From the NCBI RefSeq assembly GCF_001570725.1, contig NZ_BCNV01000001.1:62001-126000 (forward strand): DNA of 64,000 nucleotides. The letters are read 5' to 3'. Below, piece after piece: positions 1 through 64,000 of the stretch. The position numbers and the translations under genes were made by a program. Source of the DNA: Paenibacillus amylolyticus. Lineage in GTDB: Bacteria > Bacillota > Bacilli > Paenibacillales > Paenibacillaceae. The notes under the pieces were generated by a model. It was not told the origin of the DNA and ran no database searches. It worked only from the letters and a program-made list of their open reading frames with translations. Positions within the stretch are counted from its first letter, which is position 1, and each line of letters opens with the position of its first letter.

Positions 1-657
1 GTAGCTGTTGTAGTTTCCATGCACAGCATCTTGTTGCGTGTCTGTGAAGTCATCGGTCATCTGGAGTGTCATGAGTGTGATGTTGATGCCAGAACACACC
101 GGGATGATCCGGTCGGACTCTTTCAGCATAAGCATTGCACCTGTAGCTCCAATGAGCAGAGGGGCAGCCTTTTGCGCAATCAACAAGGGACTCTTTTGAA
201 AATAATCAATGGATTGCTCACCCGTAACACTCACGGCCCAATCCACTACATATTGTCTGAAATAGATCCAGAACGCGGAGGAAGGATCGAATAATTCCGA
301 GTAAGATTGAATTGCATCCATGTAATATAGATTACCCACGGATAATTTCCGTGTGGCATCCTCAGGTTGTTCATCCATCACGTCGTCCTGATTCAGAAAA
401 TATAACATGTGAATGAGGCAGGCTGTGCTTAATTGGAGTGCTTTCTCTTGGGGTAGTTTGTCTGAGTGTTGCATCCAAAGTGGAATGATGTATCCGATGT
501 AACTATGTCCCGAATCTCGTAACAGGGGATTAACTGAATGAAGTTGTTCTAATGCATATCCTGACAAGGGTTCGGGATATTTCCGTACGAGTTGTTCCGC
601 TGAAGCAAACACGACCTCCAGATCGGATCTAAACGGATCTAACCATTCTCTCCGCAT
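1..657 (-). CDS. Class I isoprenoid synthase-like protein, 3' end beyond window
   Basis: The minus-strand frame is open from the ATG at 657 to the window edge (219 codons), so the C-terminus is missing. Two aspartate-rich motifs are visible, DDVMDE at residues 91-96 and DDFTD at 202-206. Their order and spacing fit the Mg-diphosphate-binding motifs of trans-isoprenyl diphosphate synthases and class I terpene synthases. A lysine within FQKSPLLIAQ (about residue 155) lies where such enzymes carry a substrate-contacting KT/KS segment. The rest is alpha-helical in character, and I cannot assign a substrate. A ComQ-like or orphan terpene-related role is possible. An AGGAAGG lies upstream at a rather long spacing, and a perfect dyad sits at 700-718. 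Confidence 0.6.
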   Translation of the reverse strand, partial: MRREWLDPFRSDLEVVFASAEQLVRKYPEPLSGYALEQLHSVNPLLRDSGHSYIGYIIPLWMQHSDKLPQEKALQLSTACLIHMLYFLNQDDVMDEQPEDATRKLSVGNLYYMDAIQSYSELFDPSSAFWIYFRQYVVDWAVSVTGEQSIDYFQKSPLLIAQKAAPLLIGATGAMLMLKESDRIIPVCSGINITLMTLQMTDDFTDTQQDAVHGNYNSY

Positions 658-699
658 TATTACATATCGTCCTTCCTGCGATAAGGTGATTCAGGACTG

Positions 700-718
700 T
701 TCAACTATATTAGTTGAA
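700..718. promoter_or_regulatory. Perfect 8+8 bp dyad, likely operator
   Basis: TTCAACTA-TAT-TAGTTGAA is a perfect inverted repeat 43 bp upstream of the isoprenoid-synthase-like start codon. A second TTCAACT half-site occurs at 885-891 in the same intergenic region. The symmetry and position suggest a dimeric repressor site. No regulator gene is adjacent within the window. Confidence 0.4.
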
Positions 719-760
719 ATAATCATTTACACGTATAACGGAGAGGACAGAAGAAACCTG

Positions 761-830
761 AAAAAGCGAAGCGTTCGCCTTTATCACCGGATTTTCCCTT
801 TAGGGAAATAATCAAAAAAATCTGGGGATA
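761..830. other. Structured intergenic element (two nested hairpins)
   Basis: This lies in the 409-bp gap between the divergent genes starting at 657 and 1067. One stem is GCGAA/TTCGC. It is followed by an outer CCGGATTTT/AAAATCTGG stem (787-795 with about 817-825) enclosing a TTCCC/GGGAA hairpin. It is not followed by a clean T-run in either direction, so it is not an obvious terminator. It could be a dispersed repeat or part of a leader RNA. No small ORF with a ribosome binding site was seen in the gap. Confidence 0.35.
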
Positions 831-1066
831 ACAGCGATTGGAAGCTTGTTCTGTCAGCGTAGTGTCAGTGTAAATAATATGTAGTTCAACTGATATAGAT
901 CATGAAGTTACACTCAGTATAGCGGAAATAAACTGAAAAAAATAGGATTTTTTGTGATCAATTGTGAGAAAAATGATGACTTTTTGTATTTTATGGCATA
1001 AAAAAGTGGATTTTAGGCTCAAACTAGGGAGGCACAGGATTTCGACATCGGAAAGGCGGAAGAAAA

Positions 1067-1804
1067 ATGAACATGAAATGGAAAACATGGATGGCAGCCG
1101 GATTGGCAGCCATAGTCATAACAGCAGGAACTGGGCATGTGGCATTTGCTGATCCAGCACTACGGGTTGAGGAACATAACGATGCATCTAGACCTTCTTC
1201 CTCCGGCAAACAAACGAAGCCATGCATGCAGGCAGGACACGGTTTATTTATGATCGGTGAAACGGCAGACTTGCTTGGTATCGGCCTGCGGGATCTGAAA
1301 GCACAGATGGAGCTGGGCAAGACGTTGTCCCAGATTGCCAAAGAGCGCAAGGGTCTTAGTGAGGAACAGTTATTGCAGAAGTTGAAGCCTACATTGGCGC
1401 AGCGTGTGGATCAAGCTGTAGAAGAAGGTTGTCTCACCAAGGAACAAGCAGCAGCCACGAAGGCGGACATGGATACCAAGTTGAAAAAGGTCATCAATAC
1501 CCCGCTTCGTGATTTGCGGCGTGAGTTTGCCCACCATGGCAAACGTTCCATGGTAGATAAGGGCGAAATCGCCCGTTTTATTGGAGTCACACCGGCTCAA
1601 CTGCACGAGCAGCTTCAGGGAGGGAAATCCCTGGCTGAGATTGCTCAGGCAAAAGGTATTAGCGAAACGCAGCTGGTGGACAAGCTGAAGGAACAATTGA
1701 CGGGTGATCTGAAGAGGTTTGTGAATCAGAAGGGCAATGGGCATCCAGCCCCAGGTCACCAAGAGCCTGTTCCCGGACGATCAACTTCAACCGAAGTAAA
1801 ATAA
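1067..1804 (+). CDS. Secreted protein with two internal helical repeats, unknown function
   Basis: 245 aa with an N-terminal signal peptide (hydrophobic 8-22, likely cleaved after AFA near 28). Two related modules follow, about residues 64-130 and 166-218. Each opens with a pattern like I-A-x-x-L/I-G-(I/V), then a short Leu-rich helix, GK(T/S)L, an IA motif and an EEQLL/ETQLV segment. This resembles the repeated secreted helical proteins found in many Bacilli, but I cannot name a family. The C-terminus is Pro/Gly/His-rich. The start follows GGCGGA; the second ATG at 1073 is a possible alternative. It is monocistronic and ends in a strong terminator. Confidence 0.75.
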   Translation: MNMKWKTWMAAGLAAIVITAGTGHVAFADPALRVEEHNDASRPSSSGKQTKPCMQAGHGLFMIGETADLLGIGLRDLKAQMELGKTLSQIAKERKGLSEEQLLQKLKPTLAQRVDQAVEEGCLTKEQAAATKADMDTKLKKVINTPLRDLRREFAHHGKRSMVDKGEIARFIGVTPAQLHEQLQGGKSLAEIAQAKGISETQLVDKLKEQLTGDLKRFVNQKGNGHPAPGHQEPVPGRSTSTEVK

Positions 1805-1840
1805 AGAAGAGCGTCTCCACCAACGGGGACGCTCTTCTTG
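1804..1840. terminator. Bidirectional intrinsic terminator
   Basis: A 15-bp stem, AAGAAGAGCGTCTCC with GGGGACGCTCTTCTT, sits between the convergent genes ending at 1804 and 1843. A-rich and T-rich arms allow function in both directions. Confidence 0.85.
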
Positions 1841-1842
1841 GT

Positions 1843-3096
1843 TCATAATGTCTCACTCGTTCCCGGACTACGAGTGTGGCCGGGTGACGGAGTTCGGTCA
1901 GGTGAATCTCTTTTGTCCGCAGCAGCAGATGGATGAGTACTTAAACGTGGTTTACGCATTAACCCTACCGTGAAGCGGGAGCCAGGAAGTTTGGATAATG
2001 TACAACTGATCGCAAGGGCTACAACAGCCGTCACAAGGAACGAGAGTAACGTTACAGGCAGATGCCATCCACTGAGCTGAAGCGGTCTGGTAACGTAAGC
2101 GATCGCGTAGATCACCAGTGCATGAACCAGATAACCACCAAATGAATAGCGGCCAATCCAGGATAACAGGCGCTGAAACCGTGTGTCTTTGCCCCGCATC
2201 AGTACAAGAAAACCATACAACATGAGCATCTGCGCCATAATGATGAGGAATGTGGTTGGTTTCAAATAAGTAGAGATATTCAAATTCACAACATCCCCCG
2301 ACCCACGCAGCACATCGTATCCAAGCCAAATGTACATCCCTATAAACAGACAGATCGTCCATGGCAGTATCTTCGTGCTCCAATTCCTCCAGCTATCCAC
2401 TGACCATGCACATACGGCTCCCAGCAAAAAGTAGAACCAGTACATGATCCATGAATAGGATCGATATTGCAGCAACGTGGACCAAGGCTCAGACAGTGTT
2501 TCTGTCCAGCTACCCATATTATAGTAGGACCATTTCATTAGCAGAGCGTAGAATGCGGCTGCAAAGAGAATTAGCCCCATACTGACTTGCAAGGGCGTGA
2601 AACGCTTGGTGTTCCGGATACGTCTCTGAATGGCTTTCGCTCCCGCCAGAAACAAGGGAAACAGAATATAGAACTGAAACACCATAATGACAAACCAGAG
2701 ATGATATCCCGTCTGAGGGACAAACAGTTCTCGAACAAGACTGCGGAAGTCCGGTATGCCTGCAAGCCAGAACTCGGGGGTGAAGATACGGACAGCAAGC
2801 CAATAGATAAGTGTCCATACGACAAACGGCATATAGATATCGCCAAATCGCTTTCGAATGAAGCGAGGATATTCCGGTTTGGTATTACGATGATGGTAAA
2901 ACAGCATGACACCCGATAGAAATACAAACGTTGGCGTACCAAATCGGGTCAGATGATAAATCATGGTCAGCATAATGGAATCCGGTTGCTCAATATCGGC
3001 GCGATAGATATACTCAGCGATATTATGCTGCATGACGATCGCCAGAAAGGCAATGCCCCGCAGCTCGGTCCATTCCGCTATTCTCGGTTTTTTCAC
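1843..3096 (-). CDS. Acyltransferase 3 family membrane protein
   Basis: 417 aa integral membrane protein with about ten hydrophobic segments. It matches the OafA/YrhL/IcaC-type acyltransferase 3 fold. The N-terminal block WTELRGIAFLAIVMQHN carries the conserved R and H of helix 1. A later FLSGVMLFY segment is also family-typical. The usual role is O-acetylation or other acylation of cell-surface polysaccharide; the acceptor is unknown. The hydrophilic Pro/Ser-rich tail after residue 380 is cytoplasmic-like. The start is GTG at 3096, behind GGAGGGAGG at good spacing. The overlapping ATG at 3098 runs straight into TGA. Confidence 0.85.
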   Translation of the reverse strand: MKKPRIAEWTELRGIAFLAIVMQHNIAEYIYRADIEQPDSIMLTMIYHLTRFGTPTFVFLSGVMLFYHHRNTKPEYPRFIRKRFGDIYMPFVVWTLIYWLAVRIFTPEFWLAGIPDFRSLVRELFVPQTGYHLWFVIMVFQFYILFPLFLAGAKAIQRRIRNTKRFTPLQVSMGLILFAAAFYALLMKWSYYNMGSWTETLSEPWSTLLQYRSYSWIMYWFYFLLGAVCAWSVDSWRNWSTKILPWTICLFIGMYIWLGYDVLRGSGDVVNLNISTYLKPTTFLIIMAQMLMLYGFLVLMRGKDTRFQRLLSWIGRYSFGGYLVHALVIYAIAYVTRPLQLSGWHLPVTLLSFLVTAVVALAISCTLSKLPGSRFTVGLMRKPRLSTHPSAAADKRDSPDRTPSPGHTRSPGTSETL

Positions 3097-3183
3097 ATGT
3101 AATCCTCCCTCCAGGAACCGGAGTTCATCATATAAGGGTACCTGTTAAACATTAAGGCTGCATTAAATGGAGAAAATAGGTAC

Positions 3184-3211
3184 AAAAAAAGACGGCTGCG
3201 GCCGTCTTTTC
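3184..3211 (-). terminator. Terminator of the LCP gene region
   Basis: The stem GACGGC/GCCGTC is extended by A and T tracts, with a seven-base T-run on the minus strand. As drawn it lies just 3' of the LCP stop at 3235. Confidence 0.85.
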
Positions 3212-3234
3212 TGTTGATATAATTCATGCTTGTT

Positions 3235-4230
3235 TTAGTTCTGCTCCTCTGATGATGTAGTCTCCGAGGACGCGGCATCTTCTTCAAAGAGTTTCTGAAT
3301 ATAAGACTGGAGTTTGGTTACATCGACACCGAGTACCTGAGCTGAGCCGACCAGTTCATTGGTGAGCAGCTTGTTCGGTGGAATCTGCTGCTGATCGATA
3401 TCGTTCACATGGATATCGAAGCCGAGTGATGCGAGTTTTAACATCTGGGTTGGACTAAGGTCTGTCTCAATATAGGGAGCGATCGCTTCCAGGATATCCG
3501 GGATTTTGAAGAGCGACGTGGTGCTTTGCATCTTCTTGGCCAGCTCGGTCATGAAGATCCGCTGCCGTTCGGTTCGCGTGAAATCCGAGGTGGCATCATG
3601 ACGGAATCGAACATATTGAAGGGCGGTCTTACCGTCCATATGCTGCAATCCTTTTTTCAAATCAATGTCGTACATATGTTTATCCGCTTTACTGGTGTAA
3701 TACATGTCTTTCTCCACATCAATCTCAATACCGCCTACCGCATCAACGAGTGCCATGAAACCTGTGAAGTCCGTGTAGACATAATGCTGAATGGGAATAC
3801 CGAGCAGATCACTGACGGTTTGTTTGGTCAGCTCCGCACCTCCGTAGGAAAAGGCTGCATTGAGCCTGCTCTTGCCATGCCCGGGAATGGCGACATAGGT
3901 ATCTCGCAGTACGGAGAACAGGTGGGCTTTTTTGGTGACCGGATCAATGGAAGCGACCATGACCGAGTCTGAACGCCCTGCATCATCGCCTCTGGAGTCC
4001 CCACCAAGTAGCAGAATGTTTACCCGTTCTTGGCCCTCCCATCTGGGAATCGTTGTAGTTGGAGTGTCTGAATCGCTGTTTGTGCCCGAAGAGGAAGAAT
4101 CGGATGAAGTCCCGGAAGCAGTTGAGATGCTATTGGCAAAATGAACAATCGAATATCCGTAATATACAATGACACCTGTGACAGCAAGTGCCAGGGTCAG
4201 GGCTGTACCCCATAACCATTTTTTGAGCAT
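3235..4230 (-). CDS. LytR-CpsA-Psr (LCP) family cell-wall glycopolymer ligase
   Basis: 331 aa from the ATG at 4230, which follows AAAGGTG. A longer in-frame start at 4326 lacks a ribosome binding site. One N-terminal membrane anchor (about 6-25) and a Ser/Asp-rich linker (35-60) precede an extracellular LCP domain. Family landmarks are LLLGGDSR (73-80) with SDS at 88-90, LRDT at 108-111, and FTRTERQR in the second half. The conserved Arg and Asp residues bind the polyprenyl-pyrophosphate donor. LCP enzymes attach wall teichoic acid or other glycopolymers to peptidoglycan. The divergent undecaprenyl-phosphatase-like gene at 4415 fits the same lipid-carrier theme. Confidence 0.9.
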   Translation of the reverse strand: MLKKWLWGTALTLALAVTGVIVYYGYSIVHFANSISTASGTSSDSSSSGTNSDSDTPTTTIPRWEGQERVNILLLGGDSRGDDAGRSDSVMVASIDPVTKKAHLFSVLRDTYVAIPGHGKSRLNAAFSYGGAELTKQTVSDLLGIPIQHYVYTDFTGFMALVDAVGGIEIDVEKDMYYTSKADKHMYDIDLKKGLQHMDGKTALQYVRFRHDATSDFTRTERQRIFMTELAKKMQSTTSLFKIPDILEAIAPYIETDLSPTQMLKLASLGFDIHVNDIDQQQIPPNKLLTNELVGSAQVLGVDVTKLQSYIQKLFEEDAASSETTSSEEQN

Positions 4231-4338
4231 AATCTTCACCTTTCTATGATTGAACTGATATGTAACCCAAACTAGTTTAACAAAAAGAAAGCAAAATGTC
4301 CTCTTTGATTTCGTAACTTCGGTCAAGATGGGGATTGT

Positions 4339-4367
4339 TTGACAAATAGTTAGTGTATATTTATTAT
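4339..4367 (+). promoter_or_regulatory. Sigma-A-type promoter of the PAP2 gene
   Basis: A perfect -35 TTGACA (4339-4344) and -10 TATTAT (4362-4367) are separated by 17 bp, about 48 bp upstream of the start codon. Confidence 0.75.
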
Positions 4368-4414
4368 GTAAAAAATAATCTTGTTTTGTGTAATGGAGGT
4401 GTTAAAAGCTAGTT

Positions 4415-4966
4415 ATGAATCAATCCGTATTTAACTGGATTAATCAGTTTGCAGACCGAATTCCGTTTCTGGACTGGTTTATGATTACATCATCCGAGTA
4501 TGCGGTCTGGGTTATGATCGCACTGCTCGTTATCGTATGGTTTCTCGGCAATCCTTCGAAGCAGCGAGTTGACTTCTATGCCTGTGTAGCGTCCATTGTG
4601 GCGCTAGTTCTGGCGAAATGGGGGATATCACCCGCAGTGGGCCATCCAAGGCCTTTTGTGGAAGGGCCAGTGCATCAGCTGGTAGCCCATGTACCTGACC
4701 CTTCTTTTCCAAGTAAACATGCATCCTTTGTATTTGCCCTTGCGGCTGCTTCATTCTTCATTGGACGTCGCTTCGGATTATGGATGCTGTTACTTGCTGT
4801 GTTGACAGGGGTGTCTCGTGTATATGTAGGTGTGCATTATCCAGGAGATATTCTGGGTGGTTTCCTTCTGGGCAGTCTGATCAGTGTGATTCTGATTACG
4901 ACCCGCAATTATACCAAGTCGATTCCCGACTTTTTCATTAACATACACCGACGTGTTTTTCGTTAG
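4415..4966 (+). CDS. PAP2-family undecaprenyl-diphosphate phosphatase, BcrC-like
   Basis: 183 aa membrane protein with about five helices. Phosphatase motifs are GHPRP near residue 78, PSFPSKH near 95-101 and SRVYVGVHYPGD near 131-142. The two histidines and the Arg of the last two motifs are the expected catalytic and phosphate-binding residues. Length and pattern fit BcrC-type enzymes, which recycle undecaprenyl pyrophosphate outside the membrane and contribute to bacitracin resistance. The central motif reads PSKH rather than PSGH/PSDH. GGAGG lies 15 bp upstream of the ATG, slightly far. There is an in-frame stop upstream, so no earlier start is possible. Confidence 0.85.
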   Translation: MNQSVFNWINQFADRIPFLDWFMITSSEYAVWVMIALLVIVWFLGNPSKQRVDFYACVASIVALVLAKWGISPAVGHPRPFVEGPVHQLVAHVPDPSFPSKHASFVFALAAASFFIGRRFGLWMLLLAVLTGVSRVYVGVHYPGDILGGFLLGSLISVILITTRNYTKSIPDFFINIHRRVFR

Positions 4967-5011
4967 CGTCTGACCGTAGTGTACTGCGAAGTCGGGATGG
5001 TTTTGTTCAAT

Positions 5012-5059
5012 AAAGAAGTCTCTTATCTCTGGTTCTGCCAAAGATGGGAGACTTCTTTT
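5012..5059 (+). terminator. Terminator after PAP2 gene
   Basis: AAAGAAGTCTC pairs with GAGACTTCTTT across a loop of about 25 nt, followed by TTTTG. Confidence 0.75.
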
Positions 5060-5172
5060 GCGTTATGTTCGAAGTTACATGAAATTTATAGAAATCGAAT
5101 TCTAACATCTACAATTCATGACGATAGGTGACGATATACTATTAATATGTATTATTTTGAGGAGTGGGGAAC

Positions 5173-6891
5173 ATGTTGGGGAAATTAAAGTTAACGATTC
5201 GAGGCAAGTTACTGACTGGTTTTCTGATAGTTGTAGCTATGCTGGTTTTTGTAAGCGTCTATGCGTTAGTCCAGATCCATAATATGTCTGGTAAAGCGAA
5301 TGAAGTGGATCAAACCTGGATGCCGAGTGTAAGCCTACTTGGGATGATGAATGGTGATGTCTCCGATGTAGAGCGGTTGGCGTTGGCAATTATCGTTGAA
5401 CAGGACGAAGACGAATTAACCAAGATGAATGAAGCGTTGCAGCTTCTTCTCACCAAGATCGAGGATGAGCGCAAACAGTTGCTTACATACATTGGAGGCA
5501 ATGAAGCAGCACTTAAGCTATATAATGAGAGTTTCAGTAACAACTATGATGCCTATCTGGCAAAAATGCCTGCATTCATCGAATTGGGCGTGGACAATGA
5601 TTATGAGGGAGCAAGCAGACTTCATACCGAGGCCTATCCAATGTGGTACACAGCTAACGACACACTTGCCCAGTTAATTAACTTGAGCAATGAAGGATCG
5701 GAAGCGGCAACGAATGAATCGGTTGTGTTGGCAGAGAATGCATTTAACGTGATTTTGGCAGTGACTATTTTTGCATTCTTAATTGCAGTATTTATTGCAT
5801 TCTTCATTGCAAGTATCATCTCACGTCCAATTAAAAAGATGAACACAGCAGCCATGGCGATCGCCAATGGTGATCTGACGGGTGAGACGATTGTACTGAA
5901 GAACAAGGATGAACTGGGGACACTGGCAGCTTCCTTCAATACCATGAGTGGCAATCTGCGCGCGATGATTGAATCGGTATCCCTCACTTCTGAACAGGTA
6001 GCTGCTTCATCAGAAGAGCTTCTTGCAAGTGCAGAGCAGAATACCCAGGCTTCGGAACAGATCTCCGAAACGGTCGAGGAATTGGCTGTAGGTACGTCTG
6101 ACCAGGTTGATATCGTGAAGCGTTCTTCACAAGCAATGAATGAGATGGCTCTTGGATCGGAACAGATTGCCGAGCTTGCTCAAAGTGTATCGGTATCTGC
6201 TGTGGATGCGGCAAACCAATCTTCCGAAGGTAATATGATCATTCAACAAGCGGTTGAACAGATGGGTTCTGTTCGTAACTCCATTGCTTCACTGACAGAG
6301 CTGGTAACAGGTCTGGGGGAACGTTCAGCAGAGATTGGAACCATTACCGAGGTAATCAACAATATTGCCCGGCAGACCAATCTGCTTGCACTGAATGCAG
6401 CCATTGAAGCCGCACGAGCAGGAGAGCATGGACGTGGTTTCGCTGTAGTCGCGGGAGAAGTGCGGAAGCTGGCTGAGGAATCTTCCACATCTGCACAAAG
6501 AATTACGGATCTGGTTCAATTGATTCAGAAAGATACGGACCATGCTGTTCAGGCTGTCAAAGTGAACAGCAGTGAGACGGAAGCGGGAATCGAGATGGTT
6601 ACTGCGGCAGGACAAGCGTTCGAGCAGATCTCGGATGCGGTCAACAAAGTAGCGGGCGAGATTCAGGAAGTATCTGCAGGTTCAGAAGAAATGTCGGCGA
6701 GTACGACTGAGGTTGTAGGATATGTGAGTCAGATCTCTAATATTGCCGGAGAAGCAGCAGGCGGGGTGCATAATGTATCTGCGGCAACTCAGCAGCAACT
6801 GGCTTCGATGGAAGAGATTGCATCATCCGCAGGTTCATTATCCAAGATGGCTGAAGAACTGCAGGAGCAAATTAACAAATTCAAAGTATAA
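5173..6891 (+). CDS. Methyl-accepting chemotaxis protein
   Basis: 572 aa from the ATG at 5173, eight bases after GAGGAG. An in-frame GTG at 5164 overlaps that ribosome binding site. The order is TM1 (about 11-33), an extracellular four-helix-bundle-type sensor (35-185), TM2 (about 188-212), HAMP (213-265) and a long signalling coiled coil. The signalling tip contains [19 protein letters not shown] and the adjacent RKLAEESS. It has no CheB-binding tail and no obvious ligand motif. It would signal to CheA/CheW at the cell pole. A sequence GACGATAT at 5130-5137 resembles a sigma-D -10 box, but no good -35 accompanies it. Confidence 0.93.
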
Positions 6892-6989
6892 CCACTGAGT
6901 TATTCTGACACATGGTGATGTGTGGGAATGCACAGATTGGATGGTCAGAAATGCCATTTGGTTTGTAGTGCTGGTTAGAACAACGATAA

Positions 6990-7037
6990 GAAGTTGCTTC
7001 TCTGACGTGCATATGCGTCAGAGAAGCAGCTTTTTTT
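6990..7037 (+). terminator. Terminator after chemoreceptor gene
   Basis: A long stem, AGTTGCTTCTCTGACG with CGTCAGAGAAGCAGC, is followed by T7. The rest of the 337-bp gap (6892-7228) holds the GH9 promoter region, with a TATAAT at 7116-7121 but only a weak -35. No other gene is seen. Confidence 0.88.
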
Positions 7038-7228
7038 GTCGCATGATGCCGAGCAGGTCACAACAATGTTATTTTAGAAGTCACCAACGCTTATATTGCA
7101 AGTTAAACAAAAGACTATAATGGTAATTAATGGTGGAAGTTACACGGAGTTACACCATGGGGAGGAGCGGATACCATTCGCAGTCCAGAGTAATGCATAC
7201 GGAACATTCATGAAGAGGAGATGAATAG

Positions 7229-10228
7229 TTGAACATGAAGGGGAGCTGGTGGAGACGAGTCGCCATGATTGCGTTATCGGCAGGACTACTGGCAGGAAGT
7301 TTATCGATGGGTACAGGACTTCGTAAGGCGGATGCGGCCGCCGGAAACCAGAATTATGCTGAAGCATTGCAAAAGGCCATCTATTTCTATGAAGCACAGC
7401 GTTCAGGTCCATTACCAGCGAATAATCGGGTCGAATGGCGTGGCAATTCGGGCATGCAGGATGGGGCTGATGTAGGCGTTGATCTGACCGGAGGATGGTA
7501 TGATGCCGGAGATCATGTGAAATTCGGATTACCGATGGCGTATTCTGCTACCATGCTGGCCTGGTCCGTCGTGGAATACCGCGAAGGATATGAGCAGGCA
7601 GGGCAACTGGAGGAGGTTAAGGATAATATCAAGTGGGCCACAGACTATTTTATGAAAGCGCATACGAAACCAAATGAATTATGGGGACAAGTCGGAGCCG
7701 GGAATACGGATCACGCCTGGTGGGGCCCTGCTGAAGTGATGCAGATGAACCGGCCTGTCTTTAAGATTGATGCTTCCTGTCCGGGCAGTGACCTGGCGGG
7801 AGAAACAGCGGCATCACTGGCAGCTGCATCAATTGTATTTGCCGATGATGATCCTGTGTATGCTGCGAAGCTGCTTCAACATGCGAAGGAGCTGTATCAC
7901 TTTGCAGATACTTACCGGGGGAAATACTCCGATTGTATTACCGATGCACAATCGTTCTATAACTCATGGTCCGGATATTATGATGAGCTGGCATGGGGTG
8001 GAGCATGGCTTTATTTAGCCACTAATGATAGCGCTTACTTGTCCAAAGCGATTGCGGCAACCAATCAGTGGTCTTCCAGTGGAGGTGCTGCCAATTGGCC
8101 ATATACCTGGACACAAGGCTGGGACAATAAAAACTACGGTGCTCAGATTTTGCTGGCTCGTATTACGTCCAGTCTGAACATGCCGGAGGCCGCAAGGTTT
8201 ATTCAATCTACTGAGCGTAACCTGGATTATTGGTCTGTCGGGACCAATGGACAGAGAGTCAGATACACACCGGGAGGTCTGGCGTGGCTGGATCAGTGGG
8301 GCTCGCTCCGGTATGCAGCGAATGCATCCTTTATCTCGTTTGTCTATTCCGACTGGGTCAGTGATCCTGTGAAGAAATCCAGATATCAGGATTTCGCCGT
8401 TTCACAAATGAACTACATTTTGGGAGATAATCCACGTCAGAGCAGTTATGTGGTCGGGTACGGACAAAATGCACCCCAGCATCCGCATCACCGGACCGCT
8501 CACGGTTCTTGGTTGAACAATGAGGATGTCCCGGCGAATCACCGCCATATTCTGTATGGTGCCATGGTCGGTGGCCCGGATGCATCGGATGGGTATACCG
8601 ATGATATCGGGGATTATGTGAGCAATGAGGTGGCAACGGATTATAACGCGGGGTTCACTGGTGCGCTGGCCAAAATGAATCTGCTGTTTGGTCAGAATCA
8701 TCAGCCCCTTGCAAACTTCCCTGCACCTGAGACGAAGGGTGATGAGTTCTTTGTAGAGGCTGCTGTCAAATCATCCGGTTCCAATTATACGGAAATCAGG
8801 GCACAGCTTAATAATCGGTCTGCTTGGCCTGCCCGCATGGGAGATCAACTGTCCTTTAAGTATTTCCTTGATCTGAGCGAAGTGTATGCTGCGGGACGTA
8901 CTGTATCGGACGTGCAAGTGACGACCTCCTACACGGAGGGGGCGACTGTATCCCAACCGGTTGTAGTCAATACAGCCCAGCATATCTATGCCATTACAGC
9001 GAACTTCGGTAATACGAAGATCTATCCCGGCGGGGAAGGAAATTATCGTAAAGAAGTTCAGTTCCGCATTACAGGCCCACAGGGCGCATGGAATGCAAGC
9101 AATGATCATTCGTTCCAGACGCTGACTACAGGCAATCCTGTGAAGAGCGTATACCTTCCTGTCTACGATGCAGGGGTGAAGGTGTATGGACAGGAGCCAG
9201 GCATTACACCAATCACGGTTCCAGGCGCACCTGCTGGCGTGCAGGCTGTGGGGGGCAGCAATCAGGTTAGCTTGACCTGGGCCGCTGCACCTGGGGCCGA
9301 ATCATACACGGTGAAGCGTTCCGAGGTGAGTGGAGGACCGTATACATCTGTCGTGACGGGTGTTAATGGATTGACCTATACGAACACGGGACTGACGAAT
9401 GGGAAGGCTTATTATTATGTGGTAACCGCTGCGAATACAGCAGGTGAATCTTCGAATTCTATACAGGTGTCGGCTACACCGCAAGCAGCAACGACTTTGC
9501 CGGGAGCGCTGACTTTAAGTGGGACAGCTGGCAATGCGCAGTCGATCCTGACCTGGACAGCAGCCTCGGGCGCTACTAGTTATAAGGTGCAACGTTCGGT
9601 AGCAGGCGGGGCATATGCGGATGTGGCAACCGGATTGTCCGTGCTGACTTACACCGATACGACAGCCGTGAATGGCACCACGTACAATTACCGGATTGCA
9701 GCAGTGAATGCGAACGGACAGACGCTGTCCAATGTCCTGGCACTGACGCCTTCTGCACCTCCGGTGACGACCGGTACACTCGAAGTGCAGTACCGCAGCG
9801 GAGGGTCCGGGAATTCGAGCAATGCAGTAACCCCGCAGTTCAATGTGAAAAATACCGGAACACAGGCGATTGATCTCAGTACCGTGAAGATCCGATATTA
9901 TTTCACCAAGGATGGTACGGAGAATATGACCTTCTGGTGTGACTATGCCCAGATGGGCACAGCCAATATCGAAGGGACATTTGTCGCAGTGAATCCTGCA
10001 AAGGGTACAGCAGACACGTATCTGGAGATCAGCTTCAAGTCCGGAGCGGGCAGTTTGGCCGCTGGAGCAGAGACCGGCGTGATTCAGGCACGCTTTTCCA
10101 AAAATAACTGGAGCAATTTCGATCAAAGTAATGACTATTCCTTTGACGCCACCAAGACGGCCTTTACTGTCTGGAACAAGGTAACTGGGTATCAGGGAAG
10201 CACCAAAGTATGGGGCTTGGAGCCGTAA
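7229..10228 (+). CDS. GH9 endoglucanase with CBM3c, two Fn3 and CBM3
   Basis: 999 aa, secreted. The signal peptide runs to about residue 36. The GH9 catalytic domain (about 40-485) carries GGWYDAGDHVKFG, whose Asp pair (92, 95) activates water. It also has HHRTAHGSW and the likely catalytic acid Glu467 in YVSNEVATDYN. CBM3c (about 495-645) makes GH9 enzymes processive. Two Fn3 modules (about 664-755 and 757-846) and a cellulose-binding CBM3 (849-999) follow. The start appears to be TTG at 7229, eight bases after GAGGAG; the ATG at 7235 is the alternative. It is followed 94 bp later by the GH48 gene. Together they form the classic synergistic endo/exo cellulase pair. Confidence 0.95.
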   Translation: MNMKGSWWRRVAMIALSAGLLAGSLSMGTGLRKADAAAGNQNYAEALQKAIYFYEAQRSGPLPANNRVEWRGNSGMQDGADVGVDLTGGWYDAGDHVKFGLPMAYSATMLAWSVVEYREGYEQAGQLEEVKDNIKWATDYFMKAHTKPNELWGQVGAGNTDHAWWGPAEVMQMNRPVFKIDASCPGSDLAGETAASLAAASIVFADDDPVYAAKLLQHAKELYHFADTYRGKYSDCITDAQSFYNSWSGYYDELAWGGAWLYLATNDSAYLSKAIAATNQWSSSGGAANWPYTWTQGWDNKNYGAQILLARITSSLNMPEAARFIQSTERNLDYWSVGTNGQRVRYTPGGLAWLDQWGSLRYAANASFISFVYSDWVSDPVKKSRYQDFAVSQMNYILGDNPRQSSYVVGYGQNAPQHPHHRTAHGSWLNNEDVPANHRHILYGAMVGGPDASDGYTDDIGDYVSNEVATDYNAGFTGALAKMNLLFGQNHQPLANFPAPETKGDEFFVEAAVKSSGSNYTEIRAQLNNRSAWPARMGDQLSFKYFLDLSEVYAAGRTVSDVQVTTSYTEGATVSQPVVVNTAQHIYAITANFGNTKIYPGGEGNYRKEVQFRITGPQGAWNASNDHSFQTLTTGNPVKSVYLPVYDAGVKVYGQEPGITPITVPGAPAGVQAVGGSNQVSLTWAAAPGAESYTVKRSEVSGGPYTSVVTGVNGLTYTNTGLTNGKAYYYVVTAANTAGESSNSIQVSATPQAATTLPGALTLSGTAGNAQSILTWTAASGATSYKVQRSVAGGAYADVATGLSVLTYTDTTAVNGTTYNYRIAAVNANGQTLSNVLALTPSAPPVTTGTLEVQYRSGGSGNSSNAVTPQFNVKNTGTQAIDLSTVKIRYYFTKDGTENMTFWCDYAQMGTANIEGTFVAVNPAKGTADTYLEISFKSGAGSLAAGAETGVIQARFSKNNWSNFDQSNDYSFDATKTAFTVWNKVTGYQGSTKVWGLEP
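9218..10225 (+). repeat. Fn3-Fn3-CBM3 cassette, copy 1
   Basis: This C-terminal coding segment of the GH9 gene recurs as 12590-13595 in the GH48 gene. Module order, length (about 1.0 kb) and most codons match. An example is the block encoding TGTLEVQYR followed by FNVKNTGT. Confidence 0.85.
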
Positions 10229-10322
10229 CTGGCGCACAATCAGAAGCCGAAGAACAGCATGGGCAGACCAACAGCAACAGCGTTTATATTTAATTTCCAC
10301 TATTCCAGGGAGGTATATATTC

Positions 10323-13300
10323 ATGTTGAAATCAGCTGCGAAAAAAAGTTTAACAGCCATGCTGGCGGGAACCGTCATGTTGACCGGATACACCGGACTC
10401 TGGGCAGGGCCGCAAACGGCACATGCCGCAGATCAGGCCATCGAGATTCAGTCAGACAGCATTAATGAAGCCCGGTTTTTGCAATTGTATGATCAGTTAA
10501 AAGATCCGGCGAACGGATATTTTTCTCCAGAGGGCATTCCGTATCACTCCATTGAAACGCTGCTCAGCGAGGCACCGGATTATGGGCACATGACGACATC
10601 AGAGGCGTACAGTTACTGGCTATGGCTAGAGACGATGTACGGTCACTATACGGGGGATTGGTCCAAACTGGAAGCGGCATGGGATAGCATGGAAAAATAC
10701 ATTATTCCGGTCAATGAAGGCGATGGCAAGGAAGAGCAGCCTACCATGAGTTCTTACAATCCGAATAGCCCTGCCACTTATGCAGCGGAAAAACCATTCC
10801 CGGATCAATATCCATCGGCGATTAATGGACAATATGCAGCAGGAAAGGACCCGCTGGATGCGGAATTCAAAGCAGCTTACGGGAACAATCAGACCTATCT
10901 GATGCACTGGTTGCTGGACGTGGATAATTGGTACGGATATGGAAACCTGTTGAATCCATCTCATACGGCTGCCTATGTGAATACGTTCCAGCGTGGAGAG
11001 CAGGAGTCGGTGTGGGAAGCCATTCCGCATCCGTCTCAGGATAATAAAACATTTGGTAAGCCGAACGAGGGCTTCATGAGCCTGTTCACGAAAGAAACGC
11101 AAGCACCATCAGCGCAGTGGCGTTATACAAATGCAACCGATGCCGATGCACGTGCAGTACAGGTGTTGTACTGGGCGAAGGAGATGGGATACACCAATAC
11201 GGCGTATCTGGATAAGGCCAAGAAGATGGGTGACTATCTGCGATATGGTATGCACGACAAGTACTTCCAGAAGATCGGCAGTGCGAAGAATGGTACACCA
11301 ACCCCGGGTACAGGTAAGGATTCCAACATGTATCTCATGGCCTGGTATACGTCATGGGGCGGTGGCTTGGGTCAAGGTGGGGATTGGGCTTGGCGGATTG
11401 GTGCGAGCCATACGCATCAGGCCTATCAGAATCCGGTCGCGGCATACGCCTTGTCTGATCCGGCAGGTGGCTTGATTCCGAAATCAGCTACAGCCAAGGC
11501 AGACTGGAATGCATCCTTGAAGCGCCAGCTGGAGTTCTACACATGGTTACAATCCCATGAAGGAGCGATCGGCGGGGGCGCAACGAACAGTCTGGACGGT
11601 TCATACAAAGCCTATCCGGCTGGGGTGAGCACATTCTATGACATGGCATATCAGGAGGCTCCTGTATATCGTGATCCTGATTCGAACACATGGTTTGGAT
11701 TCCAAGCATGGTCGCTGGAACGTGTAGCCGAGATGTATTATATTCTTGCCGAGAGCGGGGATCTGAGTTCCGAGAACTTCCAGATGGCCAAAAAAGTCAT
11801 TACCAAGTGGATCGACTGGTCCAAGGATTATGTATTTGTGGATGAGCGTCCAGTGACGGATGCCCAAGGGTACTATCTGAACGCAGCAGGCGGGCGGATT
11901 CTTGGTGGTCTGAATGCACAGGTAGCGACAACACCAGCCCCAGGAGAGTTCTGGATTCCAGGCAGTCAGGAGTGGCAAGGTCAACCGGATAAATGGAATG
12001 GCTTCAGTTCCTTCACGGAAAATCCGAACTTCCGTGTGGTCACCAAAGATCCTGCACAGGACACAGGGGTACTGGGAAGTTACATTAAGGCGCTGACCTT
12101 CTTTGCCGCAGGAACCCAGGCAGAGAATGGAACGCTCAGTGCCAAAGGTCAGGAAGCGAAGGATCTGGCTGAGACACTGCTGGATACGGCGTGGGATTAC
12201 AATGATGGCGTGGGGATTGTAACGGAAGAAGTGCGTAAAGACTACTTCCGCTTCTTCGCAAAAGAGATCTACATTCCTGCGAACTGGTCAGGAACGTTCG
12301 GTCAGGGCAATACGATTCCTGGTACAGCAGGTGTACCTTCCGATCCGGCAAAAGGCGGCAATGGCGTATACATTGGATACTCCGATCTGCGTCCAGCAAT
12401 CAAGCAAGATCCAGCATGGGCTTACCTGGATAATCTGTACAAAACGTCGTATAATCCGACAACGAAAACATGGGAAAATGGCGCACCAACCTTTACGTAT
12501 CACCGTTTCTGGTCACAGGTGGATATGGCTACAGCATACGGCGAGTATGATCGTCTCCTCGGCGATGCTGATAGTCCGGAAGTGGAAATACCCGCTGCTC
12601 CTGCTGGCGTAACAGCAACTGGAGGAAGCGAGCAAGTGGTTCTGAATTGGAATGCAGCTGCTGGTGCAGCCTCGTATACCGTGAAACGTGCAGAAGTGAA
12701 CGGTGGTCCTTATACGCCTGTAGCGACAGGGGTCACAGGATCAACATTCACGGACACAGGCTTGACCAATGGCACAACATATTATTATGTGATTACTGCG
12801 GTGAATGCTGTAGGTGAGTCCACACCGTCAACACAGGCATCTGCAACACCGCTGGCAGGTGTTGTTGTGCCAGGCGTATTCAACCTTACTGGAACGGCTG
12901 GTAATGCCCAGGCGGTACTGACATGGACAGCATCGACTGGAGCAGCAAGTTATAAGGTACAACGTTCGGTAGGCAGCGGAGCATATGCGGATCTGGCGAC
13001 AGGGTTGACCGCACTGACGTATACCGATGCTACAGCGGTGAATGGTACAGCTTACAATTACAGAGTCGTTGCTATCAATACGAGTGGTCAGACGAATTCG
13101 AATGTATTGGTGTTGACACCATTAGCACCTCCAGTCACAACGGGAACGCTTGAAGTACAATACCGTAATGGTAGTTCAGGAACTTCGGGCAATGCGATTA
13201 CTCCACAGTTCAATGTGAAGAACACGGGTACAACTGCTGTGGACTTGAGCAAAGTGAAGGTCCGGTATTATTTCACGAAGGACAGTGCCGCTGATCTGAG

Positions 13301-13598
13301 TTTCTGGTGTGATTATGCACAGATTGGTAGCGGTAACGTGGAAGGGCATTTTGTTTCCGTAGATCCGGCCAAGGGCACGGCAGATACGTATCTGGAGATT
13401 AGTTTTAAACCGGGTGCTGGCAGCTTGGCTGCGGGTGCCGAGACCGGAGTTATCCAGGGACGTTTTTCGAAAAACAACTGGACGAATTTTGATCAAACCA
13501 ATGATTATTCCTTTGATTCCACCAAAACGGCCTTCAGTGCCTGGACGAAAGTGACAGCTTACCAGGATGGCGCCAAAGTATGGGGAATTGAACCTTAA
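10323..13598 (+). CDS. GH48 reducing-end cellobiohydrolase with two Fn3 and CBM3
   Basis: 1091 aa, secreted. The signal peptide ends near AHA-A (about 36). The GH48 catalytic domain spans about 40-745. It opens with NEARFLQLYDQLKDPANGYF and contains EAPDYGHMTTSEAYSYW. Glu94 in TTSEA aligns with the catalytic acid of Clostridium CelF (Glu55). Two Fn3 modules (about 757-940) and CBM3 (941-1091) closely match the C-terminus of the preceding GH9 protein. GH48 enzymes release cellobiose processively and are the key exo-activity of free cellulase systems. The ribosome binding site is AGGGAGG about 12 bases before the ATG. The 94-bp gap to GH9 shows no terminator, so the two are probably co-transcribed. 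Confidence 0.95.
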   Translation: MLKSAAKKSLTAMLAGTVMLTGYTGLWAGPQTAHAADQAIEIQSDSINEARFLQLYDQLKDPANGYFSPEGIPYHSIETLLSEAPDYGHMTTSEAYSYWLWLETMYGHYTGDWSKLEAAWDSMEKYIIPVNEGDGKEEQPTMSSYNPNSPATYAAEKPFPDQYPSAINGQYAAGKDPLDAEFKAAYGNNQTYLMHWLLDVDNWYGYGNLLNPSHTAAYVNTFQRGEQESVWEAIPHPSQDNKTFGKPNEGFMSLFTKETQAPSAQWRYTNATDADARAVQVLYWAKEMGYTNTAYLDKAKKMGDYLRYGMHDKYFQKIGSAKNGTPTPGTGKDSNMYLMAWYTSWGGGLGQGGDWAWRIGASHTHQAYQNPVAAYALSDPAGGLIPKSATAKADWNASLKRQLEFYTWLQSHEGAIGGGATNSLDGSYKAYPAGVSTFYDMAYQEAPVYRDPDSNTWFGFQAWSLERVAEMYYILAESGDLSSENFQMAKKVITKWIDWSKDYVFVDERPVTDAQGYYLNAAGGRILGGLNAQVATTPAPGEFWIPGSQEWQGQPDKWNGFSSFTENPNFRVVTKDPAQDTGVLGSYIKALTFFAAGTQAENGTLSAKGQEAKDLAETLLDTAWDYNDGVGIVTEEVRKDYFRFFAKEIYIPANWSGTFGQGNTIPGTAGVPSDPAKGGNGVYIGYSDLRPAIKQDPAWAYLDNLYKTSYNPTTKTWENGAPTFTYHRFWSQVDMATAYGEYDRLLGDADSPEVEIPAAPAGVTATGGSEQVVLNWNAAAGAASYTVKRAEVNGGPYTPVATGVTGSTFTDTGLTNGTTYYYVITAVNAVGESTPSTQASATPLAGVVVPGVFNLTGTAGNAQAVLTWTASTGAASYKVQRSVGSGAYADLATGLTALTYTDATAVNGTAYNYRVVAINTSGQTNSNVLVLTPLAPPVTTGTLEVQYRNGSSGTSGNAITPQFNVKNTGTTAVDLSKVKVRYYFTKDSAADLSFWCDYAQIGSGNVEGHFVSVDPAKGTADTYLEISFKPGAGSLAAGAETGVIQGRFSKNNWTNFDQTNDYSFDSTKTAFSAWTKVTAYQDGAKVWGIEP
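12590..13595 (+). repeat. Fn3-Fn3-CBM3 cassette, copy 2
   Basis: Second copy of the roughly 1.0-kb cassette at 9218-10225, in the same frame and module order at the end of the GH48 gene. It differs by scattered substitutions rather than large gaps. Confidence 0.85.
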
Positions 13599-13644
13599 GC
13601 GAGCTGTTCGACCAGTCGTAGGAATGATATGAACGATACAGGTT

Positions 13645-13679
13645 AAGCCGGGGAGAAATCCCTGGCTTTTTCTTTTTTT
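13645..13679 (+). terminator. Terminator of the cellulase operon
   Basis: AAGCCGGGGA and TCCCTGGCTT form a stem with a GAA loop. It is followed by TTTCTTTTTTT. Confidence 0.9.
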
Positions 13680-13774
13680 ATGAAAATACTTAAAATTTGA
13701 ACGATCTTGACCGAAGAATATAAAGGGTAATTATGTAATTAATTCAACTATTTTAAATGAGAGGAAGGTTGAGT

Positions 13775-14974
13775 ATGTTTAATGTTTTTGGAAAAAAGAT
13801 TCGAATCAGCTTGTTACTTGCCATGGTTATTACGTTTGTACTTCAGGATTTTACAGGAGGGATCCACGTCGCTGAAGCAGCGGGTAGCGTCATTAAGGCC
13901 ACGGACTTAGGTGTGAAGGTCAACTCCAAATCTTCACAAACGAAGGAAATTCAAAATGCATTGAAGTATTTCTATGACCGGGGCGTAGAGGGAACGATTC
14001 ATTTTCCAAAAGGAACCTATCTGGTAGACGAATCCATTCGTCTATATGCAGGAGTAAGTCTGTCCGGTGACGGAATAGGCCAAACGATATTTAAGAAAAC
14101 CGGTTCGGCAGGCCAATATGTGATTGGTAACCCGATTCTGCGCAACAATGATCCACGCCTCAACATCAAATTATCGGATATCACGATTGATGCAGATCGT
14201 ACGAATCGCGAGGCCCGTGGTGAGAGTCAGGTAGGCGGCATCATTATGGATATGGCTGTATCTCACCTCACATTGGACCGCATGGAGATTCGGGATACAA
14301 CGATTGGTGCACTGCTTCGCAGAACGAAGGATTCGGAGATTATCAATAGCCGTTTTGACCGGAATAATGGACATGCCATTGCGACAGGACACGAGAGTTA
14401 TCCGGCAGGTGAGTTCACGAATGTCAAAATTATGAATAACCAAATTACCAACTCAGGCGGGGGCAGTGGCATCAATCTGTCACGTGCAACCTTCACAACA
14501 GTATCCGGGAATCAGATTATTAATAAAACTCATCAAACGGATGGATACGCAGGTATTCGCATTCCCAATGAAGGCGCCAACAACACGATTAATAACAATG
14601 TGATTGAGAATTATCCGCGTGGAATCTTTGTACTAACGGGTGCGACAGGCAACCAGGTATACGAAAACACGATTATTAATGCATCCTTGCAGGCTATTCT
14701 GGTTGAATCGAACAACAATACATTCACCAGCAATACCATTTTCCAACGAAACGCAGCACTGAAACCCGATGCAATCATTCGACTGGCTAATGCCAACAAC
14801 AACAAGCTCATTGGTAACGAGATGACGACGAACGCTGGGTTTTCCGGGATTGGCATCCGTACCACTGCGTCGAGCAACAATGAGATTCGAAATAATGTGA
14901 CCGACACTGCTGGCAAATCAATCAGTATCGAGGGTGGAAGCAAAAATGTGAACACGGGGAACCGTAATCGGTAA
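13775..14974 (+). CDS. Secreted right-handed beta-helix protein (pectate lyase-like fold)
   Basis: 399 aa from the ATG at 13775, six bases after AGGAAGG. The in-frame ATG at 13757 lies upstream of that site. A signal peptide ends near AEAA (about 37). A pectate-lyase-3-type opening follows, with a HFPKGTYLVDESI segment that starts a parallel beta-helix. Many NxI/NNxI coil repeats then run to the end, such as NNTINNNVIENYPRGIFVLTG. This fold is shared by polysaccharide lyases, GH28 and carbohydrate epimerases. No clear catalytic triad can be picked out, so substrate and activity are open. Its position beside cellulases suggests plant-cell-wall action. Confidence 0.75.
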   Translation: MFNVFGKKIRISLLLAMVITFVLQDFTGGIHVAEAAGSVIKATDLGVKVNSKSSQTKEIQNALKYFYDRGVEGTIHFPKGTYLVDESIRLYAGVSLSGDGIGQTIFKKTGSAGQYVIGNPILRNNDPRLNIKLSDITIDADRTNREARGESQVGGIIMDMAVSHLTLDRMEIRDTTIGALLRRTKDSEIINSRFDRNNGHAIATGHESYPAGEFTNVKIMNNQITNSGGGSGINLSRATFTTVSGNQIINKTHQTDGYAGIRIPNEGANNTINNNVIENYPRGIFVLTGATGNQVYENTIINASLQAILVESNNNTFTSNTIFQRNAALKPDAIIRLANANNNKLIGNEMTTNAGFSGIGIRTTASSNNEIRNNVTDTAGKSISIEGGSKNVNTGNRNR

Positions 14975-15310
14975 ATGAACCATAGTAATGTTTACCATAT
15001 TTGCGATTTTAAACATTAAAACCTAGTTCTTATGACGCATGTCCTGGATGAGAATTTACCTAGCTCTTATACCGCAGAAAAATGAAGTACATCAAATAGT
15101 TACAATAATTTAACCTTTGAAAAAGAAGGAATCGGCAGTGTTTTTTACCAGCAGATGAAGGATAGACCCTGATACTTAGTGCTCAAGTGTGCCTATATCA
15201 ATACAGGACTTTCGACTGATGAACGTTATGGATAGCCCGTTTACAATGGGGCAAGCCCGGGAGAACCAAGCCAGGTTAAAATTCTGTAACATCAGGGGGA
15301 ACTCGACATC
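14975..15310 (+). other. 336-bp intergenic leader without assigned element
   Basis: The stretch between the beta-helix gene and the NlpC/P60 gene is AT-rich to about 15150 and then more mixed. A GGGC/GCCC-containing segment near 15232-15265 may fold. I found no convincing terminator, small ORF or known riboswitch core. It may be a long 5' untranslated region. Confidence 0.3.
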
Positions 15311-16105
15311 ATGAACTGGAAGAAAACCATTATTACGGCAAGTGTCACAGCAACGATGCTGATGGGAAGTCTGACGACAGGAGCACTAACGGCACAGGTA
15401 TCGGCAGCTGCTGTTGACAATTCACAAGTAAAAGTAATCTGGGGCGTAAACCTACGCACATCACCTACTTCTTCTGCGAAGGTTGTTCGCATGGTCGCTA
15501 AAGGGGAAACGGTAACGGTACTTCAGAAATCCGGTTCGGATTGGTACAAGATTAAGGATTCTGCTAACCGGACAGGCTACATATCTTCTTCATCCAAATA
15601 CACACAAGCTGTTAGTGGCAGCACAAGCGGCTCAGGTTCAGATAGTGGTACATCGGTTACTGGCAATGCGGCTGTGGAAAAAGTGATTGCGGCGGGGATG
15701 AAATATTGGGGGACACCGTATGAATTCGGAGCTAGTCGTAGCAGCACAGCTACTTTTGACTGTTCCAGCTTTGTACGTCAGGCCTTTATCGATGCACTTG
15801 GCATCAAGTTTCCAGCGGATTCCCGCAAACAGGGAGCCTATGTAAAAGAAAAGGGTGCGGTTCAGACCAACTGGAAAAACCTGAAACGCGGCGATCTGAT
15901 GTATTTCATGTCTTATAAGGGCAGTTCTGCATCATCGTATTCGGGCGTGAATAAATCCACTGCAACCATTACGCACACAGGGATTTACCTGGGCGACGGC
16001 AAAGTATTACACACATATTCCAACGCTGGCGGTGGTGTAACGACTAGTGATATCTCAGGCAAACATTGGGAGTATCGCTTCCTGTTCGGGGGTAGTGCAC
16101 TGTAG
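15311..16105 (+). CDS. Secreted SH3-NlpC/P60 peptidoglycan endopeptidase
   Basis: 264 aa. A signal peptide (hydrophobic 8-27, cleavage near VSA-AA) is followed by a bacterial SH3 domain (about 37-98, GVNLRTSPTSSAKVV). A Gly/Ser linker (100-120) leads to an NlpC/P60 cysteine peptidase domain. The catalytic Cys lies in TFDCSSFVRQAF near residue 156 and the His in ITHTGIYLGDG near 222. The enzyme should cleave D-Glu-diaminopimelate or related stem-peptide bonds during wall turnover. The ribosome binding site AGGGGGAA lies about 10 bases before the ATG. It is monocistronic. Confidence 0.92.
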   Translation: MNWKKTIITASVTATMLMGSLTTGALTAQVSAAAVDNSQVKVIWGVNLRTSPTSSAKVVRMVAKGETVTVLQKSGSDWYKIKDSANRTGYISSSSKYTQAVSGSTSGSGSDSGTSVTGNAAVEKVIAAGMKYWGTPYEFGASRSSTATFDCSSFVRQAFIDALGIKFPADSRKQGAYVKEKGAVQTNWKNLKRGDLMYFMSYKGSSASSYSGVNKSTATITHTGIYLGDGKVLHTYSNAGGGVTTSDISGKHWEYRFLFGGSAL

Positions 16106-16154
16106 GTTAGTACAAGTACCCTCTACGATATTCTGCAAATGTTCATATTTATAC

Positions 16155-16201
16155 AAAACACCTTCCATTCTGCCTTTGACAGGCAAGTGGAAGGTGTTTT
16201 T
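16155..16201. terminator. Bidirectional terminator
   Basis: AAAACACCTTCCA pairs with TGGAAGGTGTTTT around an inner TGCC/GGCA stem. It lies between convergent genes ending at 16105 and 16226. Confidence 0.88.
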
Positions 16202-16225
16202 GTGATATTTATTATTCCGATAAAC

Positions 16226-17134
16226 TCAATCCTGATAATACAGTCGGAACAGGATATCCTGGTTGTAGTTACCGAATCCCTCACCATACAAGGTAAGACC
16301 GCCTACATGCTGGGCATCTTCTTCCACGGAGAGACGCAAGGTCCACTGGTTTCGTTCCACCGGAATATCCGCGAGTGTGATCTCGGACAAGTGCTGTCCA
16401 TCAATAAACGTACCTTCATTCGTAATTCGCAGCACCTTGAGCATGCCGTATTGATTGACACTGTCACTCCACCATTCCGGGGTGAACATGCCGCGTCCGT
16501 TGCCTGAATCTCCGGGGCTTGTCCACTCCCCCAATCGGATGCCATTAAGCATGAATGTAATATCCGAGGGCCAATTCGGATTAACCGAAGGGGCTTCTGA
16601 CCCTATTTCGAGTGATAATTCAATGGCATTGATCTGTTGTCCGGATAAGATATAGTTTGGAATTTTGTACTCCACGAATCCACGGCCAAACCATAGAATA
16701 TGGGCGTGCATGCGCTCGGGGTCGAGGAAATAACGAGGGTCGTCGTATTGTCCAATGACCTGAGTAGATGTAGCCAGACCACATGTGGGATAGACATCAA
16801 AATGAGTGTAGTGCCCCACTGGTACAGAAACCTCATGGAGCTTGCGGGATGTGCCGGTTTCCTGAGGCATGGAGATGCCAATCCAGTCTACAGCAAGGCT
16901 GTTCATTTTATGTGTGCCGCCGTCTTTGCGTATCATTTTGGACTGAATAATGCCAACATCCTGAAGTTTACGGACATGCATGGTTACGATAGCACTACTC
17001 AAACCGAGTGAAGCAGCGAGGTCTTTCACATTCATCGGAGTCTCTGCAACGAGGCGGATGATCTGTAGACGGACTTCACTGGCAAGTGCTTCATATAGGG
17101 GTAGCCATTCGGCATCGGTATTTGCTCTAATCAC
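16226..17134 (-). CDS. ArsR-like HTH regulator with C-terminal ligand domain, arabinose-type
   Basis: 302 aa. The N-terminal winged helix (about 10-80) has an ArsR-type core, EVRLQIIRLV then LAASLGLSSAIVTMHVRKLQ. The remaining 210 residues form a beta-rich domain with PTCGLAT, DDPRYF, NWPSDITFMLNG and WTSPGD blocks. The whole protein is paralogous to the one at 44404-45321, with all these blocks conserved. Each copy is divergent from an arabinan-degrading gene, here the GH51 arabinofuranosidase. I infer that it senses an arabinose-derived sugar and controls the neighbouring gene and itself. Aromatic and Gly-rich blocks suggest a carbohydrate-binding beta-sandwich. It does not resemble AraR of the GntR/LacI type. 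Confidence 0.75.
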   Translation of the reverse strand: MIRANTDAEWLPLYEALASEVRLQIIRLVAETPMNVKDLAASLGLSSAIVTMHVRKLQDVGIIQSKMIRKDGGTHKMNSLAVDWIGISMPQETGTSRKLHEVSVPVGHYTHFDVYPTCGLATSTQVIGQYDDPRYFLDPERMHAHILWFGRGFVEYKIPNYILSGQQINAIELSLEIGSEAPSVNPNWPSDITFMLNGIRLGEWTSPGDSGNGRGMFTPEWWSDSVNQYGMLKVLRITNEGTFIDGQHLSEITLADIPVERNQWTLRLSVEEDAQHVGGLTLYGEGFGNYNQDILFRLYYQD

Positions 17135-17232
17135 AAGTGTTCCTCCATTTTCGTGTATAGAATTAAGTTAAACATAAATTCAGTGAAAAGAATAACATTT
17201 AGCAAAATTCCTGTTGAAATTAACGCTATAAT

Positions 17233-18818
<1,586 letters not shown>

Positions 18819-18911
18819 TGGATTAAGAAAAAAGGGATGGGATACGTGGGAGCGCAATGGCAGGCATGATGCCTGAGAGGGAAGCCAGCGGCTCAGCGTG
18901 TTCCTTCAATC

Positions 18912-18951
18912 AAAAAAGCTGGGTGCGAGTTCATCGCATCCAGCTTTTTTT
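18912..18951 (+). terminator. Terminator of abfA
   Basis: AAAAAGCTGGGTGCGA pairs with TCGCATCCAGCTTTTT and runs into T7. The remaining 329-bp gap to 19147 shows no gene I can support. Confidence 0.9.
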
Positions 18952-19147
18952 CGTAACGAATCTAGGACACCTTATCGTGCCGATTATCGTTATATTCGAA
19001 ATTTAACGATTCGGAGACACGTTATCCTGGCAAAAAGACGGATGAATCTCCGGAAAAGCGTGCCCAGTGAGGAAATAACGTGTGCTGAGTTCGTTACAAT
19101 CCACCCACCTGTGTGAAAGGTTATTTATCTTCCGCTTAGCTTCCGCT

Positions 19148-19900
19148 TCAAAACTCAAAACTTTCGCCGTCGCGCGGAATGAGCACCTGACCATCCAACT
19201 GCTCGGATGCCAGATAAGTAGCAAGATCCGTGCGAGACACCACACAATGGTTAATCACATCCATGTGCACAGCGATGACATGAGCAGACGGCGCATGGCG
19301 CTTCACGGCGACAACGTCAGGCCCGTCCATCGTAATGGGATCACCTTCCACGAAGCGTGCACCGCCGGCATTCACGACAATGACTTCAGGCGAATATTGG
19401 CGGATGGCCTCAGCAGGTTCTTCACACCAGACGGTATCCCCAGCAATATAGGTGACAGGTTCTGCATCTGCTTCAAGTACGAAACCGGATACGTTGCCCA
19501 TACGTTTGCCGATTTCACCTGTGCCGTGCTGTCCCGATGTACGGGCAAATCGGACAGAGTGATGCTCATGCTTCTCATTTACAGGCGTTACATCCGTGAA
19601 TCCGGCTGCCAGAAATACGTTCTCGTCCCCAGGCTGGCAGATTAGAGGAATGTCCTTGCCAAGTTGTTTCGCAGCTGCTTCATCCCAATGGTCCAGATGG
19701 GTATGTGTGACAATTAACAGATCCGGATGCAGATAATCCGTTTCGGTTTCAGGCAGACCGATGCTTGGATTACGTAACTCATTCGGTGTGTTTGGAAATG
19801 CAGGCATGACATCAGCGTCCATCAACATGGGATCAACGAGGATGTTCAGCCCTCCGTATTCAAGCCAGAGTGTAGCATGGCGAATCAATTGAATTTTCAT
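19148..19900 (-). CDS. Metallo-beta-lactamase-fold hydrolase, UlaG/UPF0173-like
   Basis: 250 aa cytosolic protein. The metal-binding signature HTHLDHWD lies at 66-73, with further ligands expected in the SGQHGTGE and IAGDTVW segments. A terminal His is in IAVHMDVINH. The pattern LIRHATLWLEYGGLNILVDP at the start is typical of the UlaG-like lactonase/UPF0173 group. The substrate is unknown. The ribosome binding site AAGGAG lies about 10 bases before the ATG. It is divergent from an Lrp-type regulator across a 131-bp region with a large dyad, so the pair is probably co-regulated. Confidence 0.85.
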   Translation of the reverse strand: MKIQLIRHATLWLEYGGLNILVDPMLMDADVMPAFPNTPNELRNPSIGLPETETDYLHPDLLIVTHTHLDHWDEAAAKQLGKDIPLICQPGDENVFLAAGFTDVTPVNEKHEHHSVRFARTSGQHGTGEIGKRMGNVSGFVLEADAEPVTYIAGDTVWCEEPAEAIRQYSPEVIVVNAGGARFVEGDPITMDGPDVVAVKRHAPSAHVIAVHMDVINHCVVSRTDLATYLASEQLDGQVLIPRDGESFEF

Positions 19901-19917
19901 TATATTTGCACTCCTTC

Positions 19918-19956
19918 GGGTTGTTGAATAGTATTACCCTATATGGTATACAACCC
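19918..19956. promoter_or_regulatory. Dyad in the MBL/Lrp divergent promoter region
   Basis: GGGTTGT (19918-19924) is mirrored by ACAACCC (19950-19956). Inside it is a second, imperfect repeat, GTATTACC with GGTATAC. Nested symmetry of this size suits an octameric Lrp-type regulator. Confidence 0.4.
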
Positions 19957-20031
19957 GTTTAATGTCGTACATAACATGATGAATGGAATTAGGCCACACT
20001 AATTTCACCGTGAAAGGATTGCTGATTCAAG

Positions 20032-20463
20032 ATGAATGAAATGATAGATGATACAGATATACGCATTTTACAGATCCTGATTCAGGATGCCAAACGTTCT
20101 CACAAAGAGATCGGTGAAGAGGTTCACCTCACAGGACAGGCCGTTGGTGCAAGAGTGCGCAAGCTGCAAGATCTGGGTGTAATTCAGAGCTATACGGTAA
20201 AATGGAATCCGGAACGCCTGGGGCTCGGCCTTCAGGCCTTTGTCACGGTTTTCTTGAACTCCGGCGACAGACATGCCGCTTTTCGTACATTTATCGCTGA
20301 ACGTAAGGACATCGTTGAAGTCCACCGGGTCAGCGGAGAAGGCTGCTATCTGATGCGGGTGCAAACTGGCACCACAGAGCAGCTTGGTCAACTGCTGGAA
20401 GCATTGCTGCCTTACGGAAATTACAAAGTTAGCCTGTCCATAGGTGTAGAGAAATCACAATGA
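20032..20463 (+). CDS. Lrp/AsnC family transcriptional regulator
   Basis: 143 aa. The N-terminal winged helix starts with DDTDIRILQILIQDAKRSHK, and the recognition region GQAVGARVRKLQDLGVI follows. The C-terminal RAM/Lrp ligand domain (about 65-140) contains VHRVSGEGCYLMRV. The family forms dimers to octamers and usually senses amino acids. It is divergent from the metallo-hydrolase gene, its most likely target. Confidence 0.92.
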   Translation: MNEMIDDTDIRILQILIQDAKRSHKEIGEEVHLTGQAVGARVRKLQDLGVIQSYTVKWNPERLGLGLQAFVTVFLNSGDRHAAFRTFIAERKDIVEVHRVSGEGCYLMRVQTGTTEQLGQLLEALLPYGNYKVSLSIGVEKSQ

Positions 20464-20504
20464 TGTGTGGGAAGCTTGAAGCTTGTCCTCATCCATCCCG
20501 ATAC

Positions 20505-21005
20505 TCAACCATTTTGCTGCTGTTCCTGCAAAGTCTCCTGAAGCAAAGTCACTGCTTGGTTCAGCTCTTTTTTGTTGAACAGATGATCCGTCTGAATATG
20601 AGACCGTGTGCCGTCCTTTAGGAACAGAACGATCATGGGAGAAGCGGACAGGAGCCACTTGCTGCGGGCAGGTGAGGCGTGTTCGATTTTGCGAATCCGG
20701 CTCCATGGAATCCTCCGTTTGCCAGTACTTATAGACTCATCATCCCAAGACAACAAAACAGCGGGGGTTCTGGTTAGTCGAGACAGGAACATGAAGAACA
20801 ACGGACCGATCAACCACATACCCAGTACAGCTGCGATGGAATAGTATATGGTCTCCAGTCGTTCGGCTTGTCCATCTACGATAATCCAGAGCAGGCTTAC
20901 ACATAAGAGAAGGAACAGGAAGCAAAGGCTCCCTTTCCATAGAGCCGTGCTGCGTCGGTAAGGAATTTGCTGATGGTTACGCTTGGGTGTTTCAGGTTGT
21001 TGCAT
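20505..21005 (-). CDS. Small membrane protein with PH-like cytosolic domain, unknown
   Basis: 166 aa. Two membrane segments lie at about 25-45 and 54-77. They are followed by a domain with the pattern LLSWDDESISTGKRRIPWSRI, then FLKDG and a C-terminal helix. The arrangement is that of STM3941/YdbT-like PH-domain membrane proteins, but I cannot name the family with confidence. The ribosome binding site GGAGGAGG precedes the ATG. It is convergent with the Lrp-type gene. Confidence 0.6.
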   Translation of the reverse strand: MQQPETPKRNHQQIPYRRSTALWKGSLCFLFLLLCVSLLWIIVDGQAERLETIYYSIAAVLGMWLIGPLFFMFLSRLTRTPAVLLSWDDESISTGKRRIPWSRIRKIEHASPARSKWLLSASPMIVLFLKDGTRSHIQTDHLFNKKELNQAVTLLQETLQEQQQNG

Positions 21006-21110
21006 AGATCCTCCTCCTAATTAACATTGCTGCTCGCTATGCCAAACGTGCCGCCTGCATAAGCAGAGCGGCATGTTCAACGTTCTACATTTAATATAAC
21101 TCAGGTTTCA

Positions 21111-22928
21111 TTACCCTGATATAGCTGAATTTTTACCTGCATCACGTGCATGGGTGTACAAGTCGGCATACACGCCTTTGGCTGCGATCAGTTCCTGGTG
21201 TGGGCCTTCCTCCACAATCTCACCATTCTCCATCACCAGAATTCGATCAGCATGCATCACCGTAGACAGGCGATGGGCAATGACGATGGTTGTGCGTCCC
21301 TGGGATACTGATTCCAGCGCCTGCTGCACAAGTTGTTCGGTGTGTGAGTCCAGATTGGCCGTTGCTTCATCCAGAATGAGCACTCGAGGTTGGAACACCA
21401 CGATTCGGGCAAATGAGATCAACTGCCGCTCCCCGGCAGAAAGACCGCTTCCTCGTTCGGATAGATGCGTATCATACCCTTGCGGCAAACGTGAAATCAT
21501 CGTATGTGCTCCGACAAACCGGCAGGCCTCAATCGCCTGCTCTCGCGTAATATCCTCACGAAACATTCTCACATTATCAATGATGGAGCCGGAGAAGAGA
21601 AAGGGTTCCTGTTGAATCAGACCCACGATCCGATGAAGCTTAGCCTGCGGCAGATGCCGGATATCGGTACCATCAATCTCAATACTGCCCTTGTCTACAT
21701 CATAGAAGCGGTTGAGCAGGGAGATCAGTGTACTTTTGCCAGCGCCTGTTGTGCCCACGATACCTACCATTTCACCCGGATAGAGGTGCAGGTTCATCTG
21801 TTGGATCAAGGGCCGGTCTACCCGATAACCAAACGACACATCATTAAAATCAATCTGGCCCATTACACTCTGAGGTTCCAGTGACGATGCGAGTTTGGGT
21901 GTGGGATCGGCAACTTCCGGTCGCGTATTCAGAATGTTCCAGATGCGATCCATCGAAACGGTAGTAGACTGGAATGTATTCCACTGCATCGTAATCTGGT
22001 TAATCGGTTGAAAGAATTGGCGAATATAGCTGATAAACGCGTACAGTACCCCAACTTGCAGGGACTCACCCAGTACGGCGCGACCTCCAAGCCAAACCAT
22101 CATGACCAGTGCCGCATTGCCAAGGATATCAAACGTCCGGTTGAAGATGACATTGGAGCGGGCTTGAGCGATGTTGGCTTTCAGATGGAGCGCATTCTGT
22201 TCCGAGAAACGTTTCTTCTGTTCTTCTTCCTGGTGAAAAGCTTGAATTAAGAACATACCGGACAGGTTTTCCGCCGTAAAAGCAATCAAGCGGGAAAGAC
22301 GCGTCCGCGCATTTTGATATGCTTTTCGCAGTCGACTACGGAATAATACCGCAACAACCGCAATGACAGGCAGAACGATTAGAGAGTAACTCGCCAGAAC
22401 CGGATCAAGCTGGAACATAAAGACGATAATGAGCACCAGCATCATGCCATCCCGAATCAGACTGAGTAGCACCTGAGTGAAGAAGCTACTGATGGTCTCC
22501 GTATCACTGGATACGTTCGTGACCAGACTTCCGATATGAAAACGGTCAAAGAAGGACATGGACATTTTGGAGATATGCTTGAACAGGTCCTTTCGGATCC
22601 GGGATACAATGTTCTGTCCCACGTGCTGCAACAGATTATTCTGGATATAGGTAAAAATAAAACTGATGACAGCCAGCCCGAGAAAGATGGCTGCGAGTTG
22701 AACGAGAAAGCCGACACTGGTCTGGCCTACGGCCAGATGATCATCGATGGCGATCTTCACCAGATAGGGTTGCAGCAGATCTGCCGATATGCCAAGCAGT
22801 GAGCAGAAGAAGATACCGGCAAAAGCCCATTTATGCGGTTTGGCGTATGCCATCATGGCCTTAAACGAAGTTCGTTTACTCTGATCGGCCTCTTCATCTG
22901 GGCGAAGTTCAGCGTTAGCGTTAGACAT
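21111..22928 (-). CDS. Heterodimeric ABC exporter subunit, BmrD-like (catalytic NBD)
   Basis: 605 aa from the ATG at 22928, behind GGAGGAGGG; the longer frame start at 23027 lies inside the partner gene. A six-helix exporter domain precedes an NBD with Walker A GTTGAGKST, signature LSAGERQ and Walker B LILDEATANLD. The catalytic Glu is intact. The start codon overlaps the partner's stop by 8 bp, so translation is coupled. With the partner's altered Walker B this fits BmrC/BmrD-type asymmetric multidrug exporters, where this subunit provides the competent ATP site. The substrate is unknown. Confidence 0.9.
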   Translation of the reverse strand: MSNANAELRPDEEADQSKRTSFKAMMAYAKPHKWAFAGIFFCSLLGISADLLQPYLVKIAIDDHLAVGQTSVGFLVQLAAIFLGLAVISFIFTYIQNNLLQHVGQNIVSRIRKDLFKHISKMSMSFFDRFHIGSLVTNVSSDTETISSFFTQVLLSLIRDGMMLVLIIVFMFQLDPVLASYSLIVLPVIAVVAVLFRSRLRKAYQNARTRLSRLIAFTAENLSGMFLIQAFHQEEEQKKRFSEQNALHLKANIAQARSNVIFNRTFDILGNAALVMMVWLGGRAVLGESLQVGVLYAFISYIRQFFQPINQITMQWNTFQSTTVSMDRIWNILNTRPEVADPTPKLASSLEPQSVMGQIDFNDVSFGYRVDRPLIQQMNLHLYPGEMVGIVGTTGAGKSTLISLLNRFYDVDKGSIEIDGTDIRHLPQAKLHRIVGLIQQEPFLFSGSIIDNVRMFREDITREQAIEACRFVGAHTMISRLPQGYDTHLSERGSGLSAGERQLISFARIVVFQPRVLILDEATANLDSHTEQLVQQALESVSQGRTTIVIAHRLSTVMHADRILVMENGEIVEEGPHQELIAAKGVYADLYTHARDAGKNSAISG

Positions 22929-24663
22929 GATGTAATCCCTCCTCCTGCAAACGGTAGGTTGCTGCATATAACCCCTTGGCAGCCATAAGCTGAGCATGTG
23001 TTCCCTGTTCAGCGACTCGCCCTTCATCTAGAACGATAATATGGTCCGCATGACGGACCGCGCTGATGCGGTGAGAAATGATTAATGTGGTCTTGCCTTT
23101 GCCGATCTCACGCAGGCTGCGCAGAATCCCACTTTCTGTGACGGCATCAACCGCGCTCATGCTGTCATCGAGGATGAGAAGCTGCGCCTGTTTGATCAAT
23201 CCCCTCGCCAGACTTGTACGTTGCCGTTGTCCTCCAGATAGCGTAAGTCCTCGTTCGCCAAGTAGGGTATTGAAGCGGTCGGGAAAACGGACAATATTGT
23301 CATAGATCATAGCTTGGCGCGCACTATGCTCGACTGTCTCCAGCGATGCTTCCCGGTCGCTAAATGCGATGTTATCCCGGATGGTGGTGCTAAACAGGAA
23401 TCCATCCTGAGGGACGTAGGCGATGCGTGATCTCAGGCTTTCAAGGGACAATTGCCGAATGTCTGAACCATTGATGCGGATTGTTCCTTCAGGTGCTTCA
23501 TATGTACGCAGCAATAGCTTAACGAGGGTGCTTTTCCCTGAGCCGGTCTTGCCTACAATACCAACCGTTCGCCCGGCACGGATATTCAGTTGAATGTTTT
23601 TGAGAGCAGGAGATGAATTGCCAGGATAGGAGAAGGTTAGATTCTCCATGGTGATCTCTTGTACGGTTTGGAGTGCTGTAGCTTCAGGAAGCTCACGCAC
23701 ATCTGCTATTTCGCTCAGCAGGTCATTCACTCGCTCCAGGGATGCGCCCGAGCGCTGAACGGTATTAATGACATTACCGATCTGTTGAAGTGGTCCCATG
23801 ATGATGCGCAGATATAAGGTTAAGGCGACAAAACTTCCGAGTGTGATGGAATTCTGCATGGTCATAATACCTCCGACAAGCAGAGAAACGACCAATGAGA
23901 TGGCTCCCAGCAGCGGGAGCAATGCTTGAAACAAGGAAGACAGACGAACGAGCCGAAGCTGTTTGCTCTTGATCGCATCGACGGTGGTTCCAAAGCGTGC
24001 GCGGGCACTGTCTTCAATAGCAAACGTCTTGGTTACGCGAATGCCACCCAACTGTTCTTCTGCGGATTCCGTCATGGTTGCAAGAGCTTCCTGTACGTCA
24101 CGAGAGCGTTTGCGAATCCGTGGACCGAAAAACACGACCAGAAATGGAATCGCCAGTAAGGGTACAACACTGATCAAAATGAGCGTCAATGGAATCCCGC
24201 TAAGCAGCATCATGACTATGCAGGACAGTAGCAGGAAGGTGGCATTGGTCATGAGTGTCACACCGTTGGATATGGCTTCACGGACGGAAGTCACGTCATT
24301 CATGACATAACTGAGCAGTTTTCCGTTTCCCTGTTTGGAGAAATAATGCTCACTAAGTTCGGAAAACTTACTGAATATACGCTCACGCGTCATGAATTCA
24401 AAGCGTCGACCGAGCTTCATAATCATGAACTGCCCGGTACCAAACAGCAGATTATACCCGATGGCAATAGCCAGAAGGGACAGGCTGTACCTTACGACGG
24501 TCTGCATCTGAAGCGTATTCTGCATCAACTGGTCCGTGAAACTGCCCAGTATGCGGGGCAAGGATGCCTGCCCGATATTGGAGGCAATAATTAGAAGAAC
24601 AGCAACCAGATAGACAGGCCAGTTGGACACAACATAACCGCGAAGTAATCCTTTCTTGGACAT
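22921..24663 (-). CDS. Heterodimeric ABC exporter subunit, BmrC-like (degenerate NBD)
   Basis: 580 aa. A six-helix exporter domain (about 1-310) precedes an NBD with Walker A GKTGSGKST and signature LSGGQRQRTS. Its Walker B reads LLILDDSMSAVD, with Asp replacing the catalytic Glu as in BmrC. It is the first gene of a two-gene operon and overlaps its partner by 8 bp. The ribosome binding site AAGGAG lies nine bases before the ATG. A terminator-like hairpin and a 30-codon leader ORF lie directly upstream. That layout matches antibiotic-induced attenuation known for B. subtilis bmrBCD. Confidence 0.9.
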   Translation of the reverse strand: MSKKGLLRGYVVSNWPVYLVAVLLIIASNIGQASLPRILGSFTDQLMQNTLQMQTVVRYSLSLLAIAIGYNLLFGTGQFMIMKLGRRFEFMTRERIFSKFSELSEHYFSKQGNGKLLSYVMNDVTSVREAISNGVTLMTNATFLLLSCIVMMLLSGIPLTLILISVVPLLAIPFLVVFFGPRIRKRSRDVQEALATMTESAEEQLGGIRVTKTFAIEDSARARFGTTVDAIKSKQLRLVRLSSLFQALLPLLGAISLVVSLLVGGIMTMQNSITLGSFVALTLYLRIIMGPLQQIGNVINTVQRSGASLERVNDLLSEIADVRELPEATALQTVQEITMENLTFSYPGNSSPALKNIQLNIRAGRTVGIVGKTGSGKSTLVKLLLRTYEAPEGTIRINGSDIRQLSLESLRSRIAYVPQDGFLFSTTIRDNIAFSDREASLETVEHSARQAMIYDNIVRFPDRFNTLLGERGLTLSGGQRQRTSLARGLIKQAQLLILDDSMSAVDAVTESGILRSLREIGKGKTTLIISHRISAVRHADHIIVLDEGRVAEQGTHAQLMAAKGLYAATYRLQEEGLHHV

Positions 24664-24699
24664 AAGCGTTGTTCTCCTTTTGGTATAGGTGAAGTCAGT

Positions 24700-24792
24700 T
24701 CAGCAGGTGGAGTCAAGAAAAGGGCCGACACCTGTTATTAGCGCGTCGTGCCCTCTTACTGTATGCGATCCGGTTTGCAGTTTATCCGTCAT
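24700..24792 (-). CDS. Putative 30-aa leader peptide of the exporter operon
   Basis: A minus-strand ORF runs from the ATG at 24792 to the TGA at 24700 and overlaps the hairpin at 24721-24754. Its ribosome binding site is weak (GAGAAA-type). Its location, not its sequence, suggests a regulatory leader. It could be chance. Confidence 0.3.
   Translation of the reverse strand: MTDKLQTGSHTVRGHDALITGVGPFLDSTC
24713..24755 (-). promoter_or_regulatory. Candidate transcription attenuator before the ABC exporter
   Basis: On the minus strand, GGGC-AC-GAC pairs with GTC-G-GCCC and is followed by TTTTCTT. It lies 50-90 bases upstream of the exporter start codon. The next gene upstream is divergent (25025), so this hairpin has no other transcript to terminate. 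A TTGACA on the minus strand upstream (near 24835) could be the -35 of the leader promoter. Confidence 0.5.
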
Positions 24793-25024
24793 CCGATGGA
24801 TTTCTCTATTCTTATTTTTGCGCTAATCCGAATCAATGTCAACGAAGCCACTTAGCAGAAAGCAAGTGGGTTACATTATCGGCTTCGGAGAAGAGATGTA
24901 TGCCGTGTTCCTGTGCTGTATTCACCATTTGTCGAAATTACTGAAACATTTTCCAAGGGTATCCCGTCTGTAGGAATGAAGAGGTAAAAAATAGGCTTTA
25001 CTAATCATATGGAGGTGCCAGGAA

Positions 25025-25948
25025 ATGAAACATAAAAAAGGATTGGCTGCAACACTTGCGCTCTGCGTTTCTTTGACAGCAGGAGGTGCATCGGTACTCG
25101 CTTTTTCAGATGTGAAGGATGAAGGACAGAAGTCGGTTGTGGATTCTTTGAAATCAAAAGGTATTGTTAACGGAGTAACGGCGGATCTGTTCCGTCCAGA
25201 TCTTGCATTGTCCGAGCCTCAGGGTGTTCAACTGATTGTGAATGCATTTGGTCTGAAAAATGCATACGCTGCATCTTCCGCTCAGGATAAAATTAGTCCA
25301 GACACGTGGTATGCTGATGCTGTTCAAGCGGCTACGCAAAACGGATTGTCCATTCCGGTAGAATTGAATCCCCAAGGCAAGATGACACGCGAGCAATTTG
25401 TTATTTTGCTTCATGAAGGTATTAACACAACTGGGACTTATCCGGTCATCATGAAGTATAATCTTGTTAAGGACGAAAATAAAATCGGTAAGGACGCCAT
25501 ATCTGCAGTCCAGAACTTGCTGAACATGAACATCATTGAACTGGATAAGGACGGTAACTTCCGTCCAGATCAGTCGCTTACCCGTATGGAGGCTGCAAGC
25601 ATGATCTTCAATGCACTTGAATTTGTGGATAAACACGGCAACGGCGGCTCAGCAGAGCCAGCTCCAACCAATCCAGGTGAAGGCCAGCAAGCGATTGTAC
25701 CTGAAGTGACAACGACGAAGGTTGATGACAAAACAACCAAAGTTAAACTCAGTGCTGAAATGCCTCACCCTGGTTATGGATTGAAGATTGATGATGTAAA
25801 ATTGGAGAAGGATGGACGTGCCATCGTACTCTATTCCATTATTCAACCTGATCCGGACATGATGTATCCAATGGTCATTACAAATGTGACTGCAGAAGCG
25901 GATATCCCAACAGGCTATACGGCAGAAGCTCAGCCTTCTGGGAAGTAA
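25025..25948 (+). CDS. Secreted SLH-type protein with C-terminal PrcB-like domain
   Basis: 307 aa. A signal peptide ends near LAFS (about 27). SLH-like motifs follow: FSDVKDEGQKSVVDSLKSKGIVNG, cut here to its opening, then a TREQF block and a last copy with FRPDQSLTRMEAASMI. These anchor proteins to wall pyruvylated polymers or mark S-layer-associated proteins. After a Pro/Gly-rich linker, residues about 225-300 (HPGYGLKIDDV, then IVLYSIIQPDP) look like the PrcB/protease-complex C-terminal fold. The ribosome binding site is GGAGGTG. It is monocistronic with its own terminator. Confidence 0.75.
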   Translation: MKHKKGLAATLALCVSLTAGGASVLAFSDVKDEGQKSVVDSLKSKGIVNGVTADLFRPDLALSEPQGVQLIVNAFGLKNAYAASSAQDKISPDTWYADAVQAATQNGLSIPVELNPQGKMTREQFVILLHEGINTTGTYPVIMKYNLVKDENKIGKDAISAVQNLLNMNIIELDKDGNFRPDQSLTRMEAASMIFNALEFVDKHGNGGSAEPAPTNPGEGQQAIVPEVTTTKVDDKTTKVKLSAEMPHPGYGLKIDDVKLEKDGRAIVLYSIIQPDPDMMYPMVITNVTAEADIPTGYTAEAQPSGK

Positions 25949-25980
25949 TCAATTCTTCTGAACAGAATATAGCTTAACTT

Positions 25981-26019
25981 AAACCCACCCTTCATGCGTG
26001 CATGGAGGGTGGGTTTTTT
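25981..26019 (+). terminator. Terminator of SLH gene
   Basis: AAACCCACCCTTCATG pairs with CATGGAGGGTGGGTTT, followed by TTTT. Confidence 0.92.
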
Positions 26020-26807
26020 AGTTGAGGTGAAAAGCTGTGCCTAGGCTTTCAACGGCTAAGAATGCGGACGGCTCCTGGTGATTGAGACGGGAAGAAGGGT
26101 GGAGCGAATTCATCTCGGTCAAGTTGCAAGATAACTACTATTCTTTAGTGTGATATATTAAGTTACATCATATGAAGTGTAATAAGTTATATTGTGTCAT
26201 GTTAACTAACAAAAAAAACTCTCGTATTCGAAGAGTGAAAGCAATATTTGTTTAGGTTATAAAGCCAATTCGAGTTACCCGAGTGGTTTTTTTTATAGGC
26301 TTTTCCCAAAAATCTTAAGAATATTGGCTGCTATGCCTTGCGCAAAAACTACATATTCGGCTCCGTATATCCAATGTTTACAAGCATTTATGCATCCTGT
26401 AGGCAAAGATAAAAACAACATATATACGAAAGAGAGAGGAGAATTATAGAATAAAGGCAAGCAATTACGGGCTTGTAATATGCGATATGTATATGGTAGA
26501 TAATATTACATTTTAGTTTGGCGTTTCATCGTCTTACCCTGGATTATGATGCTTTAAGACATGAATACCATGTTCGATAAGTATATGTGGGTTTTTACTT
26601 AAGGCCTGTTTTTTATCCTCCGTTTAGATTTTACATCTTTCCAAGTCCATATGATGAAACTCCAAATGACATCTGTAGGAGGGAATGAGTCAAATTCTAC
26701 ATGTTTTACATCCCCCAAATGACAATGACAAGCTGGAAACAAACGTCTAAACCCCCGTTTTAACAGTATTTTCCGTGATTTTAGAAGTGAAGATTGAAAA
26801 TGGCATA
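26020..26807. other. Long AT-rich intergenic region with a terminator-like hairpin
   Basis: No ORF with a plausible ribosome binding site was found here. An ACTCT/AGAGT hairpin near 26219-26237 is followed by an imperfect CCA-TCG/CGA-TGG stem with T8 at 26263-26295 (plus strand). A short RNA ending near 26295 is therefore possible. The rest is AT-rich, with several imperfect repeats near 26150-26210. Confidence 0.35.
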
Positions 26808-26855
26808 TTTACGGATTCGCAAATGAACCATAAACTCGGTATGTAAGCGTTACCA
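26808..26855 (+). promoter_or_regulatory. Promoter with cre-like site for the glycan operon
   Basis: A candidate -35 TTTACG (26808) and -10 TAAACT (26831) have a 17-bp spacer. TGTAAGCGTTACCA (26842-26855) matches the CcpA cre consensus at 13 of 14 positions and lies just downstream of the -10. That position normally gives catabolite repression. Confidence 0.5.
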
Positions 26856-26902
26856 AATGAGTGGGAAGGCCGGATTTTCATTAGAAAAGGAGGAAACAAC
26901 TG

Positions 26903-27874
26903 ATGCAGCCAAATGGGAAGCCCGCCTTGTCGCAAAACTTAGCGGTAAACACGATTCCGAACAGCAAGAAAAATAAATTATGGAGAAGGATGATTCGGAA
27001 CTGGGAGTTGTATCTGTTTATCGCACCAGCCTTTCTATACTTTCTGATATTCCATTATGGTCCGATGTATGGCATACAAATCGCTTTCAAAAACTTTATC
27101 CCTACACTTGGTGTCACGGGAAGCCCATGGGTCGGATTCGATCATTTCATCCGTTTCTTCAATTCCTATTATTTTTGGGATCTACTATGGAATACCCTTA
27201 GCATCAGCTTGTATGAGCTGGCTATAGGATTTCCGCTGCCGATCATTCTTGCGTTAGCTTTCAATGAAGTAAAGGATTCCTTCTTCAAGCGTACCGTGCA
27301 GACCGTCACGTATGCACCACATTTCATTTCGGTCGTCGTGATGTCGGGGATGATCATTACCTTTTTGTCACCCTCGTCAGGCATGATTGTTAATTTGGTG
27401 GAGGCCCTTGGATTTCAGGCACCTCAATTTCTGACGGACCCTGCGTGGTTCAAGACAGTGTATGTGCTGTCAGGAGTCTGGCAAAGTGCAGGCTGGGGAA
27501 CCATTATATACCTTGCCGCTCTATCGGGTGTGGACCCCCAACTCCATGAAGCGGCTGTGGTGGATGGTGCGAGCCGGTTTAAACGGATTTTACATATTAA
27601 CATTCCAGCGATCATCCCTACGATCACCATCTTGTTAATTCTGAATATGGGCAGTATTCTGGGCGTCGGATTCGAGAAAATCCTGCTGCTGCAAAATCCG
27701 CTGAACATGGGCTCGTCAGACGTCATCTCAACATTTGTCTATCGGTCCGGTCTGGTCGATGCGCAGTACAGTTTCTCTACGGCGGTGGGATTGTTCAACT
27801 CCGTAGTTAATGCGATTCTGCTTATTACCGTGAATCAGATTGCACGCCGCACCAGTGAAAACAGCCTGTGGTAA
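26903..27874 (+). CDS. Sugar ABC transporter permease, LplB-type
   Basis: 323 aa with six membrane helices. The inner-membrane permease signature EAAVVDGASRFKR is near residue 215. The family (LplB/YteP) imports complex oligosaccharides. The ribosome binding site GGAGG lies nine bases before the ATG. It is the first gene of a run of seven same-strand genes to 36600, with no terminator seen between them. The ATPase subunit is absent, as usual for this group; a shared MsmX-like ATPase elsewhere is expected. Confidence 0.92.
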   Translation: MQPNGKPALSQNLAVNTIPNSKKNKLWRRMIRNWELYLFIAPAFLYFLIFHYGPMYGIQIAFKNFIPTLGVTGSPWVGFDHFIRFFNSYYFWDLLWNTLSISLYELAIGFPLPIILALAFNEVKDSFFKRTVQTVTYAPHFISVVVMSGMIITFLSPSSGMIVNLVEALGFQAPQFLTDPAWFKTVYVLSGVWQSAGWGTIIYLAALSGVDPQLHEAAVVDGASRFKRILHINIPAIIPTITILLILNMGSILGVGFEKILLLQNPLNMGSSDVISTFVYRSGLVDAQYSFSTAVGLFNSVVNAILLITVNQIARRTSENSLW

Positions 27875-27890
27875 AAGGAGGGGAAAACAC

Positions 27891-28799
27891 ATGTCAACCG
27901 CAGTGAAAGAAAGCAGAAGCGATAAAGTATTCTTATTGTGCAATTACATCTATCTGACGATAGCGCTCGTCATTGTGTTGTATCCGCTGCTATACATCAT
28001 CAGTGCTTCAATCAGTGATCCCAAATACGTAAGCTCCGGTGAAATGTGGCTGCTTCCAAAAGGAATAACGTTTGAAGGCTATGCCCGGGTGTTTGAGAAC
28101 ACCAACATCTGGATCGGGTACAAAAATACAGTCATCTACACCGTCGTAGGTACGATCGTCAACCTGATTGTCACGCTACCAGCAGCCTATGCGCTTAGTC
28201 GCTCGGATTTTGTGGGACGAGGTTTCTTCATGGCAATGTTTATGGTAACGATGTTCTTCAGCGGAGGGCTTGTCCCGAGTTACTTGCTGGTTAAGGATCT
28301 TGGCATGGTCAACAGCATGTGGGCACTTATTCTGCCAGGAGCTGCATCCATCTGGAATATTATCGTATGCCGTACGTTCTTCCAATCGACCATTCCCAAG
28401 GAACTGCAGGAAGCGGCACATATTGATGGGTGTACCAACACCCGGTTGTTCATCAAAATCGTGCTCCCGCTTTCCATGCCAATCATTGCAGTGATGGCGC
28501 TTTTCTACGGAGTGGGACACTGGAACAGCTATTTCAGTGCCATGATCTATCTGAACGATTCCTCCAAGTATCCGTTGCAGCTCTTTCTGCGCCAGATTCT
28601 GGTGCTTCAGGAAATGGCGGCTCAAGGGGGAGGCGCGATTGATACCTCATCAGCAACGGCGATGAATACCAAAGCGGAGATTGCTGCGTTGGTTAAATAT
28701 GCCGTCATTATTGTTGCCACACTACCGGTCATTGCGGTATATCCATTTCTCCAACGTTACTTTGTCCAGGGTGTTATGATCGGTTCCGTTAAGGGATGA
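27891..28799 (+). CDS. Sugar ABC transporter permease, LplC/YtcP-type
   Basis: 302 aa from the ATG at 27891, which follows AAAGGAGGGG; the frame is open further upstream without a ribosome binding site. Six helices, with EAAHIDGCTNTRLF as the ATPase-contact loop near residue 190. It starts 16 bp after the LplB-type permease and pairs with it. Confidence 0.92.
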   Translation: MSTAVKESRSDKVFLLCNYIYLTIALVIVLYPLLYIISASISDPKYVSSGEMWLLPKGITFEGYARVFENTNIWIGYKNTVIYTVVGTIVNLIVTLPAAYALSRSDFVGRGFFMAMFMVTMFFSGGLVPSYLLVKDLGMVNSMWALILPGAASIWNIIVCRTFFQSTIPKELQEAAHIDGCTNTRLFIKIVLPLSMPIIAVMALFYGVGHWNSYFSAMIYLNDSSKYPLQLFLRQILVLQEMAAQGGGAIDTSSATAMNTKAEIAALVKYAVIIVATLPVIAVYPFLQRYFVQGVMIGSVKG

Positions 28800-28840
28800 T
28801 CTTAATCCATATACCACATTAAACAAGGGGAGTTGTTGTC

Positions 28841-30436
28841 ATGAAAAAGCTTCACAAGGCTTCATCCATTACACTCTGTCTCACCTTATTCGCAACATTG
28901 CTTGCAGCTTGTGGTTCAACCAATGAAGACGGAAGCTCAACCTCCAAGGTTGAGGGGGTCAAAAAAGAAGGCTTCCCCATTGTAGACGAAACGCTAACGT
29001 TGAAGGTTATGTCCCAGGATGCGGGTGTAGCCGACTGGAGCACGATGCCTGTGCTGCAAGAAATGGAGAAACTGTCGGGCATCAAGCTGGAATACCAGCT
29101 TTCACCGATCGACAGCTTTGAAACGAAGAAAAATCTGGTTTTCGCGAGCGGGGACTTGCCGGATATGTTCTATGCTGCAGATCTCAAACCAGCGGAGCAA
29201 GTAACTTATGGCAGCCAGGGGATTCTGATCCCATTGGAAAAATACATTGACGAAGGTTATGCACCCAATATCAAAAAGATCCTCGATGAGAACCCGGATG
29301 TCCGTAAATCATTTACAACGCCTGATGGGCATATGTATGCACTACCATTCATTGACACGGCAGCTGTGTGGTACAGAGGCCCGATGTGGTACAACGGGGA
29401 ATTCCTAAAGGCGCTTAATGTAGATGAGCCCAAGACTACGGAAGAATTGTATACGTATCTTAAGCGTGTCAAAGAAGAAGACCCTAATGGCAATGGCCAG
29501 CAAGATGAAATTCCGCTTACTTCTGTAAAACTGGATGATCTTCGCATGTTTTTCTTCGGCTTCTGGGGAATGTACAACGAAGGGATCTATTCCGATAAAG
29601 ACGGAAAAGTTCACTATCCTTATCAAGAAGAAGGCTATAAGGGTTATCTGACATTCATGAACCGCTTGTGGAAGGAAGATTTGCTGGATCATGAGACCTT
29701 CTCACAAACAGGCGATCAGAAGAAAGCAAAAGGTGAAAGTAACAAACTTGCGCTGTTCAACGATTACCATCCGTACTTCACGCTCGGAGGTGAACCTAGC
29801 ACGGAACATCCGCTGATGACGCCCGTGAAGAGCGAGGTTGCAGACTCTCCTGTATATGGCAAGCATCCGGGGATGTCGGCTCGCGGTACCTTTGCTATTA
29901 CGAGCAGCAACCCGTCCCCTGAGGCGACGATGCGCTGGATCGACTATATATACAGTTACGAAGGAGCGACCCTGTTCAATCAAGGTCCTGAAGGCGTGCT
30001 GTGGCAATTCAAAGACAAGGAAAATCATGTCAAAGAGTGGCTCCCTGTTCCTGGCGGCGGTGATCGTGAGGAATACCGGGGTAAAATCACGCCGAACTTT
30101 GGTATCTTGACACCGGGCATTAATGATCCGGAGGTAGCGAAAGGGCTTCGTACCGAATTTGATGAGTGGATTGACCAGCAGAATCAAGAGAAGTTGGTGC
30201 CTATCGGAAAAGCTCCATTTCCTAACGTGTATCTGACGAATGAAGAGCAAAGCGAAGCGACGGCCTTACTGTCTGATCTGGATACGTACGTTAAGCAGAT
30301 GGAAGCGAAGTTCGTGACCGGCCAGGAACCGCTTGAGAACTGGGATAAGTACATTGCACAGCTGAAGAAAATGGGCAGCGACCGTATCATCGAACTGTAT
30401 CAGGGGGCATATGACCGCTGGAATACCGGCCAATAA
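28841..30436 (+). CDS. Lipoprotein sugar-binding protein, LplA-type
   Basis: 531 aa. A lipoprotein signal with lipobox LLAAC (Cys near 24) anchors it outside the membrane. The large extracellular solute-binding domain is of the LplA type, longer than simple family 1 proteins. It should capture an oligosaccharide for the two permeases upstream. The specificity cannot be read from sequence. The downstream GH29 and GH18 genes suggest a fucose- and GlcNAc-containing ligand. Confidence 0.9.
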   Translation: MKKLHKASSITLCLTLFATLLAACGSTNEDGSSTSKVEGVKKEGFPIVDETLTLKVMSQDAGVADWSTMPVLQEMEKLSGIKLEYQLSPIDSFETKKNLVFASGDLPDMFYAADLKPAEQVTYGSQGILIPLEKYIDEGYAPNIKKILDENPDVRKSFTTPDGHMYALPFIDTAAVWYRGPMWYNGEFLKALNVDEPKTTEELYTYLKRVKEEDPNGNGQQDEIPLTSVKLDDLRMFFFGFWGMYNEGIYSDKDGKVHYPYQEEGYKGYLTFMNRLWKEDLLDHETFSQTGDQKKAKGESNKLALFNDYHPYFTLGGEPSTEHPLMTPVKSEVADSPVYGKHPGMSARGTFAITSSNPSPEATMRWIDYIYSYEGATLFNQGPEGVLWQFKDKENHVKEWLPVPGGGDREEYRGKITPNFGILTPGINDPEVAKGLRTEFDEWIDQQNQEKLVPIGKAPFPNVYLTNEEQSEATALLSDLDTYVKQMEAKFVTGQEPLENWDKYIAQLKKMGSDRIIELYQGAYDRWNTGQ

Positions 30437-30531
30437 AAAAGTCTATCAATATATATCCCATGAAGAAGGACAATGATTAGGTTCAATGATTTTTCTCATA
30501 TATGAATTCTCAGGGGAGGGTGTGGGCAGAT

Positions 30532-31818
30532 ATGCAGAAATGGTTTGAAGAAGCTAAACTGGGGATATTCATTCACTATGGCATCTATGCTGTAGACGGG
30601 GTTGCGGAATCCTGGTCTTTCTATAATGGAAGGGTCTCCTATGATGAATATATGAAGCAGTTGGATGGGTTTACGGCATCGGCATTCAATGCGGAGAAGT
30701 GGGCGGATTTGATTGAAAAGTCTGGAGCCCGCTATGCCGTGCTGACAACGAAGCATCATGATGGTGTTGCTCTATGGGATACGCAGTATAGTGACCTCAA
30801 TGTCGTCAAACAGACACCCGCGAATCGGGATATCGTGAGGGAATATGCAGAAGCGATTCGGGAGAAGGGCATTCATCTGGGGATGTACTTTTCGCTGATC
30901 GATTGGTCACACCCGGATTATCCCAGCGTATATGAAGCTGGAAAAGTACCGGAGGACCTCAGCAGTGTCAACCGGCATTCAAGTCCTGTGGACGGCGTTC
31001 AGGATCAGGAGAAATGGCAAAAGTTCCTGCAATTCAATAACCATCAACTGGAAGAGATTTTGACCAATTACGGAAAAGTGGATCTGCTGTGGTTCGATGG
31101 GGACTGGGAACGAAGTGCCCAGCAGTGGAATCTGCCGGACTTCAAGCATTACCTGCAATCCTTCAACCCGGATATCATCATCAACTCCCGTCTGCAGGGT
31201 TATGGAGATTACAAGACGCCTGAGCAGGGCATTCCGATTACAAGACCAGAGGGACCCTGGGAATTCTGTACCACGATCAACACATCTTGGGGTTATGTGC
31301 CAACAGATCATAAATATAAATCACTTAATCAGATCATTCGAATGTTCTGTGATTGTATTTCGATGGGCGGAAATATGTTACTGGATATCGGCCCGCGTGA
31401 AGACGGGACCATCGATCAGAGGCAGGAGGACATCCTGCTTGGGCTGGGAGCATGGATTCGGATCCATGAGGAGGCTGTTTTCGGGACGGGAGAAGGGATT
31501 ATGCCTCGCTATTATTTGGGGGGAAGCACCGTATCAGAGGACAGAAAGTCATTGTACCTATTTGTGTATGACAAGCCAAAAGAGAATGTGTGCATCAAAG
31601 GTCTCTGCAATCCGATCAAGAAAATTACCGTGCTGCATTCGGGCAAAGAGCTTCATCATGAGATTCATGGGGGCGTGCCTTGGTTCAATATCCCAGGTAC
31701 AACGTGGATCAAGATGACCCCGGAGGATACGCATGAACAGGTGACCGTTCTTAAGCTCGAATTCGATGAGGAGCTGGAAATGTACGGCGGCGCTGGAGCC
31801 GTTGTCACCCATAACTAA
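30532..31818 (+). CDS. Alpha-L-fucosidase, GH29, cytoplasmic
   Basis: 428 aa from the ATG at 30532 behind GGGGAGGG; an ATG ten codons earlier has no ribosome binding site. There is no signal peptide. GH29 landmarks are KLGIFIHYGIYAVDGVAESW, then VLTTKHHDGVALWD and LLWFDGDW with the likely nucleophile Asp189. The C-terminal beta domain spans about 340-428. It should hydrolyse alpha-L-fucosides after import. It follows the transporter genes by 95 bp without a terminator. Confidence 0.92.
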   Translation: MQKWFEEAKLGIFIHYGIYAVDGVAESWSFYNGRVSYDEYMKQLDGFTASAFNAEKWADLIEKSGARYAVLTTKHHDGVALWDTQYSDLNVVKQTPANRDIVREYAEAIREKGIHLGMYFSLIDWSHPDYPSVYEAGKVPEDLSSVNRHSSPVDGVQDQEKWQKFLQFNNHQLEEILTNYGKVDLLWFDGDWERSAQQWNLPDFKHYLQSFNPDIIINSRLQGYGDYKTPEQGIPITRPEGPWEFCTTINTSWGYVPTDHKYKSLNQIIRMFCDCISMGGNMLLDIGPREDGTIDQRQEDILLGLGAWIRIHEEAVFGTGEGIMPRYYLGGSTVSEDRKSLYLFVYDKPKENVCIKGLCNPIKKITVLHSGKELHHEIHGGVPWFNIPGTTWIKMTPEDTHEQVTVLKLEFDEELEMYGGAGAVVTHN

Positions 31819-31881
31819 CCATTACGGGGAGGGTGTGTGCTGATAGATGCATGCCCTCCCTTACGAATTGGAGAGAGCGAC

Positions 31882-32904
31882 ATGAACAGAAGTGGAGTGC
31901 CGGAACCCAGGATTGAGTATGCTCCCAAACATTATATATGCAATCGTGCGCAGGAACCGCTGGTCTTAGACGGCCGTGTGGATAAGGCATTTTGGGATGC
32001 GGCCCCTTGGACGGATGATTTCGTTGATATCGAAGGGGATCTTCGTCCGAAGCCAGGGAAACAGACACGGGTCAAAATGCTGTGGGATGACGACTATTTC
32101 TACTTTGCTGCCGAGCTGATTGAAGATCAGATATGGGCTACGTTGACCGAGCGTGATTCCGTTATTTTCTATGACAATGACTTTGAGATTTTTATCGATC
32201 CCGATGGGGATTCCCATCAATATTATGAGTTCGAGATCAATGCACTCAATACGGTATGGGACCTGCTATTGGTGAAGCCGTATCGGGATGGCGGACCTCC
32301 GGTCAATGGGTGGGATATCAGCGGTCTTAAGACAGCTGTACATATCGATGGGGAGCTGAACACACCTGGAGCCGATAACCGAAAATGGAGCATCGAGGTC
32401 GCAATTCCCTGGACCAGTCTACAGGAGTGCGCCGAAGGAAAACGTCCGCCTGCGCCGGGTGAGTTCTGGCGCGTCAACTTCTCACGCGTGGAGTGGCAGA
32501 CCGAGGTGCAGGGCGACGAGTACCGCAAGGTGCTGAATCCAGATACGGGCAAACCTTATCCGGAAGACAACTGGGTGTGGTCACCTATGGGCATTATCAA
32601 CATGCATTACCCGGAGTTGTGGGGCTATGTCGTATTCTCGGATGACGGAACCAATCAGTCATTTGAGATGCCGGAAGACGAGCGAATTAAATGGGAGCTT
32701 CGCAGGCTCTATTACCGAGAACGCAATTATTATGAAACCCATGGTGAATTTACACAGAATTTGAAGCTGCTTATGGGTGAGGAGTCATTGATTTGCCAGC
32801 CTGTAATTGAAACAACCCGTAGCCTATTCCAGATTAGTACGCCTTCCTCGGACGGCGCTACCTTAATCTGTATTCGGGAAGACGGAAAGCTGTGGAAGGA
32901 GTGA
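31882..32904 (+). CDS. CBM9-like carbohydrate-binding protein, cytoplasmic
   Basis: 340 aa from the ATG at 31882, behind GGAGAGAG. Residues about 20-235 form a CBM9-type beta-sandwich: LDGRVDKAFWDAAPWTDDF, then KMLWDDDYFYFAAEL, FYDNDFEIFIDPD and YYEFEINALNTVWDL. The C-terminus (about 260-340) has a charged helical part. No signal peptide or catalytic domain is visible. CBM9-like proteins usually act outside the cell or in fusions, so a free cytosolic one is unusual. It probably binds, or possibly acts on, the imported glycan. Confidence 0.75.
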   Translation: MNRSGVPEPRIEYAPKHYICNRAQEPLVLDGRVDKAFWDAAPWTDDFVDIEGDLRPKPGKQTRVKMLWDDDYFYFAAELIEDQIWATLTERDSVIFYDNDFEIFIDPDGDSHQYYEFEINALNTVWDLLLVKPYRDGGPPVNGWDISGLKTAVHIDGELNTPGADNRKWSIEVAIPWTSLQECAEGKRPPAPGEFWRVNFSRVEWQTEVQGDEYRKVLNPDTGKPYPEDNWVWSPMGIINMHYPELWGYVVFSDDGTNQSFEMPEDERIKWELRRLYYRERNYYETHGEFTQNLKLLMGEESLICQPVIETTRSLFQISTPSSDGATLICIREDGKLWKE

Positions 32905-32911
32905 GAGGACA

Positions 32912-35542
32912 ATGACCAGCCAAACCTTGGTATTTTCCCTTGATGCACAGTCATTGGAGAGGATCGAGCAGAAGTTCCAGGAGAAGGTGCGTTTTGCAGA
33001 GGCCCGCAAATCGGAGTTGTTTGATATTTTTCAACAGAACCTAACCGAAGAAGAGACCTGGGCATTGAAGTATGTGTATGCCTACATGCCGGTAAACGAC
33101 ATGGCTGATTATAACGGGGACCTGTTCTTGAGTCATGTGCGCCGGGCTTTGGACACCCGCAAACGTGTGCCTTGGGGAGATCGCGTTCCCGATCATCTGT
33201 TCCTTCATTTTGTGTTACCCTATCGGATAAATACAGAAAATATTGAAGATTTTCGCGGCTTGATGTATGACGAATTAGCCGAGCGGACAGAGAAGTTATC
33301 CATGACCGATGCCATTTTGGAAACCAATTACTGGTGTCATGAAAAAGCGACCTATATCGGCAGCGATCTGCGCACGATATCGCCGCTGACGATGATCCGT
33401 AATGCTCGCGGACGATGCGGCGAAGAATCCACGCTGGCAGTGGCCGCTCTTCGCAGCATCGGCATACCTGCCCGTCAGGTCTATACGCCGCGCTGGGCTC
33501 ACGGTGACAGCAATCATGCTTGGGTGGAAGCCTGGGCAGATGGTCAATGGTATTACATCGGGGCATGCGAGCCGGAAGCCCGTCTGAATCAAGGGTGGTT
33601 CAGCCCACCAGCCCGCAGGGCCATGCTGATTAATACGAGGATCTATGCCGACTATCCCGGACCAGAGGATATTACGCTCTCCGAGAAGGGATTTACTGAA
33701 ATCAATTTGCTTGAGAATTATGCGCCGACGCGGGTCATTGGTGTGAAGGTGAAAAATGAGCAGGGAGAGCCTGTACCCGGAGCGAGTGTCCGCTTTGAGT
33801 TGTACAATTCGGCTGAATTCTATCCGATTGCCGAAATTAGCACGGACGCACAAGGGGAAGCTGCTTTTAAGACAGGTTATGGTGACCTTTTGATTCGTGC
33901 GGTCAGTGGCGGCAAGTGGAGTGAAATCCTATTCAAGGCTCAGGAAAGCGAGCTTGTAGAGCTTGTATTGGACTCGTCAGAGCAGCTCACAGGGATCACA
34001 GATTTTGATATGGTTCCTCCTCCGGAAGGGGAGGGGGAGGTTGTAATTGCATTACCGGAAGAGAAGATCCGGATTCACAATCGTCGTCTGGAGGAAGGGG
34101 CGAAGACCCGGAGCGAGTATGAGAAGACATTCCTGAGTGAGGAGGAAGCGGTCTCGCTGGCTAAAGTGGTTGGACTGCCCTCAGTACGTGTATGGGCTAT
34201 TCTCGAGAAAGCAAGGGGGAATAGTCGTGAAATTGCAGCATTCCTAGAGGAACGGTCCAATTCATACGGTGAATGGCCGCTCCGGTTGCTGGAGTCGATG
34301 AATGAAAAAGATTTAATTGATACCTTTCGCCAGACGCTGGATGATCATCTAGTCGGTGCACTCTCACAGCAAGGATCATGGTCTGAAGATACTTTCGTGA
34401 GATACATCCTATGTCCGCGGATTTCCTATGAGATGCTGGTTCCTTATCGAGGCGTATTCCAGAATGCCTTTTCGGCTGACAAAGCAGCAGCGTTTAGGGA
34501 AAATCCTGCGATGCTTCTCCAAATGCTGGAACAGGAATACGAATACTATGAAGATCTTCCTAATCTAAAAGGCAAGGGGAATCCGATCGGGACGTTTAGT
34601 CTGATGAAGGGGGACGCTCAGTCGCTGGATATTTTGTTTGTGGCCGTATGCCGCAGTTTGGGTATTCCGGCACGATTACATCCGAGTGCACAGAAACCAC
34701 AGTACCTAAGTGACAGAGGCTGGGAGGATGCGTTTAGTCTCACATCAACTCAAACTCAGGAGAGCACAAGCTGGGGAATGCTCCAACTTCGTAAGGATAT
34801 AAAGGCTCCGCAGGATACACCTGAAGCATCTTATTTCGAAAATTTCTCGTTTGCCCGTCTGGAAGGTGGCATCTACAAGACGTTGATTTATCCTTATGGC
34901 AGTACGGATGTCTATAGCGAGCCATATGAGGTTGAACCAGGCGCTTATCGCTTAACGACAGGCATTCGCCTGAAAGATGGAACGGTAAAAGTGCGCTTCG
35001 TTTACTTTACCGTGAACACCGGAGATACAACGGAGGTTGTATTGACTTATCGCGAGACTGAGGTTGATATTCCTGTACTGGGTAAACTTGCACCAGGAAG
35101 TATACTGACCCGTCTGAATGGTTCAGAAGTAGAGCTGGAGGAACTTCTGGGATCGGAGGGTGCCATTGCTGCCTGGATTGAACCGGAGCGTGAACCTACC
35201 AAACATCTGCTTCGTGAACTTTGCGAGCTGGCAGGGCCACTGGATAAGCTGGGTATACCCATCGTACTCATCATCGGAGATGTGGAATGGAACGCTGCCT
35301 TTGACCCTGCTGGTTATCCAAAGCTGCCTGTACGCACGGTTTTTGTACGAGATTCCAGTTATGCTTCCTTGTCGGATTTCATTTCAAAGCCTGCGGCCCA
35401 CGAAGCGGGTTATCCGCATCTGTTCGTGCTGGATACACAGCATCAAATTCGGTATTCGGCATCCGGGTACAAGATTGGTACCGGGAAGGAAGCCCTGCAG
35501 ATTGCTGCTGCGATATCTCAATCATCGAACGGATTGGAGTGA
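32912..35542 (+). CDS. Large transglutaminase-like protein with degenerate second copy
   Basis: 876 aa, no signal peptide, eight bases after the CBM9-like stop. The N-terminal transglutaminase-like domain has Cys169 in GRCGEES and His202 in SNHAWVE. The acidic position reads ACEPE, so Glu may replace Asp. A carboxypeptidase-regulatory-like beta domain (about 268-345) follows. A second, degenerate domain has GDAQSLDILFVAVCRSLGIP, where Ala569 replaces the nucleophile. A beta segment (about 630-720) and a thioredoxin-like end without CXXC (about 725-876) complete it. The superfamily includes proteases and peptide:N-glycanases. Between GH29 and GH18 genes, amidase action on glycopeptides is a reasonable guess. 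Confidence 0.75.
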   Translation: MTSQTLVFSLDAQSLERIEQKFQEKVRFAEARKSELFDIFQQNLTEEETWALKYVYAYMPVNDMADYNGDLFLSHVRRALDTRKRVPWGDRVPDHLFLHFVLPYRINTENIEDFRGLMYDELAERTEKLSMTDAILETNYWCHEKATYIGSDLRTISPLTMIRNARGRCGEESTLAVAALRSIGIPARQVYTPRWAHGDSNHAWVEAWADGQWYYIGACEPEARLNQGWFSPPARRAMLINTRIYADYPGPEDITLSEKGFTEINLLENYAPTRVIGVKVKNEQGEPVPGASVRFELYNSAEFYPIAEISTDAQGEAAFKTGYGDLLIRAVSGGKWSEILFKAQESELVELVLDSSEQLTGITDFDMVPPPEGEGEVVIALPEEKIRIHNRRLEEGAKTRSEYEKTFLSEEEAVSLAKVVGLPSVRVWAILEKARGNSREIAAFLEERSNSYGEWPLRLLESMNEKDLIDTFRQTLDDHLVGALSQQGSWSEDTFVRYILCPRISYEMLVPYRGVFQNAFSADKAAAFRENPAMLLQMLEQEYEYYEDLPNLKGKGNPIGTFSLMKGDAQSLDILFVAVCRSLGIPARLHPSAQKPQYLSDRGWEDAFSLTSTQTQESTSWGMLQLRKDIKAPQDTPEASYFENFSFARLEGGIYKTLIYPYGSTDVYSEPYEVEPGAYRLTTGIRLKDGTVKVRFVYFTVNTGDTTEVVLTYRETEVDIPVLGKLAPGSILTRLNGSEVELEELLGSEGAIAAWIEPEREPTKHLLRELCELAGPLDKLGIPIVLIIGDVEWNAAFDPAGYPKLPVRTVFVRDSSYASLSDFISKPAAHEAGYPHLFVLDTQHQIRYSASGYKIGTGKEALQIAAAISQSSNGLE

Positions 35543-35547
35543 AGAGA

Positions 35548-36600
35548 ATGACGAAATATATTGCTGTAGGTTATGCCGTGGATTCAGTTCTTCCCAACAT
35601 GACACATGAGGATCTGTTGAAGTTAACACATCTGAACGTAGCCTTCGGACATGTTAAGAATGATGAAATCACCACTGAGCATTTAAAGAACGGTCATGTT
35701 ATCCAAAACATGAAGCGGGAGCATCCAAATCTTACGATACTGCTGTCTGTTGGCGGATGGAGCGCTGGAGGTTTCTCAGAGGCCGCCTCAACCCAGCCGG
35801 GGAGGGACAGCATGGCTGCATCAGCGGTAAGGGTGCTGGAGGAATACCCTTTTGACGGGATCGATCTGGACTGGGAGTATCCTTGTTATGGTGAAGCTGG
35901 TATCACATCCAGTCCTGATGATAAACGGAATTTTACCTTGTTACTCAAGACGATGCGGGAGTCACTGGATGCCAAGGGAGTCGAGGATGGTCGTCATTAT
36001 CTGCTCACCATTGCGGCAGGGGCTGACCAATACTACGTGGACGGTACAGAGATGGCTAAAGTGCAGCAGTACCTCGATTACGTCCAGTTGATGACCTATG
36101 ATATGCGCGGCGGTTTTCAGATTCTGACCGGACATCACACGAATCTGTACACGCCAACAGGAGATTTGTTTCGAATCAGTACGGATGCTTCTGTGAACCT
36201 GTTTGTTCGCGCTGGCGTTCCGAAGGAGAAAATTGTGATCGGTGCTGCGTTCTATTCCCGAATCTGGACTGAAGTTCCGGATCGAAACCACGGGCTTCAT
36301 CAAATGGCTAGCAGCACAGGCGGCTATGGTCCGTCGTATGCAGAGCTGGAAGCGAAGTACATTAACAAGAATGGGTACACTCGTTATTGGGATGAAGAAG
36401 CCTGTGCACCGTTTCTGTTTAATGGGTCCAGCCTAATATCTTATGATGATGAAGAGTCGATCCAATGCAAATGTGATTACGTAAAGGATCAAGGTCTGGC
36501 CGGAATCATGTTCTGGGAGTACGGCTGTGATCCGACCCACCGTCTACTGAGTGCGGTGCATCAAGGGCTGCAGGATCTTCCGGCTGGGAAAATAGGATAA
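35548..36600 (+). CDS. GH18 family glycosidase, cytoplasmic
   Basis: 350 aa from the ATG at 35548, five bases after the previous stop and behind GGAGTGA. The catalytic motif FDGIDLDWEYP has Glu110 as proton donor. SVGGWSAGGFSEAA and YVQLMTYDM are further GH18 landmarks, and FWEYGCDPTHRL closes the barrel. No signal peptide or chitin-binding module is present. It should cleave beta-1,4-linked GlcNAc units (chitinase or endo-beta-N-acetylglucosaminidase type) inside the cell. It is the last gene of the operon. Confidence 0.92.
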   Translation: MTKYIAVGYAVDSVLPNMTHEDLLKLTHLNVAFGHVKNDEITTEHLKNGHVIQNMKREHPNLTILLSVGGWSAGGFSEAASTQPGRDSMAASAVRVLEEYPFDGIDLDWEYPCYGEAGITSSPDDKRNFTLLLKTMRESLDAKGVEDGRHYLLTIAAGADQYYVDGTEMAKVQQYLDYVQLMTYDMRGGFQILTGHHTNLYTPTGDLFRISTDASVNLFVRAGVPKEKIVIGAAFYSRIWTEVPDRNHGLHQMASSTGGYGPSYAELEAKYINKNGYTRYWDEEACAPFLFNGSSLISYDDEESIQCKCDYVKDQGLAGIMFWEYGCDPTHRLLSAVHQGLQDLPAGKIG

Positions 36601-36652
36601 ACACCTCAGGGAGCCGACGGGTCAGATGATGTATATGGACTAAAAACATACG

Positions 36653-36703
36653 AAGGGGCCGTCCTATAGTCATGCTCATGACTTATAGGACGGCCCCTTG
36701 TTT
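36653..36703. terminator. Long terminator between convergent transcripts
   Basis: A stem of about 22 bp, AAGGGGCCGTCCTATAGTC with its mirror ending GGACGGCCCCTT, separates the GH18 gene from the convergent sensor-regulator gene. Confidence 0.85.
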
Positions 36704-36800
36704 GCGTTATTTTGGTCTATTGAATCTGGCACATGTCATTCGCTCTCATATACACTGTTTACTGTTCTGAGATGTAACCATCACAGAGACGATGCTCCAT

Positions 36801-39101
36801 TTAGCCAATACATTCCTCGTCATCATCATCCGGGGAATCGGCGGAGCCGTTGGGACGGTGCATTTTACGGTACTGTCCGGGTGTGTAACCCGTCTCTTTC
36901 TTGAATTTGCGGATGAAGTTTGGTGTATCCAGGTAACCGACACGCGTGATGATATCTTTTAACGGATCGGTTGTATGCAGCAGTAATCGGATGACTTCAT
37001 CCATCCTTTTCTGCCAAATGTATTGGGTAAAATTCATACCGATCTTTTCTTTGAATGAACGGCTGAAATACGATGAAGAGATCGTAAATTTCGATGAGAT
37101 CGTACCCAGACTGAGGTCATAATCAGAGAAATTGGCATCGATATAAGCAACAATTTCATCCATCAGGGAGCTTTCTTCTGTTTCGCTCTTCGCCTCGACA
37201 TGGGCGCAGATTTCGGCGGCAAGACCTGTCAGTTTTTTCTCCAAATCCTCCAGTGAGTCATAGGATGTGATTCTTGGGAGCTGATTAACCACATGATGCA
37301 TCCCAAGCTCTGAGGCGGTTTTTAGCATAGTATTCAGAATATCAAAGCAGATGCAACGCAGCAGTGGTACCGACGGCATTTCGGCTTTCAGGTTGTTTAA
37401 TGCGGTCGACACCATCTGAACCGCCACATCATAGCTACCCTGTTTTAAGCTCTGGACCAGCTTCAGCAGTACATCTTTAGGGACCCAGAAGGAAGAATCC
37501 TGTTCACTAGAGCCGGAAAGGGCGTTGAAAAAGGTGTTGCTGCCTTGTCCGTGCAGCATGGACGCTTCCAGCGCGGTTGATGCCTCGATGTAGGATTGGT
37601 TCAGCTGTAATGGAGAACTGTAGCTGTTGCCAATCCCAATCGCGGGAGCGACTCCGACGTGATCTGCAACCATCGATTGTAGTGATTCAACAATAGACTC
37701 CATACGAGCATTCAAGCTGGATTCATGTCCGATTTCGGTATTAAATCCGACGATGAGGGCCAATTGGTCTGCTTGAGGAAGCTCCACACCGTATGCATTA
37801 GCAGAGATCTCCGGCAGTTCCACATCGTTCATCAGTTGCATGACAGTTCGTTGTTCAGGGTTATCACCCATAGGAAAAGCATGCATTTCCCAGCCCATGA
37901 TCATGACAAAGTAATGGGATCGGTTAAAGTGTATGCCGAACTTGTCCGTAAACTCAGAGGGGAAATCTCCGGTATGGCCGTGCTTCAGCAGCATAAGCAA
38001 AATATGATTGCGAGCGTAGGGCTCCTGAAGATCCACGCGCTGACTATAATCGTGTAGTGTTTTCTTGATCCATTCCAGCTCATTGGTGGTTGAGGATGGA
38101 TCAGGATCATTTTTCAACCGAATGAACTCCATTAAGTCTGAAATCGGATGGTATTGTCTTCGGGCCAACATAATAGCGAGGAATGTACCCATCACCACCA
38201 TGAAGGAGAAAACAAGAACAACAAAGGTGCGAATATGAACAATTCGGCTGAAAAATTGGTTGCTGGGCATAGCGGTTACATAAGTCCAGCCAGCATCTGA
38301 TTTGACGGATACAACTGAATGCGGTTCTTGATTCAAGGAGAGGCTGTGCGTTCCCGGCTCAAGTGCAAACAGAGATTTGACTTCCTGTTCGGTAATGGTC
38401 TCCCCCTTATAATTGGCGGCCAGCACCTGTCCATAATTATCGAAAATATAAGTCATCCCATGGTAGTCGCTGAGAATGGAATCAATCAATCCGGTCAGAT
38501 TAGACTCGTGAATCAGGTACATGACGGTTCCATGGGCGGGCGTATTGTTAGGCGCAATCGGTACAAGGTAGGCCAGCATGGAGTTGGGTATTTTGGTTCC
38601 TTGAACGACCTGCTCCGCCGGTCGTATCGTGGGAGACTGCACGTTATTCAAATCCTGGATCATGTCCGCTTCATTCCATGTATTAAATTTGTAGCGGCCA
38701 GTAAATACATTCAGATTTTCAGAGCCTTGAGAAGAGTAGATGTTATCATCTCCTCGGAAGAATAGGAACAGCTCATCAATAATGGAACTGGTGGCTTTAT
38801 ATTTGACCAATGCGCCAATCGATTCTCGGCTATAGTACGGATGGTGGGTCCAATACCGCGTTAACTGCTCATCGTAGGCGATGCGAAACGCGATGTCTTG
38901 CAGTTCCTTCATGCGATCATCAATGACAGTTTTGGCTTGAGTGAGCTGGTTGACATTGGTCTGTTCAATCTCTGAACGGAGCGTGTCCACAGCGTTGTGA
39001 TAAATAATGATGGTTAAAATAACAAGAGGGATAAGGAAAATGGAGATATAGGATAGTGTGTACTTAAGCAGAAGCTTGGACTTGAAGTGATTCCATTTCA
39101 T
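36801..39101 (-). CDS. Membrane-bound AraC-family sensor regulator
   Basis: 766 aa. TM1 (about 12-34), an extracellular Cache-like sensor (about 35-280) and TM2 (about 288-310) precede a long cytosolic part. The C-terminal double HTH (about 655-755) has SSYFSRSFKEKIGMNFTQYI and DTPNFIRKFKKETGYTPGQY. Such proteins commonly sit next to Lpl-type sugar transporters in Paenibacillus and activate them when the external sugar is sensed. It is convergent with the glycan operon, its most likely target, and downstream of a GH43 gene. The ribosome binding site is GGGAGG. Confidence 0.88.
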   Translation of the reverse strand: MKWNHFKSKLLLKYTLSYISIFLIPLVILTIIIYHNAVDTLRSEIEQTNVNQLTQAKTVIDDRMKELQDIAFRIAYDEQLTRYWTHHPYYSRESIGALVKYKATSSIIDELFLFFRGDDNIYSSQGSENLNVFTGRYKFNTWNEADMIQDLNNVQSPTIRPAEQVVQGTKIPNSMLAYLVPIAPNNTPAHGTVMYLIHESNLTGLIDSILSDYHGMTYIFDNYGQVLAANYKGETITEQEVKSLFALEPGTHSLSLNQEPHSVVSVKSDAGWTYVTAMPSNQFFSRIVHIRTFVVLVFSFMVVMGTFLAIMLARRQYHPISDLMEFIRLKNDPDPSSTTNELEWIKKTLHDYSQRVDLQEPYARNHILLMLLKHGHTGDFPSEFTDKFGIHFNRSHYFVMIMGWEMHAFPMGDNPEQRTVMQLMNDVELPEISANAYGVELPQADQLALIVGFNTEIGHESSLNARMESIVESLQSMVADHVGVAPAIGIGNSYSSPLQLNQSYIEASTALEASMLHGQGSNTFFNALSGSSEQDSSFWVPKDVLLKLVQSLKQGSYDVAVQMVSTALNNLKAEMPSVPLLRCICFDILNTMLKTASELGMHHVVNQLPRITSYDSLEDLEKKLTGLAAEICAHVEAKSETEESSLMDEIVAYIDANFSDYDLSLGTISSKFTISSSYFSRSFKEKIGMNFTQYIWQKRMDEVIRLLLHTTDPLKDIITRVGYLDTPNFIRKFKKETGYTPGQYRKMHRPNGSADSPDDDDEECIG

Positions 39102-39135
39102 ATCTGCAACCTCCCGTTTATCTTTCGTGCTGCAG

Positions 39136-39149
39136 CGATAGCGCTCTCA
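39136..39149. promoter_or_regulatory. cre-like site upstream of the AraC sensor gene
   Basis: CGATAGCGCTCTCA matches the CcpA cre consensus at 13 of 14 positions, 35 bp upstream of the start codon at 39101. The rest of the 307-bp gap to 39408 is AT-rich. It contains a CCTTATG/CACATAAGG hairpin (39312-39331) without a clear T-run. Confidence 0.45.
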
Positions 39150-39408
39150 TATGGACAGTGAAGGTATTGCCAAGATGGGAGCTGCTGGGGTGTTCCTTCT
39201 AAAAATACTAGGAGAACTTCTCTAATAAAGCAATGGTTCTTTTATAAATTTCAGAGCAATTATAAAGAAAGATATAACGATAGCAAAATCCCCTCGAAGT
39301 TCACTCATTTCCTTATGCTACCACATAAGGCTTTTCAGAGAGTGTCTACTTTAAGGGGATAAATTTTAGCTGATCATATATTATATTTTCTATTATTGAA
39401 TATAGGAG

Positions 39409-40935
39409 TTAAAATGATAATTCTTCCAGAGGTTCATAGTCGAACCAATCGAAACCTGCAGGGGTGCGTTCCCCCGATGGATCGTAGGCATACATGGCTA
39501 CAATAACACCTGTGAAACCACTTGCTACTTCGGTAGATAACAGATGGGTTTCACCTGAACCTACTTCAATGGCATTGGATGAGCCTTGCTGGTAGAGGAA
39601 CGTAAAGTGATTACGGTCGGCCTTGATCTGTAAAACAACCGGACCCTTCTCACAGTCAAGCATCTGTACCGTTCGTAGAGAACCGACAGTTCGCCGTAGT
39701 ATGATTTTCTTCTGGCCGTCGATCCGTGTTACAGCCAAGTCATAATGATATTTATTATTCATAAATACGGTCAAACCTGCTTCACCGCCGCTTGTACTTG
39801 GCTCATAATGCATTTCGGTCGCCATGTTACATAAGAAATGGCTCAATCGACGCCCGACAAAGGATGGATTTCTCCCATCATCGAGCGAAACCGGATGACC
39901 CCGCAGGATGAGTTGCCCGGGATTTTCTGTAAGCGTCCAACTATCCAGAGCCGGGTTCCGAAGGAAGATCCAGTTCATGTTCAATGTTGGTTCGTCAAAA
40001 TGATCCCGGATAGCCTGATGCGACCAGGGGTGCTCAGGCAACGAAGGTCCAGTCATCTCCGGCTCAATATGTCCGTCCACACCGATCATCGGCCAACCGT
40101 CATCTGTCCACGTGACAGGTGCCAGGAACGTTTCGCGTCCCAGATGGTGTCGCATGGGGTAACCTGCTGGACGAAGGCCCAGACATACGGCCCACCAGCT
40201 TCCATCCTGAATCTGGACAAGGTCTGCATGCCCGGTTGCATGGATACTGGATTTCATGCTGCGATTGGACAGAATCGGATTATGAGGACACGGATCAAAT
40301 GGTCCGTATGGATTTGCACTTCGAGCAATGGTCTCCATATGACCATACTCGGTTCCACCTTCGGCGATCATGAGATAGTAGAGGTCGTTTATTTTGTACA
40401 AGTGGGGAGCTTCGGGGGCTGCGCCTCCGGTTCCTCTCCATATCAATCGACTATTGGTCAGTCTGGCTCCGGTCGTGATGTTTATTTCGCACTGATAGAT
40501 GCCTTCGCCTTCATTGCCATTACAAGCCGTTTGAAAGTATACACGTCCATCATCATCAAAGAGGAAAGAGGGATCTATGCCGTCCTGATCAACAAAAATC
40601 GGAGCAGACCATGGTCCCTCGGGCTGGGCACTACGTACATAAAAATTTCCGCCGCCGCTAACATTGGTTGTTGTCATATAGAACCAGCCATCATGATACC
40701 GGAGTGTTGGAGCATAAATGCCGCCAGAGCTGCCCGCGTTCGCTAGAGGGAGTTGTTCTGTGGTAGTAAGGACATGGCCGATCTGTCGCCAGTTCACAAG
40801 GTCTTTACTATGAAAAATAGGCACACCCGGGAAATATTCAAAGGTACTGGTCACCAGATAGTAGTCTTCGTCTACACGACAGATGCTTGGATCGGGATAA
40901 AAACCCGGAATGACCGGATTGGTATATTTCATCAT
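39409..40935 (-). CDS. Intracellular GH43 beta-xylosidase/arabinofuranosidase
   Basis: 508 aa without signal peptide. The five-blade propeller has the general base Asp in NPVIPGFYPDPSICR, the middle Asp in DQDGIDPSFLFDDDG and the acid Glu in AAPEAPHLYK. A C-terminal concanavalin-like sandwich (about 315-505) is typical of XynB-type GH43 enzymes that cleave xylo-oligosaccharides from the non-reducing end. An arabinofuranosidase activity cannot be excluded. The start is the first of two adjacent ATGs after AGGAG. It is divergent from an AraC/cupin regulator, probably its controller. Confidence 0.9.
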   Translation of the reverse strand: MMKYTNPVIPGFYPDPSICRVDEDYYLVTSTFEYFPGVPIFHSKDLVNWRQIGHVLTTTEQLPLANAGSSGGIYAPTLRYHDGWFYMTTTNVSGGGNFYVRSAQPEGPWSAPIFVDQDGIDPSFLFDDDGRVYFQTACNGNEGEGIYQCEINITTGARLTNSRLIWRGTGGAAPEAPHLYKINDLYYLMIAEGGTEYGHMETIARSANPYGPFDPCPHNPILSNRSMKSSIHATGHADLVQIQDGSWWAVCLGLRPAGYPMRHHLGRETFLAPVTWTDDGWPMIGVDGHIEPEMTGPSLPEHPWSHQAIRDHFDEPTLNMNWIFLRNPALDSWTLTENPGQLILRGHPVSLDDGRNPSFVGRRLSHFLCNMATEMHYEPSTSGGEAGLTVFMNNKYHYDLAVTRIDGQKKIILRRTVGSLRTVQMLDCEKGPVVLQIKADRNHFTFLYQQGSSNAIEVGSGETHLLSTEVASGFTGVIVAMYAYDPSGERTPAGFDWFDYEPLEELSF

Positions 40936-41104
40936 GTTATGCTCCTATTCATTGTGAGAGTTTAGTACGAATCTGGACATATTAGAGAATCCTTGCTACA
41001 AGGCGAATTATAACGGTTTTAAGGATATTGAACCTTGATTTTTCGGTCCTGGAATAGCATGATATAGACATTCAGCCCAACAATGTTTGTGGAGGGGAAT
41101 GCTT

Positions 41105-41971
41105 TTGAGTAATGCCTACTTGAGATGGTTTACTTCAGATCATCAACAATTTCCGTTTTTCATTCAGTATGGTGGACACGTTGAGGACATGGAGCTTCAT
41201 AATCATATGGATTTTACGGAACTTGTGATTGTTCTGAATGGTCATGCAACTCATGTGGTGAACACCGAGGAATTTTTTATTAAAAAAGGAAACGCGTTTG
41301 TCATCAATGGTGACACCCATCATGCGTATAAAGACCCTCATGATTTTAGGATCTGTAACGTGATGTTCAGTCCAGAGATGCTTTCTTCGGCTGGGCCTGA
41401 TCTCAGGAAATCCAACGGCTTTCAGGCACTGTTTGTTTTGGAACCGTTTTATCGCAATACCCACTCATTTCCGAGTAAACTGGCGTTATCCATTTCCAGT
41501 CTGGAGTATGTCGAATCGTTGATATCGTTCATGATTGAGGAGTATCACAGTAAACAGCAAGGCTATCAGACGATGTTGATCTCACGTCTAACGGAGATGG
41601 TTGTATATTTGTCGAGGCAATATGATACGCAGGAAAAGGGCATTGAGGGCAACAATCTGATGCATCTGGCAAATGCCATTTCATATATTGAAGATCATTA
41701 TCTGGAGCCATTGTCGCTGGAGGACATTGCGGGGAAGTCGAACATCTCGATAAGGCATCTGAATCGGATTTTTCGATCCTATTATCAGATGACTCCGATC
41801 TCTTACCTGCAGAAGTTGCGTCTGGAAAAGGCATGTCATTTGTTGAAAAACGGGAACCTGTCCATTACAGAAATTTCGTATGAATGCGGGTTCAACGACA
41901 GTAACTATTTCACCCGTCAATTCAAGAAAGCCTATGGCAAGTCTCCCAAAACATACAGGCAAACTCATTAA
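41105..41971 (+). CDS. AraC-family regulator with cupin sensor
   Basis: 288 aa from a probable TTG start at 41105, seven bases after GGAGGGG. The ATG at 41099 lies too close to that site. The N-terminal cupin-type domain (about 15-110) has MELHNHMDFTELVIVLNG with metal/ligand-type His residues. The C-terminal double HTH (about 185-288) contains GKSNISIRHLNRIFRSYY and CGFNDSNYFTRQFKKAYG. It is divergent from the intracellular GH43 gene and probably activates it on binding a xylose- or arabinose-type sugar. Confidence 0.9.
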   Translation: MSNAYLRWFTSDHQQFPFFIQYGGHVEDMELHNHMDFTELVIVLNGHATHVVNTEEFFIKKGNAFVINGDTHHAYKDPHDFRICNVMFSPEMLSSAGPDLRKSNGFQALFVLEPFYRNTHSFPSKLALSISSLEYVESLISFMIEEYHSKQQGYQTMLISRLTEMVVYLSRQYDTQEKGIEGNNLMHLANAISYIEDHYLEPLSLEDIAGKSNISIRHLNRIFRSYYQMTPISYLQKLRLEKACHLLKNGNLSITEISYECGFNDSNYFTRQFKKAYGKSPKTYRQTH

Positions 41972-41983
41972 TATGGGAAACAA

Positions 41984-42018
41984 CAAAACAGGGCCTCCGC
42001 ATAGGGAAGTCCTGTTTA
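41984..42018. terminator. Bidirectional terminator
   Basis: AAAACAGG...CCTGTTT hairpin between convergent genes ending at 41971 and 42037. Confidence 0.65.
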
Positions 42019-42036
42019 ATGTTTTTCAGAGACACG

Positions 42037-42606
42037 TTAATCGTCCCAAAGCCGTCCGTTATCATGCCACTGACCGTACATTTTATTTTCCTTCGTATTG
42101 GTTATGAATTTGTCCAATCGACTCTGGAATAATGCGGGCTGCTGTTTCACACTTTGGATCGTATCGATCCGAATCTTTTGATACAGAGCAGGGAAGGCGA
42201 TGAAATTCGCATAAACCTGCTGATCCTCTTTCAGCCTTTGTTCGATTACACCATCGATAATGAAAGCATTCGGGTCCATAACAGGAAGAACCTTTCTACC
42301 TTCGTCATGCATGAAGCCCAACTTTTCAAGACGGCGGACACGTTCCTTGTTCAATTCAGTCCAAGAGCTTCGTTGGCTTCGAGGAGACAATCTCTGTGCT
42401 AATTGAGTCTCGGATATTTTCTTTTTGATTCCATCGATCCATCCAAAGCACAGCGACTCTTCAACCACGTCCAAGTACAGCAGGGTACCCGGAGTTGGTT
42501 TCATGCTTACGATGACCCAGCAGGATTTCTGGACTTTTCCGTGCTCTTGCAACCAATTTCTCAATTCATCCCTCGATGTCACGGGGATACAATGTACATT
42601 TTCCAT
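42037..42606 (-). CDS. YdeI/OmpD-associated family protein
   Basis: 189 aa soluble protein. It has the family blocks RNWLQEHGKVQKSCWVIV and ESLCFGWIDGIKKK. The RLSPRSQRSSWTELNKERV segment is the best-known signature of the YdeI/OmdA group. The function is not established; some members are called bacteriocin-protection proteins. It begins 11 bp after the DinB-like gene and is probably co-transcribed with it. Confidence 0.85.
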   Translation of the reverse strand: MENVHCIPVTSRDELRNWLQEHGKVQKSCWVIVSMKPTPGTLLYLDVVEESLCFGWIDGIKKKISETQLAQRLSPRSQRSSWTELNKERVRRLEKLGFMHDEGRKVLPVMDPNAFIIDGVIEQRLKEDQQVYANFIAFPALYQKIRIDTIQSVKQQPALFQSRLDKFITNTKENKMYGQWHDNGRLWDD

Positions 42607-42617
42607 CGAATTGTTGT

Positions 42618-43127
42618 CTATACTTGAGCCGGTTCTTGATACCAGAATAGAGAATAGTCGTTCATGATGGAGGCGTACCCCAATTGACGCAGCATAGTAG
42701 ATACATTGCCCCGGTGGTAGGTCCCGTGATTTACCAGATGGAATACCATTTCCGATAAACTGGTTTCGCGAACTCCGGCAAATGGATTATCGAGCAGAAC
42801 GGTTTGTTCCAGATCAGCTTGGCCCCGTAACCACTCACTGTATTGTGCTGACAGGTCGGTAAAACATTGAATGTACTCACCCACAGAACCGTGAATTTCA
42901 CTATTGAGAGGTATGCATGCTTGCAGTGCCTCGGGCATACCTGTGCCAGTTAACACCAGGTACCACATCTTATCCACTGCATAGATATGGCTGAGTGCAT
43001 GAGCGATGGTTGGAAACGAACTATTCACTTCCTGACTCAGTACGGAAGAGGGCAGTTCCTTGATTCTGCTCAGGATGGTTTGGTTGGCCCATGCGTGATA
43101 ATTATACATTTGTACCGGATGATTCAT
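42618..43127 (-). CDS. DinB/YfiT-family putative metal-dependent protein
   Basis: 169 aa four-helix-bundle protein. A metal triad is suggested by His in IAHALSHIYAVDKMW and by HGTYHRGN near the end. DinB-fold proteins include thiol S-transferases and many of unknown role. It is the first gene of a two-gene unit with the YdeI-like gene. The upstream WYL regulator gene has its own terminator. Confidence 0.85.
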   Translation of the reverse strand: MNHPVQMYNYHAWANQTILSRIKELPSSVLSQEVNSSFPTIAHALSHIYAVDKMWYLVLTGTGMPEALQACIPLNSEIHGSVGEYIQCFTDLSAQYSEWLRGQADLEQTVLLDNPFAGVRETSLSEMVFHLVNHGTYHRGNVSTMLRQLGYASIMNDYSLFWYQEPAQV

Positions 43128-43183
43128 TGATGATCGTCTCCTTTAATTTGGGGGTGGATTGGGTTAACTTACTGAGATAATTA

Positions 43184-43222
43184 TAAAAAAAGAAGTATGA
43201 CAACAGCGTGTCATACTTCTTC
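43184..43222 (-). terminator. Terminator of WYL regulator gene
   Basis: AAGAAGTATGACA pairs with TGTCATACTTCTT, and the minus strand continues with T7. It overlaps the last codons of the gene ending at 43211. Confidence 0.88.
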
Positions 43223-44128
43223 ATAGAGGTTAAGTGCGTTTCGAAGTTGTTCTTTCAGAATGCTTCGTAATTCAATCGGTTCAAGCACCTCGGCGCCACT
43301 GCCCAAACTGAGTAGAAACGACCATAACCACTTGGCTTGTAACGGCTGATGGACCTGGATGCGCATCGTCATACTTCCATCTTCGTGAAATTGCTTTTCC
43401 GCCTGTTGAAAATGATCCATGGCTTCCGATAGCGATTCCGGTTTCACCCGAAAAACAACATCACTGATCTGATCTTGCCATGATGGATCTGACACGAAAT
43501 TCTCTTGAGGAAGCTCAAGATGTGGTTGAAAGTGTTCCGATGTCAGGTGCACATTCATCATCCGGGACAGTCGGAATTCCCGATAATCCTGCCTTGTCTG
43601 GCAAAATCCATACACATACCAATTACGATATTTAAAATGGAGTCTTACCGGTTCCAGATGACGGGGTGCATGTTCATTCTTCGTATTAATGTAGTCAAAA
43701 CGCACAACCTGATGCTTCATAATACCTGTACGGAGATGAGGAAGGGCATCAGGTTCCGTTCGGCGAGTCTCCAAATCCACGGATAGACTTGAGGTCTGAT
43801 GCTCCGGTCCAATTGTTTGCAGACGTTCAATCGTTCCCTGTGCACGCGCGTCTTCGAAGACAGTGGAGAGACTACTAAGGATCGTAATCAGGGCATCGAC
43901 ATCATAAGAACCGAGCAAGCTTTTATCCATCTTGTATCCATCCATCATGCCATATCCGCCTTTAAGTCCCTGGTGTGAGACGACTGGAAAGCCGGCTGCG
44001 CAGATTACATCAATATCCCGATAGATTGTTCTTGGAGATACCTGAAACTCTTCCGCCAAAGTGGAGGCAGACAACACTTCGTGGTTCAACAGTTTATATA
44101 TGATTGAGATTAATCGCTCCAATTTCAA
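43211..44128 (-). CDS. HTH-WYL transcriptional regulator, YafY-like
   Basis: 305 aa. The N-terminal HTH_11 has LAEEFQVSPRTIYRDIDVI followed by GGYGMMDGY. The WYL region contains the RLHFKYRNWYVYGFC block, and a WCX-type C-terminus follows. WYL domains bind nucleotides, nucleic acids or small ligands and often control stress or DNA-related genes. The DinB/YdeI pair immediately downstream may be its target. Confidence 0.9.
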   Translation of the reverse strand: MKLERLISIIYKLLNHEVLSASTLAEEFQVSPRTIYRDIDVICAAGFPVVSHQGLKGGYGMMDGYKMDKSLLGSYDVDALITILSSLSTVFEDARAQGTIERLQTIGPEHQTSSLSVDLETRRTEPDALPHLRTGIMKHQVVRFDYINTKNEHAPRHLEPVRLHFKYRNWYVYGFCQTRQDYREFRLSRMMNVHLTSEHFQPHLELPQENFVSDPSWQDQISDVVFRVKPESLSEAMDHFQQAEKQFHEDGSMTMRIQVHQPLQAKWLWSFLLSLGSGAEVLEPIELRSILKEQLRNALNLYEEV

Positions 44129-44284
44129 AAGCTATCCCCGCCCGTTATTCCATTTTGTCATTCCAGGCCATTATTATATCACGCCAGGGTAAACAACATG
44201 GAGGATTACAGAGGGGCTATAGAAGTCATATCATCCAGTATGTGTTGTTCCAACTTGATTGGACAAGTTCTTCGGTGAGATGAA

Positions 44285-44316
44285 ACAAAAAAAGAGTGCT
44301 GGATAGCACCCTTTCT
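44285..44316 (-). terminator. Terminator of arabinan regulator gene
   Basis: AAAG-A-GTGCT pairs with AGCAC-C-CTTT, with a T-run on the minus strand. The rest of the gap 44129-44403 holds the promoter region of the WYL gene only. Confidence 0.75.
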
Positions 44317-44403
44317 AAGACACATAATTGTTGTTGTGTTGAACAGTTACGTTAGCAGATCGGTCGAACTTTTTTTATTTTGAGATTTTAGTCAGAATGG
44401 AAA

Positions 44404-45321
44404 CTATTCCTCTTGCACGTTATAGAGAACGCGAGCAAGCAGATTCTGTCCATAGTTGCCAAAGTTTTTGCCGAAGATCGTCAAGCCCCGTTTGTTCAAA
44501 GGGCCATCGGTAACTGCAATGCGGAAGTGAATATCGCTTTTGTAATCCAAACCAATTTGGTCCAGTGTTACGTCCGAGATGCGGCATCCGTCGATATAGC
44601 TGCCTTCCTGTGTGATCCGGATCAGCTTCAGCATGCCGTACTGATTCAGATGGGGAGGCCACCATTCCGGATTGAAGGTACCGCGTGTATTGCCAAAATC
44701 GCCTGGACTCGTCCAGCAGCCAATCTCAATACCGTTAATGTAGAAATAAATATCCGAAGGATAATTGTCGCAAAAGCCAGGTGCCTCTGAACCCAGTTCC
44801 ATCGACAACTGAATTTCGCTAAACGACTGATTCGGCTTGAGATAGTTGGGAATCCGATACTCCAGATAACCTTCAGCCAGCCAGATCATCTCCGCATCAA
44901 TTCGCAGTGGATCAGCAAAGTAACGCGGATCATCGAACTCTCCAACAATGCTGTCCCGGGTAGCGAGACCACATGTAGGCGCAGCCTGATAATCGCTGTA
45001 ATGACCGACCTGAATTTCCACCTCGTAACGATTGTTAATCTCCTGTGAACGCAGATCAACCATTAATTTTTCCTCATTGAGATAACATATCTTCTGAATG
45101 CCATGTTTACCAACAGCGGTGTTGATCTCAATCAATCCGCTCTCTTCGAGCTTTTTGATATGCATTGTGATAGCGCCATTACTGAGACCCAGCTTAGTTG
45201 CGAGATCATTGAGATTAAGACTTTGGTTCTTGGCCAGCAGCTCGATGATCTGAATCCGGATTTCCGAACTGAGCGCTTTGAAGATATTCACACCCGACAT
45301 CAGATCTTTAATATAAATCAT
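44404..45321 (-). CDS. ArsR-like HTH regulator with C-terminal ligand domain, arabinan cluster
   Basis: 305 aa from the ATG at 45321, eight bases after AAAGGAA; the frame extends to 45378 without a ribosome binding site. The HTH (about 10-80) has EIRIQIIELLAKN and LGLSNGAITMHIKKLEESG. The C-terminal domain shares PTCGLAT, DDPRYF, YPSDIYFYING, WTSPGDFGNTRGTFNPEWW and NQYGMLKLIRIT with the 16226-17134 protein. It is divergent from a secreted arabinanase gene and its transporter operon. Control by an arabinan-derived ligand is inferred from this repeated context. The site at 45389-45409 is a likely operator. Confidence 0.78.
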   Translation of the reverse strand: MIYIKDLMSGVNIFKALSSEIRIQIIELLAKNQSLNLNDLATKLGLSNGAITMHIKKLEESGLIEINTAVGKHGIQKICYLNEEKLMVDLRSQEINNRYEVEIQVGHYSDYQAAPTCGLATRDSIVGEFDDPRYFADPLRIDAEMIWLAEGYLEYRIPNYLKPNQSFSEIQLSMELGSEAPGFCDNYPSDIYFYINGIEIGCWTSPGDFGNTRGTFNPEWWPPHLNQYGMLKLIRITQEGSYIDGCRISDVTLDQIGLDYKSDIHFRIAVTDGPLNKRGLTIFGKNFGNYGQNLLARVLYNVQEE

Positions 45322-45388
45322 AGGTGGATTCCTTTCCCCGTTCTGAACAAAGTCTCTTTTCATTGCAGACATTTGCACATTTATATGT

Positions 45389-45409
45389 TTTATTTCAGAT
45401 AATTATAAA
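45389..45409. promoter_or_regulatory. Operator-like 21-mer, copy 1
   Basis: TTTAT-N11-ATAAA imperfect dyad. It matches the site at 46634-46654 at 19 of 21 positions. It lies 68 bp upstream of the regulator start, suggesting autoregulation. Confidence 0.5.
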
Positions 45410-45553
45410 TCATTCCTTCATGGAAGGGAAGGGCTGAGAAGTGGAAGCCAAAACCCCTGTACATAGCGCAAATATGAAAATATAAACTATATTTTGTTCA
45501 CTATTCCGGTTAAAATAAGTGTTAATCAGTTTACATATGTTTGAAATATACCA

Positions 45554-45582
45554 TTGAAATGTAATGAAACCGCTTTTATAAT
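45554..45582 (+). promoter_or_regulatory. Arabinanase promoter with embedded cre-like site
   Basis: -35 TTGAAA (45554-45559) and -10 TATAAT (45577-45582) have a 17-bp spacer. TGAAACCGCTTTTA (45565-45578) matches the cre consensus at 13 of 14 positions and fills the spacer. CcpA binding there would block RNA polymerase. Confidence 0.7.
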
Positions 45583-45655
45583 CCTATTATACCTAAATTG
45601 ATTCATTACTTCATGAACCTAATTAACCATTTGATCAGGAAAGGTGGAGTTCGGT

Positions 45656-46633
45656 TTGGAAAAGTTGAGCAATGTGAAGAGGTTTAAGTGGAAACGGTTG
45701 GCTTTACCGGCATTACTTGTGATGGTATTACTACTGGCAGGTCAGTCAAAAGCGTTGGCGGCGTTCTGGAATCTGACCGGAGATACCGCCGTTCATGATC
45801 CGTCGATTATCAAAGAGGGAAGCTCGTGGTACACCTTTTCAACCGGCCCAGGTATTCAGGTATTGAAATCGGATAATGGATCGTCCTGGTATCGTGTTCC
45901 ACAAATCTTTTTAAGTAAACCATCCTGGTGGGCTTCTGCTGTTCCGGGACAAAGTGGATTGGATGTATGGGCACCAGACGTAGAGCAGTATAACGGAAAA
46001 GTATGGCTCTATTATTCCATCTCCACCTTTGGCTCCAATCGGTCTGCGATTGGTCTTGCGTCTGCCAACAGCATTGGAGCAGGGCAGTGGAAGGACGAAG
46101 GATTGGTGCTTCAGACTACGACCGCCAATAATTATAATGCGATTGATCCGAATCTGGTCATTGATGCTTCAGGCAACCCATGGCTGGCCTTCGGTTCTTT
46201 CTGGAGCGGTCTGAAGATTGTCAAGCTGGACAAAAACACGATGAAACCGACAGGAAGCATAACTTCCATTGCTGCGCGTCCGAATAACGGGGGGGCTATT
46301 GAAGGACCAAGTGTTGTATATCGTGGCGGATACTATTACCTGTTTGCTTCAATCGATTCTTGCTGCCAAGGGGTAAACAGTACCTACAAAATGGTCTATG
46401 GGCGTTCGACGAGTATTACAGGCCCTTATGTGGATAAAAACGGAGTGAATATGCTGAATGGCGGCGGAACGATATTGGATACAGGCAACGTGAAATGGAA
46501 AGGTCCAGGTGGTCAGGACGTGTACAACGGCAATGTCATTGCACGACACGCCTATGATGCAGAGGATAATGGCAATCCGAAATTGCTGATTAATGACTTG
46601 CTGTGGGACGCGAATGGCTGGCCGATGTATTGA
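45656..46633 (+). CDS. abnA: Secreted endo-1,5-alpha-L-arabinanase, GH43
   Basis: 325 aa from a probable TTG at 45656, six bases after GGTGGAG; GTG at 45644 is the alternative. A signal peptide ends near ALA-AF (about 36). GH43 residues are Asp48 in AVHDPSII, Asp in NAIDPNLVIDASGNPWLAFG and Glu in GAIEGPSVVYRGGYY. Length and motifs agree with AbnA-type arabinanases, which cut the arabinan backbone outside the cell. It is followed by the transporter operon, which has its own promoter. Confidence 0.93.
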   Translation: MEKLSNVKRFKWKRLALPALLVMVLLLAGQSKALAAFWNLTGDTAVHDPSIIKEGSSWYTFSTGPGIQVLKSDNGSSWYRVPQIFLSKPSWWASAVPGQSGLDVWAPDVEQYNGKVWLYYSISTFGSNRSAIGLASANSIGAGQWKDEGLVLQTTTANNYNAIDPNLVIDASGNPWLAFGSFWSGLKIVKLDKNTMKPTGSITSIAARPNNGGAIEGPSVVYRGGYYYLFASIDSCCQGVNSTYKMVYGRSTSITGPYVDKNGVNMLNGGGTILDTGNVKWKGPGGQDVYNGNVIARHAYDAEDNGNPKLLINDLLWDANGWPMY

Positions 46634-46654
46634 TTTATTTTAGATAAATATAAA
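46634..46654. promoter_or_regulatory. Operator-like 21-mer, copy 2
   Basis: TTTAT-N11-ATAAA directly after the arabinanase stop codon, 16 bp before the -35 box of the transporter operon. It matches copy 1 at 19 of 21 positions. A further TTTTATAAAA dyad follows at 46659-46668. Confidence 0.5.
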
Positions 46655-46670
46655 ATGTTTTATAAAAGTG

Positions 46671-46698
46671 TTGACTAAAGTGATCTGGATTTGATAAA
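46671..46698 (+). promoter_or_regulatory. Promoter of the arabino-oligosaccharide transporter operon
   Basis: -35 TTGACT (46671-46676) and a weak -10 GATAAA (46693-46698), spacer 16. Confidence 0.5.
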
Positions 46699-46765
46699 TT
46701 TAACAACAGAAATCCTATTTCATCCAATTGAATACGGTTACAAATCCAGATCAGGAGGGGTTCAG

Positions 46766-48109
46766 ATGGTAAAGAAAAAGAATTGGGTCACATTTATGCT
46801 TCTTATGCTGGTAAGTGCGCTGGTACTTGCGGGCTGCGGAGGAGGCAGCGGTGCAAGTGGGGACAAGGAGTTAACATTTATGTTCCGCGGCGGTACAGAC
46901 GAGCAGAAAGCATACCAGGCGGTGGTCAAGAAATTCGAAGAAGATCATCCGGGTGTGAAAGTCAAAATTATTGTAACGGCTGCGGATCAATATGCAACCA
47001 AGCTGAGAGCGGCAATTACAGGCAACAGCTTGCCTGACGTATTCTACATCAATCCGGGCGATGTGAAAGCGTATGTGAACAGCAATGTGCTGATGAACCT
47101 CACATCGTATATTGAAAATAATCCGGATGTTGATCTTGATAATATCTGGAAATACGGCGTGGATCTGTATCGTTATGACGGACAAATGGCAGGCCAAGGT
47201 GATATCTACGGTATGCCGAAAGATTTGGGGCCATTTGCACTGGGCTACAACAAGACTTTGTTTGAAAAAGAGGGCATTCCATTCCCTGACACGGATAAAC
47301 CATATACATGGGAAGAGTTCATCAAGGTGAACCAGCAAGCGACCAAGGATACCAATGGAGACGGTAAACCGGATGTATACGGTACTGGATTCAACGTACA
47401 GTGGGCACTGCAATCCTTTGTATGGAGCAACGGTGGCGACTGGTTGGATGAAACCAAAACAAAGGTAACGATTGACGACCCGAAATTCGCTGAAGCACTG
47501 CAGTTCTTCGCGGATATGCAAAACGTATACAAAATCACACCTTCTATTGAGGAAGCGCAAACATTGGATACGTACCAACGCTGGATGAAAGGTGAAATGG
47601 CTTTCTTCCCTGTAGGTCCATGGGATATGAGTACATTTGAAAAACTGCCTTTCGATTATGATTTGTTGCCTTTCCCTGCGGGATCGACTGGCAAATCGGC
47701 AACGTGGATCGGCTCTCTGGGCATTGGGGTATCGGCGAAAACGAAATATCCGGAAGAAGCCGCAGCATTGGTGAACTACCTTACGGCTTCGAAGGAAGGC
47801 ATGCAGCAACTGGTAGATGCCAAGGTACAAATCCCGAACTTGCTTGATATGGCAGACGAGTGGGCCAAAGATACATCCACGAAACTAGCCAACAAGCAAG
47901 AATTCATTGACATCGTAGAGGATTACGGCCGGGCTCTGCCAGGTAACTACACGTACAATGCGGAATGGTATGACCTGTTCTTCACGGACATTCAGCCGGT
48001 ATTGGATGGCAAGATTACAGCCGCAGATTATGTGAAGCAGCAGCAGCCGAAAATGCAGAAGCTGCTCGACAAAGCGGTTGAACAGGAAAAGAAATCTCAG
48101 AATAAGTAG
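46766..48109 (+). CDS. Lipoprotein sugar-binding protein, AraN-like
   Basis: 447 aa from the ATG at 46766 after AGGAGGGG; the longer frame from 46691 has no ribosome binding site. Lipobox LVLAGC at about 21-26, then a Gly/Ser linker and a family 1 solute-binding domain with [13 protein letters not shown] at its start. The order with two permeases and GH43 genes corresponds to AraN-P-Q importers of arabino-oligosaccharides. The binding specificity is inferred from context. Confidence 0.88.
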
Positions 48110-48120
48110 ATAGGAAAAGG

Positions 48121-48246
48121 CGATGCCGGCGGTCAGCAATCATGCTGCTGGCATCGTTCTTATTGGAGCTTATTGGAGCTTATTGGATTCCATACGGGCA
48201 TGTGGCATTCGTTGATCGACAAGGCTCAATCGACGGATGCCACATG
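48121..48246 (+). promoter_or_regulatory. Intercistronic hairpins and short tandem repeat
   Basis: Between the binding-protein and permease genes, CGATGCC pairs with GGCATCG (48121-48156). A 10-bp unit TATTGGAGCT then repeats 2.7 times (48161-48187). A second stem, CATGTGGCATTCG with CGGATGCCACATG, spans 48199-48246. Such stems often terminate part of the transcripts or protect the upstream mRNA, giving excess binding protein over permease. Confidence 0.55.
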
Positions 48247-48273
48247 CTGATACTAGAAACAGGGGTGAACACC

Positions 48274-49164
48274 GTGATTACGAAATCGAGTTTGTATCGA
48301 AAAGAGATGCTCTACGGATATCTGTTTATTTTACCTCCGATTCTTGGGTTGCTAATCTTTGTCATGTTCCCGTTCCTCTATTCCCTCTATGGTTCCTTTA
48401 CCGATTGGGATGGACTGGGACAGATGAATTTTATCGGTTTGGCCAACTTCAAGGATCTGCTCACGGATGACCTCTTCTACAAAGCGATGTTTAATACATT
48501 CTTCCTGATGCTCGGTATTCCGATTGGTCTGTTGCTCGCGCTGTTGCTGGCAATGGGTCTGAATCGTAAAATTCCCGGCACAACGACATTCCGTGTGATC
48601 TATTACATTCCGGTTATTTCTTCCCTCGCTGCGGTGTCCATCATGTGGAACTGGGCATATAACGGGGATTACGGTCTGGTTAATCAGTTCCTTGACCTGT
48701 TTGGTATCAAGGGTCCAAACTGGCTCGCGAATAAAGACACGGTCAAACCCGCTCTAATTATTATGACGATATGGAAAGGTCTCGGATACACGATGTTATT
48801 GTACTTGGCGGCACTGCAAAGTGTATCACGTACATACTACGAAGCGGCTGAGCTGGATGGAGCCAATGGATTCCAAATCTTCCGCAACATCACTTGGCCT
48901 ATGGTGAAGCCAGTTACCTTTTTCCTCATTGTTACAAATATCATTGGTGGTTCCCAGATCTTCACTGAGATGAACATTATGACGCCTACGGGTGGTCCTG
49001 AATATTCTTCCGCATCAATCGTCTTCTACATTTGGCAGAAAGCCTTCAGTAACTTGCAGATGGGTTATGCCTCAGCGATGGCCATGATTCTGGGTATTTT
49101 CATTTTTGTCATTACCTTGGTGCAATTCAAAATGAACGAAAAATCAGCCTATGATGGGGATTGA
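48274..49164 (+). CDS. Sugar ABC transporter permease, AraP-like
   Basis: 296 aa from a GTG at 48274, six bases after AGGGGTGA; the long upstream frame crosses the hairpin region. Six helices, with EAAELDGANGFQIF in the ATPase-contact loop. It belongs to the MalF/UgpA-type permeases and pairs with the next gene. The ATPase is encoded elsewhere. Confidence 0.9.
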   Translation: MITKSSLYRKEMLYGYLFILPPILGLLIFVMFPFLYSLYGSFTDWDGLGQMNFIGLANFKDLLTDDLFYKAMFNTFFLMLGIPIGLLLALLLAMGLNRKIPGTTTFRVIYYIPVISSLAAVSIMWNWAYNGDYGLVNQFLDLFGIKGPNWLANKDTVKPALIIMTIWKGLGYTMLLYLAALQSVSRTYYEAAELDGANGFQIFRNITWPMVKPVTFFLIVTNIIGGSQIFTEMNIMTPTGGPEYSSASIVFYIWQKAFSNLQMGYASAMAMILGIFIFVITLVQFKMNEKSAYDGD

Positions 49165-49190
49165 TTGTCAAGGAAAGGAGTGAACCAGAG

Positions 49191-50033
49191 ATGTCTTACA
49201 GTCAAAAGAGGAAATTAACGAACTCGATCATCTTTATCGTACTCGCGATCGGTGCGATTGCGATGATTGCACCACTGATCTGGATGCTGTCCACTTCATT
49301 GAAGGAGAAGCAAGATGTGTTCGCGCTTCCGCCTGTGTGGATACCTGAAGTATTCCAATTTGGTAAGTATAAAGAAATCTGGGAAGCTGGTCCGCTGCTC
49401 AGCGGGATCAAAAACAGCCTTATTGTTGCGGTGAGTGTAACGGTGGTGGGTACGTTTACGTCCAGTATCGCTGCCTTTGCCTTTGCCAAATTAAGATTCC
49501 CGCACAAAAACAAGCTGTTTCTCGCGTTGTTAGCATCCATGATGATTCCTTATCCGACAGTCATGATCCCGCAATTCATCATGTTCGCGAAGCTGGGCTG
49601 GGTGGATACGCTGTTGCCACTGATCGTTCCAGGTCTGTTCGGTAACGTAATCATGATCTTCTTCCTTCGTCAATACCTGCTTAGTGTACCTGATGCGATT
49701 ATTGAGGCGGCCAAGATTGATGGAAGTTCCTACTTCCGCTTGTACTCCAGTATTACGTTCCCGCTCATCAAACCTGCGATTGCTGCACAGTTGATTCTCT
49801 GGTTCATGGGCATCTGGAACGATTATCTGGCACCGATTATCTATCTGAATTCACCAGAGAAGCAGACGTTACAGCTGGTTATCGCGAACTTCAACGCGAC
49901 GTATGCGATTCAAACCGATTACCCACTTATTATGGCGGCGTCCATTGTAGCCCTGTTGCCGGTATTAATCATCTTCCTGATCTTCCAGAAGCAGATTATT
50001 GAATCGGTTGCCATTTCGGGAGTGAAGGGATGA
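49191..50033 (+). CDS. Sugar ABC transporter permease, AraQ-like
   Basis: 280 aa from the ATG at 49191, after AAAGGAG. Six helices with EAAKIDGSSYFRLY as the ATPase-contact loop. MalG/UgpE type. Its TGA overlaps the next gene's ATG by 4 bp, so it is coupled to the GH43 lipoprotein. Confidence 0.92.
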   Translation: MSYSQKRKLTNSIIFIVLAIGAIAMIAPLIWMLSTSLKEKQDVFALPPVWIPEVFQFGKYKEIWEAGPLLSGIKNSLIVAVSVTVVGTFTSSIAAFAFAKLRFPHKNKLFLALLASMMIPYPTVMIPQFIMFAKLGWVDTLLPLIVPGLFGNVIMIFFLRQYLLSVPDAIIEAAKIDGSSYFRLYSSITFPLIKPAIAAQLILWFMGIWNDYLAPIIYLNSPEKQTLQLVIANFNATYAIQTDYPLIMAASIVALLPVLIIFLIFQKQIIESVAISGVKG

Positions 50034-51511
50034 ATCAGCGGAAGAGATTCCGAGGGTGGACATTTTCGAAGAGAGGGGTTGTTGCTTCCATGTTGCTGAT
50101 GCTGATTGTTGGAGCTACGGGTTGTTCTGGAGAAGGAGCAGGAGAAACGGTGTCCCGTCCCGTCTTTCCTGAAGCTCCTCAAGATACTCAGTTGTATGAC
50201 ACTTCCATTTTGGACGATGAATCACGCTGGACGGTGAACAATGCGCATGATCCAGCTATTATCAAAACCGATCAGGGCTACTACGTCTATTCCACAGACG
50301 TTCGTGTAGCAGGAGAAGCGAAACCCGGTGTCATGGTACGAAAATCAGATGATCTGATTAACTGGACATGGGTAGGTCAGGCTCTGTCCGGTATTCCGCA
50401 AGAAGCGCTGGATTGGACAGGTGCAGTCAATCTGTGGGCACCGGATGTGATCCAGGCTGGCGATACCTATCGGATGTACTATTCGGCTTCTTCTTTTGGC
50501 AGTACCCAGTCGGCCATTGGTCTTCAGACATCCTCATCTCCCGAAGGTCCATGGACTGATGAAGGACTGGTTGTGAAAACTTCTGCGAATGAACAGGACA
50601 AATTAAATGCTATTGATGCTAATCCCATCGTAGATGCCGAGGGCAATTCGTGGATGGTATATGGTTCATTCTTTGACGGAATCTACATTTCGCCACTTGA
50701 TCCAGACACCGGGAAATTCAAGGACGAGGGTTATGGTACACGCATTGCCGCTCGGGATCGTGCTACCGAAGAAGGTGCAGTCGAAGGTCCTTACATTGTG
50801 TATAACCCGGAGTTCAAAAAATATTATCTGTTCGTCTCCTATGATTCCTTATTCGAGGACTATAACGTGCGGGTTGCGCGTGCTGATTCAATCACAGGAC
50901 CGTATACGGACATAAACGGCATGAACATGCTGGATACCGAGCATCTGCCGCAATATGAGATCGGCACCAAAATTCTGGGCGGGTATCGCTTCACCGAAGG
51001 TGAGGGCTGGGTTGCCCCCGGACATAACTCCGTTCTGAAGGACGGAGAAGATTATTACATCGTGCATCATGCACGGGGTGAGACGGATAAAAACTGGCCA
51101 TATCTGCATGTACGCAAAATGTTATGGACCAAGGACGGATGGCCTGTGGTTTCACCCGAACGTTACGCCGGTGAGAAAGCACAGGACATTCCGAAGTCCA
51201 TGATTGCCGGGGAGTGGGAAGGCATGGCGCTTGACCCGTCCGTAGACGGGCAAATTCAGGCCGTGCCATATACCCTAACGGGCAACGGTAAAATTCAAAG
51301 CAAAGACGGTTCAGGAACCTGGACGTTTGATGGTAAACAAACATTGACACTAAAGTGGAAAGAAAGCCCATGGGGCGGAGCTTCCACGGAAGAGCTGCAA
51401 CTGCTGCCGTCCTGGGACTGGGAGCGAAGCCAGCCGGCACTCGTAGTGACAGGCCTCGATGACCACGGCGTGGCGGTCTGGGGCAAGCAGATCAGCGCAG
51501 CTGAGGAGTAA
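50030..51511 (+). CDS. Lipoprotein GH43 arabinanase, Abn2-like
   Basis: 493 aa. Lipobox VGATGC (Cys near 32) anchors the enzyme to the outer face. The GH43 propeller has Asp in NNAHDPAIIKTD, Asp in NAIDANPIVDAEGNSWM and Glu in GAVEGPYIVY. A calcium-site His lies in VAPGHNSVLKDG. The extra C-terminal beta domain (about 390-490) is as in the two-domain arabinanase Abn2. It should release small arabino-oligosaccharides beside the transporter. The ATG overlaps the permease stop. It is followed by the structured repeat region. Confidence 0.9.
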   Translation: MNQRKRFRGWTFSKRGVVASMLLMLIVGATGCSGEGAGETVSRPVFPEAPQDTQLYDTSILDDESRWTVNNAHDPAIIKTDQGYYVYSTDVRVAGEAKPGVMVRKSDDLINWTWVGQALSGIPQEALDWTGAVNLWAPDVIQAGDTYRMYYSASSFGSTQSAIGLQTSSSPEGPWTDEGLVVKTSANEQDKLNAIDANPIVDAEGNSWMVYGSFFDGIYISPLDPDTGKFKDEGYGTRIAARDRATEEGAVEGPYIVYNPEFKKYYLFVSYDSLFEDYNVRVARADSITGPYTDINGMNMLDTEHLPQYEIGTKILGGYRFTEGEGWVAPGHNSVLKDGEDYYIVHHARGETDKNWPYLHVRKMLWTKDGWPVVSPERYAGEKAQDIPKSMIAGEWEGMALDPSVDGQIQAVPYTLTGNGKIQSKDGSGTWTFDGKQTLTLKWKESPWGGASTEELQLLPSWDWERSQPALVVTGLDDHGVAVWGKQISAAEE

Positions 51512-51518
51512 GGGGACG

Positions 51519-51710
51519 CCCAGCGAGCGCGAAAAGCGAGCTTCTGCTCCGAAGGTGCACAAGCAGTGAGGGGGAGGAAGGAGCCGAAGGAGCGAGTTTG
51601 GCATTCGATTTCAACCGCCAGAAGCGGGTGGAAAAAGAAATCGGAGGACAAGAGAGCCCCAAGGCCCTACCACCCCCGAACGTCCGCTGTGCACCACAAA
51701 GCTGGCCTGT
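51519..51710 (+). repeat. Structured repeat, R copy 1
   Basis: About 190 bp, starting eight bases after the GH43 stop codon. It shares its whole length with 51876-52070 and 52173-52350. Landmarks are CCCAGCGAGCGCG at the start, GTGAGGGGGAGGAAGGAGCC, a CGATTTC...GAAATCG hairpin and CCCCCGAACGTCCGCTG near the end. It is richer in G and C than the flanking genes. Any coding potential looks accidental (see 51876). Confidence 0.85.
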
Positions 51711-51799
51711 TAAGGTGTGCTAACGCCAAGGTATTACAGCCTTTAGACATTTAAGATGCATCTGTGCTGGCCTATGTCTGAGGCCAATTTGCACTAAAT

Positions 51800-52070
51800 A
51801 TGGGGAGAGTCGACCGTGCGAAGCGGTCGACCCCATAAAACCGAGCCAAAAATAAGGCTTGGAGTGAGGCTGTAACCCAGCGAGCGCGGAAAGAGCGAGC
51901 TACTGCTCTAAGGGTGCACAAGCAGTGAGGGGGAGGAAGGAGCCGCAGGAGCGAGTTTGGCATCCGATTTCAACCGCCTAGAGCGGTGGAAAGAGAAATC
52001 GGAGGACAAGAGAGCCCCAAGGCCCTGCCACCCCCGAACGTCCGCTGAGCATGACCACAAAGCTGGCCTA
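51800..52070 (+). repeat. Structured repeat, L+R copy 2
   Basis: The L part (51800-51875) holds two strong hairpins: ATGGGG-AGA-GTCGACC with GGTCGAC-CCCAT, and CCGAGCC with GGCTTGG. The R part (51876-52070) is copy 2 of the 190-bp block. Its forward frame contains an in-frame TAG that is absent from copies 1 and 3. Copy-to-copy differences fall in loops or keep pairing, for instance GGCTTGG versus GGCTCGG. Confidence 0.85.
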
Positions 52071-52096
52071 TAGCTCGGCGGCCAGCACAGCATTAC

Positions 52097-52350
52097 ATGG
52101 GGAGAGTCGACCAAGCGAAGCGGTCGACCCCATAAAACCGAGCCAAAAATAAGGCTCGGAGTGAGGTTGTAACCCAGCGAGCGCGAAAAGAGCGAGCTAC
52201 TGAACCAAAGGTGCACAAGCAGTGAGGGGGAGGAAGGAGCCGCAGGAGCGAGTTTGGCATTCGATTTCAACCGCCAGAAGCGGTGGAAAAAAGAAATCGG
52301 AGGACAAGAGAGCACCAAGGCCATGCCACCCCCGAACGTCCGCTGTGCAC
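52097..52350 (+). repeat. Structured repeat, L+R copy 3
   Basis: L (52097-52172) and R (52173-52350) repeat copy 2 with an exact 297-bp offset for both parts. The GTCGACC/GGTCGAC stem is kept while its loop changes (GTGCGAAGC versus AAGCGAAGC). Copy 3 ends 82 bp before the next GH43 start. Confidence 0.85.
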
Positions 52351-52432
52351 TCAAATAGCTCTTCTCTTTTCTGCATCGCACACACATTCCCAACTCCGAG
52401 CCGCCACACACATTTGAAAGGGGAGCATTCCC

Positions 52433-53413
52433 ATGACTGATTCCATTACATTTACTAATCCTATCCTGGAGCAGCGTGCTGATCCGTGGGTGTACCGTCA
52501 TACGGACGGTTACTATTACTTTTCCGCATCCGTACCAGCCTTTGACCGGATTGAGATTCGGCGAGCAGAGACATTGGAAGGATTAAGAGATGCCGAGCCT
52601 GTAACGGCTTGGACCAAGCGTGACACAGGGCCAATGAGTGCCAACATCTGGGCACCGGAAATTCATTTTATCGATGGCAAATGGTACATACATTACGCTG
52701 CGGCTCACACCAGTGAGACCAACGAAGGCCTGTTCGATCATCGGATGTATGTTCTGGAGAACGATTCTGCGAATCCACTTGAAGGAGAGTGGGTAGAAAA
52801 AGGGCAGATTTACACCCGGTGGGAATCATTCGCGCTGGATGCAACGACCTTTCAACATAAGGGAATCCGCTATCTGGTGTGGGCGCAGAAAGATCCTGAT
52901 ATTGTGGGCAACTCGAACTTGTACATTTCCGAGATGGAAAACCCGTGGACGCTACGCGGTGAACAGGTCATGATCTCTACGCCAGAGTACGATTGGGAGA
53001 TCATCGGCTTTAAGGTCAATGAAGGAGCAGCCGTGATGCACCGAAATGGAAGAGTGTTTATCGGCTACTCAGCCAGCGCGACTGATTACAATTATTGTAT
53101 GGGTCTGCTCACTGCAGATGAAAATGCCGACCTGCTTGATCCGGCAAGCTGGGTAAAATCACCCGAGCCGGTATTCCAGACTTGTGAAGCGAACGGCCAA
53201 TACGGTCCGGGCCATAACAGCTTTACGGTATCACCGGATGGCAAGACCGATATTATGATTTATCATGCGCGTAATTACAAAGACATCGAGGGTGATCCCT
53301 TGTATGATCCGAACCGTCACGCTCGTGCTCAAGTGATTCATTGGCGTGAAGATGGCACACCTGATTTCGGTGTTCCGGCTCCAGATGGCAAAGCAGTAGC
53401 AGAAGCGAAATAA
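52433..53413 (+). CDS. Intracellular GH43 arabinofuranosidase-type glycosidase
   Basis: 326 aa without signal peptide. Propeller residues are Asp17 in EQRADPWVYRHTDG, Asp in SFALDATTFQHKG and Glu in KVNEGAAVMHRNG; a late GPGHNSFTVSPDG carries the conserved His. This GH43 group includes intracellular alpha-L-arabinofuranosidases that finish imported oligosaccharides. Beta-xylosidase activity is possible. The ribosome binding site AAGGGGAG is at ideal spacing. It may be read from the upstream operon through the repeat region or from a promoter within it. Confidence 0.88.
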   Translation: MTDSITFTNPILEQRADPWVYRHTDGYYYFSASVPAFDRIEIRRAETLEGLRDAEPVTAWTKRDTGPMSANIWAPEIHFIDGKWYIHYAAAHTSETNEGLFDHRMYVLENDSANPLEGEWVEKGQIYTRWESFALDATTFQHKGIRYLVWAQKDPDIVGNSNLYISEMENPWTLRGEQVMISTPEYDWEIIGFKVNEGAAVMHRNGRVFIGYSASATDYNYCMGLLTADENADLLDPASWVKSPEPVFQTCEANGQYGPGHNSFTVSPDGKTDIMIYHARNYKDIEGDPLYDPNRHARAQVIHWREDGTPDFGVPAPDGKAVAEAK

Positions 53414-53435
53414 GAGATAGTGAAACCTTAAATAC

Positions 53436-53477
53436 GAGAGCCCTTAGTTAGCGAGTGATGCTGATTAAGGGCTCTTC
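53436..53477 (+). terminator. Terminator of the arabinan operon
   Basis: GAGAGCCCTTA pairs with TAAGGGCTCTT, followed by CTG. The T-run is short. Confidence 0.7.
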
Positions 53478-53608
53478 TGTATGTGAACGATAAGATAGAA
53501 CGGCCTAAGTATCGATGTCTTGGATATAAAACAAAGCAACCACAACGATGATTTTTGCGTATGAGAAAGATACGGATTACGATACACAACCTATTAGGAG
53601 GATCACAT

Positions 53609-54454
53609 ATGGATTCACGCGAAACATTGGACCACGAACTTGAACAGATTTTGAAATGGGAAAAACAACAGAAAGACTTGTTTATATGGGATAAAATCGG
53701 GCGTCTGCCGTTTGCGATGTTGGATAAAGTGATGCCTAAAGCGCTGAAACAGAAAATCGGAGATTCCCTGAATGACGTCGGTCAATATGTACAGAATGGG
53801 GGCAAGTTCCTCGTACAGAAGAAAAAAGTAGCCAAGCTGTTGCAAGAGGAAGCCGAGAAATCCGGTTATTCCATGACGGACACGACTGATCGTCTGGAAC
53901 AGGATGCTGAAGCTGAGGGGACAGCGAAGATTCATAGTGTAGAAAATCTGCCACTTCAGGTGCTGGACCAGGTAGCCGATAACATTACCGAGAGTCGAAC
54001 GAAGTTTGCCGCGGCTCAGGGAGCAGCTACAGGGTTCGGTGGCATTGTAACCATTGCAGCAGATATTCCGATGGTGATGGGGCTTTCTCTGAAGGTACTG
54101 CAGGAGATGGCACTATGTTATGGCTATGATCCCGATGAACCGCTGGAGCGTATCTTTATCGTCAAATGTCTGCAATTCTCTTCCGCCGATATCGTAGGTA
54201 AGAAAGCTATCATTGAAGAACTGGCAGCTTACGATGATCCAGACAAGCCTATTGAAGTGGTATCGCAAATGCAGGGTTGGCGGGAAGTTTTTAACTCCTA
54301 CAGTGAATCCTTTGGTTGGAAGAAATTGTTTCAACTTGTGCCGATTGCCGGCATGGTCTTTGGTTCAGTGAGCAACAAAAATACGATCCGTGATGTAGCT
54401 GAAGCAGGTAAAATGCTGTACAAAAAACGGCTGATCCTTCAGCGTTTGAAATAA
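53609..54454 (+). CDS. EcsC family protein
   Basis: 281 aa from the ATG at 53609, after AGGAGG. The EcsC domain (about 50-260) has helical segments and amphipathic stretches, such as GAATGFGGIVTIAADIPMVM and KLFQLVPIAGMVFGS. The family takes its name from the third gene of the ecs ABC operon, but its function is unknown. No ABC genes lie beside it here. Monocistronic. Confidence 0.85.
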   Translation: MDSRETLDHELEQILKWEKQQKDLFIWDKIGRLPFAMLDKVMPKALKQKIGDSLNDVGQYVQNGGKFLVQKKKVAKLLQEEAEKSGYSMTDTTDRLEQDAEAEGTAKIHSVENLPLQVLDQVADNITESRTKFAAAQGAATGFGGIVTIAADIPMVMGLSLKVLQEMALCYGYDPDEPLERIFIVKCLQFSSADIVGKKAIIEELAAYDDPDKPIEVVSQMQGWREVFNSYSESFGWKKLFQLVPIAGMVFGSVSNKNTIRDVAEAGKMLYKKRLILQRLK

Positions 54455-54512
54455 GGTTACAGAAGAAGTAGTCTTATAGAAGAATATTTATATTGAAAGA
54501 GATGAATCTGAT

Positions 54513-55001
54513 ATGTTAAACAAACAAGGTTTCTATGATCTTTTAGATCGCAACAATATCGTTTACGAGAGTATTGAACATCCCGCAGTATATACGATGG
54601 AGGAAATATTCTCTTATCAGATTCCACATACAGAACATATCGTTAAAAATCTGTTTCTGCGTGATGACAAGAAGCGCAACTATTATCTAGTAACGATTGC
54701 TGGAACGAAGTCAGTTGATTTGAGAAGTTTAGGCGAAAAGATACCTAGCCGCAAACTCAGTTTTGCGAGTGAAAAGGATTTGTTGGAGTTACTCGGATTG
54801 GAAAAAGGGCATGTTAACCCTATGGGGGTTCTTAATAATGTTCAGAAGAACGTAACCGTCGTCTTTGACAAGGATCTAGTCGGTCAAAAAATAGGAATTC
54901 ATCCCATGGAAAATACGGCGACGGTATTCCTTGAATTTGAAGATGTGAAGGAATTGATTACTGCTCATGGCAGCAGCGTTGTCATGTGTGACGTGGAATA
55001 A
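54513..55001 (+). CDS. Prolyl-tRNA deacylase, ProX/YbaK family
   Basis: 162 aa. The YbaK/ProRS-associated fold has YESIEHPAVYTMEE, then HIVKNLFLRDDKKRNYYLV and SFASEKDLLELLGLEKGHV. This is the pattern of stand-alone trans-editing enzymes that hydrolyse Ala-tRNA(Pro). The loop LGLEKGHVNPMG and the Lys of KNLFL match the substrate pocket. The ribosome binding site (AAAGAG) is modest. Monocistronic. Confidence 0.88.
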   Translation: MLNKQGFYDLLDRNNIVYESIEHPAVYTMEEIFSYQIPHTEHIVKNLFLRDDKKRNYYLVTIAGTKSVDLRSLGEKIPSRKLSFASEKDLLELLGLEKGHVNPMGVLNNVQKNVTVVFDKDLVGQKIGIHPMENTATVFLEFEDVKELITAHGSSVVMCDVE

Positions 55002-55037
55002 ACGGTTGAAGCTAAATTCGAGAAAAACAAATATATC

Positions 55038-55086
55038 AAAAGGGTTCCTGCCGCTCTGTAAATACAGAGTTGGAGGGAACCCTTTT
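55038..55086. terminator. Bidirectional terminator
   Basis: AAAAGGGTTCC pairs with GGAACCCTTTT around an inner CTCTGTA/TACAGAG stem, between convergent genes. Confidence 0.88.
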
Positions 55087-55122
55087 GTTGTGGTTAGACT
55101 TTTTATTTACTACAAATGTAGG

Positions 55123-56397
55123 TTACTCTTCACTACCGTTTTCTTTGGCCCAGATATTCAGTAATTTATCGGATGGAAGCAGGAACGTGAAGATTCCGAG
55201 CAGGGGCAGAAAGCTGCACATCTGCATCACCGGTGATACACCGAAGACATCAATCCAGTTGCCCAGAACAAGTGCACCCAAGCCTCCCATACCAAATGCC
55301 AGACCTGTGATCAGGCCCGAGACCGTTCCGATTTTGCCTGGAATCAGCATTTGCGCGTATACAACCGTAACCGAGAAGCTGGATAACATGATAAAACCAA
55401 TAATGGTTAGCAACACGCCTGTCCAGAACAGATTCGCATAAGGCAACAACAGAGCAAGTGGAGCAGCTCCGGCCATGGACAGGAAGATCAGGTTACGTTT
55501 GCCGAATCGATCCGCCAAGGGGCCTCCAAAGAACGTTCCCAGTGCTCCGGCAGCCAGGAACAAGAAGATATAGATCTGCGCGTCCTCTGTGGACAATCCA
55601 AAAGTATCTTTCAGATTAAACGCATAGAAGCTGCCGATGGAAGCGATATACCAGGAACGAACAAAGACGAGCAAGATCAAAAGCGTGATGGCGGCAGTAA
55701 TCTTTTTACGTAAGGCAGGATTGGGTGCACGACGGGCAGCAGCCTGTCTACGCAGGTATCCTCCCGATTGCAGCATGCGTCCATACCAACGGGCGATGTA
55801 GATCTGAACTGCAATCCCCATGGCAGCAATACCTGTGAATCCAATGGCACCAAACAGTCCAAACGGGATAAAGATCCAACGTGTAAGCAATGGGGCAAGG
55901 GATTGCCCAGCGTTACCACCGACTTGGAAGATGGATTGTGCCAGCCCACGGCGCTGACCAGCAGCCATGTGTGATACCCGTGAACCCTCTGGATGGAAAG
56001 CGGCGGAACCCAGTCCGACAAAGATAACGGAAATGAGGACAGCCATATAACTGTCAGCAAAGGCCAACAGCAACATGCCGGTAAATGTAAAACCCATGCC
56101 AATGGGCAGGATGGATGGTGTAGGTTTTTTATCTGCAAACCAGCCTACGACAGGCTGCATAATGGAAGCGGTAAAGTTGATAGCAAATGAGATCCATCCG
56201 ATCTGAGTATACGTGAGGTGCATGGAATCTTTTAGAATCGGAAAAATGGCTGGAATAACCGACTGGATCGAATCGTTGAACAAATGAACCAGACTGATGG
56301 CAATGAGTATCCGGTAAACGGTGCTTTGGGCATCCGATCCGGGTGGGGCTTTCGAACGCGCGGCGGCGTCCTTGGTTAATGTGGATTGTGTAGACAT
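55123..56397 (-). CDS. MFS exporter, fosmidomycin-resistance (Fsr) type
   Basis: 424 aa from the ATG at 56397, eight bases after AAAGGAG. Twelve membrane helices. The first has LVHLFNDSIQSVIPAIFPIL, and loop 2-3 has GWFADKK. Helix 4 has GLGSAAFHPEGSR, the hallmark of the Fsr subgroup (AAxFHPEGS/A). The substrate is not known. Monocistronic. Confidence 0.9.
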   Translation of the reverse strand: MSTQSTLTKDAAARSKAPPGSDAQSTVYRILIAISLVHLFNDSIQSVIPAIFPILKDSMHLTYTQIGWISFAINFTASIMQPVVGWFADKKPTPSILPIGMGFTFTGMLLLAFADSYMAVLISVIFVGLGSAAFHPEGSRVSHMAAGQRRGLAQSIFQVGGNAGQSLAPLLTRWIFIPFGLFGAIGFTGIAAMGIAVQIYIARWYGRMLQSGGYLRRQAAARRAPNPALRKKITAAITLLILLVFVRSWYIASIGSFYAFNLKDTFGLSTEDAQIYIFLFLAAGALGTFFGGPLADRFGKRNLIFLSMAGAAPLALLLPYANLFWTGVLLTIIGFIMLSSFSVTVVYAQMLIPGKIGTVSGLITGLAFGMGGLGALVLGNWIDVFGVSPVMQMCSFLPLLGIFTFLLPSDKLLNIWAKENGSEE

Positions 56398-56650
56398 GTA
56401 CAATTCTCCTTTGGTCGCGGTCACGAGGGATCAGCGCCTGATGTTGTAATCTATGCGTGTAAGCATATTGTTACATAATAGGATAGATTGATTGGACCGA
56501 CAAGGGGAACAAGGGAAAACGTTGATGAATTCAACTCTATTTCTGAGGTGTTTATTTATAGCATTACATTTACAAAAGAAACATATTACTTTAGCATCTA
56601 CTGTAAGAAGATCCATATTTATGTGTAAGAAGGATAGAGGAGGGATGGAT

Positions 56651-56863
56651 ATGAAATCCTTATCACCTTATGAATCCGCCAAACGTGAGTTGGTGATGAC
56701 CATTATATATATGGCTGTAATAACGTTTCAGGCTATCTATGTAGCACCGAAATCTCTAACTGCTGCCATCGTCATATTTATCGTTTTTCAATCGATTGGT
56801 GTGTTGATGCTGAGACATTACGTCAAAAAAGTTAAAGAACTAAAGGACGATCAGTCTACTTGA
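56651..56863 (+). CDS. Small two-helix membrane protein, unknown
   Basis: 70 aa from the ATG at 56651, seven bases after GAGGAGGG. The longer frame from 56492 has no ribosome binding site and a composition unlike the rest. Two hydrophobic helices (about 14-30 and 36-53) are followed by a basic tail, HYVKKVKELKDDQ. It has its own terminator. I do not recognise the family. Confidence 0.65.
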   Translation: MKSLSPYESAKRELVMTIIYMAVITFQAIYVAPKSLTAAIVIFIVFQSIGVLMLRHYVKKVKELKDDQST

Positions 56864-56924
56864 ATGCGCTGCGATCCAATTGCGTTGAGACACTTAGTCT
56901 CATACAGGTGTATGCTAACCAAAG

Positions 56925-56966
56925 AAAAAGCCGGACCTCTTCAGGTTTTGAAGAGGTCGGCTTTTC
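56925..56966. terminator. Terminator
   Basis: AAAAAGCCGGACCTCTTCA pairs with TGAAGAGGTCGGCTTTT. It serves the small membrane protein gene and possibly the end of the que operon. Confidence 0.88.
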
Positions 56967-57015
56967 TGTGTCCTATAATTTATTTAGTTATAGCAGAGCT
57001 TATTTACCCGCCAGT

Positions 57016-57507
57016 TTAACGATTATCAATCGTCTCAGGGTACATATCATGATTCATCATACGATGGTCGGCCATTTGCTCGTATTTGGTTCCTGGCTTA
57101 CCGTAGTTCGTATACGGGTCTATGGAAATGCCGCCGCGCGGTGTGAATTTGCCCCATACTTCGATGTAGCGCGGGTCCATCAGCTTGATCAGGTCGTTCA
57201 TGATAATATTCACACAATCCTCGTGGAAATCACCATGGTTGCGGAAGCTGAACAGGTACAGCTTGAGTGATTTACTCTCGACCATTTTGATATCAGGAAT
57301 ATAGCTGATATAGATCGTTGCAAAGTCAGGCTGACCCGTAATCGGGCACAGGCTAGTGAACTCCGGGCAGTTGAATTTTACAAAATAATCGCGGTACGGA
57401 TGCTTATTATCAAAGCTCTCCAAGATTCCCGGATCATATTCAAACGTATATTTAACATTCTGGTTGCCCAGCAACGTCACATCTTGCATCTCTTCAGGTT
57501 GTCTCAT
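57016..57507 (-). CDS. queF: NADPH-dependent preQ0 reductase
   Basis: 163 aa, single-domain (type I) QueF. The catalytic Cys54 in [12 protein letters not shown] forms the thioimide with preQ0, and Asp61 assists. The substrate-binding block [20 protein letters not shown], with its SKS-LK-Y pattern, is complete. It makes preQ1, the last soluble step before tRNA insertion. It is the last gene of queC-D-E-F, 148 bp after queE. Confidence 0.97.
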
Positions 57508-57620
57508 CGGTTATTAAACGCTCCTTGTTTCCGTCAAAGCCGAAGCCTCGCGGTATATATGAATAGGCGTGTTTTGCCTGTTGAATTCTCTTGTTTTCTA
57601 AGGACATTTCGTCTTCATCC

Positions 57621-57656
57621 TTACATCATGCCGCTCATTCCACCCATACTGCCCAT
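57621..57656 (-). other. 11-codon Gly/Met ORF coupled to queE
   Basis: ATG at 57656 overlaps the queE TGA (TGATG) and encodes MGSMGGMSGMM before TAA. It resembles the Gly-Met tail of GroEL. It may be chance or translated by re-initiation. Confidence 0.2.
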
Positions 57657-58432
57657 CACACGCCGCGTTTGTTGCCCCATACCAGCGTATGAAGCTGTGG
57701 AAGCACACGAACATTGTTCAGGTCATCGGATGCACTAACTTGGTCAATCAGCCACTCATAACGAGCAAGCAGTGAGGACGCCAGATCTGGCGTATCGGCG
57801 GAAGTGACATCCGGGTTCCCGGTTTGTAAAAATAAATCCGTGCCCGGATACCGTGCATGCACACGACGGGCATAGTCCAGGTCTGTCTCATCGAAGATCA
57901 CGATCTTCAGACTATGACTTCGTTCTACCGGGCCAGCGGCCAACCGTTTGATCAGATCGTCCAGCACGGCCCAATCGGTGTCCATGCCGGAGCTGGGTGG
58001 CTTAGGCGAGACGGTGACTTCGTCAATGTCTGCTAGCCAAGACTGCCAGCGGGAGCCCTGCGTCTCCACCGCGGTGCGGATGCCGTTCTCCCGCAGCAGG
58101 GCAACCAGCCCGCCCAGCGAAGCGAGCAGGGCGGGATTACCGCCGGAGATGGTGACATGGGAGAAGCGCGTGCCGCCAACGCGGCGCAATTCTTCCCATA
58201 CATCCTCTGGCGTAATCATGCGAATCTGGTCCTTGCCACTGCCGTTCCAGGTAAAGGCCGAGTCGCACCAGGAGCAGCGATAATCGCAGCCCGCGGTACG
58301 AACAAACATCGTTTTTTGCCCGATCACCATGCCTTCGCCTTGAACTGTCGGTCCAAAAATCTCCATCACGGGAATACGAGCCTCTTTGCGAGTTCCCGTC
58401 TCATTCACCTGCTGTGTCACACTACTCATCAA
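57656..58432 (-). CDS. queE: 7-carboxy-7-deazaguanine synthase (radical SAM)
   Basis: 258 aa. The radical SAM cluster motif CDYRCSWC has Cys 49, 53 and 56 (CX3CX2C). The N-terminal IFGPTVQGEGMVIGQ is typical of QueE. It converts carboxy-tetrahydropterin to CDG. It overlaps queD by 11 bp. Its TGA overlaps a tiny Gly/Met ORF (57621-57656). Confidence 0.96.
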   Translation of the reverse strand: MMSSVTQQVNETGTRKEARIPVMEIFGPTVQGEGMVIGQKTMFVRTAGCDYRCSWCDSAFTWNGSGKDQIRMITPEDVWEELRRVGGTRFSHVTISGGNPALLASLGGLVALLRENGIRTAVETQGSRWQSWLADIDEVTVSPKPPSSGMDTDWAVLDDLIKRLAAGPVERSHSLKIVIFDETDLDYARRVHARYPGTDLFLQTGNPDVTSADTPDLASSLLARYEWLIDQVSASDDLNNVRVLPQLHTLVWGNKRGV

Positions 58433-58913
58433 TCATCCACTCCCGTCTCGCTTCCGCGTAACTGGTTGGTGTCTCAAAGAGTCGGACAAACTCCGTCCGC
58501 CCACCCTCGGTCAGCCCGGCATAGGGCTCCGTCTGGAGCGCATGTTCCATCTGTTCGAACAGCCACACGACCATATTTTCAGCCGTTGTATTCATTAAAG
58601 GAAGCGTCTCGTTGAGGTACTGATGATCCAGATATCCCTCAATCTGAGTTTTCCATATATCCTTGATATGTCCAAAATCAACCGTCAGCCCGGTTTCACC
58701 TGGATAACCGCTGATGCCAAAAATAACTTTATACGTATGACCGTGCAAGTTCTTGCACTTGCCTTCATAACAATGCAGATGATGTGCTGCGTCAAAGGTG
58801 AATTCTTTGCTTACAAGCACACGTTTGCGGTGATAGCGTAGCTGGGTAGGTAGAATATCTTCTCCGATGCGTTGCAGATGCTCTACAATACGGAATGTTC
58901 CCGGCTCTCTCAT
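58422..58913 (-). CDS. queD: 6-carboxy-tetrahydropterin synthase
   Basis: 163 aa. The zinc site is formed by His in [10 protein letters not shown] and by LHGHTY (58, 60), with the catalytic-type Cys53 in GKCKNLHGH. It makes CPH4 from dihydroneopterin triphosphate. A 4-bp ATGA overlap with queC and an 11-bp overlap with queE show tight coupling. An N-terminal extension of about 30 residues before KEFTFDAAH is slightly long. Confidence 0.96.
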
Positions 58914-59593
58914 CGTACATCCACTCCCGCAGATTCAGCAGCAGTCCGCTGCTGCACATAGCGATCCAGTCCGGCTTTGCGCAGTTTGCAGGCAGGGCAT
59001 TCTCCACATCCGTCGCCGATCACGCCGTTATAGCAGGTTAGAGTACGCTCGCGTACATAATCAAAAGCACCGAGATCATCCGCCATCTTCCACGTTTGGG
59101 CTTTGTCCAGCCACATGAGCGGGGTATGAATGACAAATGGATAGTCCATCGACAGGTTAAGCGTCACATTCATCGATTTCACAAATGAATCCCGGCAATC
59201 CGGGTATCCGCTGAAATCCGTCTCGCATACACCTGTAACCAGGTGACGTGCTCCTTTTTGCTTTGCCATAATGGCCGCAAAACTGAGGAACAGCAGATTC
59301 CGTCCATCCACAAATGTACTCGGCAGTTCGCCTTCTTCATGGGTAATCTCGACATCCGTGCGAGTGAGCGCATTGGGGGCAAGCTGATTTAACAGGCTCA
59401 TATCGAGCACCGTTTGCTGTACACCCAGATCACGAGCAATCTCGGCTGCACATTCAATCTCCAACTTGTGGCGCTGACCGTAATCAAATGTAACAACCTC
59501 GACTTCGGCAAACTGTTGTTTGGCCCAGAACAGACACGTGGTACTATCCTGACCACCGCTGAATACAACGACTGCTTTTTCTTCGTTCAACAT
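58910..59593 (-). CDS. queC: 7-cyano-7-deazaguanine (preQ0) synthase
   Basis: 227 aa. The PP-loop SGGQDSTT (12-19) binds ATP. The C-terminal zinc motif [13 protein letters not shown] is complete. It converts CDG to preQ0. It is the first gene of the que operon, directly behind a long structured leader. Confidence 0.97.
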
Positions 59594-59735
59594 AAAAAAA
59601 CCTCTCTATCTTCTTGAGATCAAACCATGCACATAGGCATAGAGTGTCGGAAGAACAGAGAAGTTCATGAACTGGCATCCATCAAAAAACACACCTTCTC
59701 GATAACCGCTTCAAAAAAGCAGGTAAGAGTCAGTG

Positions 59736-59834
59736 TCCTTAGTTTTTTACGTACATTCCGTTAAGTAACGTGTACGCAAGACTTATACTGACCATCACAT
59801 GGTCAAGTCTTATAGAGGGAGTTCGCGAACCTCT
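59736..59834 (-). ncRNA. preQ1-I-like riboswitch region in the queC leader
   Basis: Two segments on the minus strand resemble the class I preQ1 aptamer. At 59811-59834, a GAGG/CCTC stem carries a GGTTCG-AAC-CCC-type loop, but the A-rich tail is poor. At 59736-59776, a GTACA/TGTAC stem is followed by TAAAAAACTAAGGA, a near-perfect tail, but the loop is divergent. An AAGACTTGACCAT hairpin lies between them. The genes controlled make preQ1, which fits feedback regulation. I cannot tell a tandem from one true and one decoy element. Confidence 0.55.
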
Positions 59835-59877
59835 CCCATGCCACAGGCATGGATTTTCTTCTTCAATTGTCTGAACC

Positions 59878-59905
59878 ATTATAACATGAAACGGTGTGGT
59901 GACCA
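59878..59905 (-). promoter_or_regulatory. Promoter of the que operon
   Basis: On the minus strand, -35 TGGTCA and -10 TATAAT with a 16-bp spacer. A transcript from here would have a leader of roughly 275 nt before queC, containing a CCATGCC/GGCATGG hairpin and the preQ1-like elements. Confidence 0.55.
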
Positions 59906-59969
59906 CCCCACTGGAGCATAGTGGCAGCTAATCGGTCTGTTTCATCAACTAACAGCTTATTTGATCAGT

Positions 59970-60674
59970 TTATTTTATCAATACATTGCCGAAAGGGATC
60001 ACTTCTTTCAGAATTCGTTTGAACAGTCCCTCATCGTTAAGATCCTGTTCCAAGCGGTGATTCTCACGTCCAGCCTGAAAGAGTACAGATCCATGTCCTG
60101 TCATCTTCCAATGATAATTCATATGCTGACTGGCAAGGTTGTTACCATATACGGTGAGTTCCAGATGTGCATTTTCGGGATAGGCAATAATGCTGCCAGC
60201 ATCCACATAGAGCGGCGCTGTCGGGTGAAGCTCCTGTTGGCAGACCTGGCCTTGAGTGAGCAATCCGATTTTGCCTTTGCCGGAAAATTTCATTTTCACT
60301 GCATCACGGGTGATCAGCATGTTTTTGATTTTCTGAATTTTGGTATGCATGGTTACACCATCAGAGTAGAAGAACAGGTGGCGGAAGTCATAGAGCAGAT
60401 CACTGTCCTCCGTGAGCTCCACTTCCTTCATCGTGAATCCGGGAGGCAGGGCAGCCACAAATTGGCAAGGTCCGGTAATTTCGGATTTAATCAGCTTTTT
60501 TTTGCGATATATGCCCGTGATATTCATGAATTTATCATTGCGACTCCCACTTGGACCGCGGAAGGCCACAATTTGCTGCGGATGCAAAATATGGAGGCGG
60601 TCATCTTTAATCAGTGAAAATGTGACAACTTGTCCAGCTCCGCCTGCTTCAGCATTGTTCAGGTGTATGTTCAT
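59970..60674 (-). CDS. AIM24 family protein
   Basis: 234 aa. It forms a double beta-barrel of the AIM24/TIGR00266 type. Repeated short strands are seen throughout, with GKGKIGLLTQGQ and VYGNNLAS near the middle and end. The bacterial function is unknown. It follows the coiled-coil membrane protein gene by 18 bp, so the two form an operon. Confidence 0.75.
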   Translation of the reverse strand: MNIHLNNAEAGGAGQVVTFSLIKDDRLHILHPQQIVAFRGPSGSRNDKFMNITGIYRKKKLIKSEITGPCQFVAALPPGFTMKEVELTEDSDLLYDFRHLFFYSDGVTMHTKIQKIKNMLITRDAVKMKFSGKGKIGLLTQGQVCQQELHPTAPLYVDAGSIIAYPENAHLELTVYGNNLASQHMNYHWKMTGHGSVLFQAGRENHRLEQDLNDEGLFKRILKEVIPFGNVLIK

Positions 60675-60692
60675 GCAGTTGCTCCTGTTCTT

Positions 60693-61148
60693 TTATACTC
60701 GGCCCGAACGGCGACGCATTCCCCAACGCATCACACGAATCAGAATAAAGTAACCTAATATGAGAGAAACGACAGTGATGATCATCGTCTGAATTCGTTT
60801 GGTGGTAGCTGCTTTGGCATTCTGGTCATCCTGCAACTTGCTTACCATCTCAGTAAGTTTTTGGTTCTGAGCCAGCAACTGTTCGTTCTGGGTCTTAAAT
60901 GCTTCGACATTCGCCTGGGCTTGTCCCAACTGGGCGGACGTTTGATTTAGTTGCTCCATCGTTTGCTTATAGCTTTCCTGCAGAGCGTTCACTTCTCCGG
61001 GCAGTTCGGAGACTCGCTCCCATCCGCTGTATATATCCGTAAATATATTGGCACTGGCTGCATTTACTGTGGAAGCGATTGAAACGGTAAATAGAATACA
61101 TGTGGTGAATAACACCCGAATGAAATAACCCTGAATGGATTTTGGCAT
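60693..61148 (-). CDS. Membrane protein with extracytoplasmic coiled coil
   Basis: 151 aa from the ATG at 61148, six bases after AGAGGTG. A signal-like helix (about 8-30), a Gln/Leu-rich coiled coil (about 50-105) and a C-terminal membrane helix (about 118-138) end in a basic tail, RWGMRRRSGRV. The topology resembles stalk or scaffold proteins. It is co-transcribed with the AIM24 gene. Unknown function. Confidence 0.65.
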   Translation of the reverse strand: MPKSIQGYFIRVLFTTCILFTVSIASTVNAASANIFTDIYSGWERVSELPGEVNALQESYKQTMEQLNQTSAQLGQAQANVEAFKTQNEQLLAQNQKLTEMVSKLQDDQNAKAATTKRIQTMIITVVSLILGYFILIRVMRWGMRRRSGRV

Positions 61149-61478
61149 CGTTAACACCTCTTTCTTCGGTAGATAATATAGATCGCCGAATTCGTCGTCT
61201 ATTGTTGAAATACGCTCTTACATTATACGTCAAAACCGGGACGATGGGTTCAAGATGATATCGTTTTATTACCCGAAATATTTAATAATATTTATGAACA
61301 GAGCTGTTTAGCTTATAAATCTGTGGGGTAATAGTACGATAGGCAAGCACACCGGACCGTTCTTACAGATCTTTTACTTCAGTTCCGGGTGCATGCTATT
61401 CACAAATACGCAATTTAATGAACGATACCAATATATCCGATTGAATATAAGATCGTGAACATGAAGGAGTAGAAACAT

Positions 61479-61646
61479 ATGTATACAGCAGATCAGAACA
61501 CATCAACCAAAACCATTATGATTACTGTTAACGGAGAGCCAGTAGGACGTAAGCTGGTCATTGACAGTGTCACCTATGCTCCGGTTACCAAAGCAGATGG
61601 CACACAATATTTACACAAAATGGGAATCGATCATACTACGGTTTAA
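61479..61646 (+). CDS. 55-aa protein, unknown
   Basis: Small gene with a strong ribosome binding site, AAGGAG nine bases before the ATG, and its own terminator. The product is soluble. A VNGEPVGRKLVIDSVTYAPV stretch resembles the strand-turn pattern of copper-amine-oxidase-N-type stalk domains (VNG-x-V...YxPV). There is no signal peptide. The 330-bp gap before it (61149-61478) holds only promoter-like AT-rich DNA. Confidence 0.65.
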   Translation: MYTADQNTSTKTIMITVNGEPVGRKLVIDSVTYAPVTKADGTQYLHKMGIDHTTV

Positions 61647-61673
61647 TTTGGGACTTGTCATAGAGAAGTCATT

Positions 61674-61703
61674 GAAAAGCTTGGCATAGCGCCAGGCTTT
61701 TTC
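61674..61703 (+). terminator. Terminator of the 55-aa gene
   Basis: AAAGCTTGGC pairs imperfectly with GCCAGGCTTT, followed by TT. Confidence 0.7.
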
Positions 61704-61853
61704 GTCGTTTATTGTCGTATTCAGACGGATTTAGGGATATAAAATTAATATATTGGAAAAATTTAATGAGAACATATGTTCCGTGACAATATAGTGTCCA
61801 TTCACCCTGATAACTTAGAAGATAATACATATAAATCGGGGGAGAGACTACCA

Positions 61854-62558
61854 GTGAACTCAGTCTTTGAAGTATCTTATTCGTGGAATAAAGAGGCCAT
61901 ACCGACAGGGGGAGCCGACCCCGTATATATGATGGTAGAGTGGCGTAACGGTGCCCCTGCCAAAAGACTTAGGAAAATAGCACCCAAAATTGTATCAAGA
62001 GATTTGGAACTTTTGCTCAAACCGGAATTTGGCGTACAACTGAAAGGGATCTATGGATGTCGTTCCAAAGAAACGGATATTGGCTGGCTACTAAGGCTTG
62101 GTGATATGTACAAGGGGGAGAGCAAGCAAATTTTGCTCGAATTCGTCATGGGACCCCGTGTGTCTGGAAAAGCAGCCGTATGTTCAGCGTACTGGAGCAC
62201 AAGGAAGTTGAAGCAAAGTCAGCGCGTATTGTTACGAAGAGAACAGCTGTATATTCAGTACACCAGTCATCTGGGCATGCTGCGACAGCCGGAAGATCCC
62301 AAGGTGGAAAAGACCATCAAGTTAAGTGAAACCGTGCCGCTGATCAAACAAGCCTTGCGCGCCTACGAAAGAGGCCGGGTTCAAGAGGGCAGTAATATGT
62401 TGCGTCGTCATGCAGATGGGTTGTTAATTGAAGCTGCGCGCAAGCAGGATCTGGATTATTACACGGAAGCGGAGATCATTGAACAGTTGCGTTATCACTA
62501 CGGGATCACGTTTACAACCGGATATCATGACCGTGAAAAAAAGATATTAGGCGAATAG
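61854..62558 (+). CDS. C-terminal VWA-associated-type protein lacking the VWA domain
   Basis: 234 aa from a probable GTG at 61854, about eight bases after GGGGGAGAG; an ATG in frame at 61776 lacks a ribosome binding site. The middle reads LKPEFGVQLKGIYG, then RLGDMYKGESKQILLEFVM. That is the beta-sandwich pattern that follows the VWA domain in many bacterial VWA proteins. The end is helical (KLSETVPLIKQALRAYERGR). The VWA domain itself, with its MIDAS motif, is absent. It may be a stand-alone family rather than a fragment. Function unknown. Confidence 0.5.
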   Translation: MNSVFEVSYSWNKEAIPTGGADPVYMMVEWRNGAPAKRLRKIAPKIVSRDLELLLKPEFGVQLKGIYGCRSKETDIGWLLRLGDMYKGESKQILLEFVMGPRVSGKAAVCSAYWSTRKLKQSQRVLLRREQLYIQYTSHLGMLRQPEDPKVEKTIKLSETVPLIKQALRAYERGRVQEGSNMLRRHADGLLIEAARKQDLDYYTEAEIIEQLRYHYGITFTTGYHDREKKILGE

Positions 62559-62716
62559 GGTTGATTTCAGATGGCAACGGTATAGAGAGAACGAGTCTAC
62601 ATATATTTTGAAGGTGAAGTTTAGGAGAAGGTCGAATGTATGTATCAATATCATATTAAACAATGGATGGAGTTGTATCAAATTTATTGAAACAACATCG
62701 TGGAGGGTCCGGCAAA

Positions 62717-63688
62717 ATGACAGACCGACTAATCCGATTAATGCGCATTATAACGTTAGTGCAGGCCAAGCCAGGCATTCTGGCACGTGAGCTTGCCCAG
62801 CGATGCGAGACGACGGAAAGGACGATATACCGCGACATGGAGGCCCTCAGTGCAATGCATATCCCGATCGCCAATATGGGACACGGGCAAGGGTACATGT
62901 TTATCAGCCATTTTGCCATGTATCCGCTTAATTGGTCTGATGAAGAAGCCCAAGCTTTCATGCATCTTGCTGAAGTTATGGAGAATATTCGTCCTTTGCT
63001 GAAACCTGCTTTTGAGAGCGCTTATGAGAAAGTGGTTGCTTCGAGTCAGAAAAACAAAACAGAACGAGTGGAATGGTCTGAGCAGATTAGTGGGTTGTTT
63101 AAAATGGGGTTGCCCGCATGGCAAAATGAGAGCAACGATCCACAGAATCAATCCCTGATTACCCTGCTTCAGGCTGGCATTTCACAGAACACCATTGAAG
63201 GGGAGTATCTGTCTCAAGGTAAAAAAGGGGTCGTACGCATAGATCCTTACTGTCTTATCCCTCGTGAATACAGATTTGAGCTGTTAGGGTATTGTCACCT
63301 GTCGGAGAAACTTCGAATATTTCAGGTGAGCCGGCTGCAAAAGATACGGATATTGCCACGAACGTTCCGCAAAGAGGATTATCTGATCCAGTCGCACTTC
63401 CGCATTCCTTGGGCATATGAGGGAAGTACGGAGTGGACTGCGTTCAAAATTCGATTTGCACCCCATGCTGTGGAGCGTGTGATGCAGGAGCAATTTTTTA
63501 TACGCCCCATCTTAACCATTGAACCGGAAGGTAGCCTGTTATTTGAAGCCATATTAAGTGATGTTGAGGAATTTCTCGTATGGATTTCTAAATATGGACC
63601 TGATGCGGAAATCCTTGAACCCGAGATCTGCCGCATCAAGATGAAAGAACGCCTGAACAGCTGGCAACAAATGTACAATAGAAGTTGA
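62717..63688 (+). CDS. HTH-WYL transcriptional regulator, YafY-like
   Basis: 323 aa from the ATG at 62717, eight bases after GGAGGG; the frame extends to 62663 without a ribosome binding site. The HTH_11 has LAQRCETTERTIYRDMEAL. The WYL region contains IDPYCLIPREYRFELLGYCH, a Y-F-L variant of the usual WYL. A WCX-like C-terminus spans about 240-323. It is a second YafY-type regulator in the window, only distantly similar to 43211-44128. Target unknown. Confidence 0.88.
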   Translation: MTDRLIRLMRIITLVQAKPGILARELAQRCETTERTIYRDMEALSAMHIPIANMGHGQGYMFISHFAMYPLNWSDEEAQAFMHLAEVMENIRPLLKPAFESAYEKVVASSQKNKTERVEWSEQISGLFKMGLPAWQNESNDPQNQSLITLLQAGISQNTIEGEYLSQGKKGVVRIDPYCLIPREYRFELLGYCHLSEKLRIFQVSRLQKIRILPRTFRKEDYLIQSHFRIPWAYEGSTEWTAFKIRFAPHAVERVMQEQFFIRPILTIEPEGSLLFEAILSDVEEFLVWISKYGPDAEILEPEICRIKMKERLNSWQQMYNRS

Positions 63689-63755
63689 GATTAGCATGCA
63701 ATCTGAAGCAAGAACCAAGATGCCAAAACACCAATACATTTCGTGCTGTGGACGC

Positions 63756-64000
63756 CTACTCTTTGGTTTTGAAAAGGCTTGCCAGATTGCCAAAAGGCGA
63801 TTCTTTCTCTTCATCTTCTGTGGAGCTGGAATAGACGACCTTGGATGCAATGCCCTCATCATCCGCTGCGCAGTTGTTTTCCAGCGTGAATCGGTCAAAC
63901 TGATGCATGAACACTTTGGCTGTATTGATGGCATCATCCAATGCGCGATGCTGGGTACCATCGAATTCGATTCCGCAGATTTCAAGAGCCTGAGCGAGAC
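63756..64000 (-). CDS. DnaQ-like 3'-5' exonuclease, 3' end of gene only
   Basis: The N-terminal part lies beyond the window. The visible 81 codons contain the ExoIII motif HRALDDAINT, with His and Asp of the DEDDh active site, after ALEICGIEFDGTQ. An acidic, Ser-rich tail follows. It is probably a KapD-like or sporulation-type exonuclease, or a PolC-type proofreading relative; this cannot be decided from the fragment. Confidence 0.75.
   Translation of the reverse strand, partial: LAQALEICGIEFDGTQHRALDDAINTAKVFMHQFDRFTLENNCAADDEGIASKVVYSSSTEDEEKESPFGNLASLFKTKE

Follow-up and report, generated by a model that had tools for sequence, protein, structure and literature searches.

The DNA analysed here, called the window throughout, is a stretch of 64,000 nucleotides from Paenibacillus amylolyticus, the genome of which (G000) comprises 6.76 Mb in 15 contigs. 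Between positions 26903 and 36600 of the window lie seven tightly spaced genes on the forward strand, with a strong hairpin at their 3' end (Table 1). In order, they encode two ABC permeases, a lipoprotein-type solute-binding protein (SBP), a GH29 alpha-L-fucosidase, a CBM9-like protein, a protein carrying the transglutaminase core in two stretches (the double-TG protein) and a GH18 enzyme. The successive intergenic gaps are 16, 41, 65, 63 and 7 nt and the TG and GH18 genes overlap by 4 nt. These genes form one operon, and their coordinates and Pfam matches confirm the original prediction, made by a model from the DNA letters, of seven same-strand genes with short gaps. For the second permease we use the ATG at 27891, which follows an AGGAGG, though the listed reading frame runs further, to a TTG at 27840.

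Table 1. Features of the operon and its flanks, in window positions.
Feature	Positions	Strand	Match or remark
cre-like site	26841..26855	+	exact match to WTGNAANCGNWNNCW; 47 nt before permease 1
ABC permease 1	26903..27874	+	PF00528 BPD_transp_1, 59.6 bits
ABC permease 2	27891..28799	+	PF00528 BPD_transp_1, 43.9 bits
Lipoprotein-type SBP, 531 aa	28841..30436	+	PF01547 SBP_bac_1
GH29 alpha-L-fucosidase	30502..31818	+	PF01120 Alpha_L_fucos, 316 bits (cut-off 25.2)
CBM9-like protein	31882..32904	+	PF06452 CBM9_1, 46 bits, partial domain
Double-TG protein, 876 aa	32912..35542	+	Transglut_core in two stretches
GH18, single domain	35539..36600	+	PF00704 Glyco_hydro_18, 244 bits
Hairpin, likely terminator	36650..36707		main stem 36653-36699; separates GH18 from the convergent AraC gene
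AraC-type membrane sensor-regulator	36801..39101	-	HTH_18, weak dCache

The operon contains no ATPase gene among its seven; in Bacillota it is usual for such importers to share an ATPase from elsewhere in the genome. The SBP begins with a signal-peptide-like stretch followed by a lipobox-like LAAC, and the N-termini of the GH29, CBM9-like, double-TG and GH18 proteins have no such hydrophobic stretch, these calls being made from hydropathy and reading by eye rather than with a dedicated predictor. The latter four proteins are likely to be cytosolic, as had been proposed from their lack of signal peptides, and the hydropathy agrees with that proposal.

A cre-like site and a convergent AraC-type sensor had also been predicted. 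The site matches exactly a sequence that we take to be the cre consensus, linked to CcpA, and the number of such matches in the window is near chance (three against 1.26 expected, with 18 of 100 shuffles reaching three). The motif alone is weak and its support comes from conservation, a match lying at most 300 bases upstream of permease 1 in all nine of the closest loci and in 11 of the 21 examined. A promoter scan returned 19 matches against 18.9 expected. At the other end of the operon the hairpin has a folding energy of -39 kcal/mol (z -7.6), a stability that none of 200 shuffles equalled. The AraC-type sensor is real, has a homologue inside 46 of the 69 loci compared below and is likely to be the regulator of the operon.

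The window also encodes two tandem cellulases that both carry CBM3 and fn3 domains (GH9, 999 aa, and GH48, 1091 aa; 7229-13598), a GH43 with a GH43_C2 domain beside an AraC regulator (39409-41971) and an importer with two further GH43 genes (46691-53413). The GH43 genes probably serve arabinan or xylan use and have no connection with the operon. The presence of GH9, GH48 and several GH43 genes could point to the use of a fucosylated plant cell-wall polysaccharide such as xyloglucan, a reading to which we give very little credence: it leaves the GH18 without a role, the operon is bounded by the hairpin after GH18 and includes none of the cellulase and GH43 genes, and among the 69 loci the neighbouring GH43 has homologues only in the window and in L074-L080.

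The nearest solved chains to the SBP are 5g5y, which we take to be a fructooligosaccharide-binding protein, and AlgQ2/AlgQ1, and the structure-relative search did not return NgtS among its matches. As 5g5y is not the pneumococcal N-glycan-binding protein, these relatives give no clue to the substrate. The identification of 5g5y-5g62, the best solved relatives of the SBP, with that protein was ruled out, NgtS being 5SWA/5SWB in the excerpted text of PMC5215778. The GH18 enzyme shares 245 of 341 residues (72%) with the solved chain 6inx, an 'N-acetylglucosaminidase' which is likewise a single GH18 domain. The source of 6inx is presumably Paenibacillus barengoltzii, and what we take to be the GH18 motif, DxxDxDxE, is intact in the window enzyme as DGIDLDWE, aligned to DGVDLDWE in 6inx. 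In the GH29, of which the best solved relative is 6gn6, the motifs LWFD and PWE, which we assume to have catalytic roles, are kept in the alignment. Likeness to 6gn6 and 6inx leaves unspecified the linkages that the predicted GH29 and GH18 enzymes would cut.

The double-TG protein is 98% identical to a P. xylanexedens protein, and the names given among the 120 TG-family matches listed are transglutaminase, putative cysteine protease or hypothetical protein. Its first TG domain (about residues 1-273, with Cys169, His202 and Gly217) is followed by an Ig-like domain (residues 274-355), a second TG domain with no Cys in its active-site stretch, and a redoxin-like domain (residues 721-872, window 35072-35527) without the Cys of a CxxC; Glu761, Pro762 and His765 of the redoxin-like domain are invariant in all 44 aligned sequences. 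The predicted structures have a pLDDT of 86.8 for the whole protein and 84.4 for domain 1, which was modelled alone because whole-protein fold searches were mostly filled by the redoxin domain. The fold matches of domain 1 belong to the TG superfamily and include the peptide:N-glycanases (PNGases) 2f4o and 3esw; TG subfamilies missing from these lists may be related as well. The best Foldseek match is the putative cysteine protease 3isr, which is also the only TG-domain match of the family profile, and the profile search found no PNGase.

Cytosolic PNGases are characterised by a Cys-His-Asp triad (PMC2791212) and by zinc-binding CxxC pairs adjoining the TG core (PMC9102325); these articles, like the others cited here by PMC number, are drawn on in excerpt. 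TG domain 1 resembles Png1/NGLY1 in its fold, in the positions of the catalytic Cys and His and in the motifs GRCGE and H-x-W-x-E...CE, which it has in common with the yeast and mouse enzymes (ACE in mouse), whereas 3isr lacks both the GRCGE around the Cys and the CE after the third triad position. It differs in having Gly217 at the position of the catalytic Asp, where each of the 44 aligned sequences has Gly, and in lacking the CxxC zinc motif, Cys142, Cys169 and Cys219 being the only Cys in residues 1-273 with no zinc-type pairs; the protein as a whole differs by its additional Ig, second TG and redoxin-like domains and by the lack of a profile match. As the triad is incomplete, we do not class the double-TG protein as a PNGase. 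With the Asp replaced throughout and no PNGase match at profile level, a PNGase-like amidase is put forward as a hypothesis, and we regard such a role as doubtful. The PNGase F domain, PF09113, had no match in the window genome and none in the control genomes either.

It has somewhat less than an even chance, in our estimate, that the operon handles N-glycopeptides while the double-TG protein leaves the sugar-Asn bond uncut, acting on the peptide side as a protease-like trimming enzyme or a non-catalytic receptor, with some other enzyme splitting GlcNAc-Asn. The change from Asp to Gly argues for this division of labour, as do the second TG and redoxin domains with their missing catalytic Cys, the rank of 3isr in both searches, and the asparaginase II and M17 aminopeptidase genes which adjoin CBM9-TG in L056/L057 and could perform the Asn step; set against these are the GRCGE and CE motifs, common to PNGases and absent from 3isr, and the invariance of Cys169 and His202 in 44 of 44 sequences, which suggests catalysis.

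Among 148 genomes of the Paenibacillaceae, TG homologues are present in 68 (12 of 19 genera) and the CBM9-like and GH18 homologues in 72 each; 61 genomes have all three and 68 have none, and the co-occurrence of TG with CBM9 gives a Fisher p of 8e-30 with phylogeny ignored. Exceptions exist: CBM9 occurs without TG in seven genomes and GH18 without TG in ten, a CBM9-GH18 pair stands without an adjacent TG in G001, G145, G008, G040, G020 and G087, and in genus g1 all three genes are missing from five of the 16 genomes sampled, including one labelled as the same species. Across the phylum, five of 398 genomes scanned had TG, two of these outside the Paenibacillaceae. The 69 loci compared are L035-L102 (68 loci from 67 genomes, G033 having given two) and the window. 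In 61 of them CBM9 immediately precedes TG, and in 48 GH18 immediately follows it; a GH29 lies within 9 kb in 41, the SBP is found in 50, and CBM9, GH18, GH29, SBP and the AraC sensor are all together in 36. The original prediction had staked itself on such a survey, and the co-occurrence it called for is there. In L041, L042, L101 and L102 the CBM9-TG-GH18 genes go with another importer, accompanied by DUF5696 and Yip1/NHL proteins and by a regulator of GntR/LacI type, and no AraC sensor homologue was found in these loci.

The neighbours of CBM9-TG in variant loci bear on the substrate. L083 reads GH29, GH125, a GH42-like 1049-aa protein, GH38, CBM9, TG, GH18; L092 reads GH3, GH38, GH29, GH125, CBM9, TG; and in L096 the order GH29, GH29, CBM9, TG, GH18, GH130, GH38, GH3, GH125 forms one run. 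L050 has GH35, an AP_endonuc_2-type isomerase, GH29, GH125, TG and GH29, L057 has asparaginase II, M17 aminopeptidase, CBM9 and TG, and M3 peptidases follow GH18 in L062 and its relatives. In L044 (5544-7874) an M60 enhancin-like peptidase is encoded upstream of the TG homologue, the CBM9-GH18 pair lying elsewhere in that genome (G008). The run neighbours number 167 ORFs, 164 collected automatically and three by hand (the M60 of L044 and the GH35 and isomerase of L050). Eighty-three were chosen by hand, 80 in the TG run and the three additions, and include five GH125, four GH38, two GH130, two GH3, two asparaginase II, two M17 and seven M3 peptidases. For the other 84, the 25 families listed (of 100) contained no N-glycan family; they were acetyltransferases, dehydrogenases, MarR/LacI-type regulators, DUF5696, Clp and similar, and many neighbours in the variant loci are unrelated, housekeeping genes included. 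The window operon has no alpha-mannosidase, and a few other genomes carry these enzymes in the same run as CBM9-TG or CBM9-TG-GH18. GH125 is within 10 kb in 5 of 68 loci, for which the chance is 1e-4 to 9e-4 with two to three copies per 6.3 Mb assumed and phylogeny ignored.

GH38, GH92 and GH125 enzymes take mannose off N-glycans, and GH2, GH5_18 and GH130 enzymes cut Man-beta1,4-GlcNAc (PMC10154615). Mannosidases in company with a fucosidase, a GH18 that cleaves at GlcNAc, an asparaginase and peptidases fit an N-glycopeptide better than chitin or a cell wall. Fucosylated chitooligosaccharides, chitin- or Nod-factor-like, would suit the GH18, whose closest solved relatives are chitinases and an N-acetylglucosaminidase, and fucose on the reducing-end GlcNAc is also found in Nod factors; such a substrate nevertheless seems improbable to us, as it would explain neither the GH38, GH125, GH130, GH92, GH2, asparaginase and peptidase genes beside TG nor the TG protein itself.

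Elsewhere in the window genome, contig C11 (G000:C11:206000-229500; L196, L197) encodes a GH85 of 942 aa with a signal-peptide-like N-terminus, an endo-acting enzyme of the kind that releases N-glycans for utilisation. Divergent from it are a regulator/kinase-like pair, an SBP, two permease-like genes, GH3, GH38, GH125, a 1059-aa protein and another GH38, where the regulator/kinase-like pair and permease-like genes were judged from sequence starts rather than domain scans. The 1059-aa protein is GH42-like. This region is likely to be a full N-glycan locus, and in another species, at L083, close homologues of its cassette (GH125 84%, the 1059-aa protein 64% and GH38 63% identical) are joined to GH29 and CBM9-TG-GH18, the GH29 there being 89% identical to that of the window over the part inside the locus. 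What remains on the protein after GH85 action is (Fuc)GlcNAc-Asn (PMC10154615), so the window operon is best read as serving this stub, or GlcNAc2-Asn that was never cut. The C9 cluster of the window genome contains a GH29 that shares 65-68% identity with a second type of GH29, present in three other TG operons checked; two fucosidases would fit core fucose in alpha1,3 and alpha1,6 linkage. The window genome also encodes an L-fucose isomerase domain.

Taking together the gene order, the families, their co-conservation, the GH85/GH38/GH125 locus and the linkage of its cassette in L083, we favour, at a probability of about 0.55, the cytosolic catabolism of imported core-fucosylated N-glycan stubs or glycopeptides by the seven-gene operon. 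From these observations we infer the substrate, the order of the steps and every enzyme activity as follows. Glycan release from protein would begin extracellularly with GH85, and mannose would be removed by GH38 and GH125 encoded elsewhere in the genome. The SBP and the two permeases, presumably powered by an ATPase from elsewhere in the genome, would import a core-fucosylated N-glycan remnant, probably still on Asn or a short peptide. GH29 would take off the core fucose, GH18 would cut the GlcNAc-GlcNAc link of the core, and the double-TG protein, held by or beside the CBM9-like protein, would cut the stub from Asn or peptide via Cys169 and His202. The original prediction of a fucosylated GlcNAc glycan, possibly with attached peptide, gains support, and the gene neighbours in part of the other genomes narrow the likely substrate to an N-glycan core or glycopeptide; that all steps would act on one substrate, and the function given to the TG protein, we still infer.

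The alf-2 pathway of Lacticaseibacillus casei, with a GH29 fucosidase, imports and breaks down fucosyl-alpha-1,6-GlcNAc-Asn in the cytosol (PMC6960285). It shares with the window operon a GH29 and an importer, and its use on glycopeptides, together with a peptidase, has been suggested; it relies, however, on the permease AlfH in place of an SBP-dependent ABC importer and has genes of its own for the glycosylasparaginase AsnA2, AsdA, SugK and PepV, and the excerpted text names no GH18, CBM9 or TG protein (PMC6960285). A glycosylasparaginase is absent among the seven operon genes, and the asparaginase of L056/L057 is of a different family, PF06089. Streptococcus pneumoniae imports N-glycans by the ABC system NgtS-P1-P2, along with EndoD (GH85) and GH92/GH125 (PMC5215778), and the GH85, GH38, GH125 and importer at the C11 locus are of like composition. 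The pneumococcal system imports the Man-GlcNAc half, whereas the window operon looks like the complementary half, for Fuc-GlcNAc(-GlcNAc)-Asn or peptide.

That no described pathway has this exact set holds in the literature searched (titles and abstract starts, with few subscription journals covered), in which the set CBM9-TG-GH18-GH29 with an importer was not named, although a close functional relative (PMC6960285) and ABC import of N-glycans (PMC5215778) have been published; in the same titles and abstract starts we found no link of TG or of CutC to N-glycans. In the articles cited here, as we read them, the mannose-bearing half is the better described part of N-glycan breakdown, and the Fuc-GlcNAc-Asn stub that stays on peptides is followed in few bacteria. 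If our reading is correct, the conserved CBM9-TG-GH18(-GH29) genes give the stub step a gene set in the Paenibacillaceae, and the TG family becomes a deglycosylase candidate open to testing in two phyla, with gut Bacteroidota among its carriers; a deglycosylase tolerating core fucose would be a useful tool.

Most relatives that share 35-42% identity with the TG protein are in Bacteroidota records, and the 14 Bacteroidota-type relatives checked all have a signal-peptide-like N-terminus, closely followed by a Cys in ten. It would be bold, and in our view is unlikely to prove right, to see in the double-TG protein the founder of bacterial PNGase-like amidases with a Cys-His-Gly site (GRCGE/HAWVE/GACE), cytosolic in Paenibacillaceae and exported in Bacteroidota, which with CBM9, GH18 and GH29 would strip core-fucosylated chitobiose from imported glycopeptides. 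The 80 loci of these relatives were taken by best score and not at random, and the run counts leave out the 28 that come from Bacillota records; from the 53 loci L135-L187 we removed L137, which is from Bacillota, and L177, a short contig with no gene but TG in the run, leaving 51, two of which (L153, L186) are labelled only 'bacterium'. Some runs recall N-glycan use: L140 has a GH2 with mannosidase-type domains, GH92, GH20, MFS and TG, L180 has GH29, ROK, GH92, GH2, a 440-aa protein and TG, L135 has GH92-TG and L186 GH38-TG, and the GH29-CutC-TG loci described below belong with them. Most of the 51 loci have no N-glycan-like genes in the TG run.

The TG runs of these loci, 114 ORFs in all, contain ten CutC, four fucosidase, three GH92, two GH38 and two GH2 genes. 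Among 114 random other ORFs (of 467) from the same loci there are three fucosidases, and CutC, GH92 and GH38 fall outside the 25 of 161 families listed, which allows at most one of each. Fucosidase is thus about as common outside the TG runs, and CutC is enriched within them (ten against at most one). CutC, which we take to be a copper homeostasis annotation, is the commonest neighbour in the Bacteroidota runs, L165, L168 and L187 each showing the order GH29-CutC-TG, and it may have a glycan-related role. In the C9 contig of the window genome (L201:2110-2874), CutC adjoins GH29 in a GH38/GH3/GH29/GH35-like cluster.
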